DNA of 64,000 nucleotides from Urbifossiella limnaea (GCF_007747215.1 NZ_CP036273.1:992001-1056000), one strand, 5' to 3'; shown: positions 1 to 64,000, counted from the first letter of the stretch. Notes: generated from the letters alone by a model not told the origin. Numbers and translations: made by a program.

Positions 1-1689
1 CCCGCGACCGCCGGCGAGGCGCCGGCCGCGACCGCGACCGCGACCGCGACCGCGCTGCTGGCGGACGACGACGCGGCGTACCTGGACCAGGTGTGCCTGA
101 TGTTCCGCAACTCGAAGGCGACGGCCGTGGAGCACGGCTACTTCGCCGCGGACAAGGACGCCGACAAGCGGAAGAAGGTGGCCCGCTGGCTGATCGACGG
201 CCCGACCGCCCCAGCGACCGCCGCGCGGACGGTCACGCTCGGCGCCGACGGGGCACAGCCGTTCTTCACCGACGCGTTCGACCGGGTGGTGGTGTGGGAC
301 GCGGACACGGCGAAGCCGGCCGGGGTGCAGGCCCACCCCGTGGTGCAGTGGGCCGACCTGGCCCGGTTCATCGACGTGCAGAAGGGCGCCCGCGAGGAGC
401 GCCGCGTCGAGGTCGTCGTGCCGGGTGACAAGGACGCCAAGCCCGCGGCCCCGGGCGAGCCGGTGCGGGTGAAGGTGGTGGTGGCGACCGACGACGGGAA
501 GGGCGGGGTGAAGTACACGGTGGAGGAGCGGCTGGCGGTGCCGTCGAAGGCGGCCGAGCCGAAGGCGACGACGGTGCAGGGCTACAAGGTGGAGGTGGTC
601 ACGCCGCCGGGCAAGGCCGGCCCCCCGCAGGCGCTCCTCCGGTGGGTCGGCGACGGCTCCAAGCCCGCCGGGCTACAGTCGCCGGACCAGACGGTCCGGC
701 TGTGGGCGGCCCAGCCGCCGGGCAAGGGCGAGGAGAAGCGGTTCACGATGACATGGGCCACGTCGAAGGACGGGGCCGAGCCGGACGCGGCGTTCCTGCG
801 GCGGGCGGTGACCGAGGCCCGCGGCACCCCGCCGACGGCGCTGGAGGAGCGATACTTCGCGGCCGACCCCGACCCGCGGAAGCGCGAGAAGTTGCTGGAC
901 GCGCTGCTGGCCGACCCGGCCGCGCTCCGCCGCGTCGGCGACGGGTGGAAGCGACGGATGCTCACGCCGCAGCCGCTGACGGCGCCGGCCACCCCGAAGG
1001 AGAAGGTGCTCGAGATCTACCGCGGCTCCGACCTGACGGTGCAGCCGAAGATCGAGGTGGTGCCGTACACGCCGCAGGGAAAGCTGGTGGTGCCCTACGT
1101 CGCCCCGAGCCCGGTGGCGCCGCCGAAGTTTGAGGTGGTGCCGCTGCCGAAGGGGGACGTGCAGCCGTTCCTGTACACGCAGCCGAAGGCGGTCGTGCGC
1201 GACCTGCTGCTGGACGAGAAGGGGAACGTGCCCCAACCCAGGATCGAGGTGCGCGACCTGTTGGTGACGCCGAAGGCGGACGTGGTGAAGCCGAAGGTGG
1301 TAACGCCGCCCGCCCCGCCCGCCCCGCCCGCCCCGCCGAAGGTCGGGGTGCCGGCCCCGCCAAAGGCGGCGCTGCCGAAGGTGGCGCCGCCGGCGCCGGC
1401 CGCCCCGGCGGTCCGGGCGACATCAACCCGGGTTGTGTCGGACAAGTGGGGTCGGCTGGTGGGCGAGCTGATCGCAGCGGGGAAGACGGACGAGCAGATG
1501 CTGGAGTCGCTGTCGCTGGCGGCGGCGGGCCGCCTGCCGACGGAGGTCGAGCGTCGGCTGTCGCTGGCGGTGCTGCCGACGGCGGCCGACCGGGCGGCCG
1601 GTTGGACGGCGGTGGCCCGCGCTTTGGCGGGCCCGCCGACGCCGCCGACGCCGCCCGCCCCGCCACCGCTGCCGCGGTCGCCACAGTAG
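1..1689 (+). CDS. Secreted DUF1549-like protein, 5' partial
   Basis: The frame is open from base 1, so the start lies outside the window; the GTG at 91 is internal. The visible 562 residues hold two segments resembling the helical core of planctomycete DUF1549 proteins: YLDQV...AADKDADKRKKVARWL near the left edge and FLRRAV...AADPDPRKREKLLDALL around 780-930. A third, related segment (TDEQMLESLSLAAAGRLPT) is near the C terminus. Between them is a long Pro/Lys/Val-rich low-complexity stretch (about 970-1420) with repeated IEVV and PPAP units. DUF1549 proteins usually pair with DUF1553 and DUF1501 proteins and are exported, but their function is not established. No downstream partner is present; the next feature is tRNA-Phe. 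Family assignment is by motif resemblance only. Confidence 0.6.
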   Translation, partial: PATAGEAPAATATATATALLADDDAAYLDQVCLMFRNSKATAVEHGYFAADKDADKRKKVARWLIDGPTAPATAARTVTLGADGAQPFFTDAFDRVVVWDADTAKPAGVQAHPVVQWADLARFIDVQKGAREERRVEVVVPGDKDAKPAAPGEPVRVKVVVATDDGKGGVKYTVEERLAVPSKAAEPKATTVQGYKVEVVTPPGKAGPPQALLRWVGDGSKPAGLQSPDQTVRLWAAQPPGKGEEKRFTMTWATSKDGAEPDAAFLRRAVTEARGTPPTALEERYFAADPDPRKREKLLDALLADPAALRRVGDGWKRRMLTPQPLTAPATPKEKVLEIYRGSDLTVQPKIEVVPYTPQGKLVVPYVAPSPVAPPKFEVVPLPKGDVQPFLYTQPKAVVRDLLLDEKGNVPQPRIEVRDLLVTPKADVVKPKVVTPPAPPAPPAPPKVGVPAPPKAALPKVAPPAPAAPAVRATSTRVVSDKWGRLVGELIAAGKTDEQMLESLSLAAAGRLPTEVERRLSLAVLPTAADRAAGWTAVARALAGPPTPPTPPAPPPLPRSPQ

Positions 1690-1750
1690 GGTGGTGCGTG
1701 CCCCGCCGGCGGGTTGACGACGGCCTGCGGGGCGGTATAACAGGAGTGCG

Positions 1751-1823
1751 GGGCAGTTAGCTCAGTTGGTAGAGCGAGCGACTGAAAATCGCTAGGTCCC
1801 CAGTTCAACCCTGGGACTGCCCA
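1751..1823 (+). tRNA. tRNA-Phe (anticodon GAA)
   Basis: A 73-nt cloverleaf can be drawn by eye. The 7-bp acceptor stem GGGCAGT pairs with ACTGCCC, followed by discriminator A1823. The D arm contains AGCTCAGTTGGTAGAGC. The anticodon stem AGCGA/TCGCT encloses loop CTGAAAA with GAA at 1784-1786, and the T arm contains GTTCAACC. CCA is not encoded. An integrase gene begins 130 bp downstream, making this tRNA a probable chromosomal attachment site. Confidence 0.95.
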
Positions 1824-1901
1824 CTCTGGGAAAGCAAGGGTTTCGAGAGACTCCGGTTTCCCGAGAACACCCGCCGGTACAGAATCGCGGTACGGAATGA
1901 T

Positions 1902-1952
1902 GCCTCCGAGGCCGTGACGGGTTACAACCGTCACCAACCCGGAGGCTTTTTC
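1902..1952 (+). promoter_or_regulatory. Terminator-like leader hairpin that buries the integrase RBS
   Basis: An outer 7-bp stem GCCTCCG (1902-1908) pairs with CGGAGGC (1940-1946). An inner 7-bp hairpin GTGACGG (1914-1920) pairs with CCGTCAC (1928-1934). The outer 3' arm runs directly into TTTTT, as in an intrinsic terminator. It also contains GGAGG (1941-1945), the only good Shine-Dalgarno for the integrase ATG at 1953. The structure could end readthrough from the tRNA side or hide the RBS. The pairing is visible; the regulatory role is inferred. Confidence 0.6.
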
Positions 1953-3110
1953 ATGGCCCGCACCCCGAAGCCCTGGTATCGCGAGGACCGGCAGGCTTAC
2001 TTCGTCACGATCCGCGGCACCCGGCACAACCTCGGCCCCGACAAGAAGGACGCCCTCCGCCGCTTCCACGAGTTGATGGCGGCCGACGAGGCTCCCGTTC
2101 CCCCTCCGCCCGAGTCGGCCGCGCGGCTCACTGTCGGCCAGGTCTTCGAAAAGTACCTCGACTGGTGCCAGCAGCACCGCGCCCCCCGCACCTACGAGTG
2201 GGCGCGAGGCCACATCCAGGGGTTCTGCGACCACCTCCGCACCGCCTCGACCCTGCCCGCCCGCGACCTCCGGCCGTTCCAAGTCGTCGAGTTCGTCGAT
2301 TCCAAGAAGACCTGGGGGCCGAACCAGAAGCGCGGGGCCATCGTCGCCCTGACCCGGCCGTTCAACTGGGCGTCCAAGCTCGGCTACATCGAGACCAGCC
2401 CCGTGCGGGGGATCGAGAAGCCCCAAGCCGAGAAGCGGGACAGCCGGATGACGCCCGGCGACTTCGAGCGGCTCGTCGGGTTCGTGAAGGACCAGCCGTT
2501 CCGCGACCTGCTCACCTTCGCCTATGAGGCGGGCTGCCGTCCCCAGGAAGCCCGGAAGATCGAGGCCCGACACCTGCAACTCGACCGGTATCGGGTCGAA
2601 ATCCCCCCGCCGGAGGCGAAGGGGAAGCGCCGGTGGCGGGTCATCTACTTGTCCGCCAAGGCGGCCGAGATCGTCGCCCGGCTCGCGGCCGAACGCCCGG
2701 AGGGGCCCCTGTTCCTCAACGTGGACGGCAACCCGTGGAAGGCCCAGGCCGTCGTCTGCCGGTTCCAGCGGCTGCTCGTCAAGCTCGCCGGGGCGGTGGA
2801 AGCACTGCCCCCGCTGCCCAGATTCGACCGGCGGCGGTACAAGGACCCGCTGGAACTCGCCCAGGCGCGGAAGGACCACCAGGCGAAGGTCGTGGCGCTG
2901 CGGAGGAAGCGGGCGAAGCTGGCGCGGGAGGGGGACACCCGGTTCGCCATGTACGACATCCGCCACTGCTTCGCCACGCGGAAGCTGAAGGAGGGGCACG
3001 ACCCGATCACCGTGGCTGCGCTGCTCGGCCACAAGGACGGGTCGATGCTGTGTAAGCATTACGAGGAGCTGTCGCGGGATGGGGACCACCTGCGGCAGGC
3101 GGTCAGCTGA
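1953..3110 (+). CDS. Tyrosine-family site-specific integrase
   Basis: This 385-residue phage-type integrase would cut and rejoin DNA at att sites. ATG 1953 is chosen over the upstream GTG at 1914 because GGAGG lies 7 bases before it and the protein then starts MARTPKPWYRE, a usual arm-binding-type N terminus. Catalytic signatures are present in order: the first Arg in YEAGCRPQEARKIE (about residue 195), the HxxR-type box as YDIRHCFAT (about 332), and LLGHKDGSMLCKHYEEL with the distal His and nucleophilic Tyr (about 358-372). The core-binding domain spans roughly 60-150. The gene sits 130 bp after tRNA-Phe in the same direction, the classic arrangement for an element integrated at a tRNA 3' end. 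It overlaps the convergent excisionase-like gene by 8 bp. Sure of family; activity unknown. Confidence 0.92.
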   Translation: MARTPKPWYREDRQAYFVTIRGTRHNLGPDKKDALRRFHELMAADEAPVPPPPESAARLTVGQVFEKYLDWCQQHRAPRTYEWARGHIQGFCDHLRTASTLPARDLRPFQVVEFVDSKKTWGPNQKRGAIVALTRPFNWASKLGYIETSPVRGIEKPQAEKRDSRMTPGDFERLVGFVKDQPFRDLLTFAYEAGCRPQEARKIEARHLQLDRYRVEIPPPEAKGKRRWRVIYLSAKAAEIVARLAAERPEGPLFLNVDGNPWKAQAVVCRFQRLLVKLAGAVEALPPLPRFDRRRYKDPLELAQARKDHQAKVVALRRKRAKLAREGDTRFAMYDIRHCFATRKLKEGHDPITVAALLGHKDGSMLCKHYEELSRDGDHLRQAVS

Positions 3111-3342
3111 GGCGGAGGTGCCGATACACCGATTTTGGCGGAGCTGGAGTCTGTCTGGGCTCAAGCCCCTTTCGCTCGACCCGGAACGTCGCCAGTAGCG
3201 CGTCCAAGTCGGCGAGATCGACTACGATCTTTCCACGCCTCAGCCCGAGGCGGTAGTGGGCGAGTTGGCCCGTCTTGATCCAGCCACGGACGACCGACTC
3301 GCACACACCCGCACGCTTCGCACAATCCTTGACGCTCAGCAC
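3103..3342 (-). CDS. Excisionase-like small helix-turn-helix protein
   Basis: This 79-residue basic protein begins MLSVKDCAKRAGVCESVVR and continues GWIKTGQLAHYRLGLRRGKI. That is the helix-turn-helix plus wing pattern of MerR/Xis-type DNA-binding proteins (HTH_17). The GTG start at 3342 is preceded by AGGGGG on the minus strand. The gene converges on the integrase and overlaps its stop by 8 bp. Small HTH proteins beside tyrosine integrases commonly act as directionality factors bending DNA at att sites, which is the likely job here. It could also be a simple repressor of the element. Confidence 0.7.
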   Translation of the reverse strand: MLSVKDCAKRAGVCESVVRGWIKTGQLAHYRLGLRRGKIVVDLADLDALLATFRVERKGLEPRQTPAPPKSVYRHLRLS

Positions 3343-3861
3343 GTGCGTCCCCCTGCCGAGGGCAGGCGGATGGCAACCAGTACCGCGGCACCCGGTCTCC
3401 GATGCTCGCGAGTGGCTTGCCCGAACGTGCCGGGCGTGGGTTCAGGGGGTGCAGGCGGATAGTAGCCGTGGACACAGAAGGCCGGATCACGATCCAGTAC
3501 GACGGGGAGTCGGCGATGGTCGCAGGAGACAAGTGAGGTCCGCCTCGTCGCGCTTCCACACTTCAATGGTTCCCAGGTTGCTTGCTGGTGAGTGTGCGGC
3601 CACGGAACCGAGTCGGAACCCACCCCGTGGGTCGACGGGAGGGGCATTCGCGGCTTCCCCCTGGAGTGTGAGGAACGTGCGCCGGACTCCGCCTCCTGTT
3701 CCGGCACATCCGGACACCCGAAGGGAGGAGCCGACGCGAGTTCCAGAGTAACGTTGAGTCCTCGAAATAAGGTTGCAGGAAAGATTGCAGGTGCGATGAT
3801 CCCGTTGCGACGAGGGCGCGCGGCACCTGCGGTCGTCCGACCGTGGTCGCGGAGACCGAAC
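3343..3861. other. Intergenic stretch without a recognisable gene
   Basis: About 520 bp lie between the divergently read excisionase-like gene and the winged-helix gene. Open frames cross it on both strands but none has a convincing RBS or family resemblance. The only local pattern noticed is a short direct repeat (GTTGCAGG/ATTGCAGG near 3772-3790). It presumably carries promoters for both flanking genes, but no clear -35/-10 pair was found. Confidence 0.4.
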
Positions 3862-4935
3862 ATGGTCCAGCATTTCCCGTTGGCCTGGGAAGCGTACGTC
3901 GCAGGCCACCACGGCTCGGTGTTCGGGGCCTGGATGGATTCCGCCTGGGAGGAGGCCACGCTGGGCCTTCCACCGGCCCGCGGTCGCCCGGCTGGTTGCC
4001 CCGGCTTCGCGGAGATGGACTTGGCCCTCCGGCGGTTGGCTGTCGCCAAGGTCGTCGAGGCCGCCGTCCTCGTCGAGGTCCACCGGGCGATCGACGCAGT
4101 CCGCCGGTACGCGCGCCGACTGCTCCGGGCGTGGCGGGCGGCCGACCTCTACACCGTCCGGCGGGCCTACGCCCGCGGCTTCAGGTGGGCCGAGGTTCTC
4201 GGCGAATTGGGTGCGGGACTGCTCGCCCCGCACGCGGGGTCGCTCGGCTGGATCGTGCTCGGGGCCGCGGTCGGCCGCTGCCGAAGAGCCTGCCGTAACG
4301 CCGCGGCGGGTGGCGTGCTGCCCGACGGGTCGGGCGGGGAGGTACTCGACGAGGTGAGAGGGGCGGTCGGGCGTTTGGCAAACGCCTCGACCAGAGCGGT
4401 ACTTCAGCCGCTGCTTGCGCTCGCGCCACCGGAGCACGACCGGGGGCCGCACCCGCTCGAAGAAGCTCGCTACGTGCATCACCTCCACCTCGCTATTGCC
4501 AGTGCCGACGTGGCAGTTTTGTCGGCCCTACGGGGCGTGACGGCGCCTCTCCCCGTGCTGGCCCTGGACGCCGAACGGCTCGTTTTCCACGGCCGGGAGT
4601 TTCGCCTGTCCGACATCCCCCGCACCCAGGCCGCCGCCCTCTGGGTGCTCGCGGAGAGCGCGGGTCGGCCGGTGCCTCGGGCGGTGATACGGTCGGAGGG
4701 CCGGATTCAGACGCCTGAGAACCGGCTGGAGGAGATCATGTCGCGCCTCCGGCGGCAACTCGCCTTACTCGTGGGCCGGGAGCCGCCGGTTGCGGGCGTG
4801 GGCCCGAAGGAGATCCGGGAGATCATCCGCGGCGAGCGGGGGCCAAGCCCCCACCAGGGCCCGTACATCCTCCGCCTGTCCCCAGAGTCCGTCCGGGTGA
4901 CTCTCCCCCGGCCGGCGTGGATGCGGCGACCCTGA
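3862..4935 (+). CDS. Winged-helix domain protein of unknown role
   Basis: The product is about 357 residues from ATG 3862 (GGAG at 3851-3854). An in-frame ATG at 3796 and an earlier start at 3592 are possible, but the extra residues read like translated noncoding DNA. The first 230 residues are Ala/Arg-rich and helical with no family I recognise. Residues about 240-320 (LVFHGREFRLSD...TQAAALWVLAE...PVPRAVI...ENRLEEIMSRLRRQL) resemble an OmpR/PhoB-type winged helix: a short beta start, a helix, then a recognition helix of the NRLEEIMSRLRRQL kind. Such domains usually sit after a receiver or sensory domain; here the N-terminal part has no visible receiver Asp pocket. Its position inside the tRNA-Phe element suggests a regulator of the element or of a cargo gene. 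Confidence 0.6.
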   Translation: MVQHFPLAWEAYVAGHHGSVFGAWMDSAWEEATLGLPPARGRPAGCPGFAEMDLALRRLAVAKVVEAAVLVEVHRAIDAVRRYARRLLRAWRAADLYTVRRAYARGFRWAEVLGELGAGLLAPHAGSLGWIVLGAAVGRCRRACRNAAAGGVLPDGSGGEVLDEVRGAVGRLANASTRAVLQPLLALAPPEHDRGPHPLEEARYVHHLHLAIASADVAVLSALRGVTAPLPVLALDAERLVFHGREFRLSDIPRTQAAALWVLAESAGRPVPRAVIRSEGRIQTPENRLEEIMSRLRRQLALLVGREPPVAGVGPKEIREIIRGERGPSPHQGPYILRLSPESVRVTLPRPAWMRRP

Positions 4936-4941
4936 CGAAGC

Positions 4942-4960
4942 CTAGCCCGGATATTTCACC
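4942..4960 (+). repeat. Left terminal repeat of IS1380 element with CTAG
   Basis: CTAGCCCGGATATTTCACC is the exact reverse complement of 6553-6571. The outer CTAG is self-complementary, so it can be read either as a 4-bp target duplication (repeat then starts at 4946) or as the outer part of a 19-bp inverted repeat. Confidence 0.9.
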
Positions 4961-6567
4961 AGTCGTGGTTGCTCGGTCTGTTGTGAGCCGGCGTGCGGCG
5001 TTTGTCCGGCGTCGGCCGCGCGGAGGCGCTCGAAGACGACGTTCCCCCTGACCCCCACCGCGGTGGAGGGGCGACGCCTCTCGAGTTGTCACCCGGCTAC
5101 GTGCTGTCGTCGGCCCGCCGACGGGATTGCAGTTGCCTCGCCACCCGGACGAAGAGCGCTTGCCACACGTAACTCCGGGCGAACCGGACCACGAGCCGTC
5201 GCACGCTCGTCACCACCAGCGCGGCGACGCGGAACAGCCGCAGCCGAATGGTCCCGACCTCGGCCTTCTCCAGTTCGGTGCCGACCAGCGCGGTGCGGCG
5301 GATGTGCTCGACCAGCACGTAGGCCGCGGCCGCCATCAGCACCCGGAACGTGTTCGCCAGGAACGCGTGGCAACTCGTGCGGTCGGCGAACAGCCCGAGT
5401 TGCTGTTCCTTGATGCGGTTCTCCATGTCACCGCGGGCGCAGTAGACCTCCTCGTACAGCGTCCGGGCGTCGCCGGCCAGGTTGGTGACCACGTACCGTG
5501 GGTTCGACTTGCCCGCGTCGCTGCCGCGTAAATGCTCGGCCTTGACGATGACGCGGCGGGGTCGGTCCCAGGTTCCGGCGGCATAGCTGAGGGTGCCGAA
5601 GAAGCGGTGGCTCCGGCCGTCCAGGCGATGGGCCTCGGCCACCCAGCCCAGCCATTCCTGCGATTCCCGTTCCAGCACGGCGTTGCGGGCCAGGCCGAAC
5701 AGGTAGCGGACGTCGTGCGAATCGCACCACCGCATCAGCCGCCAGCGGCCGAACCCGCTGTCGCCGCGGATGAGGACCTTCACGCCCGGCCACGCCTGCC
5801 GCAGCCGCGTCACCAGCAGCTTGAGGATGGCGCGGGCGTGGTGGTCGGCCCCGATGTTGGCCGGCCTCAGGTAGGCCACCAGCAGCCGCGAGCCGCAGGT
5901 GACGTACAGGGGCAGGAAGCAGTAGGCGTCGTAGTAGCCGTGGAAGAAGTGCTGCTCCTGCCGGCCGTGGATGGGGTCGTCGGTGGCGTCGATGTCGAGG
6001 GTGAGTTCGGCGGGCGGGGCGTCGAACGAGGCGACGAACTGGTCGACGAGGACGGCGGCGAGGCGGACGAGGTCGCGGCGGGTGATGCGGTTCTCGAGCC
6101 GGCACAGGGTGGGTGGCGAGGCGAGGTCGGCGGAGCCCTCGACGTCGGGGTGATCGGCGGCGGCCTGCCAGAGGGGGTCGTGTCGGAGGTGCTGGTGGTC
6201 GTTGAGGTCTTCGTAGCCGGCGGCGAGTCCGAACAGCCGCTGGGCGAGGAGGGTGGCCTGGGGGTGTTCGATGCGTTCGGGTGCGCGGGGGTCGTCGATG
6301 GCGGCGTCGAGCGCGGCCACCAGCCCGAGCTGGCGGTCGGCTTCGCGGAGGAGCACGAGCCCGGCGTCGGAGGTGAGGTGCCCGGCGGAGAACTCGGCGA
6401 CGAGTTTGCGGCCGTGGACGCTGGTAAAGGAGACGGGTGCTGTGGTACGGTGTGTCACGGCGGTGGCTGGGGGCGAGGGAGGGAAAGTGGTGTGGTAACT
6501 CCTTCCCCTACCAAACCTTCAGCCACCGCGCTACTCGAATGGACTCCATGCCGGTGAAATATCCGGG
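4946..6567 (-). mobile_element. Complete IS1380-family insertion sequence
   Basis: This 1,622-bp element is bounded by perfect 15-bp inverted repeats (CCCGGATATTTCACC) with CTAG on both outer sides. It holds one long minus-strand transposase gene that is intact. The insertion lies just after the stop of the winged-helix gene. Intact gene, perfect ends and matching flanks indicate a recent insertion. IS1380 elements usually make 4-5 bp duplications, consistent with CTAG. Confidence 0.9.
5097..6458 (-). CDS. IS1380-family transposase
   Basis: The transposase has 453 residues and is intact. The GTG start at 6458 gives MTHRTTAPVSFTSVHGRKL; no strong RBS is visible. Family features: N-terminal AGHLTSDAGLVLLREADRQLGL, the LFGLAAGYEDLNDHQHLR block, and a DDE catalytic set seen as LDIDATDDPIHG (first Asp), LIRGDSGFGRW (second Asp) and YCARGDMENRIKEQQ (Glu). 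The typical helical C terminus after RRLVVRFARSYVW follows. Length matches usual IS1380 transposases. It catalyses cut-and-paste movement of the surrounding element. No frameshift or internal stop was found. Confidence 0.95.
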   Translation of the reverse strand: MTHRTTAPVSFTSVHGRKLVAEFSAGHLTSDAGLVLLREADRQLGLVAALDAAIDDPRAPERIEHPQATLLAQRLFGLAAGYEDLNDHQHLRHDPLWQAAADHPDVEGSADLASPPTLCRLENRITRRDLVRLAAVLVDQFVASFDAPPAELTLDIDATDDPIHGRQEQHFFHGYYDAYCFLPLYVTCGSRLLVAYLRPANIGADHHARAILKLLVTRLRQAWPGVKVLIRGDSGFGRWRLMRWCDSHDVRYLFGLARNAVLERESQEWLGWVAEAHRLDGRSHRFFGTLSYAAGTWDRPRRVIVKAEHLRGSDAGKSNPRYVVTNLAGDARTLYEEVYCARGDMENRIKEQQLGLFADRTSCHAFLANTFRVLMAAAAYVLVEHIRRTALVGTELEKAEVGTIRLRLFRVAALVVTSVRRLVVRFARSYVWQALFVRVARQLQSRRRADDST

Positions 6568-6571
6568 CTAG
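6553..6571 (-). repeat. Right terminal repeat of IS1380 element with CTAG
   Basis: GGTGAAATATCCGGGCTAG mirrors 4942-4960 exactly. A short unrelated hairpin (CAGCCCG 6593-6599 with CGGGCTG 6607-6613) lies just outside. Confidence 0.9.
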
Positions 6572-7540
6572 CCGCCTTGCTTGCGCCTGCGTCAGCCCGA
6601 GTAATCCGGGCTGCTCGATCGTTGGAGGCGCCTCCACTTTATCGGCATCTTTGGTGTAGACCGCGTCACCGCGCCCCGGGCCGTGCCGGGTTCGTCGGAC
6701 GGTTCACCGATGTCGTTGTCAAGTAAGACTACGTCGAAGGCGACGGGGCGCTCGAGAGCGCCGCCGGCCTGACGGCAGCGCGGGGCCAGGTCGCGTGAGT
6801 CGACCGCGGCTGATGACTGTGAATCGGGTACCGACTGATCCGGCCGCGCGAGTGGCGATGACGACGGACATCGCCGGCGGCTAACGGGTATCAGTCGCAG
6901 GTGTCCTGGGCCTCGACCGCGGGCGGGAGCGCGGCGCTCTACCCCATCATTCCGATCGAACCGTTCTCGGGCCTCGTGCAGCGCGCGATGTGTCGACTGA
7001 CCAACGTCCGGTACTTCGTTCCCGCCGGGCGCACCTGTTAGATGCACCTGGTGTACGGGTGCCGGGCCGGCCCTCCTGCTGGTGCGCGCTGAGCGGAGCG
7101 TCGACCAACCGACGGATTTCCAGCCTAATAGGGTGAAGCCCCTCGACCGCGCCGGGCGCGACGCCTGACCGGGAGGACGTCAGGCTCTGATTGCCATGGT
7201 GACTCCACTGGGTCGCTCAGCGTCGAGGGTGGCGGCGTGTGCACGGTCGGCGGGCCGGCGCCGTACTCACCCGCCGGGCCGCCGTGGGAGCGTCGGCCGA
7301 GAAAGTTAATACAGAGCACAGAAAGGGCCGACCGCCAGTGACGGCCCTTGATGTGTGTTCCTGTGATAACAGGGAGACATCTATCCTCTAGGATGAGGGT
7401 TCGGTTTCGGAAGTTGCTGGCTGCCAATCATCGGCGGCTTCGACGGTTCAACTGATGACTGACCTGCCTTGGCCGCTGAGGTGCCTCTCTCCGAGCCCGA
7501 AAAGTCCCCCTGGATGCACCAGTGACGCGAGGGTGATCCG
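6572..7540. other. Noncoding or decayed stretch
   Basis: Nearly 1 kb without a supportable gene. Frames here have mixed third-position composition, unlike the strong G/C bias of real genes nearby, and no family resemblance was found. It contains small hairpins at 6593-6613 and 7323-7349 and the short palindrome CTGT-GATA-ACAG at 7361-7372. Given the integrase and IS around it, decayed mobile-element DNA is likely. Confidence 0.5.
7323..7349. terminator. Short intergenic hairpin, possible terminator
   Basis: AAGGGCCG (7323-7330) pairs perfectly with CGGCCCTT (7342-7349) around an 11-nt loop. No long T run follows on either strand, so termination is only one possibility. It lies about 190 bp before the Cys-knuckle gene. 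Confidence 0.3.
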
Positions 7541-8410
7541 ATGGCAGACGTGAGGTTCGTGGTAGCGTCCGTGCCGCGGTCCGCGGCCGCGATGGCGGAG
7601 CGCCAGGCCGTTCTCTGCCGGGTGTCAGGCAAGCGCGAGTTCCAAATCGACGCCGCGGTCGAGGCGGCTGCCAAGGCCGTACTCAGAAGGTGGAGGACCC
7701 GCCTCGCTCAACTGCGCGAGGCGGGGTGGGGGCCGATCCAGGGGTTGAAGTTCCAGTACGCCCGGAATTGCCCCCCGGCGGGCGTAGTCGCGCGCCCGGC
7801 CGACGGCGAACGCAGTTCGGTCCGGCCCTGCGGACTCACCGGCGTCTGCCCCTGGTGCTGGTCGCGGGACCGAGTCCTGGCCACGTTCGACCGGGTCTGG
7901 GAGGTGCTGTTGGCGACTGGCGACGCGCGCGCGGGCGAGGTTCCGGCCGAGCGGCCGAACCGGCTGCTCGTGCGGGTGGTCACCGGGGTCTCGTCGGCCC
8001 GGCTTCCGGGCGAGGCGATGGCGGCGGCTAGCTACCGGATTGACAAGACGGTCCGCACCCGGCGCGGCCTGCTGGTCGGCGGGTACCTCTTGGTCACCGT
8101 CCAGCCACGGCCCTCTGGAGGGTGGTCGTGGTCGATCCGGTCCCTTGTTCTCGCCCCGGCTGGGTACGAGAGCACCCCGGGGTCGGTCGAGGTCGCCCGC
8201 CCGACCCGCCGGACGGTGGCCGCGGCGGTGGCGAAGTTCGCCCGGTACCCGCTCGGCATGATGACCGCCGACCCGGGGCGGACTGCCGAGGTGCTCGACG
8301 CTCGCGGGCCGTTCCGGATGTACCGGGCGTTCGGCGCGTTCAGCCGCAACTCCGCCATCGGTCGCGGCGGTGACGGACGCGCCGAGGACGACGGACCGGC
8401 CGAGAGCTGA
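7541..8410 (+). CDS. Cys-knuckle protein, possibly replication-related
   Basis: A 289-residue protein starting at ATG 7541 with GAGGG about 8 bases upstream. It has a single metal-knuckle-like motif near residue 100 (C-x6-CPWC, as CGLTGVCPWCW). A basic region follows, and the C-terminal block FARYPLGMMTADPGRTAEVLDARGPFRMYRAFGAFSR recalls the ends of plasmid-type replication proteins (arginine-rich, G-x-F/Y after a ladder of aromatic residues). I see no HUH rolling-circle His pair and no clear catalytic Tyr, so a Rep assignment is tentative. It sits in the tRNA-Phe element region, 190 bp before a group II intron read in the opposite direction. An unrecognised protein is the safe label. Confidence 0.5.
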   Translation: MADVRFVVASVPRSAAAMAERQAVLCRVSGKREFQIDAAVEAAAKAVLRRWRTRLAQLREAGWGPIQGLKFQYARNCPPAGVVARPADGERSSVRPCGLTGVCPWCWSRDRVLATFDRVWEVLLATGDARAGEVPAERPNRLLVRVVTGVSSARLPGEAMAAASYRIDKTVRTRRGLLVGGYLLVTVQPRPSGGWSWSIRSLVLAPAGYESTPGSVEVARPTRRTVAAAVAKFARYPLGMMTADPGRTAEVLDARGPFRMYRAFGAFSRNSAIGRGGDGRAEDDGPAES

Positions 8411-8599
8411 CCGAAAGCAACTTCGGTGGGCCCCGCCGGCGACGCCGTCCCGCACTCCGCAAGGCTCCATGTCCGCCCACCCGACTCCTGTCGGCCCTCC
8501 CGTCTCACCGCGCCGCATCTTCTGGGTCCCGAACCCAGCGATGGGCATGGCGGCGGGAAACGGGGGCACGGCAACGGAAAGCCGCCTGCTCTGGTCGCG

Positions 8600-8667
8600 G
8601 TAGGGACGGCCCTTTCGGGCCGCCCCCCGCACAGATCCGGACGAGCGGAATTACCGCATCCGGCTCT
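8600..8667 (-). ncRNA. Group II intron domains V and VI
   Basis: Read on the minus strand from 8667, domain V is a 35-nt hairpin starting AGAGCCGGA and closing TCCGGATCT, with a GCGG/CCGC upper stem, the AGC triad and a lower bulge. Domain VI follows (8600-8632) as a GC-rich stem with a GAAA loop, ending ...CCCTAC. The terminal AC agrees with the usual AY 3' end of group II introns. The stop codon of the maturase gene touches the first base of domain V. Confidence 0.8.
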
Positions 8668-10478
8668 TACCTCGGGTGCTTGGCGTCGAACCGCACGTTC
8701 GGATAGGGATGCTGGATCTTGGGTCGCGGAACGAAGAAGGCAATCAGCGGGCGGAACCGCTCCCAGTTCATCCGGCCCTTCTGGCCCCGGCGTCGTAACG
8801 CCTGAAGCCAGTGTCGGACCGCCTGCTCCCGGAACGCGGCCAGACTCGCCATGTTGCCCGGGACGGCATGGTAGGCGAAGTACCCCCGCACCACCCGGCC
8901 CAACCACTGGCCTTGCCGACCGAGGGGAGCGTGGCGGTGCTTCCGCAACGTCTCGCCGACCTCCGTCAGCTTGGCTCGGAGTCGCTTCTTCGCCGTCGTC
9001 CGTCGCACGATGAACCCCTCCTTCCCGTGCTTCCGCACCCAGCGGTGCGTGAAACCCAGGAAGTCGAACGATTCCCGCCGCCCTTCCCCCCGCTCCCATC
9101 GCCGCCAAGCCGCGAGCCGGCTGAACTCGATGAGCCGCGTCTTCTCGGGGTGCAGGCGAAGGCCGAACGTCTCCAACCGTTCCCGGAGTTCGCCCAGGAA
9201 CTGTTCGGCCTCGTGACGATGCTGAAAGCCCAGGACGAAATCGTCCGCGTATCGGACGATGAGGACATCGCCCTTCGCGTTCCTCTTCCGCCACTGGTTG
9301 ACCCACAGGTCCAGAACGTAGTGCAGGTACACGTTCGCGAGGAATGGTGAAATCACCGAACCCTGCGGCGTTCCGACCTCCGTCTTGGACCACTGACCGT
9401 CCTCGGACACACCCACCCTCAGCCATTTCCGGATCAGGCGGAGCATCCGACGATCGGCGACCCGGTGCTCGACGAACTTCCACAGCCATTCATGGCTCAC
9501 GGCATCGAAGAACCCTTGAATGTCTGCGTCGATCACCCAGTTCACCTTCTTCCGCATCAGCCCCACCCAGAGCGCGTCCAGCGCGTCATGCGGGCCGCGC
9601 CCGGGGCGGAACCCATACGACAGGCCCAGGAAGTCAACCTCCCAGATCGCCCCGAGAACTTTCGCCACGGCCTGTTGGACCACCTTGTCCTCCAACGCCG
9701 CGACGCCCAGCGGTCGCATCCGCCCGTCGGCCTTCGGGATGAAGACACGCCGGGACGGCAACGCCCGATAGGTTCCCGCGTGGACCCGCCGGTGCAGGTC
9801 CACGACACGATCTTCGAGGTCGGCTTCGTACCGCTCCCACGTCACCCCGTCGATACCCGGAGCCGCCCCGCGCTTGAGCGCGAAGAAACTCTCGAACAGC
9901 AGCGGGATGGTGATGTGGTGCAGTAAGGCAGTGAACCTCGCCTTCTTATCCTTGCGCGCGACTTCACGCACACGTCCCAGATCCGTCGATGCGAGACCCC
10001 GGCTCTGCGTCCGGCTCGCAGTTTCACTGGTCGTGTTCCCCTCGGCGGGTGGCCTTCCCTCCCCCGTCTCCGCGGGTGGCACCAGCCCACCCTTGTTCGA
10101 CGAGTTCTTCGGTACTACGCCGCCCTCCGACTTCCCAACCCCGTGCGCGCCAGAGGTGCGGCTTGTGGCCTTTTCTGGCCGACCCGCGATGCCCGATGCG
10201 GGTGGGGCTGGGATCTCCCGGTTCCCGTGCGAGGAGTTTCCACGCGTGTACAGGGTCTCCGACTGCGCGGGGTCCGACAGCGGCTCGCCTGTGACGTCGC
10301 CGTCGGTGTGGCCTTCCGCCTCAGCTAACGGCGTCGGCACCCCGGAGGACCTGATTTCGCAGCTCGATGGCTGACCCGCGTGTGCCCCTGTCAACGCTTC
10401 GCCGACGGCCTTGCGGCCGTCCACGCATGACTCGGGGTCGGGGTGGCTGGCTGGGCCTTCCCCGTGCGACTCTTCCAT
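8667..10478 (-). CDS. ltrA: Group II intron reverse transcriptase/maturase
   Basis: The 603-codon frame starts ATGGAAGAGTCGC at 10478. Roughly the first 140 residues (MEESHGEGPASHPDPESC...) look like translated intron RNA domains, so true translation may start further in. The RT domain begins near ARFTALLHHITIPLLFESFF. Motifs in order: APGIDGVTWERYEADL (RT1), RRVFIPKADGRMRPLGVAALEDKVVQQA (RT2), DADIQGFFDAVSH (RT3), GTPQGSVISPFLANVYLH (RT4), VRYADDFVLGF with the catalytic Asp pair (RT5) and LHPEKTRLIEF (RT6). The maturase GIIM region closes the protein (HWLQALRRRGQKGRMNWERFRPLI...HPYPNVRFDAKHPR). I see no HNH endonuclease domain at the C terminus. All core motifs are intact. Confidence 0.92.
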   Translation of the reverse strand: MEESHGEGPASHPDPESCVDGRKAVGEALTGAHAGQPSSCEIRSSGVPTPLAEAEGHTDGDVTGEPLSDPAQSETLYTRGNSSHGNREIPAPPASGIAGRPEKATSRTSGAHGVGKSEGGVVPKNSSNKGGLVPPAETGEGRPPAEGNTTSETASRTQSRGLASTDLGRVREVARKDKKARFTALLHHITIPLLFESFFALKRGAAPGIDGVTWERYEADLEDRVVDLHRRVHAGTYRALPSRRVFIPKADGRMRPLGVAALEDKVVQQAVAKVLGAIWEVDFLGLSYGFRPGRGPHDALDALWVGLMRKKVNWVIDADIQGFFDAVSHEWLWKFVEHRVADRRMLRLIRKWLRVGVSEDGQWSKTEVGTPQGSVISPFLANVYLHYVLDLWVNQWRKRNAKGDVLIVRYADDFVLGFQHRHEAEQFLGELRERLETFGLRLHPEKTRLIEFSRLAAWRRWERGEGRRESFDFLGFTHRWVRKHGKEGFIVRRTTAKKRLRAKLTEVGETLRKHRHAPLGRQGQWLGRVVRGYFAYHAVPGNMASLAAFREQAVRHWLQALRRRGQKGRMNWERFRPLIAFFVPRPKIQHPYPNVRFDAKHPR

Positions 10479-10642
10479 TCGCGACTCCTCGCCGGTTTAA
10501 CCGGCGCACTAGCCGTCCGGTGAAATGACGCTCTCGGAGCCCGTTTCATGCCGCTCACCGGCCGGCGGTGCGGGTGCCGGACCGCTCACCCGGGCCTGTT
10601 TTCGGGTGATCCCGCCCCCAACCGGCGATATGCTCGGTCTTC

Positions 10643-10939
10643 ATGTCCGACGTGACCAGCCTTCTGGATGCCGCTGCGGCCGGCGACCGCCAGGCCGCCG
10701 CCGCCCTGCTCCCGCTCGTGTACGACGAGTTGCGGAACCTCGCCGCCGCCCGCATGTCATCCGAAGCCCCCGGCCACACCCTCGGCGCCACCGCCCTCGT
10801 CCACGAGGCGTACCTGCGGCTGGTCGGGGACCAGCAGTTCGACGGCCGGGGGCACTTCTTCGCCGCCGCCGCCGAGGCCATGCGCCGCATCCTGGTGGAC
10901 GCCGCCCGCCGCAAGGCGACCGTGCGGCACGGCGGCGAT
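10643..10939 (+). pseudogene. Truncated ECF sigma-70 factor
   Basis: ATG 10643 begins a clear ECF sigma N terminus: SLLDAAAAGDRQAAAALLPLVYDELRNLA, then HTLGATALVHEAYLRLVG and GHFFAAAAEAMRRILVDAARRK (the planctomycete-type sigma region 2, Sig-70_X6 group). After residue about 99 (HGGD, near 10939) the resemblance ends abruptly. Region 4, which binds the -35 box, is missing. The rest of the frame is not sigma-like. It is read away from the group II intron. A truncated remnant is the best reading. Confidence 0.75.
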
Positions 10940-12437
10940 CCGTTCTCACCCCGACGCGAAGGAGAACGCGATGGCCGCCGTCAGGTGCCCTGCGGTCTGC
11001 GCCGTCGCCTCGGCCGGTGGGACTACCGACCCCAGGTCGGTCAGGAAGCCGTGGGCGATCTTCGCGGACTGGGGCGGGCGGCACGCGTGAGGGTGTTGCG
11101 TCCGGTGCCGGCCCAGGCCACGGACACGGCTGGCCACCTCGACGCCCGCGCTGTCGGCTCCCTGTGCCCGGTCGGCTCCCGGATGAAGGCCGTTAACGCC
11201 CGGCTCCACAGGCCCTCACTCGCGGCCCGCCGGGTGACTGCCTCCGGCTCGTCCTCCTTCTCGATGGAGAGGGCGCGCGTCATCACCTCTCGCGACACCT
11301 TGCCGTCGAGCCGCAGGCCCCGGGTTGCCCACCCGAGCCGGGAACAGCGTGTAGAGTCGAGCAGCCGGTACGCGAGCCCGCAGGAGGCCAGGGCCACAGC
11401 CCGGCCGAGGGCGGTGGACAGCATCCTGACCCAGCTGGTACGGTACCCGGGCCGGCCCTCTGCTACCGTTGACACTCGTGCGAATTTCTCCGGGCAGCCG
11501 GCGGCGGCGGGCGGATTCCATAATCGTGATGGCGCCTCCACTTTCATGTGCGGTGTCTCTGGCTCTACGGTCGCAACTCCTCCCTCCGCGAGGGGCCGGA
11601 CGACCGGCGGCTTGTGCTCCGCACCCCCGCCCGCCCGACCGGTGTCGCGGTCGTTGATCCCCGAAGCGGCGGCCGCGGCCCGGCCCTTCGGCCGCCTTGC
11701 TAGCCCGGGGTCCGGCCCGTGCGTCGCCGGTCGCGGCGCCGCGACCGCCGCGACCGCCGCCCGGCGGGACCGGACGGGGCGGACGGCTGTGGCCCCCCAC
11801 CGCCGCCGCGCTGAGGAGGGCCGCTGCCGCCGTCCGCCTCGTCCCTGATCCACCACTCCCGACTGCCGGGCGTCGGCCGCACCCCGCGCGGTCGTCCCGG
11901 CTCGGCAGCACGAGTCACCGCCCTTTCCGGGGCCGGGGCACAGCCGCAGCCCCCCGCACCAGGACCACCGCCCGCCCGGCGGCTCGGGGAGGGTCGCAGC
12001 AACTGCTCCAGGGCGGGCCGGGCGGTCGAGACACGATGGGGGGCGGGGGGCGGCTCCGCCGCCCGTCTGGCCGCACAGAGGAGGGGTAAGCCCCCCTGGG
12101 AGGGGCTGCCACACCCCCTTAAGGGGGCAACTGTCGCCGGGGCGTTCCTGGCGGGCGTCGAGGGCGTACGTGGTCATGGCCGATTGGGCGCCGCGCGTGA
12201 AGCTAGGAAAGATGGGGTGAGTGGAGTCGGACGCGGAGGGGCCGGAGGGGGGTGGCCGCGCCCCCGCCCTCCCCGTCGTCCTGGCGATGCCGGCCGTGAT
12301 CCCGACGCCGCCGCACCGGCCGAGCGCGCGCCTGACGCCCTGCCTCTGGTCCGCTCCCTTCGGGGGATCGAAGCCCTCGGCCTGCTGCCCGCCGCGGCCC
12401 ACGCTCGGGTGAAGGGGGCCGCGCCCTTCTGCTGCTA
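10940..12437. other. 1.5-kb stretch of unassigned DNA
   Basis: This lies between the broken sigma gene and the IS630 element. Several frames stay open, but that is expected at this GC. None is recognisable. The most protein-like piece is on the minus strand near 11090-11440 (MLSTALGRAVALASCGLAYRL... then KVSREVMTRALSIEKEDEPEAV). A second piece in another frame ends at 10946 (KIAHGFLTDLGSVV...AFSFASG). Together they could be one decayed gene. A 14-bp palindrome CCCCCTTAAGGGGG lies at 12114-12127. The breakpoint at 10940 implies this DNA arrived by insertion or rearrangement. Confidence 0.35.
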
Positions 12438-12460
12438 GTCGGTCAGCACTTTTGAGGTGC
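12438..12460 (+). repeat. Left inverted repeat of IS630 element
   Basis: GTCGGTCAGCACTTTTGAGGTGC, flanked outside by TA (12436-12437). It matches the reverse complement of 13629-13651 imperfectly. Confidence 0.8.
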
Positions 12461-13580
12461 GGGGTAGAGCCGGCGGAGTTTGACCCGGGCGTCGGCCGTC
12501 GTGAAGCGCCAGTTCACTCCGACCTTCCGCTCGTTCCGCTCCTTCACCCACGCCGTCACCACCTGCCTCAGCCGCGCCGCCGACCCGATCCGGCGGTCCA
12601 GGCACTGACCCGACAGGGCGGCCAACTCGCACTCGGCCACGTTCAGCCACGACCCGTGCTTCGGGGTGTAATGCCACTCCAGCTTCGCGGCGATCCGCCG
12701 CGCCCGGTCCGGCTCGAACGCCTCGTACAGGCACCCCGGGTCGTGGGTGTTCAGGTTGTCCGTCACCAGGACCAGCTTGTCGGCCCCGGGGTGCCGCTCC
12801 TCGACCAGCCACCGCAGCACCTCGGCGAAGTCCTTCGCCGTCCGCCGGTCCGTCACCGTCACCTGCCGCCAACCCGCCAGCGGCTCGGAGATCATGAACA
12901 GGTTCGCCGTCCCCTCCCGCTTGTACTCGTAGTCGTACCGGGCCGGGGCGCCCGGGGCGGTCGGCAGGGGCTCACGGACCTCACTCACCAACTGCTTGGA
13001 CGACTCGTCGATGCAGACCAGCGGCCGCTTCGGGTCCGCCGGCCGGTGGTACACCTCGATCACGTCCTCCATCCGGGCCACGAACTCCCCGCTCGGGCCG
13101 TCCGGCAGGCACCACTGCTCCTTCAGGTGCGGCTTCACCACGTTTTTTCATCACCCGCCGGACCGTCTCGGCCGAGACGGCGGGAACGACCTCCAGCTCG
13201 ACCAACTTGTCGGCCAGCATCCGCAGGGTCCACCGGGTGCGCTCGTCCGGGGGCGGGGAGCAGGCGAGGGTGATGAGTCGGGCCTCGGCCGCCCCGTCCA
13301 GCACCCGCTCCCGACTCGGCTTGGCCTGGGCCTTCCGGGTCAGGGCGGCGGCCACCCCCGACTCGACGAACCGCTGGCGGACCCGCCCGACGGTGTCGGT
13401 GCTGACCTCCACGGCCTCGGCGATCCGGTCGTCCGTCCACCCCGGCCGGCCGTCGGCGGTGTCGGCCTTGAGCAGGATGCGGGCGTGGGCCACCTTCTGG
13501 GCCGCCGTCCGCCCGGCCGCCAGCAACCCGGTCAGCTCGACCCGCTCGTCGGCGGTCAGCGTCACGACATACTTCTTCAC
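12443..13580 (-). CDS. IS630-family transposase made by frameshifting
   Basis: The first frame runs from ATG 13580 (MKKYVVTLTADERVELTGLL) and carries the N-terminal helix-turn-helix. It reaches VRRVMKK at an A6 run (TTTTTT at 13143-13148 on the plus strand). The second frame (12443-13141) continues as KNVVKPHLKEQWCLPDGPS and contains the DDE core: VCIDESSKQL (Asp), LVTDNLNTHD (Asp), HGSWLNVAECELAAL (Glu). A -1 slip on AAAAAA joins them into about 380 residues, the usual family length. Without the slip, the first frame ends at 12981 in nonsense sequence. Both halves are otherwise intact, so programmed frameshifting is more likely than mutation, but a single-base loss cannot be excluded. Confidence 0.88.
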
Positions 13581-13628
13581 GCCGGAGTCCTCCCGATCGC
13601 CCCAGTGGAGCTGATCGGGGGGCTGTCC

Positions 13629-13651
13629 GCAACTCGAAAGCGTCAGCCGAC
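13629..13651 (-). repeat. Right inverted repeat of IS630 element
   Basis: On the minus strand this reads GTCGGCTGACGCTTTCGAGTTGC, similar to the left end. TA follows at 13652-13653. Confidence 0.8.
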
Positions 13652-13778
13652 TAGGGGGCGAAGGAGTCGACCGGGGAGATCATCGCGGCCGACCCGCTGC
13701 CGCGGGGCGTCGCGGCCGGCCGGCAGGAAGCCGGGCGGGTGGCGGGATGACCCGGCGCGGGAGGGGGCGACCGATCCG

Positions 13779-13909
13779 GGTCACTGAGCGGGCCGCCGGC
13801 GAAACGCCAGCGTCCAGTCGTTGAGGTGCATGCCCGCCAGTTCGGGGGGCGGCGGGACCGGGTCCGGCGGGGCGAGCGGGACCGGGTCGGTGAAGTCCCG
13901 CCCACGGGA
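13779..13909 (-). pseudogene. C-terminal scrap of a TIR-domain gene
   Basis: The last 43 or so codons of a TIR gene, ending PPPELAGMHLNDWTLAFRRRPAQ and a stop. It matches the end of the Hsp70-TIR gene (37042-37172) almost base for base (only about ten differences by eye over 131 bp). Homology stops sharply at 13909, where a TerD-like fragment of the opposite strand begins. This is a remnant of a duplicated copy of the Hsp70-TIR locus. Confidence 0.75.
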
Positions 13910-14175
13910 GTCCAGGTGCTCAACAGCTTTACGGAGCAGCCGTACCGCGACCTGCCCGAGTGCTTTGCCGGGTGGATGGGCCGGGCGGAGCCGGCCTCCG
14001 GCGAGGTGTTCGAGCCGAAGACGGTGGTGGACAGGGTGGACGTGGCGGCGGACACCCGCATTTGCCTGGCGGCGGTGTTCGACCTGGTCGGGCGGGAGGT
14101 CATCTGGGCCGACATCGCCCTGAGCAAGCACCCGCGGTTCGCCAACCACGTCCGCGACAACCGGGCAAGGGCGCA
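13910..14175 (+). pseudogene. Internal fragment of a TerD-like gene
   Basis: In the plus frame it reads VLNSFTEQPYRDLPECFAGWMGR, then FEPKTVVDRVDVAADTRICL and VIWADIALSKHPRFANHVRDN. This resembles the C-terminal part of large TerD-related or RING-associated proteins of the MXAN_6230/SCO0854 type; that identification is from memory of the motif and is tentative. The piece has no start and breaks off at about 14170, where IS701-like sequence begins. A sister fragment covering the end of the same domain lies at 41003-41266. Confidence 0.55.
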
Positions 14176-14400
14176 TTCGAGACGGAGCCCGAACCACGGG
14201 GCGCGGGACAGGACGCTGCGGTAGTCGGTGGGGTGCCCGGGTCCCAGTTGCCAGAGCGTGCGGAGAGGGTTGGCGACGGTGCGGCGGCCGGTCGTGAGCA
14301 CCGCCCCGACCAGGAAGGTCGAGAACCGCTGGTACGTCGGGCTGGTGAACTGGAGGGCGAGAGCCTGGACGAGGGAGTGCGCTTCGGGTGGTAGAATCAT
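14165..14400 (-). pseudogene. N-terminal fragment of an IS701-like transposase
   Basis: ATG 14400 starts MILPPEAHSLVQALALQF, followed by TYQRFSTFLVGAVLTTGRRTVANPLRTL and GHPTDYRSVLSRAPW. This is the N-terminal block of IS701/DDE_5-superfamily transposases. It breaks off after about 78 residues, before any catalytic Asp, into the TerD-like fragment. A dead fragment. Confidence 0.7.
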
Positions 14401-14433
14401 GGCGGCCGTCCGCGGGCGAGGGCCAGGAGAGCT

Positions 14434-14601
14434 TCAGCAACCCTCATGGTAACTCGCCGCGGGCGGCCGCGCAGAATCGGCACCAGTCGAGCTAAGCGCC
14501 CACATGTCGTGCGCGTGCTCGGCTGGCCGCTCCGACAGCGCCAGCACGTCCGGCGTCAACTCGACGGCCGAGGTGTCGAGTGGCCGCGGGGTGTACGTCA
14601 A
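14434..14601 (-). pseudogene. Truncated RyR-domain gene
   Basis: Immediately after the TPR gene stop, a frame starting at TTG 14601 reads LTYTPRPLDTSAVELTPDVLAL and SERPAEHAHDMWAL. This is the opening half of a bacterial RyR domain (YxPxPxDTSxVxLxxxLxxLxExLAExxHDxWA). The remainder, including the usual GWxYGxxRDD section, is missing. After HDMWAL the sequence is unrelated and ends at 14434. The start overlaps the stop of the preceding gene, so this was the last gene of the NUDIX operon before truncation. Confidence 0.6.
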
Positions 14602-15455
14602 TCGCCGGCCGTGGGTCGGAGGAACGGACTGAGCGGGGGCAACCGGCCGTGCAAGTCGGCGGGGACCGGCTGGCCGAGGAGCCCGTGCGCCTGGGTAACG
14701 CGGCGGAGCTGGCCGCCCATGCTCTGCGGGTGGTGCGGCTGGGCGTCCGGGTGGCTGGCGGCGACGTGGTAGTGGGCGACAGCGTCGTCCCACCGGCCGA
14801 GGATCGCCGCCGCCTCGCCGCGCGTCGCCAGGTGCCAGATGTGGTCGTCGGCCTGCCGCCGCGCCCGCGCCAGGTCCGGGGCGAGGAGCGCCTCGGCGCG
14901 CTGCCGGGCCTCGGCCGCGAGCGCCTCCGACGCGGGGAGCCGCCCCCGCGCCAGCGCCAGGGCGGCGCGGACGAACACCAGGAACGCGACGTTCACCGCC
15001 GGGTACCCCGACCCGGGTGGCTCGCACGCCCGGCGGTACCGGCCGGCGGCCGTCGCGTACTGCTCGTCGGCCAGCTCGAACGCGAGGTTGCGGCCCGGGT
15101 CGCCGGCCGGCCGCGACAGCCCGTCGTCCAGGTGAATGTGCCCGCGGTCCTTCGGCAGCCGGGCCCACAGGCAGTACGTGTCTTCGTCGAGCCGGCCGCC
15201 GAACCGCCGGTCCACGTCCGCCAGTAGGTCCTCGGCGTCGGCGGGTCGGCCGCGGCGGATGAGGTTGAAAGCCCGCTCGAACCACAGGTGCAGCGCCGTC
15301 GGGTAGCGGTCGGGGGCGGTGATCGCGGCCAGCAGATCCCCGGCCGCGTCGAGGTCGGCGGGGTCGGAGCCCCGGTTCCACTGCCGGGCCACCCTGAGGA
15401 GGTGATGGTGGCTCGGGTACCGCCGCCCCAGCAGCTCGACGACGCGGTCGGTCAT
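14598..15455 (-). CDS. TPR protein of the DUF4071 (TRAFs-binding) type
   Basis: The protein has 285 residues. ATG 15455 overlaps the stop of the upstream NUDIX/phosphotransferase gene by 4 bases (ATGA), implying translational coupling. It is alpha-helical throughout: TALHLWFERAFNLIRRGRPADAEDLLADV, then FELADEQYATAAGRYRRACE and YPAVNVAFLVFVRAALALARGRL, and later ATRGEAAAILGRWDDAVAHYHVA. The layout and the (A/P)VN.A motif match the MAP3K TRAFs-binding domain (DUF4071) also found at the N terminus of the cyclase fusion at 23030. Such TPR modules usually act as scaffolds in bacterial conflict and signalling operons. No signal peptide; probably cytoplasmic. Confidence 0.75.
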   Translation of the reverse strand: MTDRVVELLGRRYPSHHHLLRVARQWNRGSDPADLDAAGDLLAAITAPDRYPTALHLWFERAFNLIRRGRPADAEDLLADVDRRFGGRLDEDTYCLWARLPKDRGHIHLDDGLSRPAGDPGRNLAFELADEQYATAAGRYRRACEPPGSGYPAVNVAFLVFVRAALALARGRLPASEALAAEARQRAEALLAPDLARARRQADDHIWHLATRGEAAAILGRWDDAVAHYHVAASHPDAQPHHPQSMGGQLRRVTQAHGLLGQPVPADLHGRLPPLSPFLRPTAGD

Positions 15456-17263
15456 GCGACGCCTCCCGGCCGCGTCCGCTCGTACTGGACGGCCGCCACC
15501 CCGGCCGACACCAACGCCGCGGCCCGCTCCCGCGGTGTCTGGTTTTCGAACCCGACGGTCGTCAGCCCGTAGCACGTCAGGAGGTAGTCATACTCCTTCA
15601 GCCACTCGTGGACGCGGTTCGGGCGCAGGCCGAGGTGCGTCGCGGCGTGGCGGCGGATGGCCAGGACGACGGCCGCCAGCCGGTCCCACCCGATCCGCGT
15701 CGCGTCCGACGAGACCGCGTCGATCCACACGCCGGACTCGTGCGCGTCGCGGGTGGCGGCGGCCAGCCGGGTCTCGAAGGCCTCGACGACGGCGGCGAAC
15801 TCGGCGAGGGTGCCGGTCGGGTGGAGCGCGGCGGCGGCACGGACCTTCAGCTCGGTCTCCAGCTTGACGAAGTCCCACCCGACGAGGTTGTCGCACGACG
15901 CGTGTTCGTAGTCGAACAGCGCGGGCGAGCCGGCCTGGTTGTCTTCCACGCCGACGAGCACGTTCCGCCCGTGCAGGTCGCCGTGGGCGCGGCCTCGGAG
16001 GGTGCGCGGCAGAATCTGGTCCGGCGACTCTCCGTCGGCGACCTCGGCCTCCAGGAACTTGGCGTAATCAACCGGGTCGAGGTACCGATCGCATTCGGGC
16101 GGGAACGCGGCCCCGACCTGCTGTCGAACCTCAACCGCGTCGGCCGCCGACTCCCACCGGGCGAGTGCGTCGCTGAGCCGCCGCCGCGGGCCGCCTCGGA
16201 GCGGGTTCAGCGCCACGCCGGCGGCGTCCGGGTCGGCCGGTCGCGTCGCCGTATAGAGCACCCGGCCGAGCTGCGCGAATAACTGGTCGAGCGACTGGAG
16301 GACTGAGCGCAGGTCGGGCGAGCCGAGCCGCACCGCCCGCAGCACGGCGACCTCCAGCGTGATGACTTCGTCCACGCCGATGTGCGGCCCCGCGTCCTGG
16401 TACGCGAGCGCGGCGAGCTGCGTCGGCGTGTTCGCGTGGAAGCGGGGTTCGAGCGCCATGAACACGGCGTCGGCACGGAACCCGACCGGCCGGCACGCCG
16501 CCCACGCCCCGAGTTCCTGGGCCAGCCGATCGTGCGCGGCGAGCTTCACGATGTAGGTGCCCGGCTCGCGGTCGTCGCGCACGTCCACCCGGAGGATGAC
16601 CTCGCCGGGCCGCGGGCGGAACCCGGCGTACACGTCGAGCGCCAGCACGGCCGTCGCATTCGGGAAGGCGGCGGCGATGCGGCCGTCGTAGTCGGCGAGG
16701 GTGTGGGCGAGGCCGGCGGCTGAGCCCTCGGCGCGGATCAGGTGGTCCTGAAGCCGGCGCTCGGCGCGGTGGGTCCACACGACAGTCGGCACGGTCGAAC
16801 CTCGGAAGTCGCGGGGCCGGTCGGGGATGACCCCGGCGAGCCGGAAGACGGTTTCCACCTGGGCCGAGACGGGCCGGCCATCGGCCGCCGCCCCGCGGAG
16901 GATTTCCGGCAGCGTCAGCCACCGGTTCGCCGGGTCGGCGGCGACCGCCGCCGCGGCCCGCGTGGTTAGCAACTCGGTGTCGTACAGCTCGACGCGGTAG
17001 AGTGTCTCGACCCCGGCCGAGCCGGACTGCGCCCGGTACTCGCAGGTCGGGGCCACCGGCGCGGCGGCGACGCGGAAGTCGGTTCCGGCGGCGAGGCCGA
17101 GTTCCTCCTCGACCTCGCGGACGCAACATTCGCGGATCGATTCGCCGCCCTCGACGTGCCCGCCGACGAGCGCCAGTCGCTGCCAGGTGTCGCTCCACTG
17201 CGCCAGGTACTCGGCAGGTCGGCCGCGGCGGATGAGGGCGAGGCCGGCAACAGAAGTTCGCAC
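15452..17263 (-). CDS. NUDIX hydrolase fused to a kinase-like phosphotransferase
   Basis: The protein has 603 residues; GTG 17263 has GAGGG upstream. Residues 1-150 form a NUDIX domain with an intact box: GGHVEGGESIRECCVREVEEELG fits GX5EX7REUXEEXGU. Residues about 170-600 resemble aminoglycoside-phosphotransferase/HipA-like kinases: VILRVDVRDD...TYIVKLAAHD, then RGRAHGDLHGRNVLVG (HxDxxxxN catalytic loop) and SPALFDYEHASCDNLVGWDFVKLE (metal-binding Asp). NUDIX enzymes cleave nucleoside diphosphates linked to X; the kinase half may phosphorylate a small molecule or protein. It lies 12 bases after the NUDIX-like gene and overlaps the TPR gene. Fusion of a nucleotide hydrolase to an APH-like kinase in an operon with TPR and RyR genes suggests nucleotide-based signalling. 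The substrate is unknown. Confidence 0.85.
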   Translation of the reverse strand: MRTSVAGLALIRRGRPAEYLAQWSDTWQRLALVGGHVEGGESIRECCVREVEEELGLAAGTDFRVAAAPVAPTCEYRAQSGSAGVETLYRVELYDTELLTTRAAAAVAADPANRWLTLPEILRGAAADGRPVSAQVETVFRLAGVIPDRPRDFRGSTVPTVVWTHRAERRLQDHLIRAEGSAAGLAHTLADYDGRIAAAFPNATAVLALDVYAGFRPRPGEVILRVDVRDDREPGTYIVKLAAHDRLAQELGAWAACRPVGFRADAVFMALEPRFHANTPTQLAALAYQDAGPHIGVDEVITLEVAVLRAVRLGSPDLRSVLQSLDQLFAQLGRVLYTATRPADPDAAGVALNPLRGGPRRRLSDALARWESAADAVEVRQQVGAAFPPECDRYLDPVDYAKFLEAEVADGESPDQILPRTLRGRAHGDLHGRNVLVGVEDNQAGSPALFDYEHASCDNLVGWDFVKLETELKVRAAAALHPTGTLAEFAAVVEAFETRLAAATRDAHESGVWIDAVSSDATRIGWDRLAAVVLAIRRHAATHLGLRPNRVHEWLKEYDYLLTCYGLTTVGFENQTPRERAAALVSAGVAAVQYERTRPGGVA

Positions 17264-17275
17264 GTGCGCCCTCGT

Positions 17276-17752
17276 TCACATGCCGACGGCGCGGCGGACG
17301 TCAGCCAGCGACATCACCGCGAGGACGTGGCGGGCCGTCTCCGAGACGGGCTCGTGGTCGGTGAACTCGGCGGGCGTGAGCCACACCGCGACGTGCCCCG
17401 GGAGCGGCCGCGGCTCGGCCCCGACGCGGCTGGCGAACAGGTGATAGCGGTAGCGTTTCCACTCACCGTCGCGGCCGCTCTGCTGGTACGGCGGCACCTC
17501 CGCGTGGAGCTTCACCAGCGCCGCCGCGTCGACCGGCCGGCCGAACACCTCGGCGGCCGCCCGCGCCGCGGCCCGCGCCGGGCTCTCGGCGGTCGGGGCC
17601 GCCCCTGGCGACGCCGGCGGGAGGACGGCGACCTTGCTCATCGGCAGGGTAAAGCTCCCCCAGTCTGGATTGAAGTCGGCTAGCAGCCGCTCCCCGCGGG
17701 GGTCAGCGATGAGGACGACGGCGACGTCTACGACCGGGAACGGCTCGGCCAC
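17276..17752 (-). CDS. NUDIX-like domain protein
   Basis: A protein of 158 residues. GTG 17752 is chosen because GGAGGTG lies 5 bases upstream; the open frame continues to 17929 but those codons show no gene-like composition. Sequence: EPFPVVDVAVVLIADPRGERLLADF, then GSFTLPMSKVAVLPP, then SPARAAARAAAEVFGRP and YRYHLFASRV. The order of strands and the RAAARAAAEVFG helix look like a NUDIX fold, but the box is degenerate (no REUXEE), so hydrolase activity is doubtful. It is the first gene of the leftward operon and is divergent from the LysR gene with 133 bp between them. It may be a nucleotide-binding sensor rather than an enzyme. Confidence 0.65.
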   Translation of the reverse strand: MAEPFPVVDVAVVLIADPRGERLLADFNPDWGSFTLPMSKVAVLPPASPGAAPTAESPARAAARAAAEVFGRPVDAAALVKLHAEVPPYQQSGRDGEWKRYRYHLFASRVGAEPRPLPGHVAVWLTPAEFTDHEPVSETARHVLAVMSLADVRRAVGM

Positions 17753-17885
17753 GGGGCACCTCCAACGGGTTGGTGTCGGTCTCGGTCGATGATACCCGCG
17801 CCGCTGGCCGATCGAAGCTGAAAACACGATGATTGCCCCGCCGGCAGCGTAATCCCAACTGTCGGGCAAGAACCGGAGTCGGCCC

Positions 17886-18842
17886 GTGGCGGCGACGAAG
17901 AATGTGCTCAGCCCCGAGCTGTGCCGCACGTTCGTGGCCCTAGTCCGTCACGAAGGGTCGGTCACGGCCGCGGCGCGGGAGCTCGGGTTGAACGAGGCGA
18001 GCGTGTCGAAGCGTCTGCGCCCGCTGGCCCGCGGCTGCCCACCCGCGGTGCCGCGGCCGTGGCTGGCGAAACGCGGCAAGCGGTTCGTGACGACCGACGA
18101 GGGGCGGCGGATGCTCACCGCCGCGACCGAGGCCGCCGCCGGGTGGGACCGGTTTGCGGCCCTCGCCGCCGCCGACCGCGAGCCGGCGGTGACCGTCGCG
18201 TGCGGCCACGAGGCGGCGGGCGGGATCGTGCTCGCCGCCGCCGCCCGGTTCCGCCGCGAACACCCGGCGGCTGCAGTGCGCGTGGTCGTCGCGCGCGGCC
18301 GCGCCCGGGTCGAGGGCGTGGCCGTGGGCCGGTTCGACCTGGCGCTCGTGACCGACACCCCCGCCGCCGTGCGCGAGGTCGCCCGCCGGCCGGTATTGGT
18401 CGAGGCGCTGGCGGAAGACGAACTCGTCGCCGCGTGCGCGATCCGCTCCGACTGGGCCGCCGCTTTCGCCGACGCCGCGCGACCCGTCACCGCCGTCGAA
18501 GCGGTCGGCTGGACGCTCGTGCTTCCTGAGGGCGACTCGGCCGTGCGCCGCCGTTGGGACGAACTCGTCCGCCGCCGCGTCCCGACGGCGGCGCCTCGTG
18601 TGGCGGTGGAGGCCGGCGGGTGGCGCGTCCTGGCCGGGTACGTCGCCGCGGGCTTCGGCGTCGGGCTCCTCCCCCGGTCGGTCGCAGCCGGGCTCGGGGT
18701 GAGGGTGAGGGTGAGGGCGTTGGCGGCCGACCTGCGGCCGTCGAACCGGGTGTACGTCGTGCGGCTGGCGGACGCCGGCGAGCGGGCGGAACTCATCGAC
18801 GCCTTCCGGGCGGCACTGGGGGGCGCGGCGGGGCCGGACTGA
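17886..18842 (+). CDS. LysR-family transcriptional regulator
   Basis: The protein has 318 residues with a GTG start at 17886 preceded by CCGGAG. The N-terminal winged helix is clear: LCRTFVALVRHEGSVTAAARELGLNEASVSKRLRPL (residues about 11-48), then GKRFVTTDEGRRML. The effector domain follows from about 95 (VTVACGHEAAGGIVLAAAARFRREHPAA) and ends with LAGYVAAGFGVGLLPRSVA and an Arg/Ala-rich C terminus. Length is normal for the family. It lies between the leftward NUDIX operon and the rightward caspase/TIR operon, so it could regulate either; LysR proteins usually control the divergent gene. Its ligand is unknown. Confidence 0.85.
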   Translation: MAATKNVLSPELCRTFVALVRHEGSVTAAARELGLNEASVSKRLRPLARGCPPAVPRPWLAKRGKRFVTTDEGRRMLTAATEAAAGWDRFAALAAADREPAVTVACGHEAAGGIVLAAAARFRREHPAAAVRVVVARGRARVEGVAVGRFDLALVTDTPAAVREVARRPVLVEALAEDELVAACAIRSDWAAAFADAARPVTAVEAVGWTLVLPEGDSAVRRRWDELVRRRVPTAAPRVAVEAGGWRVLAGYVAAGFGVGLLPRSVAAGLGVRVRVRALAADLRPSNRVYVVRLADAGERAELIDAFRAALGGAAGPD

Positions 18843-18966
18843 CGGTGCCCGTTGGTTGACGTATCGCAGCGTGTCAGGCAACGAGGCGGAAACTCGCGTC
18901 AGCCGGCCGGCGGGTCGTGTACGATCAGTGGCGTGCGTCTCTCCCCGCACTCCCGGGAGTGAACCC

Positions 18967-21900
18967 GTGCCCGACTCACCCGCGCCCGACGACGCCCTCC
19001 TGCCGGCCGACGATCTCCCGCCCGAGCCGGCGCTGTCGGACGAGGACCGCGCCGCCGCCCTGCTGCTGGAAGGCGAGGTGCCGAGTCCCCCGCGCCCCGC
19101 CCCGGAGGCGGAACCGGAGCCGGAGGCCGACACCGGGGTGCCAGCCGAGGCGATGTTCCCCATCATCCGGGTCCGGGAGATCGGCGGCCGGTATCGCGCG
19201 CTGCGGCTCGACGCCGACGGGGTGACCCTCACCGCGGCCGAGGCCCCGCCGGCCGAGCCGGACGACGACCCGGCCGGTCGGCGGCCGACCGTCACCTTCC
19301 GCGCGGGGTGGGACGAGATCGCCGCCGCCGAGGTCACGCCCGAGGCCTCGGGCCAGGCCCGCGTCCGGTTCCGCCGAGGGGCGCAGGAACACGACTCGAC
19401 CGTCCCGGTCGCCCAGTGCCGTAACGTCCTCCTCGCCCTGGCCGGGAAGCTGCCCGACCGGTCCCGCTCGACGGTGGTCCCGCCCGACGAACAGCCGGCC
19501 CCGCCGAAGCCGCCCCGACGGGGGCGGGCCGGGCGGAAGCCCTACCGGTCCCGGGTGCTCGGGGCGGTGCTGAAACTCATAGGGCTGTGCGTCCTCGGCG
19601 GGATGTTCGCCTTCGTGATGAGTGATGCGTGGGACCGGCTCTGGGCGAGCAGCAAGTTCCTGTGCTTCTTCCTCCCCCCCTTCGCATACGGGGTCGGGGC
19701 AGTCCTCATCTACCGAGGGTATCAACTCGGCGCCCGCACGTTCGACCCGGGCAAGCACCCCGACGACCGGCCCCCGATCCTCTACCTGCGCGGGTTCGAC
19801 ACCGACGGCCGGCGGACGCTCCAGCCGGAAACCTTTCTCGCCCGGGTCCACGGGGTGAAGCCGGTGTGGCGGCACAAGGAGAACCGCAAGGGGTGGTGGA
19901 ATCGAGACATGACCGAACTGGTGAAGGACCTCACCCAGTCGGGCTACCTCCATCCCCTCCGGCTTCTGCGGATGCTGCTGAACGCCGGGGCCGACACCGT
20001 GGCGGAAGTGTTCGCCATCGGGTTCCGGCGGCTCGGCCCGCTTGTGGCGATCGGGCGCCCCGGCGACGCCCTGGCCACCCCCGGGCCGGACCAGATGTAC
20101 GTCCCGGACGAGAAGTGGCAGCAGGTGGTTCTCGACTACCTCGGCCGCAGCCAGGCGGTCATCCTGATGCCGTCGAATAGCCCCGGCGTGCAGTGGGAGA
20201 TCGACCAGGTGTTCGCCCGGGTGCCGCGGCACCGGGTGCTGCTGGACATGCGCGAATTCCGGGGCGACCCGAACGGCTACGAGCAGTTCCGCGCCCGGGT
20301 CGCCGGCCGCGGCGTCCGCCTGCCGGAAATCATCCCAGTCTGGGATCGGCACGGGTTCGTCTACTTCGAGCCGGACGGCACGCCCCGGGTACAGGCGTTA
20401 TGCCTGAAGTCGCCGGTGCTGTGGCCGCTGACCGGGAACGCGGTCGATACGCGGCGGACGTTCGGCAGCTACATCCAGGGCTTGGCCGGGGGCGACCGGC
20501 CCCCCCCGGCCCGGCCGCGCGCGTACCCCGGGCACACGGCCGCTTCCCTCGTCGTCACGACCGTGATGGCCCTTTTCCCGCTCGCCGTCCTGAACGCCAA
20601 CACGGTCTACGCCGACATGGCCTGGCGGTACGCAAGCGCCGGCGTCAGCGGGACACCGCTCGCGCGGGTGGTGCCCGAAGACGACCCGACCGGGCCGGCG
20701 GCCCGTGCGTACACAGGGACGCGAATGCCGTACGAGTTCCGCCTCGGCCCCGCCTGGGTTCCGAAGACGACCTCCGCCGGTACGAACGCCGTCGAGTACC
20801 TGTTCAGCTACTGGGACGGTCTGGCCGAAATCGCCATCAACGTAGTCGAGACACCGTTCCCCAACGACGCGGCGGTGGTGAGCTACTACCGGACGGTGGT
20901 CGAGGAGACCGCGCGGCGGCAGCGCCCTGGAATGAACGCAGTCGTGACGCACACGGACCCGATCACGGTACGGGAGAATGGGGCGGTATGGCTCGCAGTC
21001 GAGTTCACCATCACGGGCGGTGGGGGGACGGGGTACAACCACGTGCGGGCTTGGCGGACCCCGCACGCCACCCTGTTCGCTGAAGTCGCCGTACCGTCCG
21101 GCGGGACGTACAAGACGTTCGCCGACCGGTTCTTCTCGACCCTACGGGTGACCGGCCCGGCTCCAACCCCGGTCGTCATCCCGCCACCCACCCTGCCGCC
21201 AACCCCGATCGGGAATCCGCCGGCGTGGGAGCCGAAGCTTGTCGTAAACCCGCCGCCGCCCACGCCCGTCGCGTCCGACCCGGTGGCCGAGGTGCTCGCC
21301 GCCGCCAACGCCGGCCGGCCGGCCAAGTACGACGGCAAGGCGATGGGGTACACCCTCACCCTACCCGGCGTGTGGCGGGCCGAGCCCATTCCCGCGGCGG
21401 TGGAGCAGAACGTCCGCCGGGCGGCCGGCGACGCCAAGGTGCAGGTCCATGCCCTCGACCATCATTTCCTCCTGCGAGACAGTTCATTCGGCGCGCTCGG
21501 TACGGAGGTCATCGAAGGCGAGTTCGATCACGCCGACCTGCCGGGCGTGGTCGCAGAACAGGAGCGAATCCAGCGCGAACTCCTCCGAGCCGCGGTCGGG
21601 GTCACGGGTCCCGCGCTGGAACTCCGGGTCGTCGGCAGTCGCACCTTCACCGCCGGCAGCCGCGATTGGAGCGAGTACGAATTCCGCGTGACCGCACCCG
21701 GGCGGAACGAAGGATTCACCCTGCTCAACCGGATCACGACGTACCGCGGGAAGACTCTGATCGTGACCGGCCGCGTGCAGCACTTCGACCCGCGGGTCCG
21801 CCGGCTCGTCGTCGAGGCGCTGGACGCGGTCACGATCACCCGCACCCCGCCGCCCGGGGCCGACCTGCCGTGGGCGGGGAAGACCGTCATCCCGACCCGC

Positions 21901-23010
21901 TTCGACGTCCTCGCCCGGCCGCGGCCCCCGATTCCCGGGAAGGCCGCCGAGCCGCTTCGAGACGGCTCGTACACCGTTCTCGCCGACGACGGCGGCCGGC
22001 TGAAGGTCCGCGACGGCGGCCGCGACGTGTGGTTCGACAAGGACGACGCCGTGCCCCTCGAACACGCCGTCGGGTACTTCACCGACCGCCTCGCCGCCGA
22101 CCCGAAGTCCGCGCCCGCCCGGTTCGGCCGGGCCGTCGCCCGCGACCTCCGCGGCGAACCCGAGGCCGCCATCGACGACTACGGCGGGGTGATCGAGCTC
22201 GACCCGAACAACGCCGGCGCCTACGGCAACCGCGGCGACCTGCGGCGGCGGCTCAGGCGGTTCGCCCCCGCGGCCGAGGACTACACCGCCGCCATCCGCC
22301 TCGCCCCGACCGACGCCGCCAACCACGACTTCCGAGGCCTCTGCTACCTCGAGCTGCGCGACTACCCGAAGGCCGCCGCCGACTACACCGAAGCCATCCG
22401 GCTCGGCCGGCGGTTGCCGCACGTCGTCAACAACCGCGGCCTCGCCCGGGAGCAACTCGGCGACCTGCCGGCCGCGGCCGCGGACCTCGCCGAAGCCGTC
22501 CGCCTCGACCCCGGGTTCGTCAACGCCTGGCGGTCCCTCGGGCGGGTCAACGCCGCCCGCGGGTTGGCCGCCGACGCGGTCGCCAACTACTCCGAAGCCA
22601 TCCGCCTCGACGCCGGTCATGCCGACACCTTCTACCGCCGGTCCGCCCTCCACCGCGGCCGCCGCGACTTCGGCCTCGCCGCCGCCGACCTGTCCGCCGC
22701 CCTCCGCATCGCCCCGGACCTCGCCCCCGCCCTCCGCGACAAGGCCTGGCTCCTCGCCACCTGCCCCGACCCCGCCGTCCGCGACGGCAAGGCCGCCGTC
22801 GCCGCCGCCCTCAAACTCGTCGGCGCCGGCAAGCGGCCGGGCGACCTCGCCGTCCTCGCCGCGGCGCACGCCGAGGCCGCCGACTTCCCCGCCGCCGTCC
22901 GCGCCCAGCGGCAGGCGCTCGCCGACCGGGAGTACGCCGCCGCTGCCGGCAAAGCGGGCGCCGATCGCCTCGCCTTGTACGAAGACGGGAAGGCGTACCG
23001 CGAGCCGTGA
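18967..23010 (+). CDS. Membrane protein with TIR-like domain and C-terminal TPRs
   Basis: The product is 1,347 residues from GTG 18967 (GGGAGTG 6 bases upstream); the open frame reaches 18856 but the extra codons look noncoding. Residues 1-190 are acidic/Pro-rich with a small beta domain. Hydrophobic segments lie near 196-220, 231-253 and 523-545. Between them (about 268-458) is a TIR/flavodoxin-like domain: PPILYLRGFDTDGRR, GPLVAIGRPGDALATPG, QQVVLDYLGRSQAVILMPSNSPGVQWEIDQV. This block recurs in bacterial membrane proteins suspected to be TIR-like. Residues 590-1000 contain two PsbP/lipoprotein-like beta domains (MPYEFRLGPAWVP; MGYTLTLPGVWRAEP). Five or six TPRs close the protein (about 1030-1340). 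It is the first gene of a four-gene run with gaps of 19, 27 and 30 nt. Role inferred: membrane sensor or effector. Confidence 0.75.
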   Translation: MPDSPAPDDALLPADDLPPEPALSDEDRAAALLLEGEVPSPPRPAPEAEPEPEADTGVPAEAMFPIIRVREIGGRYRALRLDADGVTLTAAEAPPAEPDDDPAGRRPTVTFRAGWDEIAAAEVTPEASGQARVRFRRGAQEHDSTVPVAQCRNVLLALAGKLPDRSRSTVVPPDEQPAPPKPPRRGRAGRKPYRSRVLGAVLKLIGLCVLGGMFAFVMSDAWDRLWASSKFLCFFLPPFAYGVGAVLIYRGYQLGARTFDPGKHPDDRPPILYLRGFDTDGRRTLQPETFLARVHGVKPVWRHKENRKGWWNRDMTELVKDLTQSGYLHPLRLLRMLLNAGADTVAEVFAIGFRRLGPLVAIGRPGDALATPGPDQMYVPDEKWQQVVLDYLGRSQAVILMPSNSPGVQWEIDQVFARVPRHRVLLDMREFRGDPNGYEQFRARVAGRGVRLPEIIPVWDRHGFVYFEPDGTPRVQALCLKSPVLWPLTGNAVDTRRTFGSYIQGLAGGDRPPPARPRAYPGHTAASLVVTTVMALFPLAVLNANTVYADMAWRYASAGVSGTPLARVVPEDDPTGPAARAYTGTRMPYEFRLGPAWVPKTTSAGTNAVEYLFSYWDGLAEIAINVVETPFPNDAAVVSYYRTVVEETARRQRPGMNAVVTHTDPITVRENGAVWLAVEFTITGGGGTGYNHVRAWRTPHATLFAEVAVPSGGTYKTFADRFFSTLRVTGPAPTPVVIPPPTLPPTPIGNPPAWEPKLVVNPPPPTPVASDPVAEVLAAANAGRPAKYDGKAMGYTLTLPGVWRAEPIPAAVEQNVRRAAGDAKVQVHALDHHFLLRDSSFGALGTEVIEGEFDHADLPGVVAEQERIQRELLRAAVGVTGPALELRVVGSRTFTAGSRDWSEYEFRVTAPGRNEGFTLLNRITTYRGKTLIVTGRVQHFDPRVRRLVVEALDAVTITRTPPPGADLPWAGKTVIPTRFDVLARPRPPIPGKAAEPLRDGSYTVLADDGGRLKVRDGGRDVWFDKDDAVPLEHAVGYFTDRLAADPKSAPARFGRAVARDLRGEPEAAIDDYGGVIELDPNNAGAYGNRGDLRRRLRRFAPAAEDYTAAIRLAPTDAANHDFRGLCYLELRDYPKAAADYTEAIRLGRRLPHVVNNRGLAREQLGDLPAAAADLAEAVRLDPGFVNAWRSLGRVNAARGLAADAVANYSEAIRLDAGHADTFYRRSALHRGRRDFGLAAADLSAALRIAPDLAPALRDKAWLLATCPDPAVRDGKAAVAAALKLVGAGKRPGDLAVLAAAHAEAADFPAAVRAQRQALADREYAAAAGKAGADRLALYEDGKAYREP

Positions 23011-23029
23011 GCCGCACCGGAGGCGACCC

Positions 23030-25018
23030 GTGCCCACCCCCGACGACCTGGCGCCCGGCCCAGGGCCGGTCCTCGATCAGTTCGCCGCCGCCCACCCGGA
23101 CCGCCACCCGGCCGCGTGGGACGCCGACCCGCACGGGCCGCGGCTGTACCGGGCGTTCGCGGCGCGGCTCATCGCCCGTGGCCACCCCGCCCAGGGGCTC
23201 AGCCTGGCCCGCCGCGGGGTCGCGGCCTACCCCGGTGACGCCGAGCTCCGCTACCTCGTCGCCCTCGGGTTCGCTCGCGGCGGGAATGCCGGGTCGGCCG
23301 AGCACGCCCTCGGGCCGCTGCTGCGCGAGCGCCTCGCCGGCCCGACCGGCCTCGACCGCCTGACCGCCGACGTGATCGCCCTTCGCGGCCGGCTCCTGAA
23401 GGACCGCTTCCGCCGCGAACCCGACGCGGCGGCGCGCGCGGCGCTGGCGGCCGGTAGCGCCGACTGGTATGAGACCGCCGCCGCCCACGCCCCCGACGCG
23501 ACCTACCCGCTGGTGAACGCCGCGACCATGCGCCTCCTCGCCGGCGACGCCGCCGGGGCGCGCCGCCACGCCGACGCCGTGCTGGCCGCCGTCCGCCCCG
23601 CCGCCGACGACTACTGGGCGCACGCGACGGCCGGCGAGGCGGAACTGGTTGCCGGCCGCCCGGAGCCGGCTGCGTCGCACTTCGAGACCGCCGTCGGCCG
23701 GATGCTCGCCGCCGAGGACTACGGCTCGCTGGCGGCGCTGATCGGCAACCTGCGGCTGCTCGCGGCGGCCGGCGTCGGCGGCGACCTCGCCTGGGTTCAC
23801 GCCCGGCTCGGCAACGTCGTCGTCTACTCCGGCCACCGCATTGACCCGCCCGGCGCCCCGGCCCGCTTCCCGGACGACCCCGCGCTCGTCGAGCGCGTCC
23901 GTGCGGCGGTCCGCGCGGCGCTCGACGCGGCGAACGCGCGGTTCGCGTTCGGGTCGCTCGCCGGCGGGGCCGACGTGCTGTTCGCGGAAGAACTCCTCGC
24001 CCGCGGGGCCGACCTGCAGGTCGTGCTGCCGTGCGCCGCCGACGACTTCCGCCGCACGAGCGTGGACTACGGGCGGCCCGAGCTGCGGCACTGGGCCGAC
24101 CGCGCGGCCGCGGTCCTCGGCCGGCTGCGGCCGGACCAGGTCCACCACGCGACGGAGGAGCCGTACCTCGGGTCCGACCAGCTGTTCGCGTACACGAACG
24201 AGGTGATTCAGGGGATGGCCGTCGTCCGGGCGGCGCAGTTCGGGTTCCCGCCCGAGGCGGTCGTGCTCCTCGACCCGGCCGCGCCGGCGGCGCCCGGCGG
24301 GGCGCGGCACTTCCGCGAGCAGTGGACGGCGGCCGGGCGGCCGTGCCGGACGATCGACCTGGCGGCGGTCCGCGGGTACGCGGCGGCGGCGGCGCACCCG
24401 GGCTGGTCGGCCGGCGGGTGGGAGCCGCCGGCGGCCACGCTGCCCCGACCGATCCGGGCGATGCTGTTCGCCGACGTGGCCGCCTTCAGCCGGATGCGCG
24501 AGGAGTTCGCGCCGGCGTTCTTCACCCGGTTCTCGGACCTGCTGGCCGGCGCGCTGGCGACCGCCGGCCCGGCGGCGCTGATGGCCAACACGTGGGGCGA
24601 CGGGTTCTTCGCCGTGTTCCCGGGGGCGGTGGAGGCGGCGGAGTTCGCGACCGGCCTCCTCGCCCGGTTCGAGGCGGCGGCGGCCGACTGGCAGGCGGTC
24701 GGCTTCCCGGACCCGAACCCGCTGCGGGTCGGGCTGCACGTCGGGCCGGTGTTCGAGCGGGCGGACGACCCGGTGTTGAAGGGCCGGAACGTGTTCGGCC
24801 GGCACGTCAACCGCGCCGCCCGGATCGAGCCGGTGACCACGCCGGGGTGTGCGTACGCGAGCGAGCAGTGCGCGGCCCAGCTGGCGGTCCACGCCCCGGG
24901 CCGGTTCGACTGCGACTTCGTCGGCGTCGAGCAGCTGCCGAAGGGCGGCGGCCCGCTGCCGCTGTTCCGGGTGGCCCCCGCGGCCGGGCGCGTTGCGGGC
25001 GGGCCGGCTGGCGGGTAG
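23030..25018 (+). CDS. DUF4071 TPR / SLOG-like / class III nucleotide cyclase fusion
   Basis: The product has 662 residues; GTG 23030 has GGAGG 7 bases upstream and lies 19 nt after the previous stop. Residues 1-255 are DUF4071-type TPR (YLVALGFARGG..., YPLVNAATMRLLAGD). Residues about 263-440 form a Rossmann-like domain with VVVYSGHRIDPPGAP, FGSLAGGADVLFAEELL and LQVVLPCAADDF, which resembles the SLOG superfamily of nucleotide-binding sensors. Residues about 475-650 are a class III adenylate/guanylate cyclase: MLFADVAAFSRM (metal Asp482), MANTWGDGFFAVF (Asp524), LRVGLHVGPVFE and FGRHVNRAARIEP with the transition-state Asn/Arg region. Both metal Asp residues are present, so it should be active. 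Inferred role: makes a cyclic nucleotide after ligand sensing, upstream of the caspase and TIR effectors. Confidence 0.85.
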   Translation: MPTPDDLAPGPGPVLDQFAAAHPDRHPAAWDADPHGPRLYRAFAARLIARGHPAQGLSLARRGVAAYPGDAELRYLVALGFARGGNAGSAEHALGPLLRERLAGPTGLDRLTADVIALRGRLLKDRFRREPDAAARAALAAGSADWYETAAAHAPDATYPLVNAATMRLLAGDAAGARRHADAVLAAVRPAADDYWAHATAGEAELVAGRPEPAASHFETAVGRMLAAEDYGSLAALIGNLRLLAAAGVGGDLAWVHARLGNVVVYSGHRIDPPGAPARFPDDPALVERVRAAVRAALDAANARFAFGSLAGGADVLFAEELLARGADLQVVLPCAADDFRRTSVDYGRPELRHWADRAAAVLGRLRPDQVHHATEEPYLGSDQLFAYTNEVIQGMAVVRAAQFGFPPEAVVLLDPAAPAAPGGARHFREQWTAAGRPCRTIDLAAVRGYAAAAAHPGWSAGGWEPPAATLPRPIRAMLFADVAAFSRMREEFAPAFFTRFSDLLAGALATAGPAALMANTWGDGFFAVFPGAVEAAEFATGLLARFEAAAADWQAVGFPDPNPLRVGLHVGPVFERADDPVLKGRNVFGRHVNRAARIEPVTTPGCAYASEQCAAQLAVHAPGRFDCDFVGVEQLPKGGGPLPLFRVAPAAGRVAGGPAGG

Positions 25019-25045
25019 GGTGGGACGCAGATCGGGAGACGAGTG

Positions 25046-26710
25046 ATGGGCGCCAGGGCGGTCTTCGTGAGCGGCACGTCCGCCGACCTCGGGTCGTACC
25101 GGGCCGAGGTCGTCCGCGTGCTGCTGCAGCGCGGCTGCCATCCGGTCGAGCAGGACCACTTCGCCCTCACCAGCCAGACGATCCTGGAGAAGCTGGAGGC
25201 GAAGGTCGCGGCGTGCGACGCGGTCGTCTGCCTGGTCGGGATCGCCTACGGCGCGGAGCCGTCGCCGCCCCCGTCGGGGCAGCCGCGCCGGTCGTTCACC
25301 CAGTGGGAGTACCACTTCGCCCGGGCGCACCGGAAGCCGGTGTACATCCTCCTCGCCGCCGCGAACACGGAGTTCGACGAGAGGCCGAAGGAGTCGCAGG
25401 GCGCCCGCGACCTTCAGCGCCGCCACCGGGCCGAGCTGGAGCGGCTGAACCAGGACACCGCGACGTTCTCCGACCGCGCCGAACTGGCGCAGCACGTCGC
25501 CCTGCTCGAATTCCCGCCGCCGCGGTCGCGCGGTCGCAGGGCGGTCGCGGCGGCCGGCGTGCTCGCCGTCGCCGTCGTCGTCGGGCTGGTGGCGTGGGCA
25601 CCCTGGCGGGCGCCGGCCGGCGCCGTCGCTGCCGCGCGGCCGCCGGTGCGCGACCGGTACGACCCCGGGCTGGCGCCTGAGGCGGTGGCGTCGGAGTCGG
25701 CCGCGTACGACCGGCTCGCCGAACTCGTCGCCGGGCACCTCGCCGCGACCGGGGCCGACGGACTCCGCTGCGATGGATTCGCCGACTTCACCGGTGAGCG
25801 GTCGCACCAGGGGCCCGGCATCGAGTTCCAACTCACACCCCGCCTCCTGGCACGCGGGGTCCGCGTCCGCGACGCTGACCGCGGTCCGGTCCTCGCCGGC
25901 GCCTACACCGTCGCCGCGATCGACAGCCCGACGCTGAAGGGGAAGAAGTTCTTGGGGCCCATCATCCAGGCGTCGGTGTACCCCGCCGGCGCGGACGCGC
26001 CGTCGTTCCGGGTGGCCGTCGGGGTGCCCGAGCCGCTGGCCGCCGCCCGGTTCCGCGGGACGGTAGTGGGCGACGTCGGGGCCGGGTCGTCGCTCTACGC
26101 CCGGCAGGCCCAGGTCGAGAAGGCCGCCACCCCGGTGCTCGACCTCGGCGGCGCCCGCGCCGGGGGCGCGAGCCCGTTCGCCCTCGCCCTCGTCCGCCGC
26201 GGCAGCGCCACCCCGTTCCCGCTCCGGCTGACGGACGGCCGGGCGTGGGCCACGATGGCTAAGGGGGACGAGTTCGCCATCCGCCTCACGAACCGCGCCG
26301 CATACGACGCTGCGGTCGAGGTCACCGTGGACGGCGAGAACGTGGTCGACGGCAGTGACCCCAAACTCCGGTGCGTGCGGGTGCCGGCCGGCGGGGAGCG
26401 GGACGTGGAGGGGTGGTACACCCACGGCGACGGTGGGGCCGGGACGAACAAGGCGTTCGTCGTCACCGAGTTCGAGCGGTCGGTCGCGGGCGAGCGCAAG
26501 CAGACGGAAGGGGTTGGGGTCGTCTCGGCCTACTTCCACGCGGCCTGGGAGGGCGCCCCGCCGGCCGACGAGCGCGGCACCGAGGCCCGGAGCGTGCCCA
26601 CCTACGGGATCGGCCGCGGGGAGGCGACGGCCGTAGTCGCGCAGGTGCGTGAGATGCAGGTCGGCCGGCGGCGGGCGTCGCTGCACGTCCGCTACGCGGT
26701 GGACGAGTAG
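25046..26710 (+). CDS. DUF4062 domain protein anchored in the membrane
   Basis: The product has 554 residues from ATG 25046 (GGGAG upstream; a GTG one codon earlier is possible). Residues 4-130 are DUF4062, a TIR-related fold: VFVSGTSADLGSYRAEVVRVLL, then FALTSQTILEKLEAKVAACDAVVCLVG and FTQWEYHFARAHRKPVYIL. A single membrane span lies at about 166-188 (AVAAAGVLAVAVVVGLVAWAPW). The remaining 365 residues would be outside and contain a beta-rich domain plus a late block (GGERDVEGWYTHGDGGAGTNKAFVV) typical of DUF4384/caspase-associated surface domains. DUF4062 domains often sit at the N terminus of NACHT/STAND or other defence proteins. Third gene of the run; 30 nt before the caspase gene. Confidence 0.75.
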   Translation: MGARAVFVSGTSADLGSYRAEVVRVLLQRGCHPVEQDHFALTSQTILEKLEAKVAACDAVVCLVGIAYGAEPSPPPSGQPRRSFTQWEYHFARAHRKPVYILLAAANTEFDERPKESQGARDLQRRHRAELERLNQDTATFSDRAELAQHVALLEFPPPRSRGRRAVAAAGVLAVAVVVGLVAWAPWRAPAGAVAAARPPVRDRYDPGLAPEAVASESAAYDRLAELVAGHLAATGADGLRCDGFADFTGERSHQGPGIEFQLTPRLLARGVRVRDADRGPVLAGAYTVAAIDSPTLKGKKFLGPIIQASVYPAGADAPSFRVAVGVPEPLAAARFRGTVVGDVGAGSSLYARQAQVEKAATPVLDLGGARAGGASPFALALVRRGSATPFPLRLTDGRAWATMAKGDEFAIRLTNRAAYDAAVEVTVDGENVVDGSDPKLRCVRVPAGGERDVEGWYTHGDGGAGTNKAFVVTEFERSVAGERKQTEGVGVVSAYFHAAWEGAPPADERGTEARSVPTYGIGRGEATAVVAQVREMQVGRRRASLHVRYAVDE

Positions 26711-26740
26711 GCGGCTCGGCGGAACAACGGGAGGCTCGTC

Positions 26741-29700
26741 ATGCCCAGGGCCGTTCTGGTGACCGCGGCGGTGGTCCTCGTCGCCGCTGCCGGAGGGCTG
26801 TACCTCGCCCTCCGCCCCATCGGTGGGCCCGGCGACGCGCCCGCGCCCGAACCCGCGCCGGTCGCGGTGGTCGCACCCGCCGCGCGACCCGACCCCGCGC
26901 CGGCCCGCCGGCCGATGACCATCGAGCTCGTCGGCCAGGCCTCGACACCGGCAAACGTGCCCGGGGCGGCTCCGCGCCCTGCGGCCCCGCCCCGCATGCT
27001 GACGGTCGGCGCGCGGGTCACCGCCGTCGCCTTCCACCCGACGCAGCCGACCGAACTCGCCGTGTCCACCACGACCGGGGAAGCGGTCGCCTGGAACCTC
27101 GCGACCGGCGGCCGCGGGCGGGTGCTGTCGAAACACGCGGGGCAGGCGACGGCCGTGGCCTACAGTCCGAAGGGGGAAACCGTCCTGACGGCCGCCGGGG
27201 ACCGGGTGAAGGCCGACCTGACGCCCGAGGAGATTCTCAAGGACGTGGGCGAGGACGACGCGCTGGAGCACGTCGAGACCGAGCGCGGCGTGATGATCCG
27301 CAACCCCGGACCGTCGGTCGGGCTGTCCGACATGCTCCGCGGCGACGGCAGGGGGGACTTCTCCGCCATCCTGTCCGAGCACGCCACCGGCAAGCAGTTG
27401 CGGCGCGTCGTAGGGCACGACGCCGGCGTGCTGGCCGCCGCGTACGCGGCCGACGGCAAGCGGTTCGCCACCGCCGCCGGGGACGGCAAGGTGGTGTTGT
27501 GGAACGCCCACACCGGACGGCCGGTCCGCGACCTCGTCGGGCACCGCGGCCCGGTCCTCGCGACCACCTTCACCCCCGACGGGCGCCGGCTCCTGACCGG
27601 CGGGATCGACCGCACCGCCGTCCTGTGGGACGTGGCCGAGGGGAAGCCGGCGGTCACCCTGGGCGGGCACGCGAACCGGGTCGCCGGCGTCGCCGTCAGC
27701 CCCGACGGCCTCCTCGCCGCGACCGGGTCGGTCGAGCAGCCGACGGCCGAGACGCCGGCCGGCCGAAAGGAGTCGCGGTACGGAAAGCAGCACGGTACGG
27801 CGACCCTGTGGGACCTGACGACCGGCGAGCGGGTGCGCGGGTTCGTCGGCCACGACCACCTGGTCGCCGCGCTCGCCTTCGGCCCCGACGGGCGCGTGCT
27901 GGTGACCGGGTCGTGGGACGGCACCGCGGCGGCGTGGGAGGTCCACACCGGGCGGCGTCTGGCGGTCTTCCGCGGGGACGGGTCGCCGGTGGACTGCGTG
28001 GCCGTCGCCGCCGACGGCTCCCGGCTCGCGTTCGGCACCCGCGGCGGGAAGGTGTTCGCCCACGCGCTCCCCGACCGCCCGGCCCCCGACGCCGACGCCG
28101 GGATGGGGGACGTGGTGCAGGCGGTGGCGTTCAGCCCGGACGGCACCCACCTCGTCACCGGGTCGGGCGACCGGTTCGCCGCGAACCTGTGGTCGCTCGC
28201 CGACGGCCGGCTGGCGCACGTCTTCCGCGGGCACACCGCCGCCGTCCCGGTCGTGGCCTTCGCCCCGGACGGGAAGACCGTGCTGACCGGCTCCCTCGAC
28301 CACACCGCCGTGCTCTGGGACGTGCGCACCGGGCAGCCGGTGCGACGCCTCACGGGGAAGACCACGCACCTACCCGAGAACCCGCGCCTCAAGACGCGGG
28401 CCAAGACGTCGTACGCCGGCCCGCTCGCCGGGGTCACGACCGGCGCGTTCTCCCCCGACGGGAAGCGGGTGTACACCGGCTCGCAATTCTACGAGGAGCT
28501 GTACGGCTGGGACGTGGCGACGGGCGCGTTCTCCCGCGTCCCGCCGGCAGGTGGGCTGGCCGACACCCTGGGGGCCGTGGGCGTCACCCCGGAGGGAAAG
28601 ACGCTGTTCACCGCCTACGCCGAGGGGCAGGTCCTGCTCCGCACACCGGCTGGGGCGACGGTCGCGGTGCTCGACCCGGGCGACCCGGGTGGTCGGCCGT
28701 GGGTGAACGTCGCCGCCCTCAGTGCGGACGGGCGCTGGGCCGTCGCCGCGGGGCTGGGCGGCAAGGTCAAGGTGTGGGACGTGGTCCGCCGACAGGCGCG
28801 GCCGGACTTCGCCGGCCACACGAAGCTCGTCACCGCGGTCGCCTTCTCGCCGGACGGCCGTCGGCTCGTCACCGCCGCGGAGGACAACGCCGTCGCCGTG
28901 TGGGACGTGGCGGGCGGGAAGAAGACGGCCGCGCTCGCCGGCCACACCAAGCCTGTCCACGCCGCGGCCGTCCACCCGAACGGCCGGCTGGTCGTCACCG
29001 CCGCGCTCGACGGAACGGTCCGGCTGTGGGACGCCGACGCCGGCCGGGAGCTGGCCCGGCTGGTGGCCGACGGCGGGGGCCTCGACTGGGCCGTGGTCGC
29101 CGCCAACGACTTGTTCGACGGCTCGGCCGGCGGCCGCCGGCGACTCCTCGGCGGGCCGAGCGGGACCGTCCCGCTCGACCGCTTCCGCGACCTGTACCGC
29201 CCTGGCTTGCTCGCCGAACTCGCCCGCGGCGACCTCCCGGGGGCGGCGCCCGCGCCGGCTCAGGCGGCGCCGACGGTCGCGGTCGCGCTCGCCGCCGACC
29301 CGCCCGCCGGGCTCGTGGCCCTGGACGTGACCGTCACCGACCGCAGCGGCGGCGCTCGCGAGCCGACGCTGCTGCATAACCGGGTCGCCGCCGGCACCCC
29401 GGCGAACGTCCTGCGCGAGGGCGGCGTGTTGCGCTGCCGGTTCGAGCTGGCGCCGGCCCCCGGGCTGAACCACTTCGAGGTGCGGGCGGCGACGGCCGAC
29501 GGGGCGGTTGAGGGCGAGCCGGCGGGGCTGACCGTCCAGGCCGCCGGCCCGGCCGCCCGGCCGCGGCTGCACGCGGTGGTCGTGGGGATCAACCAGTACC
29601 CACGGGGCGGGGAGCTGCGGTCGCTCGAGTTCTGCGCCCCCGACGCCCGGGCGATGGCCGAGCTCCTCCGCCTCCGCCCCGCCGCGGCCTACGACCCCGG

Positions 29701-31753
29701 CGAGGTCCGCGAGCTGACCGACGCGAAGGCCACCCGGAGCGGGATCGTCGGCGCGCTGTACGAGGTGGCAAAGATCGCACGGCCGCAAGACGTGTTCGTC
29801 TTCTTCGCCGCCGGCCACGGCGCCACACTCGGCCAGCGCTACTACCTCCTCCCGCACGACTACACCGCGTCCGCCGACCGGGACGCCGACATCCGCCGCG
29901 ACGGCCTGTCGGTGGACGACCTCGCCGAGGCCGCGGCCCGCGTGCCGGCGCTGAACCGGGTGCTGATCTTCGACACCTGCCAGTCCGGCTCGGCGGTCGG
30001 GCTCGGCGGCGGGCCGGCGAGCGCGTTCGCGTTCCGCGGGGCGGTCGAACGGTCGGCGCGGTCGCAGGGGGTGCTCACGCTCGCCGCGGCGTCGGCGGCC
30101 GGGGCCGCGAACGGTGCGAAGGAGCTCGAACACGGCGTCCTCACCTACACGCTCCTCAAGTCGCTCGACCCGCAGAAGAACGACTACCTCGGCGACGCGC
30201 GGGTGGCGCGGAGCGGCCCGGTGGACGCCGCCGCCTGGCTCCGCTTCGCCCGCGACCACGCCCCGGGAGTGTGGGCCGCGTTCCCCAAGCCCGGCGAGCT
30301 GGCCCCGACCCCGCAGCAGGTGGTACTCGGCGGGACCGGCACCGGGTTCCCGCTCCTCACCGCGGGGGCCGTGGACGCGGACTCGGCGCGCCGCCTCCGC
30401 GAGGCCGCGGCCCGACAGGAGGCGGCCGCCGGCGAGGTGTTCGAGCGCCGGCTCGCCGAGCTGGAACAGGCCCGGGCGGTGAAGGACCAGGCGCGGGAGG
30501 ACGCGCTCGCGGCCGGCCGCACCGGCGTGCGCGAGACGCTCGCCGCGAAGGCCGCCGCCTTCGCGGCGGCGCACCCCGAGGCCGCCCGCCGCTACGCGGC
30601 CGCCCCCCCCGGCACCCGCGCCCACCGGTTCGCCGCGCCCGCCGGCAAGGCGGTCGAGGCGGTCGCGTTCCGGCCCGACGGGCTGCTCCTGGCGGCGACG
30701 GCCGACCAGGCGGGCGCCGCCGTCGCCCTCTGGGACGCCGACCGCGGCGCCGCGCTCGCCACCTGGGCCGACGTGCTCCCGTACCGGCCGGCGATCCGGT
30801 CGCGCGGGTTCAACGAGGCGCCCGCCCGGGTGCTGGCCGAGAACCCGGTCGGCTTCTTCGCCGCCGACGGGTCCGCGTTCCTCTCGACGATGCACAAGGC
30901 CGGGCCGACCGTGGTGGACACCACGACCCGCGCCGCCCGCCTCGCCCTCCCCGCCGTGAAGCCGGCCGCGACCGGGCCGGGCCTGACGCCGAGCCCGGAC
31001 CTGAAGTACGCCGTGGTCCCGTTCCTCGACCGGCAGGTGGTGTGGGACCTGACGACCGGGGCGCGCGTGCCGGGGGCGGCGGTCGGCGGCCTGTACGGGC
31101 GGCCCACGCCGGCCGCGTTCTCGCACCGCAGCGGCGAGCTCGCCGTCCACCCCGATTCGACCGCGGTCTACGAGGTCGCGACCGGGAAGGGGACGGCCGG
31201 GTTCGCGTCCCCGCCGGTGGCCGGGTTCACCCCCGACGACCGCCTTCTGCTCACCCGCGACGGGGCCAACCTGGTCCTGTGGCGCCGCACCGGCCTGGCG
31301 GAGCGGACGTTCGTCCACGAGGCGGGGGCCGTGAGGGCGTTCGCGTTCGGCCCGGGCGGTCGGCTCCTCGCCGCCGCCGGCGGGCAGTACGTCAGCCTCT
31401 GGGAGACCGACTCGGGCAAGCTGGTCGGCCGGTGGGCGGTCGAGGGGGACGACTTCCTCGCGTTCAGCCCAGACGAGGCCCGGCTGGCGACGGGCTCGCC
31501 GGCCGCAGTCGAGGTGTGGCGGCTCGACCCGGCCGGGCCGCACCCGGTGGCCGCCGTCGTGAAGCGGGCCGCGCCGCCGCCGCCCGCGAAGGGCGGGTTC
31601 GGCGGCCCCCTCGGCGGGCCGGGGTTCCTCGAGATGGGGCCCGGGTTCGGGCCGTTCGGCCAGCCGGGGCCGGGGGCGAATCCGCCGCCGCCGAACCCGC
31701 GCCCGATGGAACGGGCGCCGCAGCCGTTCCCGTTCCCGCCCCAGCCGCGGTGA
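26741..31753 (+). CDS. WD40-caspase-WD40 protein
   Basis: The protein has 1,670 residues. ATG 26741 is preceded by GGGAGG. It has an N-terminal hydrophobic anchor (residues 3-27), then about twelve WD40 repeats (90-780; HxNRVAGVAVSPDG, GTVRLWDADAGREL and similar). A caspase/peptidase C14 domain spans about 940-1180: LHAVVVGINQYPRGG, VFVFFAAGHGATLG with His1026, and VLIFDTCQSGSAVG with Cys1080, the catalytic pair. An Ala/Glu-rich coiled linker follows (1225-1290), then a second, more divergent WD40 array (about 1300-1610) and a Pro/Gly-rich tail. Peptidase C14 enzymes cleave after Arg/Lys or Asp. The beta-propellers probably recognise a partner and control the protease. Last gene of the tight run; inferred to be its execution enzyme. 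Confidence 0.9.
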   Translation: MPRAVLVTAAVVLVAAAGGLYLALRPIGGPGDAPAPEPAPVAVVAPAARPDPAPARRPMTIELVGQASTPANVPGAAPRPAAPPRMLTVGARVTAVAFHPTQPTELAVSTTTGEAVAWNLATGGRGRVLSKHAGQATAVAYSPKGETVLTAAGDRVKADLTPEEILKDVGEDDALEHVETERGVMIRNPGPSVGLSDMLRGDGRGDFSAILSEHATGKQLRRVVGHDAGVLAAAYAADGKRFATAAGDGKVVLWNAHTGRPVRDLVGHRGPVLATTFTPDGRRLLTGGIDRTAVLWDVAEGKPAVTLGGHANRVAGVAVSPDGLLAATGSVEQPTAETPAGRKESRYGKQHGTATLWDLTTGERVRGFVGHDHLVAALAFGPDGRVLVTGSWDGTAAAWEVHTGRRLAVFRGDGSPVDCVAVAADGSRLAFGTRGGKVFAHALPDRPAPDADAGMGDVVQAVAFSPDGTHLVTGSGDRFAANLWSLADGRLAHVFRGHTAAVPVVAFAPDGKTVLTGSLDHTAVLWDVRTGQPVRRLTGKTTHLPENPRLKTRAKTSYAGPLAGVTTGAFSPDGKRVYTGSQFYEELYGWDVATGAFSRVPPAGGLADTLGAVGVTPEGKTLFTAYAEGQVLLRTPAGATVAVLDPGDPGGRPWVNVAALSADGRWAVAAGLGGKVKVWDVVRRQARPDFAGHTKLVTAVAFSPDGRRLVTAAEDNAVAVWDVAGGKKTAALAGHTKPVHAAAVHPNGRLVVTAALDGTVRLWDADAGRELARLVADGGGLDWAVVAANDLFDGSAGGRRRLLGGPSGTVPLDRFRDLYRPGLLAELARGDLPGAAPAPAQAAPTVAVALAADPPAGLVALDVTVTDRSGGAREPTLLHNRVAAGTPANVLREGGVLRCRFELAPAPGLNHFEVRAATADGAVEGEPAGLTVQAAGPAARPRLHAVVVGINQYPRGGELRSLEFCAPDARAMAELLRLRPAAAYDPGEVRELTDAKATRSGIVGALYEVAKIARPQDVFVFFAAGHGATLGQRYYLLPHDYTASADRDADIRRDGLSVDDLAEAAARVPALNRVLIFDTCQSGSAVGLGGGPASAFAFRGAVERSARSQGVLTLAAASAAGAANGAKELEHGVLTYTLLKSLDPQKNDYLGDARVARSGPVDAAAWLRFARDHAPGVWAAFPKPGELAPTPQQVVLGGTGTGFPLLTAGAVDADSARRLREAAARQEAAAGEVFERRLAELEQARAVKDQAREDALAAGRTGVRETLAAKAAAFAAAHPEAARRYAAAPPGTRAHRFAAPAGKAVEAVAFRPDGLLLAATADQAGAAVALWDADRGAALATWADVLPYRPAIRSRGFNEAPARVLAENPVGFFAADGSAFLSTMHKAGPTVVDTTTRAARLALPAVKPAATGPGLTPSPDLKYAVVPFLDRQVVWDLTTGARVPGAAVGGLYGRPTPAAFSHRSGELAVHPDSTAVYEVATGKGTAGFASPPVAGFTPDDRLLLTRDGANLVLWRRTGLAERTFVHEAGAVRAFAFGPGGRLLAAAGGQYVSLWETDSGKLVGRWAVEGDDFLAFSPDEARLATGSPAAVEVWRLDPAGPHPVAAVVKRAAPPPPAKGGFGGPLGGPGFLEMGPGFGPFGQPGPGANPPPPNPRPMERAPQPFPFPPQPR

Positions 31754-31811
31754 CGGCGTCGGCGGGTGCGGAGGCGAACGTTCTGTTGGCCGGCACGCTG
31801 CGCGGGTCGGT

Positions 31812-31864
31812 GTGGGGCCGGCACGCTGCCGGCCAGAGCCTGGCCGGCTGGAAGCCGGCCCCAC
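31812..31864. repeat. REP-like palindrome between genes
   Basis: GTGGGGCCGGC (31812-31822) pairs with GCCGGCCCCAC (31854-31864), with an inner GCCGGCC/GGCCGGC pair. The motif GGCCGGCACGCTG occurs three times between 31788 and 31880, once inside the palindrome. It may act as a terminator for the caspase gene or be a REP-type repeat. Confidence 0.6.
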
Positions 31865-31897
31865 ATTCGGCCGGCACGCTGCCGCGGGGGGACGTCC

Positions 31898-32683
31898 GTG
31901 ACCGACGACCCAATCACCCGACCGCCGCCCCGCTGGGCGTGGCTTCGTGCCCTGGCGGACTGGTGCGAGCGGCGGAATAGCCCCCTGTCGCCGGCCGGGA
32001 TGTGCGTCGTGGGCCTGCTCGCGGGGTCGCTGTGTGGCGCGGCGATCTGGCTCCTGACCGACCGGGTCGGGTTGGCCCTCCTCGACGCCGCGATCGCGTT
32101 CCCCCTTCCCTGGGTCTGGCTCGAACTCCGGTACCGGGCGTGGCGGCGGCGGTTCGAGGCCCAACTCCCCGACGCGCTGGCGCTCGTCGCGAGCGCGCTG
32201 CAAGCCGGACACAGCCTCGCCGCGGGATTGACCGTCGTCGCGGAGGAGATGGCGCCCCCCAGCGCGGCCGAGTTCGGCCGGGTCTACGAGGAGCAGCTGC
32301 TGGGCGTCCCGCTGGACGAGGCCCTGACCGCGATGCTGAGACGGGTCGGCTCGCCCGAGCTGCGCCTGTTCACCGTCGCCATCCAGTTGCAGCGGAACTC
32401 CGGGGGTCAACTTGACCAGATCCTCGACCGGCTCGCGTCGCTCATCCGGGCCCGGCGGGCGACCCTCGGGTACGCCGCGGCGGTCAAGTCCGCGATGTTG
32501 TTCGACGCCCTGCTCGTGTCGTGTCTCCCGCCGGCGGCGCTCCTGATCGCCTGGCACGTCCGCGCGGACGCCGTCGTGCGACTCTGGGAGCCGGCCGACG
32601 GGGTCCGCCCCGGGGCCGTCGCCCTGGCCGCGTGGGGGGCGGGCGCGCTCTGGGTCGCGTACCGGGCGGCCCGCGACCGCTAA
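31898..32683 (+). CDS. TadB-like type II/IV secretion inner-membrane protein
   Basis: The product has 261 residues. GTG 31898 is chosen because GGGGGG precedes it and the longer frame from 31766 translates the repeat. Membrane helices lie at about 30-75 and near both ends of the C-terminal half (AMLFDALLVSCLPPAALLIAW; VALAAWGAGALWVAYRA). Between them is a T2SSF/TadB motif region: DALALVASALQAGHSLAAGLTVVAEEM, then FGRVYEEQLLGVPLDEALTAMLRRV and LRLFTVAIQLQRNSGGQLDQILDRLA. Such proteins form the platform of Flp/Tad pili. No other tad genes are in the window, so it is isolated. Its stop overlaps the convergent TIR-FGE stop by 4 bases. Confidence 0.85.
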   Translation: MTDDPITRPPPRWAWLRALADWCERRNSPLSPAGMCVVGLLAGSLCGAAIWLLTDRVGLALLDAAIAFPLPWVWLELRYRAWRRRFEAQLPDALALVASALQAGHSLAAGLTVVAEEMAPPSAAEFGRVYEEQLLGVPLDEALTAMLRRVGSPELRLFTVAIQLQRNSGGQLDQILDRLASLIRARRATLGYAAAVKSAMLFDALLVSCLPPAALLIAWHVRADAVVRLWEPADGVRPGAVALAAWGAGALWVAYRAARDR

Positions 32684-33996
32684 CCCGCCGCGGGGCCGCC
32701 GCCGGTGTCGCCCGTCGCCTCGGCCGCGCCGAAGCACACCCGGCAGCCGATCGTCTCGTCCTGGTAGCCCGGGGCGTAACTCAGCCGGCGGGCCGCGCGG
32801 CAGTGCCGCGCCGCGTCCTTCCAGCTCCCGCCGCGCAGGGTCCGGGACGACCCGTGGGCCGGCCCGGTGGGGTTCACCCCGCCCTTGAGCGGCCCGGCGT
32901 ACCAGTCCTGGCACCACTCCCACACGTTGCCGTGCGTGTCGAACAGCCCCCAGGCGTTCGGCGCGAGCCGGCCCACGGGGTGGGTGTGGCCCTGGCTGTT
33001 CCCCGCGTACCAGCCCGCGGCCGCCAGCGCCGGTTCCCCCTCCCCGGTGTGGTACGCGGTCGCCGCCCCGGCCCGACACGCGTACTCCCATTCGGCCTCG
33101 GTCGGGAGCCGGTACGGCCGGCCGTCGGACCGCCGCAGCCGGGCGCAGAACTCGGCCGCGGCGTCCCAGGAGAGCGACTCCGCCGGGTGCAGGTCGCCGC
33201 GGAAACGACTCCCGTCGGCGCCCATGACCGCACGCCACTGGGCCTGCGTCACGGGCGTCGTCGCCATGTAGAAGCCGGCCGCGATCGTGACCGGGTGTGG
33301 GCCCTCGGTGTCCCGCCGCCCGGGCTCGTCCGGCGGGCTCCCCATCCGGTAGTGGCCGGGCGGAATCCACACGAAGCGCATCCCGGTCGCGGTGACCACC
33401 TCGGCCGGGAGCTGGTGGAAGCTCGCCCACCGGAGCTGGCGCTCCCGCGCCTCCGCCGGGGCGGAGCCGGCGCCCGGCAGGGGCGCCTCGGGCCCGCGGC
33501 CGGCGGGGGCGCCGGGGACGAGCGCGAGCGCCGCCTCGACCCCCTGCACGACCCGGTCCACGTGGGCGGGGAAGTCGCGGCCGGCCCGCACCTCGATCGC
33601 ATTCCGCCGGGCGAGTGGCTGAAGGTCGGCCGGCAGGTCGGCCGCGGCCGGCATCGTGGCGCGGCCGGTCAGGACCGGGACGACCGGGATGCCCCGCCTC
33701 AGGGCGACGCCGACCTCGAGGCGGACGAAGTCGGTCGGGTCGTCGAGCCGCCGGGCCCCGGCGCGGGGTCCGTCCTCGAACGTCGCCCCCAGCCAGCCGT
33801 CCCCGATGACGGCCAGGAGGACGCCGCAGGACCGGATGTGGAAGTCGAGGTGCTCGACGAAGTCGGCGCCGGGGGGGATGGTGTCGATGTCCATGAACAC
33901 CGTCCCGGGGCCGAAGTGCTCCACCAGCCGGTCGCGGAGCAGGTGGGGGACGTAGGGGGTGTCGTTCCGCCGGTAAGAAATGAAGATCTGGGGCAC
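32680..33996 (-). CDS. TIR domain fused to FGE-sulfatase domain
   Basis: The product has 438 residues; GTG 33996 has GAGAGG upstream. Residues 1-130 are a TIR domain: IFISYRRNDTPYVPHLLRDRL, VFMDIDTIPPGADFVEHL, CGVLLAVIGDGWLG and DFVRLEVGVAL. The last includes Glu94 at the position of the TIR catalytic Glu, in an FxxxE rather than WxxxE context. Residues about 205-430 are a formylglycine-generating-enzyme-like domain: FVWIPPGHYRMGSPPDE, YRLPTEAEWEYACRAG, NVWEWCQDWY, RTLRGGSW. In true FGE a Cys follows GGSW; here it is GGSWKDAARHCR, so only one of the two active-site Cys residues is present, and the domain may act as a ligand-binding or substrate module. Convergent with the TadB-like gene. Confidence 0.88.
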   Translation of the reverse strand: MPQIFISYRRNDTPYVPHLLRDRLVEHFGPGTVFMDIDTIPPGADFVEHLDFHIRSCGVLLAVIGDGWLGATFEDGPRAGARRLDDPTDFVRLEVGVALRRGIPVVPVLTGRATMPAAADLPADLQPLARRNAIEVRAGRDFPAHVDRVVQGVEAALALVPGAPAGRGPEAPLPGAGSAPAEARERQLRWASFHQLPAEVVTATGMRFVWIPPGHYRMGSPPDEPGRRDTEGPHPVTIAAGFYMATTPVTQAQWRAVMGADGSRFRGDLHPAESLSWDAAAEFCARLRRSDGRPYRLPTEAEWEYACRAGAATAYHTGEGEPALAAAGWYAGNSQGHTHPVGRLAPNAWGLFDTHGNVWEWCQDWYAGPLKGGVNPTGPAHGSSRTLRGGSWKDAARHCRAARRLSYAPGYQDETIGCRVCFGAAEATGDTGGGPAAG

Positions 33997-34451
33997 GAGT
34001 ACCTCTCCCGCGCCTCGCCCCGCGGTAGGCATCGCTCCCCGGCGGCGGTGGCGATCGTGTCCATACTACTGGAACCCGGCCGGGCCGCACGCGAAACCGT
34101 GCGTGGCCTGGCGGGCCGAGTGTTCCTGCCCGTCGGACAACTTACCGCGGGCGGGCTCAAGCCAATTCGGGGTGTCGCGCCCGATGTCGTGCTTCGCCTT
34201 GGGAACGAAGTATCGCATCCCGGGAGGGACCTCGGTCTCAACGGGGTCGGTGACCCACACCCGGGCCGGCGAGGGCGCCTTGAAACGTCATTGAACTTCG
34301 GCCGTCACCGGTACATCATCCCACATAGCCTGGCGGGCGTGGCCCGGGTGGATTGGTTCCGTGTCTGCCCCACCGAGCGGACGAGGGTCGAGCGGTATTC
34401 CCGGGGGCCGTCACGGGCGGCGGAGAAGTCGAAGTCGCGACCGAGGCTACC
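33997..34451. other. Divergent intergenic region with a possible gene scrap
   Basis: About 455 bp between the TIR-FGE gene (leftward) and the zinc-ribbon/TIR gene (rightward). It must hold both promoters, but none is clear. On the minus strand 34260-34066 reads VWVTDPVETEVPPGMRYFVP and KAKHDIGRDTPNWLEPARGKLS, which looks coding and could be a fragment of a lost gene, though no family is recognised. Confidence 0.35.
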
Positions 34452-37013
34452 ATGACGCGCCCGACCTGCTCGTTCTGCGAGTCCGCCGTTCCCGACGGGG
34501 GTGGGTTCTGCCCGCGGTGCGGCGGCGAGGTTCCCGAGCACGCCGGGGAAACGCTCCTCCTCCTGCAACTCCAGGCGGTCCGGACGACGATTCGCGCCCG
34601 CGCGCTGGGGGTACTCGGCCCGGCGGTCCGGGCCGCGGCCGAATTGCTCGGCCGCGAGCCGGGGCTCGCGGCCCGCTGTGCGGACGCGCTCGTGTGGACC
34701 GGCCGGGAGGCCTTCCGGCTGCTCGACGAGGACGCGGGCCTGTCCCGCACCCTCCCGGCCGCCGAGCTGGTCGCCGGGCTCCTCCCCCCGACCCTCTACC
34801 CCGAACTCCGTACCCATGTGGCCGACCACCAGAAGGTGCGGGACGCCTTCGTCCGCGCCGAGGCCGGGTGGAAACAGGGCGGCCCGCCGTCGGCCCGGAA
34901 GGCGCGGGCCTGGTTCGACGCGCTCGCCGACAAGAGCGGGTTCGACCCGAAGGGGCTGCGGGCGTGCGTCTACGCCGCCCCGCACCAGTGGCCGACCGTC
35001 GCCGCGGCGCTCGACGCGGATGCGTTCGAGGCCGCCCGCGCGCTCCGGGAGGTCGCGGCCGGCGACGCCGAGTTCGCGCAGAAGAACTACGGCCGAGCGC
35101 GGGCGTGCTACGCGGCCGCCCGCAAGGCCGAGCCGTCGGCCGCCGCGGCCGACGGACTCGCCCGGTGCGCCGCCGCGACCGGCGACCCGGCCGGGGCGGT
35201 GGCGCACTCCCGCGAGGCCGTCCGCCTCGGCAGCACCGACCCGTTCACGTTCAACCGCCTCGCCTGGACGCTCTGCACCACCGGAACCCCGACGTCGGCG
35301 GGCGTGGGCGAGGCCGTCCGCGCGGCCCGCCGGGCGGTGGAGCTGGCCCCCGCGACCGCGGCGTTCTGGGACACGCTCGCGGAAGCCCTGGAGCGGGCGG
35401 GCGACCTGCACGGCGCGGCCGCCGCCGCCCGCGAGTCGCTCCGCTGGGGCCGCGGCAAGGACGCGTACCAGACCCGCATGGACCGGCTGTGCGCCCTGCT
35501 CCCCGCCCCCGCGAGCGACGACGAGATCGACCTGTCGGGCTCGCCGCGGGCTGGCGAGAACGGGGTCGAACTCGCCCGGCCGGCGGACAGCGGAGTTGCC
35601 CTCGGCCGGTCCCCGGGGGCGGACGACGGCGGCGACCTTGAGCTGTCGCTGGAGGCCGATTCGAGCGAGGCCGGGCCGGTATCGGCGAAGCCGAGACCGA
35701 CCCCGAAGCTGCCGGTCTCGTCCGACTCGGACAGCGAGTTCGAGCTCACCCTCGACGACTCGGCCGACGCGGGGAGCCTGGGCAACCTGGAGTCGGCGGC
35801 GCTCGACGACGAGGGGAAATGGGACAACTTCGAGACCGATTTCGAGATTCCCAACGTGTCGGACGAGTCCGGCTGCGAGGCCGTGGCGCGGGAGTCGGAC
35901 GCGGACTCGGAGGAGTCGTCCGAGGACATCGTGTTCGACGACGAGGACGGGGCGGGCGAGGACGACTCGTCCGCGAGCGGGGAGGCACTCCTGGCCGACG
36001 ACGAGGACGAAGACTCGCCCCGCGCGTCCATGAGCCGACCGCGACGGTCGGCCCGCGACGACGAGGCCGATGCCCGCCCGGCGAAGCCGACCGGCGGGTG
36101 GAGGACGCCGGCCGCCGGCGCGGCGAAGCCGACCGGCGGGTGGTGGGCGCGGCTGACCGGCCGCGGCGGACGCGCCGAGGTCCCGAAGCCGGCCACCGAC
36201 CAGGTTCACTTCTCGGTCACCGCCCCGGCGGTCATGCAGCCCGGCCGGGCCTACGTGATCGACGCCTGGGCCCACCTCGCGGCGCAGCGGCAGGAGGTAC
36301 TCGAGCGGGCCCGCGAGGCGCAGCGTGGCGGGCCGATCGCGTCGCGCACCAAGGGTGGTATGGAGGTCGCCCGCGGCACCACTGTCGCCGTACACCTGCG
36401 GGTGCCGACACTCGTGATCGACGACCCCGAGGACACGATCCTTTGGACCGGGGAGATCGGCAACGCGACGTTCCCCGTCCGGGTTCCGGCGAACACGCCG
36501 GCGGGGGCACAACCGGGCACGCTGCGGGTGTTCGCCAGCGGGCTGGAAGTCGCCAAGCTCCACTTCGAGCTGGAGGTCGGCGCGGCGGAGGCGCCGCCGG
36601 CGCCGGTCGCGGCGCGGGAGCGGCGGCACCGGACGGCGTTCGCGTCGTACGCCAGCCCGGACCGGGACGCCGTGCTCGCCCGGGTGCAAGGCATCCAGAA
36701 AGTGCTCCCGGATCTCGACGTGTTCGTGGACGTGGCCGCGCTGCGGTCCGGCGACCGGTGGGCGGAGCGGCTTGAGAAGGAGGTCGTCGGGCGGGACGTG
36801 TTCTACCTGTTCTGGTCGGCGCACGCCCGGGCATCGGACTGGGTCCGCCGGGAGTGGCAGACGGCCCTCGCGGCACGCGGCGTCGAGTACATCGACCCGG
36901 TCCCGCTCGCCCCGCCGGACCAGGTCGCGCCGCCGCCGGAGTTGGCCGCCCACCTCCACTTCAACGACTGGGTCCTGGCGTACACGCGCGGCCGCCCGAC
37001 GCCGCCCGGGTGA
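34452..37013 (+). CDS. Zinc-ribbon / TPR / acidic / beta-module / TIR protein
   Basis: The product has 853 residues; ATG 34452 is preceded by CGAGG. Residues 6-23 are a zinc ribbon (C6xxC9...C20xxC23). Residues about 40-350 are helical with TPR-like units (AQKNYGRARACYAAARKAEP; DPAGAVAHSREAVRLG; TAAFWDTLAEALERAGDL). Residues about 356-523 are highly acidic and Ser-rich, probably disordered. A beta-rich module at about 586-700 begins HFSVTAPAVMQPGRAYVIDAWAHL. The TIR domain is 727-853 (RTAFASYASPDRDAVL, DVFVDVAALRSGDRWAERL, FYLFWSAHARASDWVRREW) with Trp797 and Glu801 in the WxxxE motif linked to NADase activity. The beta module and TIR are paralogous to the end of the Hsp70-TIR protein next door. 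Likely cytoplasmic NAD-cleaving effector with a TPR sensor half; function inferred. Confidence 0.85.
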   Translation: MTRPTCSFCESAVPDGGGFCPRCGGEVPEHAGETLLLLQLQAVRTTIRARALGVLGPAVRAAAELLGREPGLAARCADALVWTGREAFRLLDEDAGLSRTLPAAELVAGLLPPTLYPELRTHVADHQKVRDAFVRAEAGWKQGGPPSARKARAWFDALADKSGFDPKGLRACVYAAPHQWPTVAAALDADAFEAARALREVAAGDAEFAQKNYGRARACYAAARKAEPSAAAADGLARCAAATGDPAGAVAHSREAVRLGSTDPFTFNRLAWTLCTTGTPTSAGVGEAVRAARRAVELAPATAAFWDTLAEALERAGDLHGAAAAARESLRWGRGKDAYQTRMDRLCALLPAPASDDEIDLSGSPRAGENGVELARPADSGVALGRSPGADDGGDLELSLEADSSEAGPVSAKPRPTPKLPVSSDSDSEFELTLDDSADAGSLGNLESAALDDEGKWDNFETDFEIPNVSDESGCEAVARESDADSEESSEDIVFDDEDGAGEDDSSASGEALLADDEDEDSPRASMSRPRRSARDDEADARPAKPTGGWRTPAAGAAKPTGGWWARLTGRGGRAEVPKPATDQVHFSVTAPAVMQPGRAYVIDAWAHLAAQRQEVLERAREAQRGGPIASRTKGGMEVARGTTVAVHLRVPTLVIDDPEDTILWTGEIGNATFPVRVPANTPAGAQPGTLRVFASGLEVAKLHFELEVGAAEAPPAPVAARERRHRTAFASYASPDRDAVLARVQGIQKVLPDLDVFVDVAALRSGDRWAERLEKEVVGRDVFYLFWSAHARASDWVRREWQTALAARGVEYIDPVPLAPPDQVAPPPELAAHLHFNDWVLAYTRGRPTPPG

Positions 37014-37043
37014 CACCGGTCGCCGGTACGCCGGGCGTTCAGG

Positions 37044-40000
37044 TCACTGAGCGGGCCGACGGCGAAACGCCAGCGTCCAGTCGTTGAAGTGCATGCCCGC
37101 CAGTTCGGGGGGCGGCGCGACCTGGTCCGGCGGGGCGAGCGGGACCGGGTCGATGAAGTCCCGCCCGCGGGTGTCCAGGGCGCACCGCCACTCCTGCTCG
37201 ACCCAGTACGACGCCCGGGCGTGCGTCGACCAGAACAGGTAGAACACGTCGCTCCGGGGGATCTCCCGTCGAAGGTCCGCCGCCCAGTCCCGGCCCGACC
37301 GGAGGGACAGCACGTCCAGGAACACGTCGAGCCCGGGGGCCGCCTTCTGGATGCCCTGCACGGCGGCGAGGACCGTGTCCCGGTCCGGGCTGGCGTACGA
37401 CACGAACGCACGCCGGTACCGCCGCTCCTCGGTCGCCACCAGAGCCGCCGCGCCGGCGGCCGGCCCGACCCGCAGCACGAACGAGACCCGCGCGACCTCC
37501 AGCCCGTCGACTCGAACCGACGCGACGCCCGCCCGCCCGCCCGGGGCGGCGTCGGCGGGCACCTCGACCACGAAACTCACGCTCCCGACGCTGCCGGTCC
37601 AGAGGACCGTGCCTTCCGGGTCCGCGACCGTCAGGCCGCTGATCCGAAGGGTGACGGTCAGGCTGACCCCGCGTGCGACCGCGACCGGCCCCTGCGTGCG
37701 GACCTGGATCGGTTCCCCGCCGGCCTGCTCCCGGGCGCGGGCGACGACCCGCTCCCGCTGCTCCTCCAGGTGCGCCCACACGTCTACCACGAAAACCGCC
37801 CCCGGCGGGACGGCCGGCGGCGCGGTGACGGAGAAGTGGACGTGATCCACCTGGTGGCCCGGGACGGCCTCCGAACAGTCCCGCGAGCTGCCGCCGCGCC
37901 CGCCCTTCGTGATCGCCTCCTGCACCGGCTGGATGTGCTGCTGGCTCACCGCCGCCATCTCCTGGAACGCGTCGTCGTCGTTGGACAGATCCACGCGCGA
38001 CAGCCTGCGGCTCGCCTCGTCCAGCTCGCCGCGGAACCGGACCTGGCGGTCTGCTGGGAGGCCGCCGAGTTGGCCGCGGCACTCCTGGATCATCTGGTCG
38101 AGCGCCAGCTTCAGCATCGGCGCCGGCGGCCGCTCCCGGCCCCCCGTCTTCCCGCCGCTGATCACGTCTTCCAGCTGGCGGACGAGGTCGGCGACCTTCT
38201 CGGCCACCCGGCCCCACGCCGGCTGGTCCGTCTGCTTGTACGCCCGGTCGGCCTCCGCCTTCGTCGCGTCGAGCGTCGCCCCGACCTTCTGGTCCTTCAG
38301 CGCCGGCTTCTTTGCCTCGGCCTTCGGCAGCAGGCTGCGGGCCTCGTCGAACAGCGCGTCCACCTCGGCCTTCGGCGGCACGAGACTGCCGCTCGCCGGC
38401 AGCGACTTCGTCAGCACGATCAGCTTCTTGAAGAGCATCTCGATCTGGACCTTCTCCGGGAACTCGGGCCGGAACAGGTCCTCGATCTCCGCTATGACCC
38501 GCTCGCACTCGGCGGCGATGCGCGCCTTCTGCGGCCCGTCCGGCACGTACGCCATCCGGCTCTCGAACCGCAATCGCTCCCGGGCGAACTCCGCCTTCAG
38601 CTCCTCCGGCGTCCGCACCGACGGCGCGGTAAACCGAACCTGCTGGGACTTGCGGATCGGCGTGTTCAGCACCGCGGCGGTCACCCGCATCGCGTAGTCG
38701 GCCCCGATCTCCAGCTCCAGTTCGACCTTGCTGTTGGCCGGTAGCGGGGCGCTGAACCCGTCCAGCTTGAAGGTGCTCAGCAGCACGTCCTCCTGGTACA
38801 GGTCGATCGTGATCTCGCGCATCTCCACCAGGGTCTTGAACGGCGGCGCCTTCCCCTTGAACGGCAGCGGCACCCCCTCGGCGGCGATGACGACCAGGCC
38901 CGACGCCGTGCCCACGGCGATCGGCTTGGGGAGGATGGCCTTCGGCGGCGGCGGCGGCGGGGCGGCGGCGGCGGCGGGGTGACGCACCCGGACCGTCTTG
39001 CGGAGCACCTCCGACCCGTCCGGCGCCGCCACCACCAGGGTCAGCTCGTTGTCCTCGCCCTCGATCAACTCCACCTCGACGAGGAACTTGCCGTCCGGCC
39101 CGGTCAGCCCGCGCCCGCCGCCGGCCGCCCCGCCGGTGACGGATACGCGGTAGCCGGCGACGGCGGTGCGGCCCTCACCAGGCTGCACCTGCCCGGTCAC
39201 CTGCAACAGCGGGTCGTCGGTCGTCTCGGGGATGTACGTCAGCGACACCCCGCCCTCGGTCGTACCGGCGATCACCGCCACCATCGCCGCCCCGACGGCC
39301 ACACTCAGGTCGAGCACGTCCTCGTCGATCTCCTCCGGTTCAAGGCCGAAGTCGGACGCCAGCCGCTCGCGCACCGCCGGCACCCGACACGACCCGCCGA
39401 CGAGCACCAGGCTGTCGATCGCCTCGCGCAGTTTGGCCCGCAGCGGCTCGGGGAGCGGGAGGGTGCTCCCCGCGGGGACGAGCTCGGCGGCCACCAGCAC
39501 GTCGAGCGTCTGCCGCATCGTGCGGGCCAGGTCCGGCTCGATCATTTCGAGGAAGTCCTTCCGCGTCAGCGTGAACGCGAGCTGGACCGACTTCGGCGGG
39601 GTGGAGTCGTCCTTGAACACGCCGGGGGCGCGGACGTCGGCCCTGAGGGCCTTCGACAGCCGCATCTTCACGTCCTCGGCGTGCCGCATGAGAGTCGCCC
39701 AGCGGGCGTCCCGCTCGGGCTGCTCGGGGTCGATGCGCAGGACGTACCCCATGTCGCGCAGCTCCTTGAGCATGCGGGTGGCGACCTTTTTGTCGAGGTT
39801 GTACCCGCCGAGTTCCCGGTCCCCGCCGAACCCGACCGGCCGGAACGCGCCGGCCGCGCGCTCGACCAGGGTGATGTCGAACGTGCCGCCGCCGAGGTCG
39901 TACACGAGCACCCGGAGGCGCGGGTTCGGCTTACCGTGGGTGAAGGCCATGGCGGCGGCGACCGGCTCCATCAGCAACCGCCCCTCGACGTTCAGCCCGG

Positions 40001-40430
40001 CGAGTCGGCCGGCCGCCTGCGTCCGCTCGACGGCCAGCCCGTCGAAGTACGCCGGGTGCGTCACCACCGCGTCGGTCACCTTCACCCCGAGGGCGTCCTC
40101 GGCGATCTTGACCATGTGGCGGAGCACCTCGGCCGACACCCGCTCGGGCAGCCACTCCTCGTCCCCGACGCGGGACAGGTGCTGCGTTCCCATGTACTTC
40201 TTGACGAACCGGACCGGAGTGACCCCTTCCGCCGCCAGCGACTCGGCTTCGTCGCCGACCTTTAGCTCGCCGTCCACCCGGCAGACCGCCGAGGCGTGGG
40301 TCAAGCGACCGAGGTCGTCGCCGAGGACGGTGACGGGGCCGAACACTTTTCCCTTGTCGGGGAAGCTGCCGGGGACCGCGACGACGCTGTGGGTAGTTCC
40401 CAGGTCGATGCCGACGACGACGCGTTCCAC
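37044..40430 (-). CDS. Hsp70 (DnaK-like) chaperone fused to a TIR domain
   Basis: The product has 1,128 residues from GTG 40430; the open frame extends to 40676 but the Hsp70 fold begins here (VERVVVGIDLGTTHSVVAV). ATPase motifs are intact: phosphate-1 GIDLGTTHS, connect/phosphate-2 VYDLGGGTFDITLVE (about residue 175), adenosine LVLVGGSCRVP (about 340). A substrate-binding-like beta part with an Ala/Pro linker (about 440-650) and a long helical region (about 660-860) follow. Then comes the HFSVTAPPAVPPGAVFVVDVWAHL beta module (about 867-980). The C-terminal TIR (1000-1128) carries FVSYASPDRD, VFLDVLSLRSGRDW and YWVEQEW, with Trp1076 and Glu1080 forming WxxxE. Coupling a chaperone ATPase to a probable NADase in one chain is unusual; a misfolded or foreign-protein sensor is the natural guess. 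A small partner gene lies 28 nt upstream. Confidence 0.9.
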   Translation of the reverse strand: MERVVVGIDLGTTHSVVAVPGSFPDKGKVFGPVTVLGDDLGRLTHASAVCRVDGELKVGDEAESLAAEGVTPVRFVKKYMGTQHLSRVGDEEWLPERVSAEVLRHMVKIAEDALGVKVTDAVVTHPAYFDGLAVERTQAAGRLAGLNVEGRLLMEPVAAAMAFTHGKPNPRLRVLVYDLGGGTFDITLVERAAGAFRPVGFGGDRELGGYNLDKKVATRMLKELRDMGYVLRIDPEQPERDARWATLMRHAEDVKMRLSKALRADVRAPGVFKDDSTPPKSVQLAFTLTRKDFLEMIEPDLARTMRQTLDVLVAAELVPAGSTLPLPEPLRAKLREAIDSLVLVGGSCRVPAVRERLASDFGLEPEEIDEDVLDLSVAVGAAMVAVIAGTTEGGVSLTYIPETTDDPLLQVTGQVQPGEGRTAVAGYRVSVTGGAAGGGRGLTGPDGKFLVEVELIEGEDNELTLVVAAPDGSEVLRKTVRVRHPAAAAAPPPPPPKAILPKPIAVGTASGLVVIAAEGVPLPFKGKAPPFKTLVEMREITIDLYQEDVLLSTFKLDGFSAPLPANSKVELELEIGADYAMRVTAAVLNTPIRKSQQVRFTAPSVRTPEELKAEFARERLRFESRMAYVPDGPQKARIAAECERVIAEIEDLFRPEFPEKVQIEMLFKKLIVLTKSLPASGSLVPPKAEVDALFDEARSLLPKAEAKKPALKDQKVGATLDATKAEADRAYKQTDQPAWGRVAEKVADLVRQLEDVISGGKTGGRERPPAPMLKLALDQMIQECRGQLGGLPADRQVRFRGELDEASRRLSRVDLSNDDDAFQEMAAVSQQHIQPVQEAITKGGRGGSSRDCSEAVPGHQVDHVHFSVTAPPAVPPGAVFVVDVWAHLEEQRERVVARAREQAGGEPIQVRTQGPVAVARGVSLTVTLRISGLTVADPEGTVLWTGSVGSVSFVVEVPADAAPGGRAGVASVRVDGLEVARVSFVLRVGPAAGAAALVATEERRYRRAFVSYASPDRDTVLAAVQGIQKAAPGLDVFLDVLSLRSGRDWAADLRREIPRSDVFYLFWSTHARASYWVEQEWRCALDTRGRDFIDPVPLAPPDQVAPPPELAGMHFNDWTLAFRRRPAQ

Positions 40431-40458
40431 GGGCGTGCACTCGGGAGAGGGGGTTCGG

Positions 40459-40923
40459 TCAACGCCGGCGGGAGCCTCCGATGCTGACGGCCGTCTCGGC
40501 CAGCAGCCGCTCCTTCCGGTAGATCGCGGGGCACTCGGTGTACGCGACGCGCGGCGGCGGCAGGTCGTCGCGGACCTGGAACCCGCGGACGTCCGCGGCG
40601 GCGCGCGTCTCGGCGGTCCACTCACGGCCGGCCGGGTCGTCGGCGCTGACGCCGAAGCCGGCGAGCAGCTCATCAAGGTCGACGCCGATCCGCCGCACCA
40701 TCTCGGCGGCCGCGACGGGAGTGCCGGCGTCCAGCTCCGTCCCGGCTCGCGCGACGTGGAACCGGGCCTGCGCCACGGCCCCGAGGATCCAGTCGAGCTG
40801 GGCGTGGTAGCCGTGACCGGCCTTGCCGAGCGCCTTGTGGACGAGGGAGGCCGCGTTGTCCGGCGCGGCCGGGTCGCGGAGGGGCCGCTCCTCGCACGGG
40901 ATCGGGATGTCGTCAGGCGTCAC
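40459..40923 (-). CDS. Small helical partner of the Hsp70-TIR protein
   Basis: A protein of 154 residues; GTG 40923 has GGAGG 7 bases upstream. It starts MTPDDIPIPCEERPL, then NAASLVHKALGKAGHGYHAQLDWILGAV and AAAEMVRRIGVDLDELLAGFGV, ending with a less ordered CPAIYRKERLLAETAVSIGG segment. No family is certain. Position directly before an Hsp70 gene, the size and the acidic/helical character would fit a GrpE-like exchange factor or a J-type cochaperone, but no HPD or GrpE signature is visible. Separated from the Hsp70-TIR start by 28 nt, so co-transcribed. Confidence 0.6.
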   Translation of the reverse strand: MTPDDIPIPCEERPLRDPAAPDNAASLVHKALGKAGHGYHAQLDWILGAVAQARFHVARAGTELDAGTPVAAAEMVRRIGVDLDELLAGFGVSADDPAGREWTAETRAAADVRGFQVRDDLPPPRVAYTECPAIYRKERLLAETAVSIGGSRRR

Positions 40924-41000
40924 GGTCGGCCTCCGACAAGTACCACACGCGCTGGGCGGCGGGGTCGGGGCGGAGCGGGCGGTCAGCTCGCCCGCCGCCG
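40913..41000 (-). pseudogene. C-terminal scrap of a gene upstream of the chaperone pair
   Basis: The minus-strand frame ending at 40913 reads PLRPDPAAQRVWYLSEADRDA and a stop, overlapping the GTG of the next gene by 11 bases, as expected for a coupled operon. It is cut at about 41000 where the TerD-like fragment of the other strand begins. The reading is short, so confidence is low. Confidence 0.35.
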
Positions 41001-41002
41001 GC

Positions 41003-41266
41003 GGGGTATCGGTGGTCTGGGCCGACGTCGCCCTCAGCAAGCACCCGCGATTCGCCAACAACGTCCGCGACAACCTGAGCGGGGTGTCGCTCATGCTCCG
41101 TGCGGTCACCCGGCTGCGGAAGCCCGACCTGCACGCGCTGTTCGGGTTGCACGTGCGCGCCCGCGGGGCGTGGGTGGAGAGCCCCGACCGGGCCGACGCG
41201 GTGTTCGCCGCCGACCGCGGGCTCACCCCGTTCGACCCCGACCGGGTCGCGGCCGACTACCTCTGA
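41003..41266 (+). pseudogene. C-terminal fragment of a TerD-like gene
   Basis: The plus frame reads VVWADVALSKHPRFANNVRDN, then SGVSLMLRAVTRLRKPDLHALFGLHVRARG and ends FDPDRVAADYL and a stop. Its first 20 residues match the 13910-14175 fragment (IWADIALSKHPRFANHVRDN). No start or N-terminal region is present; the gene is cut at about 41003. The same motif ends large TerD-related/RING proteins (tentative). Confidence 0.55.
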
Positions 41267-41287
41267 GTCGCGGCACGTGCTTCCCGC

Positions 41288-42709
41288 CTACGCCAGGATG
41301 TCGGCGATCGGCCTGCCGTTCTGGCCGACGGACACCGGGCGGCCGCCGCGGTCCGGGACCGTCGAGTCGGGGTCGATCCCGAGCGCCTGGTAGATGGTCG
41401 CGCAGACGTCGGCCGGGGTCACCGGCCGGTCCTTCACGTAGGCCGCGTGGGCGTCGCTCGCCCCGTACACCGTCCCGCCGCGGACCCCGCCGCCGGCGAA
41501 CACCACCGAGTAGCAGAACGTCCAGTGGTCGCGGCCGGCGTTCGCGTTCACCCGCGGGGTCCGGCCCATCTCGCTCATCACCACCACCAGCGTCTCGTCC
41601 AGCAGCCCGCTCGCACTCAGGTCCTCCATCAGGGCCGTGAACGTCTGGTCGAAGTGCGGCAGCTCGTTCGTCCTCAGGATCTCGAAGTTCCGGGTGTGCG
41701 TGTCCCAGGCGTCATAGTCCACCTTCGCCCGGTCCCAGAACAGGTCCCACGTCACGTTTACGAACCGCACGCCCTCCTCGACCAGCTTCCGGGCGATCAG
41801 CGTGCTGTGGCCTAACAGCGTCCGGCCGTAGCGGTCGAGCCGCCGCGGGTCCTCGCGGGTCAGGTCGAACGCCGTCCGCAGCCGGGACGACGTGAGGAGG
41901 TCGAACGCCCGCTGCCGGACGCGGTCGTACCCCACCTCCGCCTCGCGCAGGCGGCCGTCGAGCCGGCCGAGGAGGTCCCGGCGGGTGCGGAACCGGTCGC
42001 GGCTGAGGTCGGGCTCGAACGCGGTGCTCGGCAGCAGCGGCGTCCCGCGGACGGTCGCCGGCTTGCCGGGGGTCGGCGTCACCCCGGGGTCGGCGAACGG
42101 CCGGCACTCGGTGGTCAGCGCGTCGTACCGGCGGCCGAGGAAGCCGGCGTACGGGCCGGCCCGGCGGAACGCCTGCCCCCAGCCGAGCCAGCACGGCATG
42201 TACACGTAGTCCGGCAGGTCGCCCCGATCCTGCCGCAGGAACTCGCACACCGACCCCACGCTCGGCGGGTCGGTGTCGCGGGGGTGCTGGTCGGGCATCG
42301 GGGTTTCGAGCCCGGTGTAGCTCGGGAGGCAGTTGTGGCAGCCGGCCTTGTGGTTGACGCTGCGGACGACCGCGGCCCGGTGCATCCAGGTCGCCGTCCG
42401 CGGCAGGTGCTCGCCGATCCGGACGCCGGGCACGCTCGTGTCGATCGGGCGGAACTCGCCGCGGATCTCGGCCGGGGCCGCCGGCTTGAGGTCCCACATG
42501 TCCTGGGTCGCGGCCCCGCCGAGGAGGTAGAGGAGGATCACGCTCTTGGCGCGGCCCGGGCGGGCGGCCGCGGGCCGACGCGACTCGGCGGCGAGGAGGT
42601 CCGGGAGGGTGAACCCGCCGCCGAGGAGCGTGAGGGCGCCGGCGGTCAGCGTCTCGCGGCGGGTGAGCCCGTCGCAGCAGCGGCGGGGCGAGCCGAGGAG
42701 GGTGATCAT
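41288..42709 (-). CDS. DUF1501 secreted sulfatase-like protein
   Basis: The product has 473 residues. ATG 42709 is chosen because it gives an N-terminal Tat-type signal (TRRETLTAGALTLLGGGFTLPDLLAAE) and overlaps the previous stop (ATGA). Typical DUF1501 blocks follow: SVILLYLLGGAATQDMWDLKPAAPAEIRGEF, the MHRAAVVRSVNHKAGCHN region, LIARKLVEEGVRFVNVTWD, and late VVVMSEMGRTPRVNANAGRDHWTFCYSVVFAGGG. The family is related to alkaline-phosphatase/sulfatase folds and is abundant in Planctomycetes; its role is not established. Here it is paired with an SGNH hydrolase rather than the usual DUF1553 partner. Confidence 0.92.
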   Translation of the reverse strand: MITLLGSPRRCCDGLTRRETLTAGALTLLGGGFTLPDLLAAESRRPAAARPGRAKSVILLYLLGGAATQDMWDLKPAAPAEIRGEFRPIDTSVPGVRIGEHLPRTATWMHRAAVVRSVNHKAGCHNCLPSYTGLETPMPDQHPRDTDPPSVGSVCEFLRQDRGDLPDYVYMPCWLGWGQAFRRAGPYAGFLGRRYDALTTECRPFADPGVTPTPGKPATVRGTPLLPSTAFEPDLSRDRFRTRRDLLGRLDGRLREAEVGYDRVRQRAFDLLTSSRLRTAFDLTREDPRRLDRYGRTLLGHSTLIARKLVEEGVRFVNVTWDLFWDRAKVDYDAWDTHTRNFEILRTNELPHFDQTFTALMEDLSASGLLDETLVVVMSEMGRTPRVNANAGRDHWTFCYSVVFAGGGVRGGTVYGASDAHAAYVKDRPVTPADVCATIYQALGIDPDSTVPDRGGRPVSVGQNGRPIADILA

Positions 42710-43467
42710 GAGGCGGCCCCGGCGGGAGGGAGGGGCAAGGCGGGGGTGACGGGTGGACTGTAATCGGGAACGGGAGGGGACGCAACACGCCCGCCGCCCG
42801 CGTGCCGTCCCGCCGCGGGTCGGCACACCCGCCACGCGGCCTCTTGCAGCGCGGTCCGCTCCGACTCGTCCAGGCCCGCTACCTCGCCGCCGATCCCCAC
42901 GGGGTTCTCACCGAAGAGGACAGCGAGGAAGGCGCACGCGGCCAGGTACGACCCGGCCGGCGTGGGGTGACTCCCGTCCCGGTCGTGCAGGACGGGCCGC
43001 TCGTGCCCGCGGAGGAAGGTCTGCCAGGCCAGGCCGACCGGCACGACGGTCGCGCCCAGCTCCCGGCCGACGGCCGTGTACGCGTCGGCGATGGCCGGCT
43101 GGGCCTCCGGCGCGTCCCGCCGCGCCCACGTCATGTAGAGGACGGTCCGCGCGCCCGCGGCCGTGATCGCGCCGTCGAACAGCCGGACGTTCTCGTGCAT
43201 CCGCCCGGCGTTCTTGACCGGCAGCGTGCTCTGCTCCTGGAGGACGACGGCGTCGTACCCGCCCTCCCGGACCGCCGCCGGCGCCTCCCCGGCGTTCCAG
43301 TGGGCGCGCAACGACGCGCCGCCGGCGCTGATCAGGCGGTGCTGGAGCGTCCTCCCCCGTGCCGCCGCGAGCCGGGCGACCAGGCCGGGGAGGTCGTTGC
43401 GGGCGGTGAAGCTGTTGCCGATGAAGAGGACCTTCAGCGGGGCTCTCCCGCGTGCGCGTTTCGCCAT
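42706..43467 (-). CDS. SGNH/GDSL-type hydrolase
   Basis: The product has 253 residues starting at 43467 (MAKRARGRAPLKVLFIGNSFT). Block I GNSFTARNDLP carries the catalytic Ser (GxS in the SGNH GNS form). Later blocks are AVVLQEQSTLPV (Gln in place of the usual block III residues) and HDRDGSHPTPAGSYLAACAFLAVL with DxxH. This pattern fits DUF4886-type SGNH esterases. No signal peptide is obvious. The stop overlaps the DUF1501 start by 4 bases, so the two are translated together. Likely carbohydrate or ester hydrolysis. Confidence 0.85.
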   Translation of the reverse strand: MAKRARGRAPLKVLFIGNSFTARNDLPGLVARLAAARGRTLQHRLISAGGASLRAHWNAGEAPAAVREGGYDAVVLQEQSTLPVKNAGRMHENVRLFDGAITAAGARTVLYMTWARRDAPEAQPAIADAYTAVGRELGATVVPVGLAWQTFLRGHERPVLHDRDGSHPTPAGSYLAACAFLAVLFGENPVGIGGEVAGLDESERTALQEAAWRVCRPAAGRHAGGGRVASPPVPDYSPPVTPALPLPPAGAAS

Positions 43468-43596
43468 GCGGTCCTCCGGGCAGGCCGGCGAGGAATCCAG
43501 CGATAACTTTCAGTCGCCGGCGGACTGGCCGGCGGCGCAGCCCGGCGGCGGCCGGCCGGCCCGATTCCGCCCGGCCGCCGGTCCCCCGGCCGGGGC

Positions 43597-44325
43597 CTAC
43601 TCCTCGTCCGGTTTCGTCAGTGGCCTGAGTTCCCGGGCCAGGCTCCGGGCCTGCCGTGACAGGCCGGCCAGGCCGTCTACGGCCTCCTCCAGCCCGGCCC
43701 GGAAGGCCTGGCGCTGCTCCGCCCGCAGTCTGCCGACCCGGGCGGCGGTCGCCCTGCTTCCCCGCCCCCAGTCGGCGTACACCTTCGACCACCGCCGGAG
43801 GAGCAGTTGCAGATCCCGGAGGGCGTCGTTCGGGTGGGGCGCCGGCGTCGGCTTCTTCTCCGTCGGTTCGGCGGGCGGGCGGGCGGGTTTCCGCCGGCGG
43901 GCCAGGGCCTGCACCTCCCGGAGCGACGGGACACTCTCACTGGCGAGTATCCCCGCCAGGAGGGCCTCCCGCTGGGCCTCGTCCGGGACGGCGAGCACCG
44001 GCTTCATCGCCTCCCAGGAGAGCCTCCCGGCGGCCCCGGCCGGGAGCCCGTCGGGGTAGTACTTCGCGAGCTTGAGCAGCCGGTACAGCAGGGACCGGAG
44101 GCCGGCGGCTTCCTTGTCGGGGTCGGCCAGTGCGGCGGCGAGGTTGTCCACCGACCCCGTCCCGTAAGTCGTCTCCAGCGGTACGAGGGCGCGGACCAGC
44201 AGGCCGGCGGCGTGGTAGTCTCCGAGCCCCCTGCCCGGCCGGCGGAGGAGCTTCGCCAGCTGCCTGAACTTCGCCAGGAGCTCCGGGCGCAGGGCGGTGC
44301 GGTACTCGTCCGCTGTGGTAGACAT
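43597..44325 (-). CDS. Uncharacterised helical protein
   Basis: The product has 242 residues from ATG 44325; the RBS is weak. It is Leu/Ala/Arg-rich and helical: ALRPELLAKFRQLAKLLRRPGRG, then LRSLLYRLLKLAKYYPDGLPAG, then REALLAGILASESVPSLREVQALARRRK, and a coiled C-terminal half (RRWSKVYADWGRGSRATAARVGRLRAEQRQAFRAGLEEAVDGL). No family recognised and no signal peptide or membrane span. The composition and third-position bias match neighbouring genes, so it is a real gene. Confidence 0.6.
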   Translation of the reverse strand: MSTTADEYRTALRPELLAKFRQLAKLLRRPGRGLGDYHAAGLLVRALVPLETTYGTGSVDNLAAALADPDKEAAGLRSLLYRLLKLAKYYPDGLPAGAAGRLSWEAMKPVLAVPDEAQREALLAGILASESVPSLREVQALARRRKPARPPAEPTEKKPTPAPHPNDALRDLQLLLRRWSKVYADWGRGSRATAARVGRLRAEQRQAFRAGLEEAVDGLAGLSRQARSLARELRPLTKPDEE

Positions 44326-44547
44326 AGGGCGACCGGGAGGGCGGGTGGGGACGTCGCCGGTAGCCTACCCCCGGCCGGCGGCCGCGCCAACCGTCCCCCC
44401 GGCCGGTCGTCGACACCCCGGCCGAACGACCGGTCGGCGTGACCGGCGTCGCGGGTGTGGAACATCCGGGCCGTCGGATGACGGGCTCCGGGTCACGGCG
44501 TCGCCGGAACCGATGAATGGTCATACCGGCCCCGGGCGCGGCCGGGG

Positions 44548-44607
44548 GGCCGGCTCCGACCCCGTGCCGGGGGTCATCTCGCCCCCGGCGCGGGGTCGGA
44601 GCCGGCC
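44548..44607. repeat. 26-bp hairpin overlapping the XRE gene end
   Basis: Arms 44548-44573 and 44582-44607 are complementary over 26 positions with one T/G wobble, around an 8-base loop (TCATCTCG). The XRE stop codon lies in the loop and the right arm encodes its last codons. It could terminate transcription from either side or be a palindromic mobile scrap. Confidence 0.85.
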
Positions 44608-44837
44608 AGAAAAGTGGTCAGGGCCGCCACCGGATCGAACCCGCACGCCTCCGCCCACGCGGCGAACTCGGTCACGTCCACCCGCCGGTTGGCCGTCTCG
44701 CAGTTGTACACCCAGCTCTGCGGCCGGCCGAGCGCCGCGCCGAGGTCCCGCTGGGTCAGCCCGGCCGCCTCCCGGAGCCCCCGCAGGAAGGGCGGGAGCC
44801 GGGCGTAGTCGTCCCCGTGCTGGGCCTTCGTCGCCAT
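44574..44837 (-). CDS. XRE-family transcriptional regulator
   Basis: The product has 87 residues from ATG 44837; a GTG start at 44870 is possible but would place the start inside the palindromic operator. The helix-turn-helix is typical: PFLRGLREAAGLTQRDLGAALGRPQSWVYNCETANRRVDVTEFAAWAEACG (about residues 15-65). Small XRE proteins of this size bind palindromes as dimers. An 8-5-8 palindrome lies just upstream at 44864-44884, overlapping the -35 of the divergent lipoprotein gene, so autoregulation and repression of that gene are likely. The last codons form one arm of a strong hairpin. Confidence 0.85.
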   Translation of the reverse strand: MATKAQHGDDYARLPPFLRGLREAAGLTQRDLGAALGRPQSWVYNCETANRRVDVTEFAAWAEACGFDPVAALTTFLAGSDPAPGAR

Positions 44838-44863
44838 CGCGGCGAGGGTACGACCGCCGGCCC

Positions 44864-44892
44864 TTGACACGATTTGCGTGTCAAATCACAAT
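44864..44892 (+). promoter_or_regulatory. Palindromic operator overlapping a sigma-70-type promoter
   Basis: TTGACACG-ATTTG-CGTGTCAA (44864-44884) is a perfect inverted repeat. TTGACA at 44864-44869 is a consensus -35, and CACAAT at 44887-44892 gives a 17-bp spacing as -10 (four of six matches to TATAAT). It drives rightward to the lipoprotein gene 50 bp on, and lies directly before the XRE gene on the other strand. Repression by the XRE protein is inferred. Confidence 0.7.
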
Positions 44893-44942
44893 GCGGTCAA
44901 CACCCGGCCGACCAACGGCCGGCCCGCAGTCCGGGACGCCCG

Positions 44943-45623
44943 ATGACACGCGCCCGTCGCCCCGCTGCCCTTCTCCTCGCCCTGCTGCTGCTGGCCCCGG
45001 GGTGCAACCGGTCGCCGCAAGCGCACCCCCTCGGCAACCGCCTGCCGGTAGGGGTCTCGGAACTGTACTTCACCGCGGACGTCGAACCAGCGGACGCTGG
45101 GGCGGTTGCGGCCGTATTGAAGAAGGAGAAGCTGTTCGGGGATCGGCCGGTGACTGCCCAGGTGCGGTACCTGAACCGCCGGTACGAGGTCCGAGTGGTC
45201 GTCCGGGCCGGGGCCGAGTCGTCCATCCACCCCCGGGCCTGGCGGGCCATTGGGGAGGCGGTGTCCCGGGACTGCTTCCGCGGGTCGCCGGTGGACGTCC
45301 ACCTGTGCGACGAGCAGATGGCCACCCTGCGTGTGATCCCGTTCGAGCCGGTGCGCCCCGACCTCCCGGTCCGCGTCACCCTCCGCCGGTCGGCCGGCGG
45401 GGGGAGCCTGGTCGCGCAGTACCGGAACGAGAGCGCCCGGACCCTGTCCGTCGCAGTGACCGTGCGGAACCCGACGACCGGCGCGTCCCGCTCGACGGCC
45501 GTGGTCCTCGCCCCGCGCGGGGTGACCGAGCACGGGTGGGCGGAGGGGTGGCCGTACCGGTCGGGGGACACGATCGCCGTCGCCCACGCCGACTACGAGA
45601 CGCTGGAAGTGGCCGTCCCCTGA
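44943..45623 (+). CDS. Putative lipoprotein
   Basis: The product has 226 residues. ATG 44943 is preceded by GGGACG and gives a signal peptide with lipobox: MTRARRPAALLLALLLLAPGCN (Cys21). The mature part starts with NRSPQAHPLGNRLPVGVSELYF. A mixed alpha/beta domain follows (VTAQVRYLNRRYEVRVVVRAG), then a C-terminal beta domain (LVAQYRNESARTLSVAVTVRNPTTG...TEHGWAEGWPYRSGDTIAVAHADYETLEVAVP). The C-terminal motif GWAEGWxxxxGDTIxxxHxDY is shared with other planctomycete secreted proteins. Expression appears to be under the XRE-controlled promoter. Confidence 0.75.
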   Translation: MTRARRPAALLLALLLLAPGCNRSPQAHPLGNRLPVGVSELYFTADVEPADAGAVAAVLKKEKLFGDRPVTAQVRYLNRRYEVRVVVRAGAESSIHPRAWRAIGEAVSRDCFRGSPVDVHLCDEQMATLRVIPFEPVRPDLPVRVTLRRSAGGGSLVAQYRNESARTLSVAVTVRNPTTGASRSTAVVLAPRGVTEHGWAEGWPYRSGDTIAVAHADYETLEVAVP

Positions 45624-45738
45624 CCGCCCGGGCGGCGGGCTCGGCCCCCGCCGCGCCGGCCGCGGCCGACCTGGCAGCCCCCGCACGGCGGGTGGACGGT
45701 TGTTGTGTGGCGGCGCCACCACAATTCATTCGCACCGT

Positions 45739-45866
45739 CCCTCGCGGCCGAAGCTCTCGGTCGCGGCGTCGTTCTGGGCGTCGCCGGTCGGCAAGGGGAT
45801 GGTCCTCGTGGTCCGGAACGCGTCCCCGGCCCAGACGTCCCCGGACCCGGTGGTGCGGGTGGTGAT
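45739..45866 (+). pseudogene. Fragment of a second lipoprotein-type gene
   Basis: The frame PKLSVAASFWASPVGKGMVLVVRNASPAQTSPDPVVRVV has almost only G/C in third positions, the signature of a real gene here, and resembles the C-terminal beta domain of the lipoprotein just upstream (VTVRNPTTG). It is interrupted near 45866, where composition changes and the IS4 remnant begins. No start is visible. Confidence 0.45.
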
Positions 45867-47192
45867 TGGCACGGAATCCTGGCTCTCCCGGAATGCCATT
45901 AACTTGAGCCGGAACCCTTTGCGCCACAGGCTTTTGTCGGAGCTCCGCGCGGGGCCGAATCATGTACGGGTACTTCTTGGCCCGCCGCTTCTGACATTGC
46001 GGCTCGACGCGGTCCTTCCGGTCCGGATTCACGACCGAGTCCGGCAACGGCGTCCCCGGCGGGGACGATGCCAGCCACCGCAACGCATCCACGAAGCTGA
46101 TCCGCGCCGCCGGGACCTTCTGCCGCCGACCGGCTTCAAGCATGACCACCCGGACCAAGTTGTGGACCATGGCGAACGCGACCAACTCCCTCATCACGCC
46201 TGTCTCCGTCTCGCACTTGAGCGCGTCCATGCCGAGGGTCGTCTTCAGGTGGCCAGATCGGTTTCCACCTGCCACCGCTGGCGGTAGAGTTCGGCCAGCG
46301 CGCCCGCCGGGTACGCGTACGCCGTCTCGTCCGGCAACGTGCTGACCAGAGTGACGGTCCCCACCCGAAAGCCGGGTCGGTTCACGGCATATTGGGTTTC
46401 CCGGACGGCCAGCGTGACCGGCAGTGCCGCGTACGCCTCGGCGGTCATCCATGACTGCCGTTGGTACGGCTTGTACCATTCCACGACCTGGTCCGTCGGC
46501 CCCAAGTTGCGGACCCACCGGGAGCGGGTCTTGCCGGTGAGCTTGCCCGTGTTCCACCGGGGCGGCGGGGAGCGACCGGGGGTGAAGTCTACGACCCGTC
46601 GCTGGCTCATGCGGAACACCCCGTGCAAGCCGTGATCGACGAGGAAATACCGGTACGCGTACGTCCCGAAGGCCCGGTCCCCGACGAGGACGTCACCGGC
46701 GCGTAGTTCCGGGTGCAACCGGGTCACGTTCGCCATCTCTGCGACCGCAGCGGGGCTGTGAGGAACGACTGAAGGAAGCCCGTGCCGGCGTGGAAGAGGG
46801 CGAGGACGCGGGCGACCGGGAACCCGCAGCCGGCCGCTTGATTGGTCGGCTGGCCGAAGGCGCGTTGCAACCTTGGCGTGTCGGGTAGGCTCACGCCGGT
46901 GCCGTCGACGAAGCACGTCCGGTGCCCCCGCCAGAGGCCCTCGGCATCGACGGCCGGCCGGAGGGCCGCCGTGACCGACCGCAGGACGGCCAACGGCAGA
47001 CGGCCACGGGCCTGGCAGTATGCCGAAGCCGTGAACGGGCGGCCGGTCACGCGTGGCAGGTGGGCGCAGGCGGTGTTGCCGTGTAGGATCTGCAACAGGA
47101 AGACGTAGATGGTGGTGACCGGATCGAGGACGCGTTGCCGCCAGCGGACGTTCTGACCGCGACAAAGTTCGCCCACGTCGAGTGGCTCGAGG
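45867..47192 (-). pseudogene. IS4-family transposase remnant with two frameshifts
   Basis: Read on the minus strand from about 47192 the segments are, in order: EPLDVGELCRGQNVRWRQRVLDPVTTIYVFLLQILHGNTA, HRTCFVDGTGVSLPDTP with the first Asp, then after a frame change GDVLVGDRAFGTYAYRYF with the second Asp, and YRQRWQVETDL with the Glu. After another change LKTTLGMDALKCETETGVMRELVAFAMVHNLV and RISFVDALRWL follow. Each change is explained by one missing base, near 46741 (TCGCA-GAGATG) and near 46252. The ends are not defined: the right is cut by IS66 sequence and the left runs into the lipoprotein-like fragment. It is a dead copy. Confidence 0.75.
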
Positions 47193-48590
47193 GTGGCCGA
47201 ACTGTCGGCCAGGCTCGACGCGGCCCTGAAACACCGGTTCGGCCGCCGCCCGCCGCCGACAAGCCGAAGCGTCGGCGTGACGAGCACGGCCGCTCGCCGC
47301 TGCCCGCACACCTCGAACGCCGCGAGGTCGACCACGACCTGACCGCGGCCGAGCGGATGTGCCCGTGTTGCGGCCGGCCGCGGGCGTGCATCGGGGAGCA
47401 GACGGCCGAGCAACTCGACCTGGACCCGGCCACGTTCTTCGTCCGCCGCACCTTCGAGAAGAGCTACGCCTGCCGCACTGCGACCCCGCGGCCGTGCCGG
47501 CGGAGCAGCGGCTGGCGACCGCCGGCCCGACGCACGTCGGTCCGATCGCCAGGGGGTTGTGCGGTCCTGGCCTGCTGGCCCACGTCGTCATCGCCAAGTT
47601 CGCCGACCACACGCCCGTGCATCGACTGGCCGGCCAGCTGGCCCGGTCGGGTGTGACGATCGCGTCCGCGACCCTGGGCGACTGGCTCTTCGGCGCGTCG
47701 GAATTGCTGACCCCGCTGTACGACCTGATGCACGCGCGGGTGCTGCGGTCGCGGGTGACCCACGGCGACGACACCGGGGTGAAGTTGCGGGTGCCGGGGT
47801 GCCCCCGGACGAAGAAGGCCTACCTGTGGGCGTGCGCCGGCGACGCCGACTACCCGTACGTGGTGTTTGACTTCACGACCGACCACACGGCCGACGGGCC
47901 GACCCGCTTCCTCGCGGGTTGCAAGGGCTACTTGCAGGCGGACGCCCTGGCCCAGTACGAGGGTCTCTACGGCGACGACCGGGTGACGCACGTCTGCTGC
48001 GTGGCTCACCCCCGCCGCAAGTTCGCGGCCGCCGGTGAGGCCGGCGACACGCGAGCGGCGCGGGCGGTCGAGATGATCGGCCGGCTGTACGCCGTCGAGC
48101 GGGCGTTGCCACCGCTGCTGCCGCCGTCGGACGATCCGGTGCACCAGGAGCAGCGTCGGCAGCGGGAGGAGGAGCGTCGGGCGGTACGGCACCGCGACGC
48201 CGGGCCGGTGTGGGACGACCTGGAAAAGTGGCTGGAGCAGACGCGCCCGCTGGCGTTGCCGAAGTCGCCGCTCGGCGGCGCCATCGGGTACACGGTCAAC
48301 AACTGGGCGGCGTTGAAGCGCTACCTGGAGCAGGGGTACCTGGCGATCGGCAACAACCTGAGCGAACGCACGCTGCGGGCGATCGCGTCGGGTCGGAACA
48401 ACTGCGGCGTGATCGGGAGCGAGGTGGCCGGCCAGACGGCGGCGGTGCTGTACTCGATCGTCGGGACGTGCAAGCACCTGGGGATCGACCCGTTCGCGTA
48501 CCTGCCGGAGGCGCTGCCCGGGCTGTTCGCCCTGGGCGACAAGCCGACCGCCGAGGACCCGTCGAACTGGCTCCCCGACCGCTGGCTGCT
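47193..48590 (+). pseudogene. IS66-family transposase remnant with two frameshifts
   Basis: It opens at VAELSARLDAALKHRFGRRP (frame of 47193). After a one-base shift near 47255 it continues ADKPKRRRDEHGRSPLPAHLERREVDHDL, CPCCGRPRACIGEQ (the CxxC zinc site) and TFEKSYACR. A base is missing after 47476 (CGC-AC where CGCCAC is expected). The rest reads EQRLATAGPTHVGPIARGLCGPGLLAHVVIAKF, THGDDTGVKLRVPG, YLQADALAQYEGLY and NNLSERTLRAIASGRNN, the IS66 DDE core. The N terminus is missing about 60 residues. Dead copy; its left end abuts the IS4 remnant. Confidence 0.8.
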
Positions 48591-48901
48591 GAATCGTACT
48601 CGCGATCACCCATCCCGGCGGCGGTGGCCGGGTAGGCCACCACGCATCAGCTCACATCGAGCCTGCCGATCCCCGACGCCGGGGGACGCACCGCGTTACG
48701 CGCCCGCACCGACCTCGGCTCCGGGATGATACCCAACACGAATCCGTCTCGAACCGTGGGGCGCGACCGCGAAACTGGTGTCACAATCGGTGCCACTTCG
48801 GGTCTTGCTGACGCGCCGGGCCAGCGCAGGGCGCCGGGCCGGGCAAGGTTCTTTCCATTTTTCCTCCAGCGTAACGGTGTTCGCGTCATTATCTTGCGGG
48901 C
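48591..48901. other. Upstream region of the sigma/kinase pair
   Basis: About 310 bp between the IS66 remnant and the ECF sigma gene. No gene or clear -35/-10 pair was recognised. The last 40 bases (TTTTTCCTCCAGC... to ATCTTGCGGGC) are less GC-rich than the surroundings and probably hold the promoter of the sigma gene. Confidence 0.4.
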
Positions 48902-49489
48902 ATGACCTGGGACGACGTCCACGCCCTGCTCACCCGCTTGCGGGACCGCGACCCCGAGTGCTGGGACGACCTCTCCGCTCTGGTGTACCCCTTCCTGACC
49001 GCTTGCGCCGCACAGGCAGTGGGGAGCGGCTGGGCCGACACGAGCAGTTCGGACATCGTCCAGGAGAGCTGGATGAAACTTCGTGCGGGATTCAGTACGT
49101 TCCGGGGGGCCGATACCCCCGCCGACACCGCCGCGTGCCTGCGCGCGTGGCTCCGGACAGTGGTCCGAAATGTGGCCCGTGATCGCACGCGCCGGCCGTC
49201 CGCTCCACCGACTCACCCACTGGAACCGCACGCGTTCGGGACCGCCGCTCCGGCCGCGAGTGACCCCACGCCCAGTACACAGGCGGCCCGGGCCGAGTGG
49301 CGCACGCGACTGGAGGGCGCCATTGCCGCCCTCGGACCCGACGAGCAACTGATCATCCGCCGGAGCCTCTACGAAGGAGTCAGTTGCCGTCAGATCGCCA
49401 CCGAACTCGGGCTCGCCGACCACACGGTCGTGGGCGGATGGCGGAAGGAGATTTTGGCAACTCTGCGTCGGGCACTGGGGGACGAGTGA
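48902..49489 (+). CDS. ECF-family RNA polymerase sigma factor
   Basis: The product has 195 residues from ATG 48902. Region 2: HALLTRLRDRDPECWDDLSALVYPFLTACA and SSSDIVQESWMKLRAGFSTFRG, followed by LRAWLRTVVRNVARDRTRR. A low-complexity linker precedes region 4: AALGPDEQLIIRRSLYEGVSCRQIATELGLADHTVVGGWRKEILATLRRAL. Its stop (TGA 49487-49489) shares one base with the kinase start. ECF sigma genes coupled to serine/threonine kinases are typical of Planctomycetes and probably depend on kinase phosphorylation instead of an anti-sigma factor; no anti-sigma gene is present. Confidence 0.9.
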   Translation: MTWDDVHALLTRLRDRDPECWDDLSALVYPFLTACAAQAVGSGWADTSSSDIVQESWMKLRAGFSTFRGADTPADTAACLRAWLRTVVRNVARDRTRRPSAPPTHPLEPHAFGTAAPAASDPTPSTQAARAEWRTRLEGAIAALGPDEQLIIRRSLYEGVSCRQIATELGLADHTVVGGWRKEILATLRRALGDE

Positions 49490-52400
49490 TGCCCCCGCCC
49501 GCGACGGAACCGGATATCCCTTCGGTCGTCGACGACTTCATTCGTCGGCTGTGGGCGGGGGACACTCTCGACCCCGACGCGATTATTCTGGAACACCCGC
49601 AGCACGCTGCCGAACTGGAACAACAACTCCAGACCGCGCTGCGGTTCTACCAGGAGATCCAAACCTTCCCGCGACTGGGGCGGTATCGGTTGGCGGCTCA
49701 ACTCGGGGCGGGCGGGTCCGCGGTCGTCTACCGCGCCATCGACACCTCGACACACCAGACCGTCGCGCTGAAAGTGTTTCGTCCCGCCTGCCTGCCGGAC
49801 CGGCTCGAGCGGGACGCTCGGCTCTTACTCCGGCTCAAGCATCCCAACATCGTCCGGTTCCTCGATTCGGGGGTAACCGACGACCAGCCCTACCTGGCGA
49901 TGGAACTCGTCGACGGGGGGTCGCTCGCGACGCGCGTCGCGTCCGGGGTCCGGTACCACCCCGCGGAAGTCGTGGGGCTGATCCGGAAACTGGCACATGC
50001 CGTTCAGTACGCCCACGAACAGGGTGTCATCCACCGAGACATCAAGCCGGGAAACATCCTGATCGATGCGGCGGGCGAGCCCCAGTTGATCGACTTCGGC
50101 CTGGCCCGCGACCTGACGAACCCGGGTGTCACCCGGGCGGGCGAGGTTCTCGGAACCCCGCTGTACATGGCCCCCGAGCAGGTCGGGGGAAACGCCCGGG
50201 ACGCCGACGCCCGAACGGACGTCTACGCACTGGGCGCCGTGTTTTACGAACTGCTCACGGGCCGTCCGCCGTTCTCACCGACCGGGCCCGTGGGACTCGC
50301 GCGGCAGATCGCCGAGGACGCGCCGCCCCGGCCCCGTCACGTCCGACCGGGGGTCCCCCGCACGCTCGAAGCCGTCTGTCTGCGGTGCCTGGAAAAGGAA
50401 CCGGGCGACCGCTTCCAATCCGCGGAGGGACTGGCCACGGAACTCCGGCACTGGAGCGAGGGTCGGTCGCAGCGCGTCTGGCACCCGTCTCGCGCCGGGC
50501 GGGTGCGGCGGTGGTGGCGGCGGCAGAAGTTGTGGGCGCGACGCGCGATCCAGGTGGCGGGCACCCTGGCGGTCGCGTGCGCCGGATTGGGATGGACGGC
50601 CTGGACCCTCAACCAACAGGCCCGGGCCGACCGGCGCGGTGCCGAACTCGAGCGCCGGGCCGCCGAGTTGGCCCGCGAGAAGGAAGCGCAGGAAGGGCAA
50701 GCCCGCGCTCGCGCCGAGGTTCAGATGGCACTCGCGCGCGGGTGGCGATCTCTTCAGGAGGGCCGGGTCGGGCGCCTGCGCGAAGTGCGGGAATCGCTGG
50801 CGGCCGTCGGGCGAGCGTGGGAGGTACTTCCCGAAGGCCATCGCGGGGCGGCGCGGTTCGAAGCCCGAACACTGTTCGCAATGTCGCTGGCGGCACACGA
50901 CATCGACCGTGAACCGGACGCGACAATTCCGTTGCCGATGTTACCGTTGTCGTTGTGGAGCGTGGCGGCGCACCCGGGCGGAGCATGGCTGGCGGCGGGT
51001 TCACGAACCAAGCCGATCCGGCTGAATCCGGGATCGAAGCCGCCCCCGGATATCACCCCTCCCGAACTCGGTGAACCAAGCCCGCGGCTGGCGTTCAGCC
51101 CGGATGGCCGCTTCCTGGCCTTCGCTCCGGCCACCGGCGGGCTGCAAATCTGGGACGGGGAGTTGCGCCAGTCGCGGCCGCTCGCCGAACCGGAGCCGGC
51201 CCCGGGTGGCCCGCCAATCGCCCTGAGTTTTGCGAGCGACGGCTGCGACCTGCGGGCGTGCTTCGCCGACGGGAGGGTGCGTGCCTGGCGGGCGGACGGA
51301 TGGGCGCCCCGCGGGAGTTGGACGTTGCCGCGTGAGTTCGGGGTGCCGGCGGCGGCACGATTCGCGCCCGCGGGGGACCGGGTCGCCGTCGGGTCCGTCG
51401 CCGGCCGGGTCCGCGTCTTCACGTCCGCCGGGCAGCCGGAACCGGACCGATTCGCCAGCGCGGCGCGCACGCAGGTCGAGTCGTTGGCCTGGACCGCGGA
51501 CGGGCGCACGCTCGCGGCCGGGTTCAAGGAAGGGCGGGTCGTCGTTTGGGAAGAGGGCAAGCCGGAGCGGGCCATGTCGGGCCGGTTCCCGAACGGGGTC
51601 GGTTCCCTGGAGTACGCGCCGGACGGGAGCGTCCTCTGCGCGTCGCGCGCCACGTCGGAGAGCCTGTTCTGGGACCCGGCGGGGCGGGTGATTCTGGCGG
51701 CACCGTTCTCCGTGGTGGAGTTCGGTCGAGCCGGGCGTACCGTCACGATCAGCGACTCGCAGGGGGCGGGGGTCGCCCGGTGGGTGGAGCCGGCCGCCAT
51801 CCGGACGCTGCGCGGTCACCAGACGGCCGTGGGGAAACTGGCCTACTCGGCTGACGGGAAGCGGCTGGCGTCGGTGGACGCGAGTTTCGAGGGGTGGGTG
51901 TGGGACCTCGAATCGGGCGGAGCCGTCGCCTCGTACCCGCTGCCAATCGGTGGGTTCTACACCGCGAACTGCGGGTTGGCGCTGAGTTCGGACGGCCGGT
52001 GGCTTGCATTCGCCAGCGGGGGTCGGGAGAGGTCCGCGGTCGTGGTCCGGGACCTGACCCGCGGCCGCGAAGCGGGCCGCTGGGAACTGCCGGGCGGGTT
52101 CGACCACCTGGCGGCCCTCGGCGGGGACCGGTTCCGACTGGTCCGCGAGGAGTTCGTCGGCCAGTCGGAGGTGTTGCAGAGCGTCCTGTACGACCTGAAC
52201 CCGACCCACGGTCCCGAGCGGCTCGCCGTGGTGCGTCCGGCGCACGCGTCGGACGTGCGCCGCCACTTCGAAGGGTTGCTCACCCCCGGCGGTCGGTACT
52301 ACGCCTGGGTCGGTCCGCGCCTGCCTCGTGAGCGGACGCGGGTGGAGATCGTGGACCTCGAGGGGCGGCGGACGATCCACTCGCGCGCGCTGCCCCAACC

Positions 52401-52782
52401 GATCCCGTCCGATCCCGCACTCCGTGTCGATCCGTCGGGACAGGGCATCGCCAGGCTGATCTCGACGGACTTTCAGGTCAGCTACTCGGTCGGTGCGGAC
52501 GGACGGGTACGGGAAGAACCCGCGGTCGGTGACGACGCGGAACCGGGACTCCTCCAGAACTGGGCTGCCCGCGCCCGGAGCGGCGACCTCCCGCGCGACT
52601 GGGAACCGCTGATGGGCCTGACCGGTGGAACGTTCGTGCCCGAAGACCGGACCGCCTGGTACTTTCGATCGCCTGACCGCAGGTGGCTGGTCTGGTCGGA
52701 CGCGAGCGGGTTGATCCTCGTTGCGGAACGGGAGCCCCTGTTCCGACTGGTCAACGCGTTCGACCGAGAGACGTTCCGCTGA
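49489..52782 (+). CDS. Membrane serine/threonine kinase with WD-like repeats
   Basis: The product has 1,097 residues; ATG 49489 overlaps the sigma stop. Residues about 65-335 are a Hanks-type kinase: GAGGSAVVYRAIDTS (P-loop), VALKVF (Lys), GVIHRDIKPGNILID (catalytic loop), LIDFGLARDL and GTPLYMAPEQ. A short N-terminal part (VVDDFIRRLWAGDTLDP...HPQHAAELEQQL) is typical of planctomycete kinases that pair with ECF sigma. A membrane span lies at about 354-375 (AIQVAGTLAVACAGLGWTAW), followed by a coiled-coil (about 380-430). The C-terminal 600 residues form divergent WD40-type repeats (LAFSPDGRFLAFAPATGG; LAYSADGKRLASVDASFEGWVWD). The propeller is probably the sensing part and the kinase signals to the sigma factor. 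Confidence 0.92.
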   Translation: MPPPATEPDIPSVVDDFIRRLWAGDTLDPDAIILEHPQHAAELEQQLQTALRFYQEIQTFPRLGRYRLAAQLGAGGSAVVYRAIDTSTHQTVALKVFRPACLPDRLERDARLLLRLKHPNIVRFLDSGVTDDQPYLAMELVDGGSLATRVASGVRYHPAEVVGLIRKLAHAVQYAHEQGVIHRDIKPGNILIDAAGEPQLIDFGLARDLTNPGVTRAGEVLGTPLYMAPEQVGGNARDADARTDVYALGAVFYELLTGRPPFSPTGPVGLARQIAEDAPPRPRHVRPGVPRTLEAVCLRCLEKEPGDRFQSAEGLATELRHWSEGRSQRVWHPSRAGRVRRWWRRQKLWARRAIQVAGTLAVACAGLGWTAWTLNQQARADRRGAELERRAAELAREKEAQEGQARARAEVQMALARGWRSLQEGRVGRLREVRESLAAVGRAWEVLPEGHRGAARFEARTLFAMSLAAHDIDREPDATIPLPMLPLSLWSVAAHPGGAWLAAGSRTKPIRLNPGSKPPPDITPPELGEPSPRLAFSPDGRFLAFAPATGGLQIWDGELRQSRPLAEPEPAPGGPPIALSFASDGCDLRACFADGRVRAWRADGWAPRGSWTLPREFGVPAAARFAPAGDRVAVGSVAGRVRVFTSAGQPEPDRFASAARTQVESLAWTADGRTLAAGFKEGRVVVWEEGKPERAMSGRFPNGVGSLEYAPDGSVLCASRATSESLFWDPAGRVILAAPFSVVEFGRAGRTVTISDSQGAGVARWVEPAAIRTLRGHQTAVGKLAYSADGKRLASVDASFEGWVWDLESGGAVASYPLPIGGFYTANCGLALSSDGRWLAFASGGRERSAVVVRDLTRGREAGRWELPGGFDHLAALGGDRFRLVREEFVGQSEVLQSVLYDLNPTHGPERLAVVRPAHASDVRRHFEGLLTPGGRYYAWVGPRLPRERTRVEIVDLEGRRTIHSRALPQPIPSDPALRVDPSGQGIARLISTDFQVSYSVGADGRVREEPAVGDDAEPGLLQNWAARARSGDLPRDWEPLMGLTGGTFVPEDRTAWYFRSPDRRWLVWSDASGLILVAEREPLFRLVNAFDRETFR

Positions 52783-52802
52783 CCTGACCTGAAGTGAACA
52801 GG

Positions 52803-52827
52803 GGGCGGCCGGCATGAAAAGCCGCCC
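52803..52827 (+). terminator. Hairpin after the kinase gene
   Basis: GGGCGGC (52803-52809) pairs with GCCGCCC (52821-52827) around CGGCATGAAAA, 20 bases after the kinase stop. No T run follows, so it is a weak terminator candidate. Confidence 0.45.
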
Positions 52828-53026
52828 GGCTCCTGCGCACCAGCAACCAACCGGAAGCTGTTGCGGAACAAGCCCTTCCGGTCGCGGTTATCCGGCAACC
52901 TGACGCGGGTCTGGTCGGAAAATGCGGAGAAAGTGAAAAGAATTCCCCCACAGTGGCCCTGAGAACCTTCCTGTATCTCGAGGTCCTTCACGCCTCGCGT
53001 TATGTACCCCTCCCGGACCCGCGCCC

Positions 53027-56000
53027 ATGCCCGCCGTTCGCCGCTTCCTGTCGTGGTGCCAGAACCGCGGTGGGAAAGCGTCCCGGTCCAGCCCACTGCG
53101 GTGGGGGAACCGGTATCGGCTCTGGTGTGAACCACTCGAAGACCGTGTCGTCCCGGATGCGGGGCCGCGGGTGACGGCGGTCACCCCGTTGGAGGTGCGG
53201 AACGCGAACTTCGACCACGTCGATGTGACGTTCAGTCGCGACATCGACCCGGGCAGTTTCACCGCGTCCGACGTGACCCTGGGCGGTATCGGCGGCGCCG
53301 TGGCGGTCAGTCGCGTGGCGATGACCGGGGGGGCGTCGGCGCGGATCGACTTTATCCCGATCACGGTCCGCGGGGGCTACACCCTCACCATCGGCCCGGA
53401 CGTGCGCGACACGCTCGGGAACCAGATGGACCAGAACGGCAACAACACCGCGGGGGAAGCGACGGACAGATCGGTCACGTCTCTGGTGTACGTCAGCGCG
53501 AACGTGATCTTCGCCACCAACACCACGATCGGCGAGACCAACCTGACCTACGACGGGCAGGATCTGTTGATCGACGGCGGAACCGTGGCGGTCGACGGTC
53601 CGCATAGTTTCAACTCGGTCCACATCATCAACGGCGGGGTACTGACGCACACCGCGAACACCACAACGACAACCCACAAACTCGACCTGACCGTGGCGGA
53701 GCAGGTGATTGTCTATGCGACCTCGCGGATCGACGTGACGGGGAAGGGGTACGTGGCGGGGCGGACGACGGGGAACACGGCGGCCGGCGGGGCCGTGAAC
53801 GCCGGGGGCAGCCACGGCGGGCTGGGGGCGGTCACCCCCGGGCCGACGAACGCCGCGTACGGGGACTACGCCGACCCGGCCGACTGGGGCGCGGGTGGGG
53901 CCAACTTCTGCGGCGGCGGGGTGGTGCGGATCACCGCCGGCACCTTGCAGCTCGACGGGGTGCTGGCGGCCGGCGGCAGCGGCGGCAGCTACGGGGCGGG
54001 GGCCGGCGGCAGCGTCTACGTGTCGGCCGACACCCTGGCCGGGGCCGGGGCCATCGGGGCCTGGGGCGGCGGCGGCCTGTACGGGTTCACCAACGGGGGC
54101 GGGGGCGGCGGCCGGGTCGCCGTCTGCTACCGCGCCCTCGCCGGGTTCGACCCGGCCCGCGTCACCGCCGGCGGCTTCAGCGCCGGCACCGTCTACCTGC
54201 GGGACGCCGACGAGGCCACCGGCACCCTGGTGATCGACAACGACGCGGCCGGTATCAGCGGCACCGGGGTCACGCCGCTCGGATTACCCGGCCAGGCCAC
54301 CGCCGCGTTCGGCGACGCCGTCGTCATCCGCGGCGGCCGGACCAAGGCGCAGCCCGATCACACCGGCATGACCCTCGAGTTCCGGAACGCCCTCACCGTC
54401 ACCGGCGCAACCCTCCAGGGGGTGAATCTGTTGCAGGTCACACTCACCGGGTCACTCTTGGTGAGCGGAGGCGGAACACTGCAAGTAGCCGGGTCGCTGG
54501 TGTCCCAGACCGCAGTCACCATCGACGGGGGAACCCTGGCCACCGAGTCCGTGTCCGCGCCGTCGTTGTCGGTACTCAACGCGAGCGTGCTCACCAGTCT
54601 GTCCTCGACCGCCGCCCAGATGCACAAGCTGGAGGTGAATGTCGCCGGCACCATCGCCGTCGATTCGTCGAGTCGGATCGACGTGACGGGGAAGGGGTAC
54701 GTGGCGGGGCGGACGACGGGGAACACGACGGCGGAAGCGGCGACCGGGGGCAGCGGCGGTAGCCACGGCGGGAAGGGGGCCTTGGCCGGCACAGGGGTAG
54801 TGACGAACGCGGTGTACGGGGACTACGCCGACCCGGCCGACTGGGGGGCCGGCGGAGTTAACAGCCCAGGCGGTGGGCTGGTGCGGATCACCGCCGGCAC
54901 CTTGCAGCTCGACGGGGTGCTGGCGGCCGGCGGCAGCGGCGGCAGCTACGGGGCGGGGGCCGGCGGCAGCGTCTACGTGTCGGCCGACACCCTGGCCGGG
55001 GCCGGGGCCATCGGGGCCTGGGGCGGCGGCGGCGGAAACGGGAACTACATCAACGGGGGCGGGGGCGGCGGCCGGGTCGCCGTCTACTACCGCGCCCTCG
55101 CCGGGTTCGACCCGGCCCGCGTCACCGCCGGCGGCTTCAGCGCCGGCACCGTCTACCTGCGGGACGCCGACGAGGCCACCGGCACCCTGGTGATCGACAA
55201 CGACGCGGCCGGTATCAGCGGCACCGGGGTCACGCCGCTCGGATTACCCGGCCAGGCCACCGCCGCGTTCGGCGACGCCGTCGTCATCCGCGGCGGCCGG
55301 ACCAAGGCGCAGCCCGATCACACCGGCATGACCCTCGAGTTCCGGAACGCCCTCACCGTCACCGGCGGGCGGTTGGAGGGGGTCGAGCAGTTGGCGGTCG
55401 CCCCGGCCGGATCGCTCCTGGTCACCGGCGGCGGGTTCCTGGAGGTGTCCGGGGCGCTCACGGCCCAGGCCGCCGTCACGGTCAGCGGGGCGACGGTGGC
55501 GGCGGGACAGGTGTCCGCGCCCGCCCTGTCGGTGGTCAACGCGGGGTTGCTGACCAGCCTGTCCTCGACCGCCGCCCAGATGCACAAGCTGGAGGTGAAT
55601 GTCGCCGGCACCATCGCCGTCGATTCGTCGAGTCGGATCGACGTGACGGGGAAGGGGTACGTGGCGGGGCGGACGACGGGGAACACGGCGGCCGGCGGGG
55701 CCGTGAACGCCGGGGGCAGCCACGGCGGGCTGGGGGCGGTCACCCCCGGGCCGACGAACGCCGCGTACGGGGACTACGCCGACCCGGCCGACTGGGGCGC
55801 GGGTGGGGCCAACTTCAGCGGCGGCGGGGTGGTGCGGATCACCGCCGGCACCTTGCAGCTCGACGGGGTGCTGGCGGCCGGCGGCAGCGGCGGCAGCTAC
55901 GGGGCGGGGGCCGGCGGCAGCGTCTACGTGTCGGCCGACACCCTGGCCGGGGCCGGGGCCATCGGGGCCTGGGGCGGCGGCGGCCTGTACGGGTTCACCA

Positions 56001-59000
56001 ACGGGGGCGGGGGCGGCGGCCGGGTCGCCGTCTACTACCGCGCCCTCGCCGGGTTCGACCCGGCCCGCGTCACCGCCGGCGGCTTCAGCGCCGGGACCGT
56101 CTACCTCGTGAATGGATTCCCGCGTACCCACGTCCGCACCCATTCACCTGCGGGCAACGAAGTGGGCTTCGTTGGCAAAGGCGACGGTTATGTCCCGGAA
56201 GTCACTTATCTGATGTTGACCACAAACAAGCCCCTCGACCTCTCCACGTTCCCACCTTCCGCGTTCGAGATCACCGGCCAGATGGGACGGATCACCCCCA
56301 CGTCGATCACCCTCGTCGGCGACCGGACGTACCGCATCGACCTGCCGTTCCCGTTGACCGAGAACGGGACGTACCACTTCCGTCTGGTATCGACCGTCAA
56401 GGATGTCGAGGGCTTCCGGCTCGATCAGGATGCGGACGGCATTCCCGGCGAGACACTCCAGGACGACTACGTCTTCGACCTGACCGTCGATTCGACCCCG
56501 CCGCGCATCGTGGCGCACACTCCCGCGGGCGACGTCGCCGGGACCGTCAGTTCGGTGGATGTGTTGTTCAGCGAGGCGATGAACAAGACCTCGCTCACGA
56601 CCGGTGATGTCGTCGTCACGCGGCCGGACGGGCAGACCGTTTCGGCCACGGCCATTACCGAAATCGGCCTGAACCGATTCCGCGTCTCCTTCCCCGCCCA
56701 GACGCTGGTCGGCAGCTACCAGGTGAAGGTCGGGCCGGACGTCCGCGACCGCGCGGGCAACAGACTCGACCAGGACCGCGACGGGAACTTCGGCGAACCC
56801 GTCGAGGACGTGTACGTCGCCGCGTTCAACATTGTGCAGGTCGATCTGGGACTTACCAATGTGGTCGTCGGGTCGGCGGCGCTCGTGGCCGGAGAGCCGG
56901 TGACCGTGTCGTGGTCCGGGGTCAACCGCACCGGTGCCCCGCTCGTCGGGAACTGGATCGACGGCGTCTACCTGTCCAAGGACGGCGTCTGGGACATCAA
57001 CGACACCGTGCTTGCCACCGTCCCGCACACCGGCGGGTTGGCCGCTGGTGCGACCTACACGGGTGCGGCGACGGTCAACGTTCCGGGCAAGTTGCCGGGC
57101 AACTACCGCATCGTCGTGCGCTCCGACGTCGCCAACCAGGAACGCGAAACGAACGAGGCGGATAACCAGATCGCGAGCGTGGTGCTGTCGCTCGGTGTCC
57201 GCCCGCTCGCGACGACCGGGGCACCGGTCACCGGAACCCTCAGCCCCGCGGACCGGCTGGACTTTTACGCAATCACCCTCGGCAAGCGAGAGAGTCTCAC
57301 CCTGAAACTCGACTCCGCGGCCGGCACGCGGGTCGAACTCGCCGTCAGCTACGCCGCCATCCCGACGCGGGTCGCGTTCGACGCCCGGTCCGCGAGTCCG
57401 GGCCCGCACCAGGAGGTCACGCTCACCGGCATCGCCGGCGGCGGCACCTACTACGTCATGGTGTACGGCGACCAGGTCGGCGGCGGGGCCGCGTACACGC
57501 TCAAAGCCGAGAAGGCCGAATTCTTCGTCACCGGCGTCACCCCGACTCGCCACGGCACCGCCGCCGACGCGGTGATGGTGGTGACCGGCGTCGGGTTCGA
57601 CGAATCTACCCGCGTGTCGCTCCTCGACCCGGCCGGGCCGGTCGTGCCGTACCCGACACAGTTCGTGTCCCCGACCACGCTGCTCGTCACTCTCGACCTG
57701 ACCCACTTCCGGCCCGAGCGGTACGGCGTCCGGGTCCTGAAGGCCGACGAGGCGATCACGCTCCCGAACGCGTTCGAAGTCGTCGCCGGCGGGACCGCGA
57801 CGCTCGAAACGAATCTGGTCGTGCCGGGCAACGTCAGCCCCGGGTTCCCGGCCAAGCAAACGGTCTGGGTCGAGTACCGCAACTCCGGCACCGTCGCGAT
57901 GCCCGCCCCGCTTCTGTCGGTGTCGGTCGGGGGGGACGGGTTCCTCACCACCAGCGAGTCGGTCGCCAACCAGATCATGGAGACGCGCACCCGGCCGGTC
58001 GGCCTGGGGGGCACCGTCCAGGTCCTCGGCATCGGCTCCACGGCCACCCCCGGCACCCTCCAGCCCGGCGAATCCGCCCGTATCCCCGTCTACTTCGTCG
58101 GCTTCCCGAAAGATCCCGGCGGGAACAACGTCAGCTTCACGCTCGGCAGCCTCACGGCGCTGGACACGACCGAGAAAGTGGCGTACCTCCTCAACCCGGA
58201 CGAACTGATCGTGTACGAGCGGCCGGGAACGGGTGCCCGCAACATCAACGTAAACCTGCCCTCGAATCCGCCACTGGTGGACAAGCTGGGGAACGGCACA
58301 CTCCTCGGCGTGCTGTCGCCCTCGAACTACGTCAGCCCCCGGGCCGGCGGGGCCGCGAACACCCGCGAGGAATACCTGGCCATCGACTGGCCCGCCGTTG
58401 AGGCACAACGCCCGGCGTCCGTCCCGGCCGATGCCTGGCAAGCCGTTCTCGTCAACCTGCGGGCGAACTACGGCGACCTGTGGGCCGACTACGTCAACGA
58501 GATGGCCCAGAACGCAAATTACCTCGCGTCGGTCGGTCAGACGACGAGCGACGTCGGAGCCCTGTGGGCGTTCGAGGTGGCCCAGGCTTCCGCCGCGCTC
58601 AGCCCGATCCGCTACCTCGCCGGGGCGGTCGACGCGTCCGTGCCCGCGCCCGGACTGCCGCTCACGTTCAGCCGCGTCTACGGCCAGGACATCCCGTCGC
58701 GGTTCACGCTCGGCGTGATGGGCCGGGGTTGGACGCACAGCTGGGACGTTTCGGCGCGGGTGGACGAACTGACCGGGGACGTGACCCTTCACGGCCCCGG
58801 CGGGGTGGCCCGTTTCTTTACCAAGCGCAACAACGGCACCTACACGGCCAGCCCCGGCGACTACGGGACGCTCACCCTGACCGGCGGCGTGTTCAACCTG
58901 GTCGAGACCGACAAGACGCTGTGGCAGTTCAACACCGACCGCCGCCTCGAATTCGTTCAGGACACGAACGGCAACCGCATCTCGCTCGCCTACGCGGACG

Positions 59001-62000
59001 GCCTGCTGTCGAGCGTCACGCACTCGAACGGCCGGCAACTCGTGCTCGCCTACTCGGGGGCCGTCGGGCAGCGGAAACTGCTGGCATCCGTGACCGACAC
59101 GGCGGGCGCGGGCGCGTCCGACGACCGCGTCACCACCTACGAGTACGACGCGAACCGCGAACAACTCGTTCGCGTCACCGCCCCCGGCAACCGGGTCACG
59201 AGCTACGACTACGCCCCGCTCGACCTCGTGACCTGGAAGCCGACCGGCCCGCGCGGTGACACGAACCCGCCGCGGCTGTTCTCGGGACCGAAGAGCTACG
59301 CGCTGCAGGCCGTGACGTACGCGGACGGCACGCACGACTACTTCAACTACGACGCCGCCGGCCGGCTCGTCGACACGTCGAAGGACGGGGGCACCGAGGC
59401 CGTCACCTTCGGCCACGACGCCGTCGATTTCGGCACGAACCCCGGCCGCGTCCGGGTCACCGACGCCTCCGGGCGGGTGACGACGCTCAACTTCGGCCTC
59501 GGCGGGCAGCTCGTCCAGGTCCGCGACGGCGACGGCCGGGTTGTGTCGTTCGGGTACGACACGAAGGCACAGTTCTCCGACCTCACCGGCCCCGGGGGCG
59601 AGCGCTACCGGTACGCCCACGACGCCGCCGGCAACCTGACCGGGGTCCGCGATGCGCTCAACCTGGAGACCACTTTCACCTACGAGGCGGCTCACCAGAA
59701 CCTGGCGTCGTTCACCGACGCCCGCGGCAACGGGCTCGGCTACGAGTACGACACGAAGGGGAATCTGAAGGCGATCGTGTACGAGGACGGGTCGCGGGAG
59801 ACGTTCACCTACGACGCGGTCGGGAATGTGCTGACGGCCACCAACCGCCGGGCGCAGGTGACGACGTACACGTACAACGCCGCCGGGCAGGTGCTGACCA
59901 AGGACTACAGCACCACCCCGGGGCCGGTGAAGGACTTCGTCTACACCTACGACAGCCGGGACAACCTGCGGACGGCGACCGACGCCGGCGGGACCACCAC
60001 CCTGACCTACGACCCGGTCACCGACCGCCTCACCCGCATCGACTACCCGGGCGGGCATTGGTTCGCCTTCACCTACGACGCCGCCGGCCGCCGCGCGACC
60101 CGCACCGACGAGACCGGGCGAGTGCTCCGCTACGGGTACGACGCCCTCGGCCGGCTCGACACCCTGTCGGCCGACGGCGAGGGGGTGCTGGCCGACTACG
60201 ACTACGACGCCGCCGGGCGGCTGGCGACGAAGACGCTCGGGAACGGGGTGTACACGACGTACGCCTACGACGCGGCCGGGAACGTCGAACACCTGGTCAA
60301 CTACCTGCCGGGCGGGGCGGTGCTGTCCCGGTTCGACTACGGGTACGACGCGTCCGGCCGGCGGACGTCGATGACGACGCTGGCGGGGACGTTCACGTAC
60401 GGGTACGACGCGCTTGGCCAGCTCGTGCGGGTGGAGCACCCGGACGGGCGGGTGGTGGTGTACGACTACGACGCGGCCGGGAACCGGCGGCGGGTGACCG
60501 ACGACGGGGTGGAGACGGACTACACGGCCAACGACCTGAACCAGTACACGCAGGTCGGCGGCGTGACGTACACGTTCGACGCCGACGGGAACCTGAAGAG
60601 CAAGACCGAGAACGGGGTGACGACGACCTATGCCTTCGACGCCGAGAACCGGCTGACCGGGGTGACCGGCCCGGACGGGGCGTGGACGTACCGGTACGAC
60701 GCCCTCGGCAACCGCGTCGGGGCGACGGCGAACGGGGTGGCGACGACGTACGTGATCGACCCGACCGGGCTGGGGAACGTGGCCGCTGAGTACGGGGCAG
60801 GCGGGGCGCTGGTGGCCCGGTACGACCACGGGTACGGGCTGGTGTCGCGGGCGGACGGGGCGGGGGCGGCGTTCTACACGTTCGAGGCCATCGGCCACAC
60901 GAGCGAGCTGACCGGGGCCGGCGGGCAGGTGCTCAACAGCTACCGGTACGACCCGTTCGGCGTGTCGCTCGGCAAGTCCGAGGCGGTGGCCAACCCGTTC
61001 GAGTACGTCGGCGAGTACGGCGTGATGAACGAGGGGAACGGGCTGGAGTTCATGCGAGCGAGGCACTACCACCCAACTGATGGACAATTCATTCAGTACG
61101 ATCCGCTTGGAATTGCGGGTGGACTCAACGGTTACTCCTATACAGATAATGGACCGGTTTCTCGTCTGGACCCTGTTGGGTTGTCATGGGTAGACGACGC
61201 AGCCTCTGTCGTAGGCGGTGCTATCGGCGTTGGGTACGCCGCATATGCATCGTTCATCTCCGCTGGGGTCGCCACACCGTTCGTAGCTGCGGGAGGTATT
61301 GCCTCCGCCTACCAACTCGGGACCGGGCTAGGTAACCTCGGAAGTCGTCTTCTCTGGGGCCTAGACCCTGTTTTCAGTGGTGGCGTCTGGCAAGACTTCG
61401 CCGATGCAGTGTCAGATGATCCGGCAGTGATCGAAGCCGGTCACATTGCAGATTACTGGTTCAATGGACCCGACATTGCAAATATCTATCCCGCGGCGGT
61501 AGACATCTACCGTAATCGCACCGCGTTGCGTGACTTGCTTGGACGTTTATCACAACTACCTGTCCTTGTCCTGCCACTAGATTGGCCAGTCTTTCTCGCG
61601 CAGCTATTCAGCTCGGCACTCGCTCGCTCTCGTGATCCGAATGATAAGCTTGCCCCGGCGGGCTTCGGCGGTGCGGCGTTCGTCCTGCCGGACAGCTCGC
61701 TCGCATACACCGTCCGGTTCGAGAACCAGGCCGACGCCACCGCCCCGGCCCACGATGTCCTCGTTACTGACATCCTCGACCCGACCCTCGACCTCGACAC
61801 GTTCGAGCTGACCGAGGTCGCCTTCGCCGGCGTCCGCCTCGCCGTCCCCGCCGGCCGCGACCACTACGCCGCCGCCCTGCCGTTCGTCGCCAACGGCGTC
61901 ACCCTCCGCGTCGAGGTGGCGGTCGATCTCGACCGGGCCACCCGCACCCTCACCCTGTCCCTGCGGGCCACCGACCTGGCCACCGGCTGGACACCCGAAA

Positions 62001-64000
62001 ACCCACTCCTCGGCCTCCTCTACCCCGAGGACGGCACCGGCCGCGGCCAGGGGTCGTTCAGCTACCGCATCCGCCCCCTCGCCGGCCTGCCGACCGGCAC
62101 CGTGATCGAGAACCGCGCCCGCATCACCTTCGACCAGAACGACCCGATCGACACCCCGGCCGTCCGCAACACCCTCGACGCCGCCGGCCCCACCAGCCGC
62201 GTCACCACGCCGACCGCGACGATCACCGGCGACACCCTCACCCTGACGTGGGCGGGCGAGGACGACCCGGGCGGGTCCGGGGTCGCGGGATACGACGTGT
62301 TCGCGTCCGTGGACGGCGGGGCGTGGTTCCGGGTCGTGTTCGGCGCCACCGCGACGAGTACGACGTTCTCGGTCGTCCCCGGCCACGCCTACGGCTTCTA
62401 CTCCGTCGCCCGCGACCTCGTCGGCCACACCGAAGCCGCCCCCGCCACTGCCGACGCCGTCGTCACCGTGGTGAACACGCCGCCGGTCCTCGCCCCGATC
62501 GGCAACCGCACCGTCAACGAGGGCAACACCTTCACGTTCACCGCCACGGCCACCGACCCGGACGCGGGGCAGACCCTGCGGTTCACCCTCGACGCGGGTG
62601 CCCCGGCCGGGGCCGGCATCGACCCCACCACCGGCGTGTTCACCTGGGCGACGACCGAGGCCGACGGGCCGGGCGTGTACGCGGTCACCGTCCGCGTGAC
62701 CGACGACGCCAACCCGGCCGCGACCGCCTTCGAGACGATCACCGTCACCGTCGGCGAGGTGAACCTCGCCCCGGTCCTCGCCGCGGTCGGCGACCGCACC
62801 GTCAACGAGGGCGAACTGGTCACCATCCCGGCGACGGCCGCTGACCCCGATCTGCCGGCGAACGCCCTCACGTTCACTCTGACCGGCGCGCCCGCGGGCG
62901 CGAGCATCGACCCGACCACGGGCGTCTTCACCTGGACGCCGACCGAGGCCCAGGGGCCGGCCACGTTCACGTTCACCGTCCGCGTCACCGACAACGGCAC
63001 CCCGGCCCTGTTCGACGAGGAGGCGATCACCGTCACGGTGGGTGAGGTCAACACCCCGCCCGTGCTGGACCCGATCCCGGACCAGACCGTCGACGAGGGG
63101 AATTCTCTCACCTTCACGGTAACGGCCCACGACGGCGATCTGCCGGCTAATACGCTCACGCTCAGCGCCACCGGGTTGCCCGCTGGCGCGACGTTCGTTC
63201 CCGCGACCGGCGTGTTCACCTGGACGCCGACCGAGCTTCAGGACGACGCCTTCGCGTTCGACGTGCATGTGAGCGACGGCACCGCCACCGTCACCCGGAC
63301 GGTCCGTGTCACGGTTCGCGAAGTCAACGCGGCCCCGGTGCTGACCAGCCCCGGCGACCAGACGGTCGACGAACTGACACCGCTAAACTTCACCCTCGGC
63401 GCGTCCGACGTCGATCGGGTCGCCGGCTCGCCCAACACGTTCACCTACGCCGTCCTCAGCGGCGCGCAACCGGGGATGACGCTGGACCCGGTCACCGGCG
63501 CGTTCTCCTGGACCCCGACCGAGGCCCAAGACGGCACCTACGCCGTCACGTTCCGCGTGGCCGACAACGGCAGTCCGAGCCTGGCCGACACGAAGACCGT
63601 CACGATCACCGCTCGCGAGGCCAACCAGGCCCCGGTCCTCGCCCCCGTCGGCGACCGGAGCATCGACGAGGGGAGTTTGCTCACCGTCACGGCACTCGCC
63701 GCCGACGCCGACCTGCCCGGCAACACGCTGACGTTCAGTCTCGCCGGCGGACCGGCCGGGGCCGCGATCGACCCGGTGACCGGGGTCTTCACCTGGGCCC
63801 CGACCGACGGCCCGGGTTCGACCACGATCGCGGTTCGCGTGACCGACGACGGCAGCCCCGCACTCAGCGCCACCCGGACCTTCACGGTCACCGTGGGCAA
63901 CGTCGCCCCGACCGCGGCCGTCACGGGCCCGGCGACCGCCACCCTCGGCCAGCCCGTGACCTTCACCCTGACCGCGGCCGACCCGTCCCCGGCCGACCAG
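53027..64000 (+). CDS. Giant surface protein with triplicated modules, RHS core and Ig repeats, 3' partial
   Basis: One frame is open from ATG 53027 to the window edge (at least 3,658 codons); I followed it across all junctions without a stop. The N terminus MPAVRRFLSWCQN...LEDRVVP is the planctomycete export motif. Residues 40-230 hold an Ig/SbsA-like domain. From about 233 to 1027 come three near-identical Gly-rich units (53726, 54674, 55634). Then come SbsA-type Ig domains (1060-1300), a CARDB-like domain and a TIG-type domain. An RHS core follows from about 1860, with YD repeats (YDAAGRL, YDALGNR) to the RHS end motif RARHYHPTDGQFIQYDPLG near 2680. Residues 2690-2867 form a lower-GC tip. 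It continues with SRDPNDKLAPAGFG, a DUF11-like domain and at least five putative-Ig repeats (VNEGNTFTFTATATDPDAG type). Probably an adhesin or toxin-delivery surface protein. Confidence 0.9.
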   Translation, partial: MPAVRRFLSWCQNRGGKASRSSPLRWGNRYRLWCEPLEDRVVPDAGPRVTAVTPLEVRNANFDHVDVTFSRDIDPGSFTASDVTLGGIGGAVAVSRVAMTGGASARIDFIPITVRGGYTLTIGPDVRDTLGNQMDQNGNNTAGEATDRSVTSLVYVSANVIFATNTTIGETNLTYDGQDLLIDGGTVAVDGPHSFNSVHIINGGVLTHTANTTTTTHKLDLTVAEQVIVYATSRIDVTGKGYVAGRTTGNTAAGGAVNAGGSHGGLGAVTPGPTNAAYGDYADPADWGAGGANFCGGGVVRITAGTLQLDGVLAAGGSGGSYGAGAGGSVYVSADTLAGAGAIGAWGGGGLYGFTNGGGGGGRVAVCYRALAGFDPARVTAGGFSAGTVYLRDADEATGTLVIDNDAAGISGTGVTPLGLPGQATAAFGDAVVIRGGRTKAQPDHTGMTLEFRNALTVTGATLQGVNLLQVTLTGSLLVSGGGTLQVAGSLVSQTAVTIDGGTLATESVSAPSLSVLNASVLTSLSSTAAQMHKLEVNVAGTIAVDSSSRIDVTGKGYVAGRTTGNTTAEAATGGSGGSHGGKGALAGTGVVTNAVYGDYADPADWGAGGVNSPGGGLVRITAGTLQLDGVLAAGGSGGSYGAGAGGSVYVSADTLAGAGAIGAWGGGGGNGNYINGGGGGGRVAVYYRALAGFDPARVTAGGFSAGTVYLRDADEATGTLVIDNDAAGISGTGVTPLGLPGQATAAFGDAVVIRGGRTKAQPDHTGMTLEFRNALTVTGGRLEGVEQLAVAPAGSLLVTGGGFLEVSGALTAQAAVTVSGATVAAGQVSAPALSVVNAGLLTSLSSTAAQMHKLEVNVAGTIAVDSSSRIDVTGKGYVAGRTTGNTAAGGAVNAGGSHGGLGAVTPGPTNAAYGDYADPADWGAGGANFSGGGVVRITAGTLQLDGVLAAGGSGGSYGAGAGGSVYVSADTLAGAGAIGAWGGGGLYGFTNGGGGGGRVAVYYRALAGFDPARVTAGGFSAGTVYLVNGFPRTHVRTHSPAGNEVGFVGKGDGYVPEVTYLMLTTNKPLDLSTFPPSAFEITGQMGRITPTSITLVGDRTYRIDLPFPLTENGTYHFRLVSTVKDVEGFRLDQDADGIPGETLQDDYVFDLTVDSTPPRIVAHTPAGDVAGTVSSVDVLFSEAMNKTSLTTGDVVVTRPDGQTVSATAITEIGLNRFRVSFPAQTLVGSYQVKVGPDVRDRAGNRLDQDRDGNFGEPVEDVYVAAFNIVQVDLGLTNVVVGSAALVAGEPVTVSWSGVNRTGAPLVGNWIDGVYLSKDGVWDINDTVLATVPHTGGLAAGATYTGAATVNVPGKLPGNYRIVVRSDVANQERETNEADNQIASVVLSLGVRPLATTGAPVTGTLSPADRLDFYAITLGKRESLTLKLDSAAGTRVELAVSYAAIPTRVAFDARSASPGPHQEVTLTGIAGGGTYYVMVYGDQVGGGAAYTLKAEKAEFFVTGVTPTRHGTAADAVMVVTGVGFDESTRVSLLDPAGPVVPYPTQFVSPTTLLVTLDLTHFRPERYGVRVLKADEAITLPNAFEVVAGGTATLETNLVVPGNVSPGFPAKQTVWVEYRNSGTVAMPAPLLSVSVGGDGFLTTSESVANQIMETRTRPVGLGGTVQVLGIGSTATPGTLQPGESARIPVYFVGFPKDPGGNNVSFTLGSLTALDTTEKVAYLLNPDELIVYERPGTGARNINVNLPSNPPLVDKLGNGTLLGVLSPSNYVSPRAGGAANTREEYLAIDWPAVEAQRPASVPADAWQAVLVNLRANYGDLWADYVNEMAQNANYLASVGQTTSDVGALWAFEVAQASAALSPIRYLAGAVDASVPAPGLPLTFSRVYGQDIPSRFTLGVMGRGWTHSWDVSARVDELTGDVTLHGPGGVARFFTKRNNGTYTASPGDYGTLTLTGGVFNLVETDKTLWQFNTDRRLEFVQDTNGNRISLAYADGLLSSVTHSNGRQLVLAYSGAVGQRKLLASVTDTAGAGASDDRVTTYEYDANREQLVRVTAPGNRVTSYDYAPLDLVTWKPTGPRGDTNPPRLFSGPKSYALQAVTYADGTHDYFNYDAAGRLVDTSKDGGTEAVTFGHDAVDFGTNPGRVRVTDASGRVTTLNFGLGGQLVQVRDGDGRVVSFGYDTKAQFSDLTGPGGERYRYAHDAAGNLTGVRDALNLETTFTYEAAHQNLASFTDARGNGLGYEYDTKGNLKAIVYEDGSRETFTYDAVGNVLTATNRRAQVTTYTYNAAGQVLTKDYSTTPGPVKDFVYTYDSRDNLRTATDAGGTTTLTYDPVTDRLTRIDYPGGHWFAFTYDAAGRRATRTDETGRVLRYGYDALGRLDTLSADGEGVLADYDYDAAGRLATKTLGNGVYTTYAYDAAGNVEHLVNYLPGGAVLSRFDYGYDASGRRTSMTTLAGTFTYGYDALGQLVRVEHPDGRVVVYDYDAAGNRRRVTDDGVETDYTANDLNQYTQVGGVTYTFDADGNLKSKTENGVTTTYAFDAENRLTGVTGPDGAWTYRYDALGNRVGATANGVATTYVIDPTGLGNVAAEYGAGGALVARYDHGYGLVSRADGAGAAFYTFEAIGHTSELTGAGGQVLNSYRYDPFGVSLGKSEAVANPFEYVGEYGVMNEGNGLEFMRARHYHPTDGQFIQYDPLGIAGGLNGYSYTDNGPVSRLDPVGLSWVDDAASVVGGAIGVGYAAYASFISAGVATPFVAAGGIASAYQLGTGLGNLGSRLLWGLDPVFSGGVWQDFADAVSDDPAVIEAGHIADYWFNGPDIANIYPAAVDIYRNRTALRDLLGRLSQLPVLVLPLDWPVFLAQLFSSALARSRDPNDKLAPAGFGGAAFVLPDSSLAYTVRFENQADATAPAHDVLVTDILDPTLDLDTFELTEVAFAGVRLAVPAGRDHYAAALPFVANGVTLRVEVAVDLDRATRTLTLSLRATDLATGWTPENPLLGLLYPEDGTGRGQGSFSYRIRPLAGLPTGTVIENRARITFDQNDPIDTPAVRNTLDAAGPTSRVTTPTATITGDTLTLTWAGEDDPGGSGVAGYDVFASVDGGAWFRVVFGATATSTTFSVVPGHAYGFYSVARDLVGHTEAAPATADAVVTVVNTPPVLAPIGNRTVNEGNTFTFTATATDPDAGQTLRFTLDAGAPAGAGIDPTTGVFTWATTEADGPGVYAVTVRVTDDANPAATAFETITVTVGEVNLAPVLAAVGDRTVNEGELVTIPATAADPDLPANALTFTLTGAPAGASIDPTTGVFTWTPTEAQGPATFTFTVRVTDNGTPALFDEEAITVTVGEVNTPPVLDPIPDQTVDEGNSLTFTVTAHDGDLPANTLTLSATGLPAGATFVPATGVFTWTPTELQDDAFAFDVHVSDGTATVTRTVRVTVREVNAAPVLTSPGDQTVDELTPLNFTLGASDVDRVAGSPNTFTYAVLSGAQPGMTLDPVTGAFSWTPTEAQDGTYAVTFRVADNGSPSLADTKTVTITAREANQAPVLAPVGDRSIDEGSLLTVTALAADADLPGNTLTFSLAGGPAGAAIDPVTGVFTWAPTDGPGSTTIAVRVTDDGSPALSATRTFTVTVGNVAPTAAVTGPATATLGQPVTFTLTAADPSPADQ
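53726..54400 (+). repeat. Tandem unit 1 of the giant gene
   Basis: It starts CGGATCGACGTGACGGGG and encodes VTGKGYVAGRTTGN through GMTLEFRNALTVTG. Relative to units 2 and 3 it carries two Cys codons: FCGGG (unit 3 has FSGGG) and VAVCYRALAG (others have VAVYYRALAG). Offset to unit 2 is 948 bp. Confidence 0.9.
54674..55360 (+). repeat. Tandem unit 2 of the giant gene
   Basis: Same module as unit 1 with a divergent stretch after GRTTGNT (TAEAATGGSGGSHGGKG) and a GNGNYINGGGG variant. Long stretches, for instance 55085-55366, are base-identical to unit 1. Offset to unit 3 is 960 bp. Confidence 0.9.
55634..56107 (+). repeat. Tandem unit 3 of the giant gene, truncated
   Basis: Nearly base-identical to unit 1 but ends at SAGTVYL (56107), where an unrelated domain begins (VNGFPRTHVRTHSPAG). 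The truncation inside the unit marks a domain-joining breakpoint. Confidence 0.9.

What the first reader, a model, noticed from the sequence alone, without database searches (positions are those of the whole stretch)
37044..40923. Hsp70 chaperone fused to a TIR domain with a small partner gene
One protein carries all Hsp70 ATPase motifs and a C-terminal TIR with WxxxE (Trp1076, Glu1080). A 154-residue gene 28 nt upstream may be a cochaperone. Linking chaperone ATPase to a probable NADase suggests a device that destroys NAD when a particular misfolded or foreign protein is bound.
Basis: partly seen in the sequence, partly recalled or inferred. Interest (0 to 1): 0.8.

Follow-up and report, generated by a model that had tools for sequence, protein, structure and literature searches.

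The report
Hsp70 chaperone fused to TIR domain
A planctomycete bacterium carries a single gene that joins a complete Hsp70-type chaperone motor to a TIR domain of the kind that destroys the coenzyme NAD, probably a suicide or immune device set off by misfolded or foreign protein, but only this one copy is known so far.

Summary
ORF 37044-40430 (-), GTG start, 1128 aa, has a complete Hsp70 ATPase domain (Pfam E=6e-56) with all catalytic residues (D9, K77, E155, D178, T183) and a C-terminal TIR_2 domain (E=5e-15) whose Glu1080 aligns with the catalytic Glu of SARM1. A 154-codon ORF ends 28 nt upstream; I could not show that it is a cochaperone. A whole, divergent Hsp70 (NBD, inserted beta domain, diverged SBD-beta, helical tail; stand-alone in other Gemmataceae) was joined end-to-end to a mobile 'beta-sandwich + TIR' module. 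The same module is fused to TPR (the convergent neighbour, 58% identical), kinases, STAS, vWA and a second TIR elsewhere in Planctomycetota; its catalytic Glu is invariant in 13 of 13. The gene lies in an apparent integrative island (tRNA-Phe, integrase, transposases) rich in conflict-system domains. No other Hsp70-TIR fusion was found in the relatives searched (119 with the full-length query) or in the literature held. Most likely: a chaperone-gated, TIR NADase-based abortive conflict protein, a new variant of known chaperone-thresholded conflict systems. Function, client and NADase activity are untested; the fusion is a singleton.

The parts
37044..40430 (-). Hsp70-beta-TIR fusion gene, GTG start, 1128 aa
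   Evidence: Pfam HSP70 and TIR_2 in one frame; coding score and GC3; full-length self-hit in a one-contig genome
39267..40418 (-). Hsp70 nucleotide-binding domain, residues 5-388; catalytic residues D9, K77, E155, D178, T183 all present
38976..39266 (-). inserted beta-rich domain between NBD and SBD-like part, residues about 389-485 (fold inferred from sequence only)
   Evidence: collinear with stand-alone Hsp70s of three Gemmataceae; no Pfam family
38652..38939 (-). diverged Hsp70 substrate-binding beta domain, residues about 498-593
   Evidence: hhalign against canonical Hsp70 SBD-beta: probability 90%, E=1.5e-6
37899..38651 (-). helical tail of the Hsp70 part, residues about 594-844; ends about where the stand-alone homologues end
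   Evidence: alignment A2
37461..37847 (-). pre-TIR beta-sandwich domain, residues about 862-990
   Evidence: 58% identical module in neighbour gene; same domain, with or without TIR, in many Planctomycetota proteins
37074..37421 (-). TIR domain, residues about 1004-1119
   Evidence: PF13676; AF2 model with pLDDT about 47-71 for this part; fold matches to SPARTA, AbTir, SARM1, ThsB TIRs, Z about 10-11.6
37191..37193 (-). codon of Glu1080, predicted catalytic Glu (WxxxE with W1076 at 37203-37205)
   Evidence: aligned with the catalytic Glu of SARM1 by profile; invariant in 13 of 13 homologous modules
40459..40923 (-). 154-codon ORF (GTG start), 28 nt upstream; putative partner, family unknown
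   Evidence: coding score positive; no family; only a marginal 81-residue match, E=2.7e-4, outside its own genome
34353..37013 (+). convergent neighbour: TPR protein with a C-terminal copy of the beta-TIR module
   Evidence: PF13676 E=3e-11 and TPR; 57-58% identity over 282 aa
32680..34032 (-). third TIR gene of the cluster: TIR + FGE-sulfatase (FGS) domain
   Evidence: 3 of the 4 TIR_2 domains of the genome lie in this 8 kb stretch
13779..13916 (-). 138-nt, 95% copy of the 3' end of the fusion gene (remnant of a second copy or of recombination)

Best explanation
It is a one-polypeptide conflict (immune or suicide) protein. The Hsp70 part, an ATPase with a diverged client-binding half, is the sensor and threshold switch. 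The C-terminal beta-sandwich + TIR is an interchangeable NADase effector module. At rest, single molecules keep their TIRs apart. When several copies load onto an unfolded or foreign protein, or onto an aggregate, in the high-affinity ADP state, the TIRs are brought together, form the composite active site that TIR enzymes need, and cleave NAD+, so that the infected or damaged cell dies or goes dormant. Shown here: the fusion, the intact ATPase residues, the TIR fold and catalytic Glu, the modular origin, and the island context rich in conflict-system domains. Inferred: client binding, clustering, NAD cleavage, and a role against phage. The small upstream gene may help or restrain it; its role is not known.
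For: HSP70 and TIR_2 in one open frame; all Hsp70 catalytic positions conserved; diverged SBD-beta detected. TIR Glu aligned with the SARM1 catalytic Glu, invariant in 13 modules; fold matches to NADase TIRs. The same module is joined to different sensor or regulatory domains: kinase, STAS, vWA, TPR, TIR. The vWA case parallels the published MoxR-vWA conflict systems, where vWA is the co-chaperone and carries TIR effectors (PMC7159879). Neighbouring genes have conflict-type domains: TPR-S, TCAD9, DUF4062, caspase-WD40, TIR-FGS, inside a stretch with tRNA-Phe, integrase and transposases. Canonical DnaKs are present elsewhere in the genome, so this copy need not be housekeeping. Precedent for chaperone-dependent phage sensing: DnaJ is needed by bNACHT25 (PMC12169576).
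Against: Only one example known, so no conservation argues that the fusion itself is under selection. No biochemical data; the AF2 model is weak (mean pLDDT 46). No expression data or phage link. The SBD is so diverged that it may not bind peptides, and the hydrophobic NBD-SBD linker of DnaK is not visible by eye. No recognisable GrpE or DnaJ gene lies beside this gene.
Confidence: 0.5

Rival explanations
1. Guard of host proteostasis rather than sensor of a foreign protein: the Hsp70 part keeps the TIR module inhibited, and NADase activity is released when chaperone capacity is exhausted or the chaperone is attacked, in stress or in infection.
For: Same anatomy. DnaJ-dependent activation of bNACHT25 was read by its authors as possible guarding of a host process (PMC12169576). 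SecB regulates an antitoxin in a three-gene TA system, as summarised in PMC7159879.
Against: No direct evidence; sequence cannot separate guard from sensor.
Confidence: 0.2
2. Chance product of recombination with no selected function: the TIR module of the neighbouring TPR gene, or of a related copy, was joined to a stand-alone Hsp70 and the fusion is transient.
For: Singleton; convergent neighbour with a 58% identical module, giving an inverted repeat with 408-nt arms; transposases and a decayed 138-nt copy of the 3' end.
Against: Frame intact over 1128 codons with uniform GC3; module paralogues only 58% identical, so the split is not recent; catalytic Glu and invariant residues kept in both; NG86 dN/dS about 0.54 over the module and 0.51 in the TIR, weak but in the direction of constraint.
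Confidence: 0.15
3. The TIR is a scaffold or signalling-assembly domain without NADase activity, and the protein joins an assembly with kinase-beta, TPR-beta-TIR and TIR-FGS proteins.
For: The beta domain also ends Gemmataceae proteins that lack TIR, which suggests a protein-protein interaction role; fold hits include adaptor TIRs such as MyD88 and TRIF.
Against: The Glu that is needed for catalysis is invariant in 13 of 13 modules, which adaptor TIRs need not keep.
Confidence: 0.12

Closest known systems
MoxR-vWA 'ternary' conflict systems with vWA-fused TIR effectors (Kaur et al. 2020, PMC7159879)
   Same: A chaperone/co-chaperone NTPase unit sets the threshold and the effector, often TIR, is fused to it; common in planctomycetes; a relative of the same beta-TIR module is fused to vWA in L092.
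   Different: Here the chaperone is Hsp70 and sits in the same polypeptide; no MoxR and no third component found next to it.
GAP1-N2 GTPase conflict systems with HSP70 and GrpE genes (Kaur et al. 2020)
   Same: HSP70 is a component of a predicted conflict system, with GrpE and DnaJ.
   Different: There HSP70 is a separate gene beside a GTPase and FNIII proteins; here it is fused to the TIR and no GTPase or FNIII gene was seen nearby.
CoCoNuT Type III systems with Hsp70-like CnuD/CnuCD (PMC11090510)
   Same: Hsp70-like NBD/SBD built into a predicted defence protein.
   Different: CnuD ATPase motifs are degenerate and RNA binding is proposed; here the ATPase residues are intact and the effector is TIR, with no McrBC.
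TIR NADase effectors with other sensors: SPARTA (TIR-APAZ/Ago), TIR-STING, Thoeris ThsB, SARM1
   Same: A sensor part controls a TIR with a catalytic Glu; fold and Glu match.
   Different: None of these uses an Hsp70 as the sensor or switch (own knowledge).
Stand-alone Gemmataceae Hsp70 variant (L039-L041, L110)
   Same: Same order NBD, beta insert, SBD-beta-like, helical tail; collinear to its end.
   Different: No TIR; in L109 it is followed by TPR genes and a true GrpE (PF01025 E=1e-10).

Membership tests
Hsp70 (DnaK) family | actin-like NBD with phosphate-1, phosphate-2 and catalytic Lys/Glu/Asp/Thr | tested here: met
   PF00012 E=6.3e-56; D9, K77, E155, D178, T183 align with the DnaK positions
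Hsp70 (DnaK) family | SBD-beta/SBD-alpha client-binding half joined by a conserved hydrophobic linker | tested here: inconclusive
   SBD-beta-like domain at 90% hhalign probability, but Pfam's match stops at residue 387, a beta domain is inserted, and no canonical linker was recognised
TIR NADases | TIR fold | tested here: met
   PF13676; top fold matches are TIR domains, Z up to 11.6, though the model is of modest confidence
TIR NADases | catalytic Glu in the WxxxE-type helix | tested here: met
   E1080 aligned with the SARM1 catalytic Glu, invariant in A4
TIR NADases | NAD+ cleavage | not testable with these tools
   needs an enzyme assay
GrpE or J-domain cochaperone (for the 154-aa ORF) | recognisable GrpE or DnaJ domain | tested here: inconclusive
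   no hit in Pfam, NCBIfam or PADLOC; hhalign score to GrpE reached by 1 of 60 shuffles and 8 of 100 for the C-terminal part; AF2 pLDDT 39
MoxR-vWA ternary conflict system | adjacent MoxR AAA+ and vWA genes | tested here: not met
   none among the neighbouring genes scanned
GAP1-N2 GTPase conflict system with HSP70 | adjacent TRAFAC GTPase and FNIII-repeat genes | tested here: not met
   none among the neighbouring genes scanned
CoCoNuT | McrB-type GTPase and McrC homologue | tested here: not met
   none among the neighbouring genes scanned
Thoeris | ThsB TIR with a ThsA effector gene | tested here: inconclusive
   ThsB models match the TIR weakly (E=6.9e-6) and far below the NCBIfam cut-off; no ThsA among the genes scanned

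The most novel reading that the evidence does not exclude
The first known enzyme in which an Hsp70 cycle directly gates a TIR NADase: a bacterial immune receptor that reads protein misfolding or foreign folding intermediates as the danger signal.
Probability: 0.3. Interest if true: 0.85.

Novelty: new variant of a known kind. Interest (0 to 1): 0.57.

Why it matters
Chaperones are suspected sensors or threshold-setters in bacterial immunity, but mostly through separate genes. A single polypeptide that holds both the Hsp70 motor and a probable NADase makes the link directly testable: one protein, one NAD assay, with point changes in either half. The wider family found here (one beta-TIR module carried by Hsp70, vWA, TPR, kinase, STAS and TIR partners) is also a ready series for asking how different inputs switch the same effector.

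Tried and rejected
Scan of 84,980 species' genomes for relatives of the full protein: no confirmed hit; with the three-row module alignment only the known Gemmataceae kinase-beta-TIR locus, because the tool's patterns were few. AF2 of the small protein alone: pLDDT 38.9, not usable, so not fold-searched. Small protein as GrpE by blastp, phmmer and hhalign: not significant. Diversity-generating retroelement linked to the TIR-FGS gene: an RT is present at 8670-9971, but no template/variable repeat pair of 60 nt or more was found. Second tRNA-Phe 3' end as att site: none in the window. Papers naming a Hsp70-TIR fusion: none; Hsp70, TIR domain, GrpE and conflict systems together: one paper. Plasmids: one module relative, a cyanobacterial TIR protein near caspase genes, no Hsp70.

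Full report
Observation. Reading from the GTG at 40430, one open frame runs to 37044 on the - strand, 1128 residues. Pfam finds HSP70 over the first 387 residues (E=6.3e-56) and TIR_2 over about 1009-1119 (E=4.8e-15). W1076 and E1080 are as stated, and GC3 stays between 0.89 and 0.98 in every 100-codon block, including the junction. The window lies in a one-contig 7.8 Mb genome. The host is Gemmataceae-like: a genome of the same family, G038, is the record titled 'Gemmataceae bacterium'. The 154-codon ORF 40459-40923 ends 28 nt before the start.

Anatomy of the Hsp70 part. The ATPase residues known from DnaK are all present: D9, K77, E155, D178, T183. The match to Pfam's Hsp70 stops at the end of the NBD. 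Comparison with stand-alone Hsp70s of other Gemmataceae (L039, L040, L041) shows that the next 450 residues are collinear with them to about their end: an inserted beta domain, a diverged SBD-beta (hhalign probability 90%, E=1.5e-6 against canonical Hsp70 SBD-beta), and a helical tail. So the fusion is a whole Hsp70-type protein with something added after its natural C terminus. This variant is rare: 8 of 95 genomes of the family have a match, five with it in a long frame, this one included, and none of 391 others drawn evenly from the phylum. In a relative (L109) the gene is followed by two TPR genes, a small gene and a true GrpE (Pfam E=1e-10); L108 has the same order. In this genome another Hsp70 has DnaJ-like and GrpE genes just upstream.

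Anatomy of the TIR part. The last 283 residues are a beta-sandwich of about 130 residues plus a TIR. The convergent neighbour 34353-37013 ends in the same module at 58% identity. In wider searches the module turned up behind or between protein kinase (L044, L088, L094), STAS (L091), vWA (L092), TIR (L089) and unassigned N-termini. The beta domain alone also ends several Gemmataceae proteins, kinase-like by eye, that have no TIR. The TIR Glu is invariant in the 13 modules aligned, and a profile of them aligns it with the catalytic Glu of human SARM1 and matches Cat1, a CRISPR-associated TIR. A three-sequence AlphaFold2 model is weak overall (mean pLDDT 46), moderate in the TIR (about 47-71), and its best fold matches are TIR domains, SPARTA, AbTir, SARM1 and ThsB among them. 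The geometry of the NAD pocket cannot be judged from this model.

Rarity. A full-length query against 119 relatives gave no second Hsp70-TIR fusion (only the best six candidates a genome were scored, but an orthologue would rank first). Family, phylum and class searches with the module or the Hsp70 tail gave none either. No paper in the held library names such a fusion. This is absence in what was searched, not proof of uniqueness.

Context. Three of the four TIR_2 domains of the genome sit in genes within 8 kb here. Nearby genes carry TPR-S, TCAD9, nucleotide cyclase, DUF4062, caspase plus WD40, and FGE-type (FGS) domains, several of them domains named in work on conflict systems. A tRNA-Phe at 1751-1824 is followed by a tyrosine integrase, and transposases flank the region, as expected of a mobile defence island, although no second att site was found in the window. 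A 138-nt, 95% copy of the fusion gene's 3' end lies at 13779-13916, followed at 14103 by a 60-nt copy of sequence upstream of the small gene, perhaps the scar of a second, lost copy.

The small gene. It looks coding by codon statistics but matches nothing known. A by-eye likeness to the C-terminal part of GrpE did not hold up against shuffled controls and its model is unusable. I treat it as a partner of unknown nature.

Mechanism. My best reading is a chaperone-gated TIR NADase in a conflict system: client-driven clustering of the Hsp70 part brings TIRs together and NAD+ is cleaved. What is shown is the fusion, the residues, the modularity and the setting. What is inferred is client binding, clustering, NAD cleavage and the anti-phage role. 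Published parallels are chaperone-thresholded conflict systems with vWA-TIR fusions (PMC7159879) and DnaJ-dependent phage sensing by bNACHT25 (PMC12169576). That TIR enzymes need association to be active is established for SARM1, SPARTA and TIR-STING (own knowledge; PMC9402430 was found, but only the start of its abstract was read).

Verdict. Real, well delimited, and not an ordinary gene. It is a new variant of a known kind rather than a new category, with the strong caveat that it is a singleton with untested activity.

Noticed in passing
window 1751-3107: tRNA-Phe followed by a tyrosine integrase (PF00589), with transposases at 5100-6458, 12446-13141, 46248-47774 and 47494-48726: probable integrative island.
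   Followed up: partly
window 13779-13916 and 14103-14162: 95% copy of the last 46 codons of the fusion gene, then a 93% copy of 60 nt from upstream of the small gene; looks like the scar of a lost second copy.
   Followed up: partly
window 14601-31753: Run of conflict-type genes: TPR-S, NUDIX+TCAD9, TPR, TPR-S+nucleotide cyclase, DUF4062, and a 1670-aa WD40-caspase protein.
   Followed up: no
window 8670-9971 and 32680-34032: Reverse transcriptase and a TIR-FGS gene in one island; FGS domains are known DGR targets, but no template/variable repeat was seen.
   Followed up: partly
L112:6262-7263 and L113:6542-7444: Proteins of about 300-330 aa that hold only the inserted beta domain and helical tail of the Hsp70 variant, without NBD or SBD; L112's is next to a large TPR gene.
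   Followed up: no
L122-L143 (many Gemmataceae): The pre-TIR beta-sandwich occurs without TIR at the C terminus of kinase-like proteins, so it is a general planctomycete module with no Pfam family.
   Followed up: partly
window 53171-64000: Very large ORF (over 3600 codons, running off the window) with tandem repeats of about 950 and 288 nt, some copies 97-99% identical.
   Followed up: no
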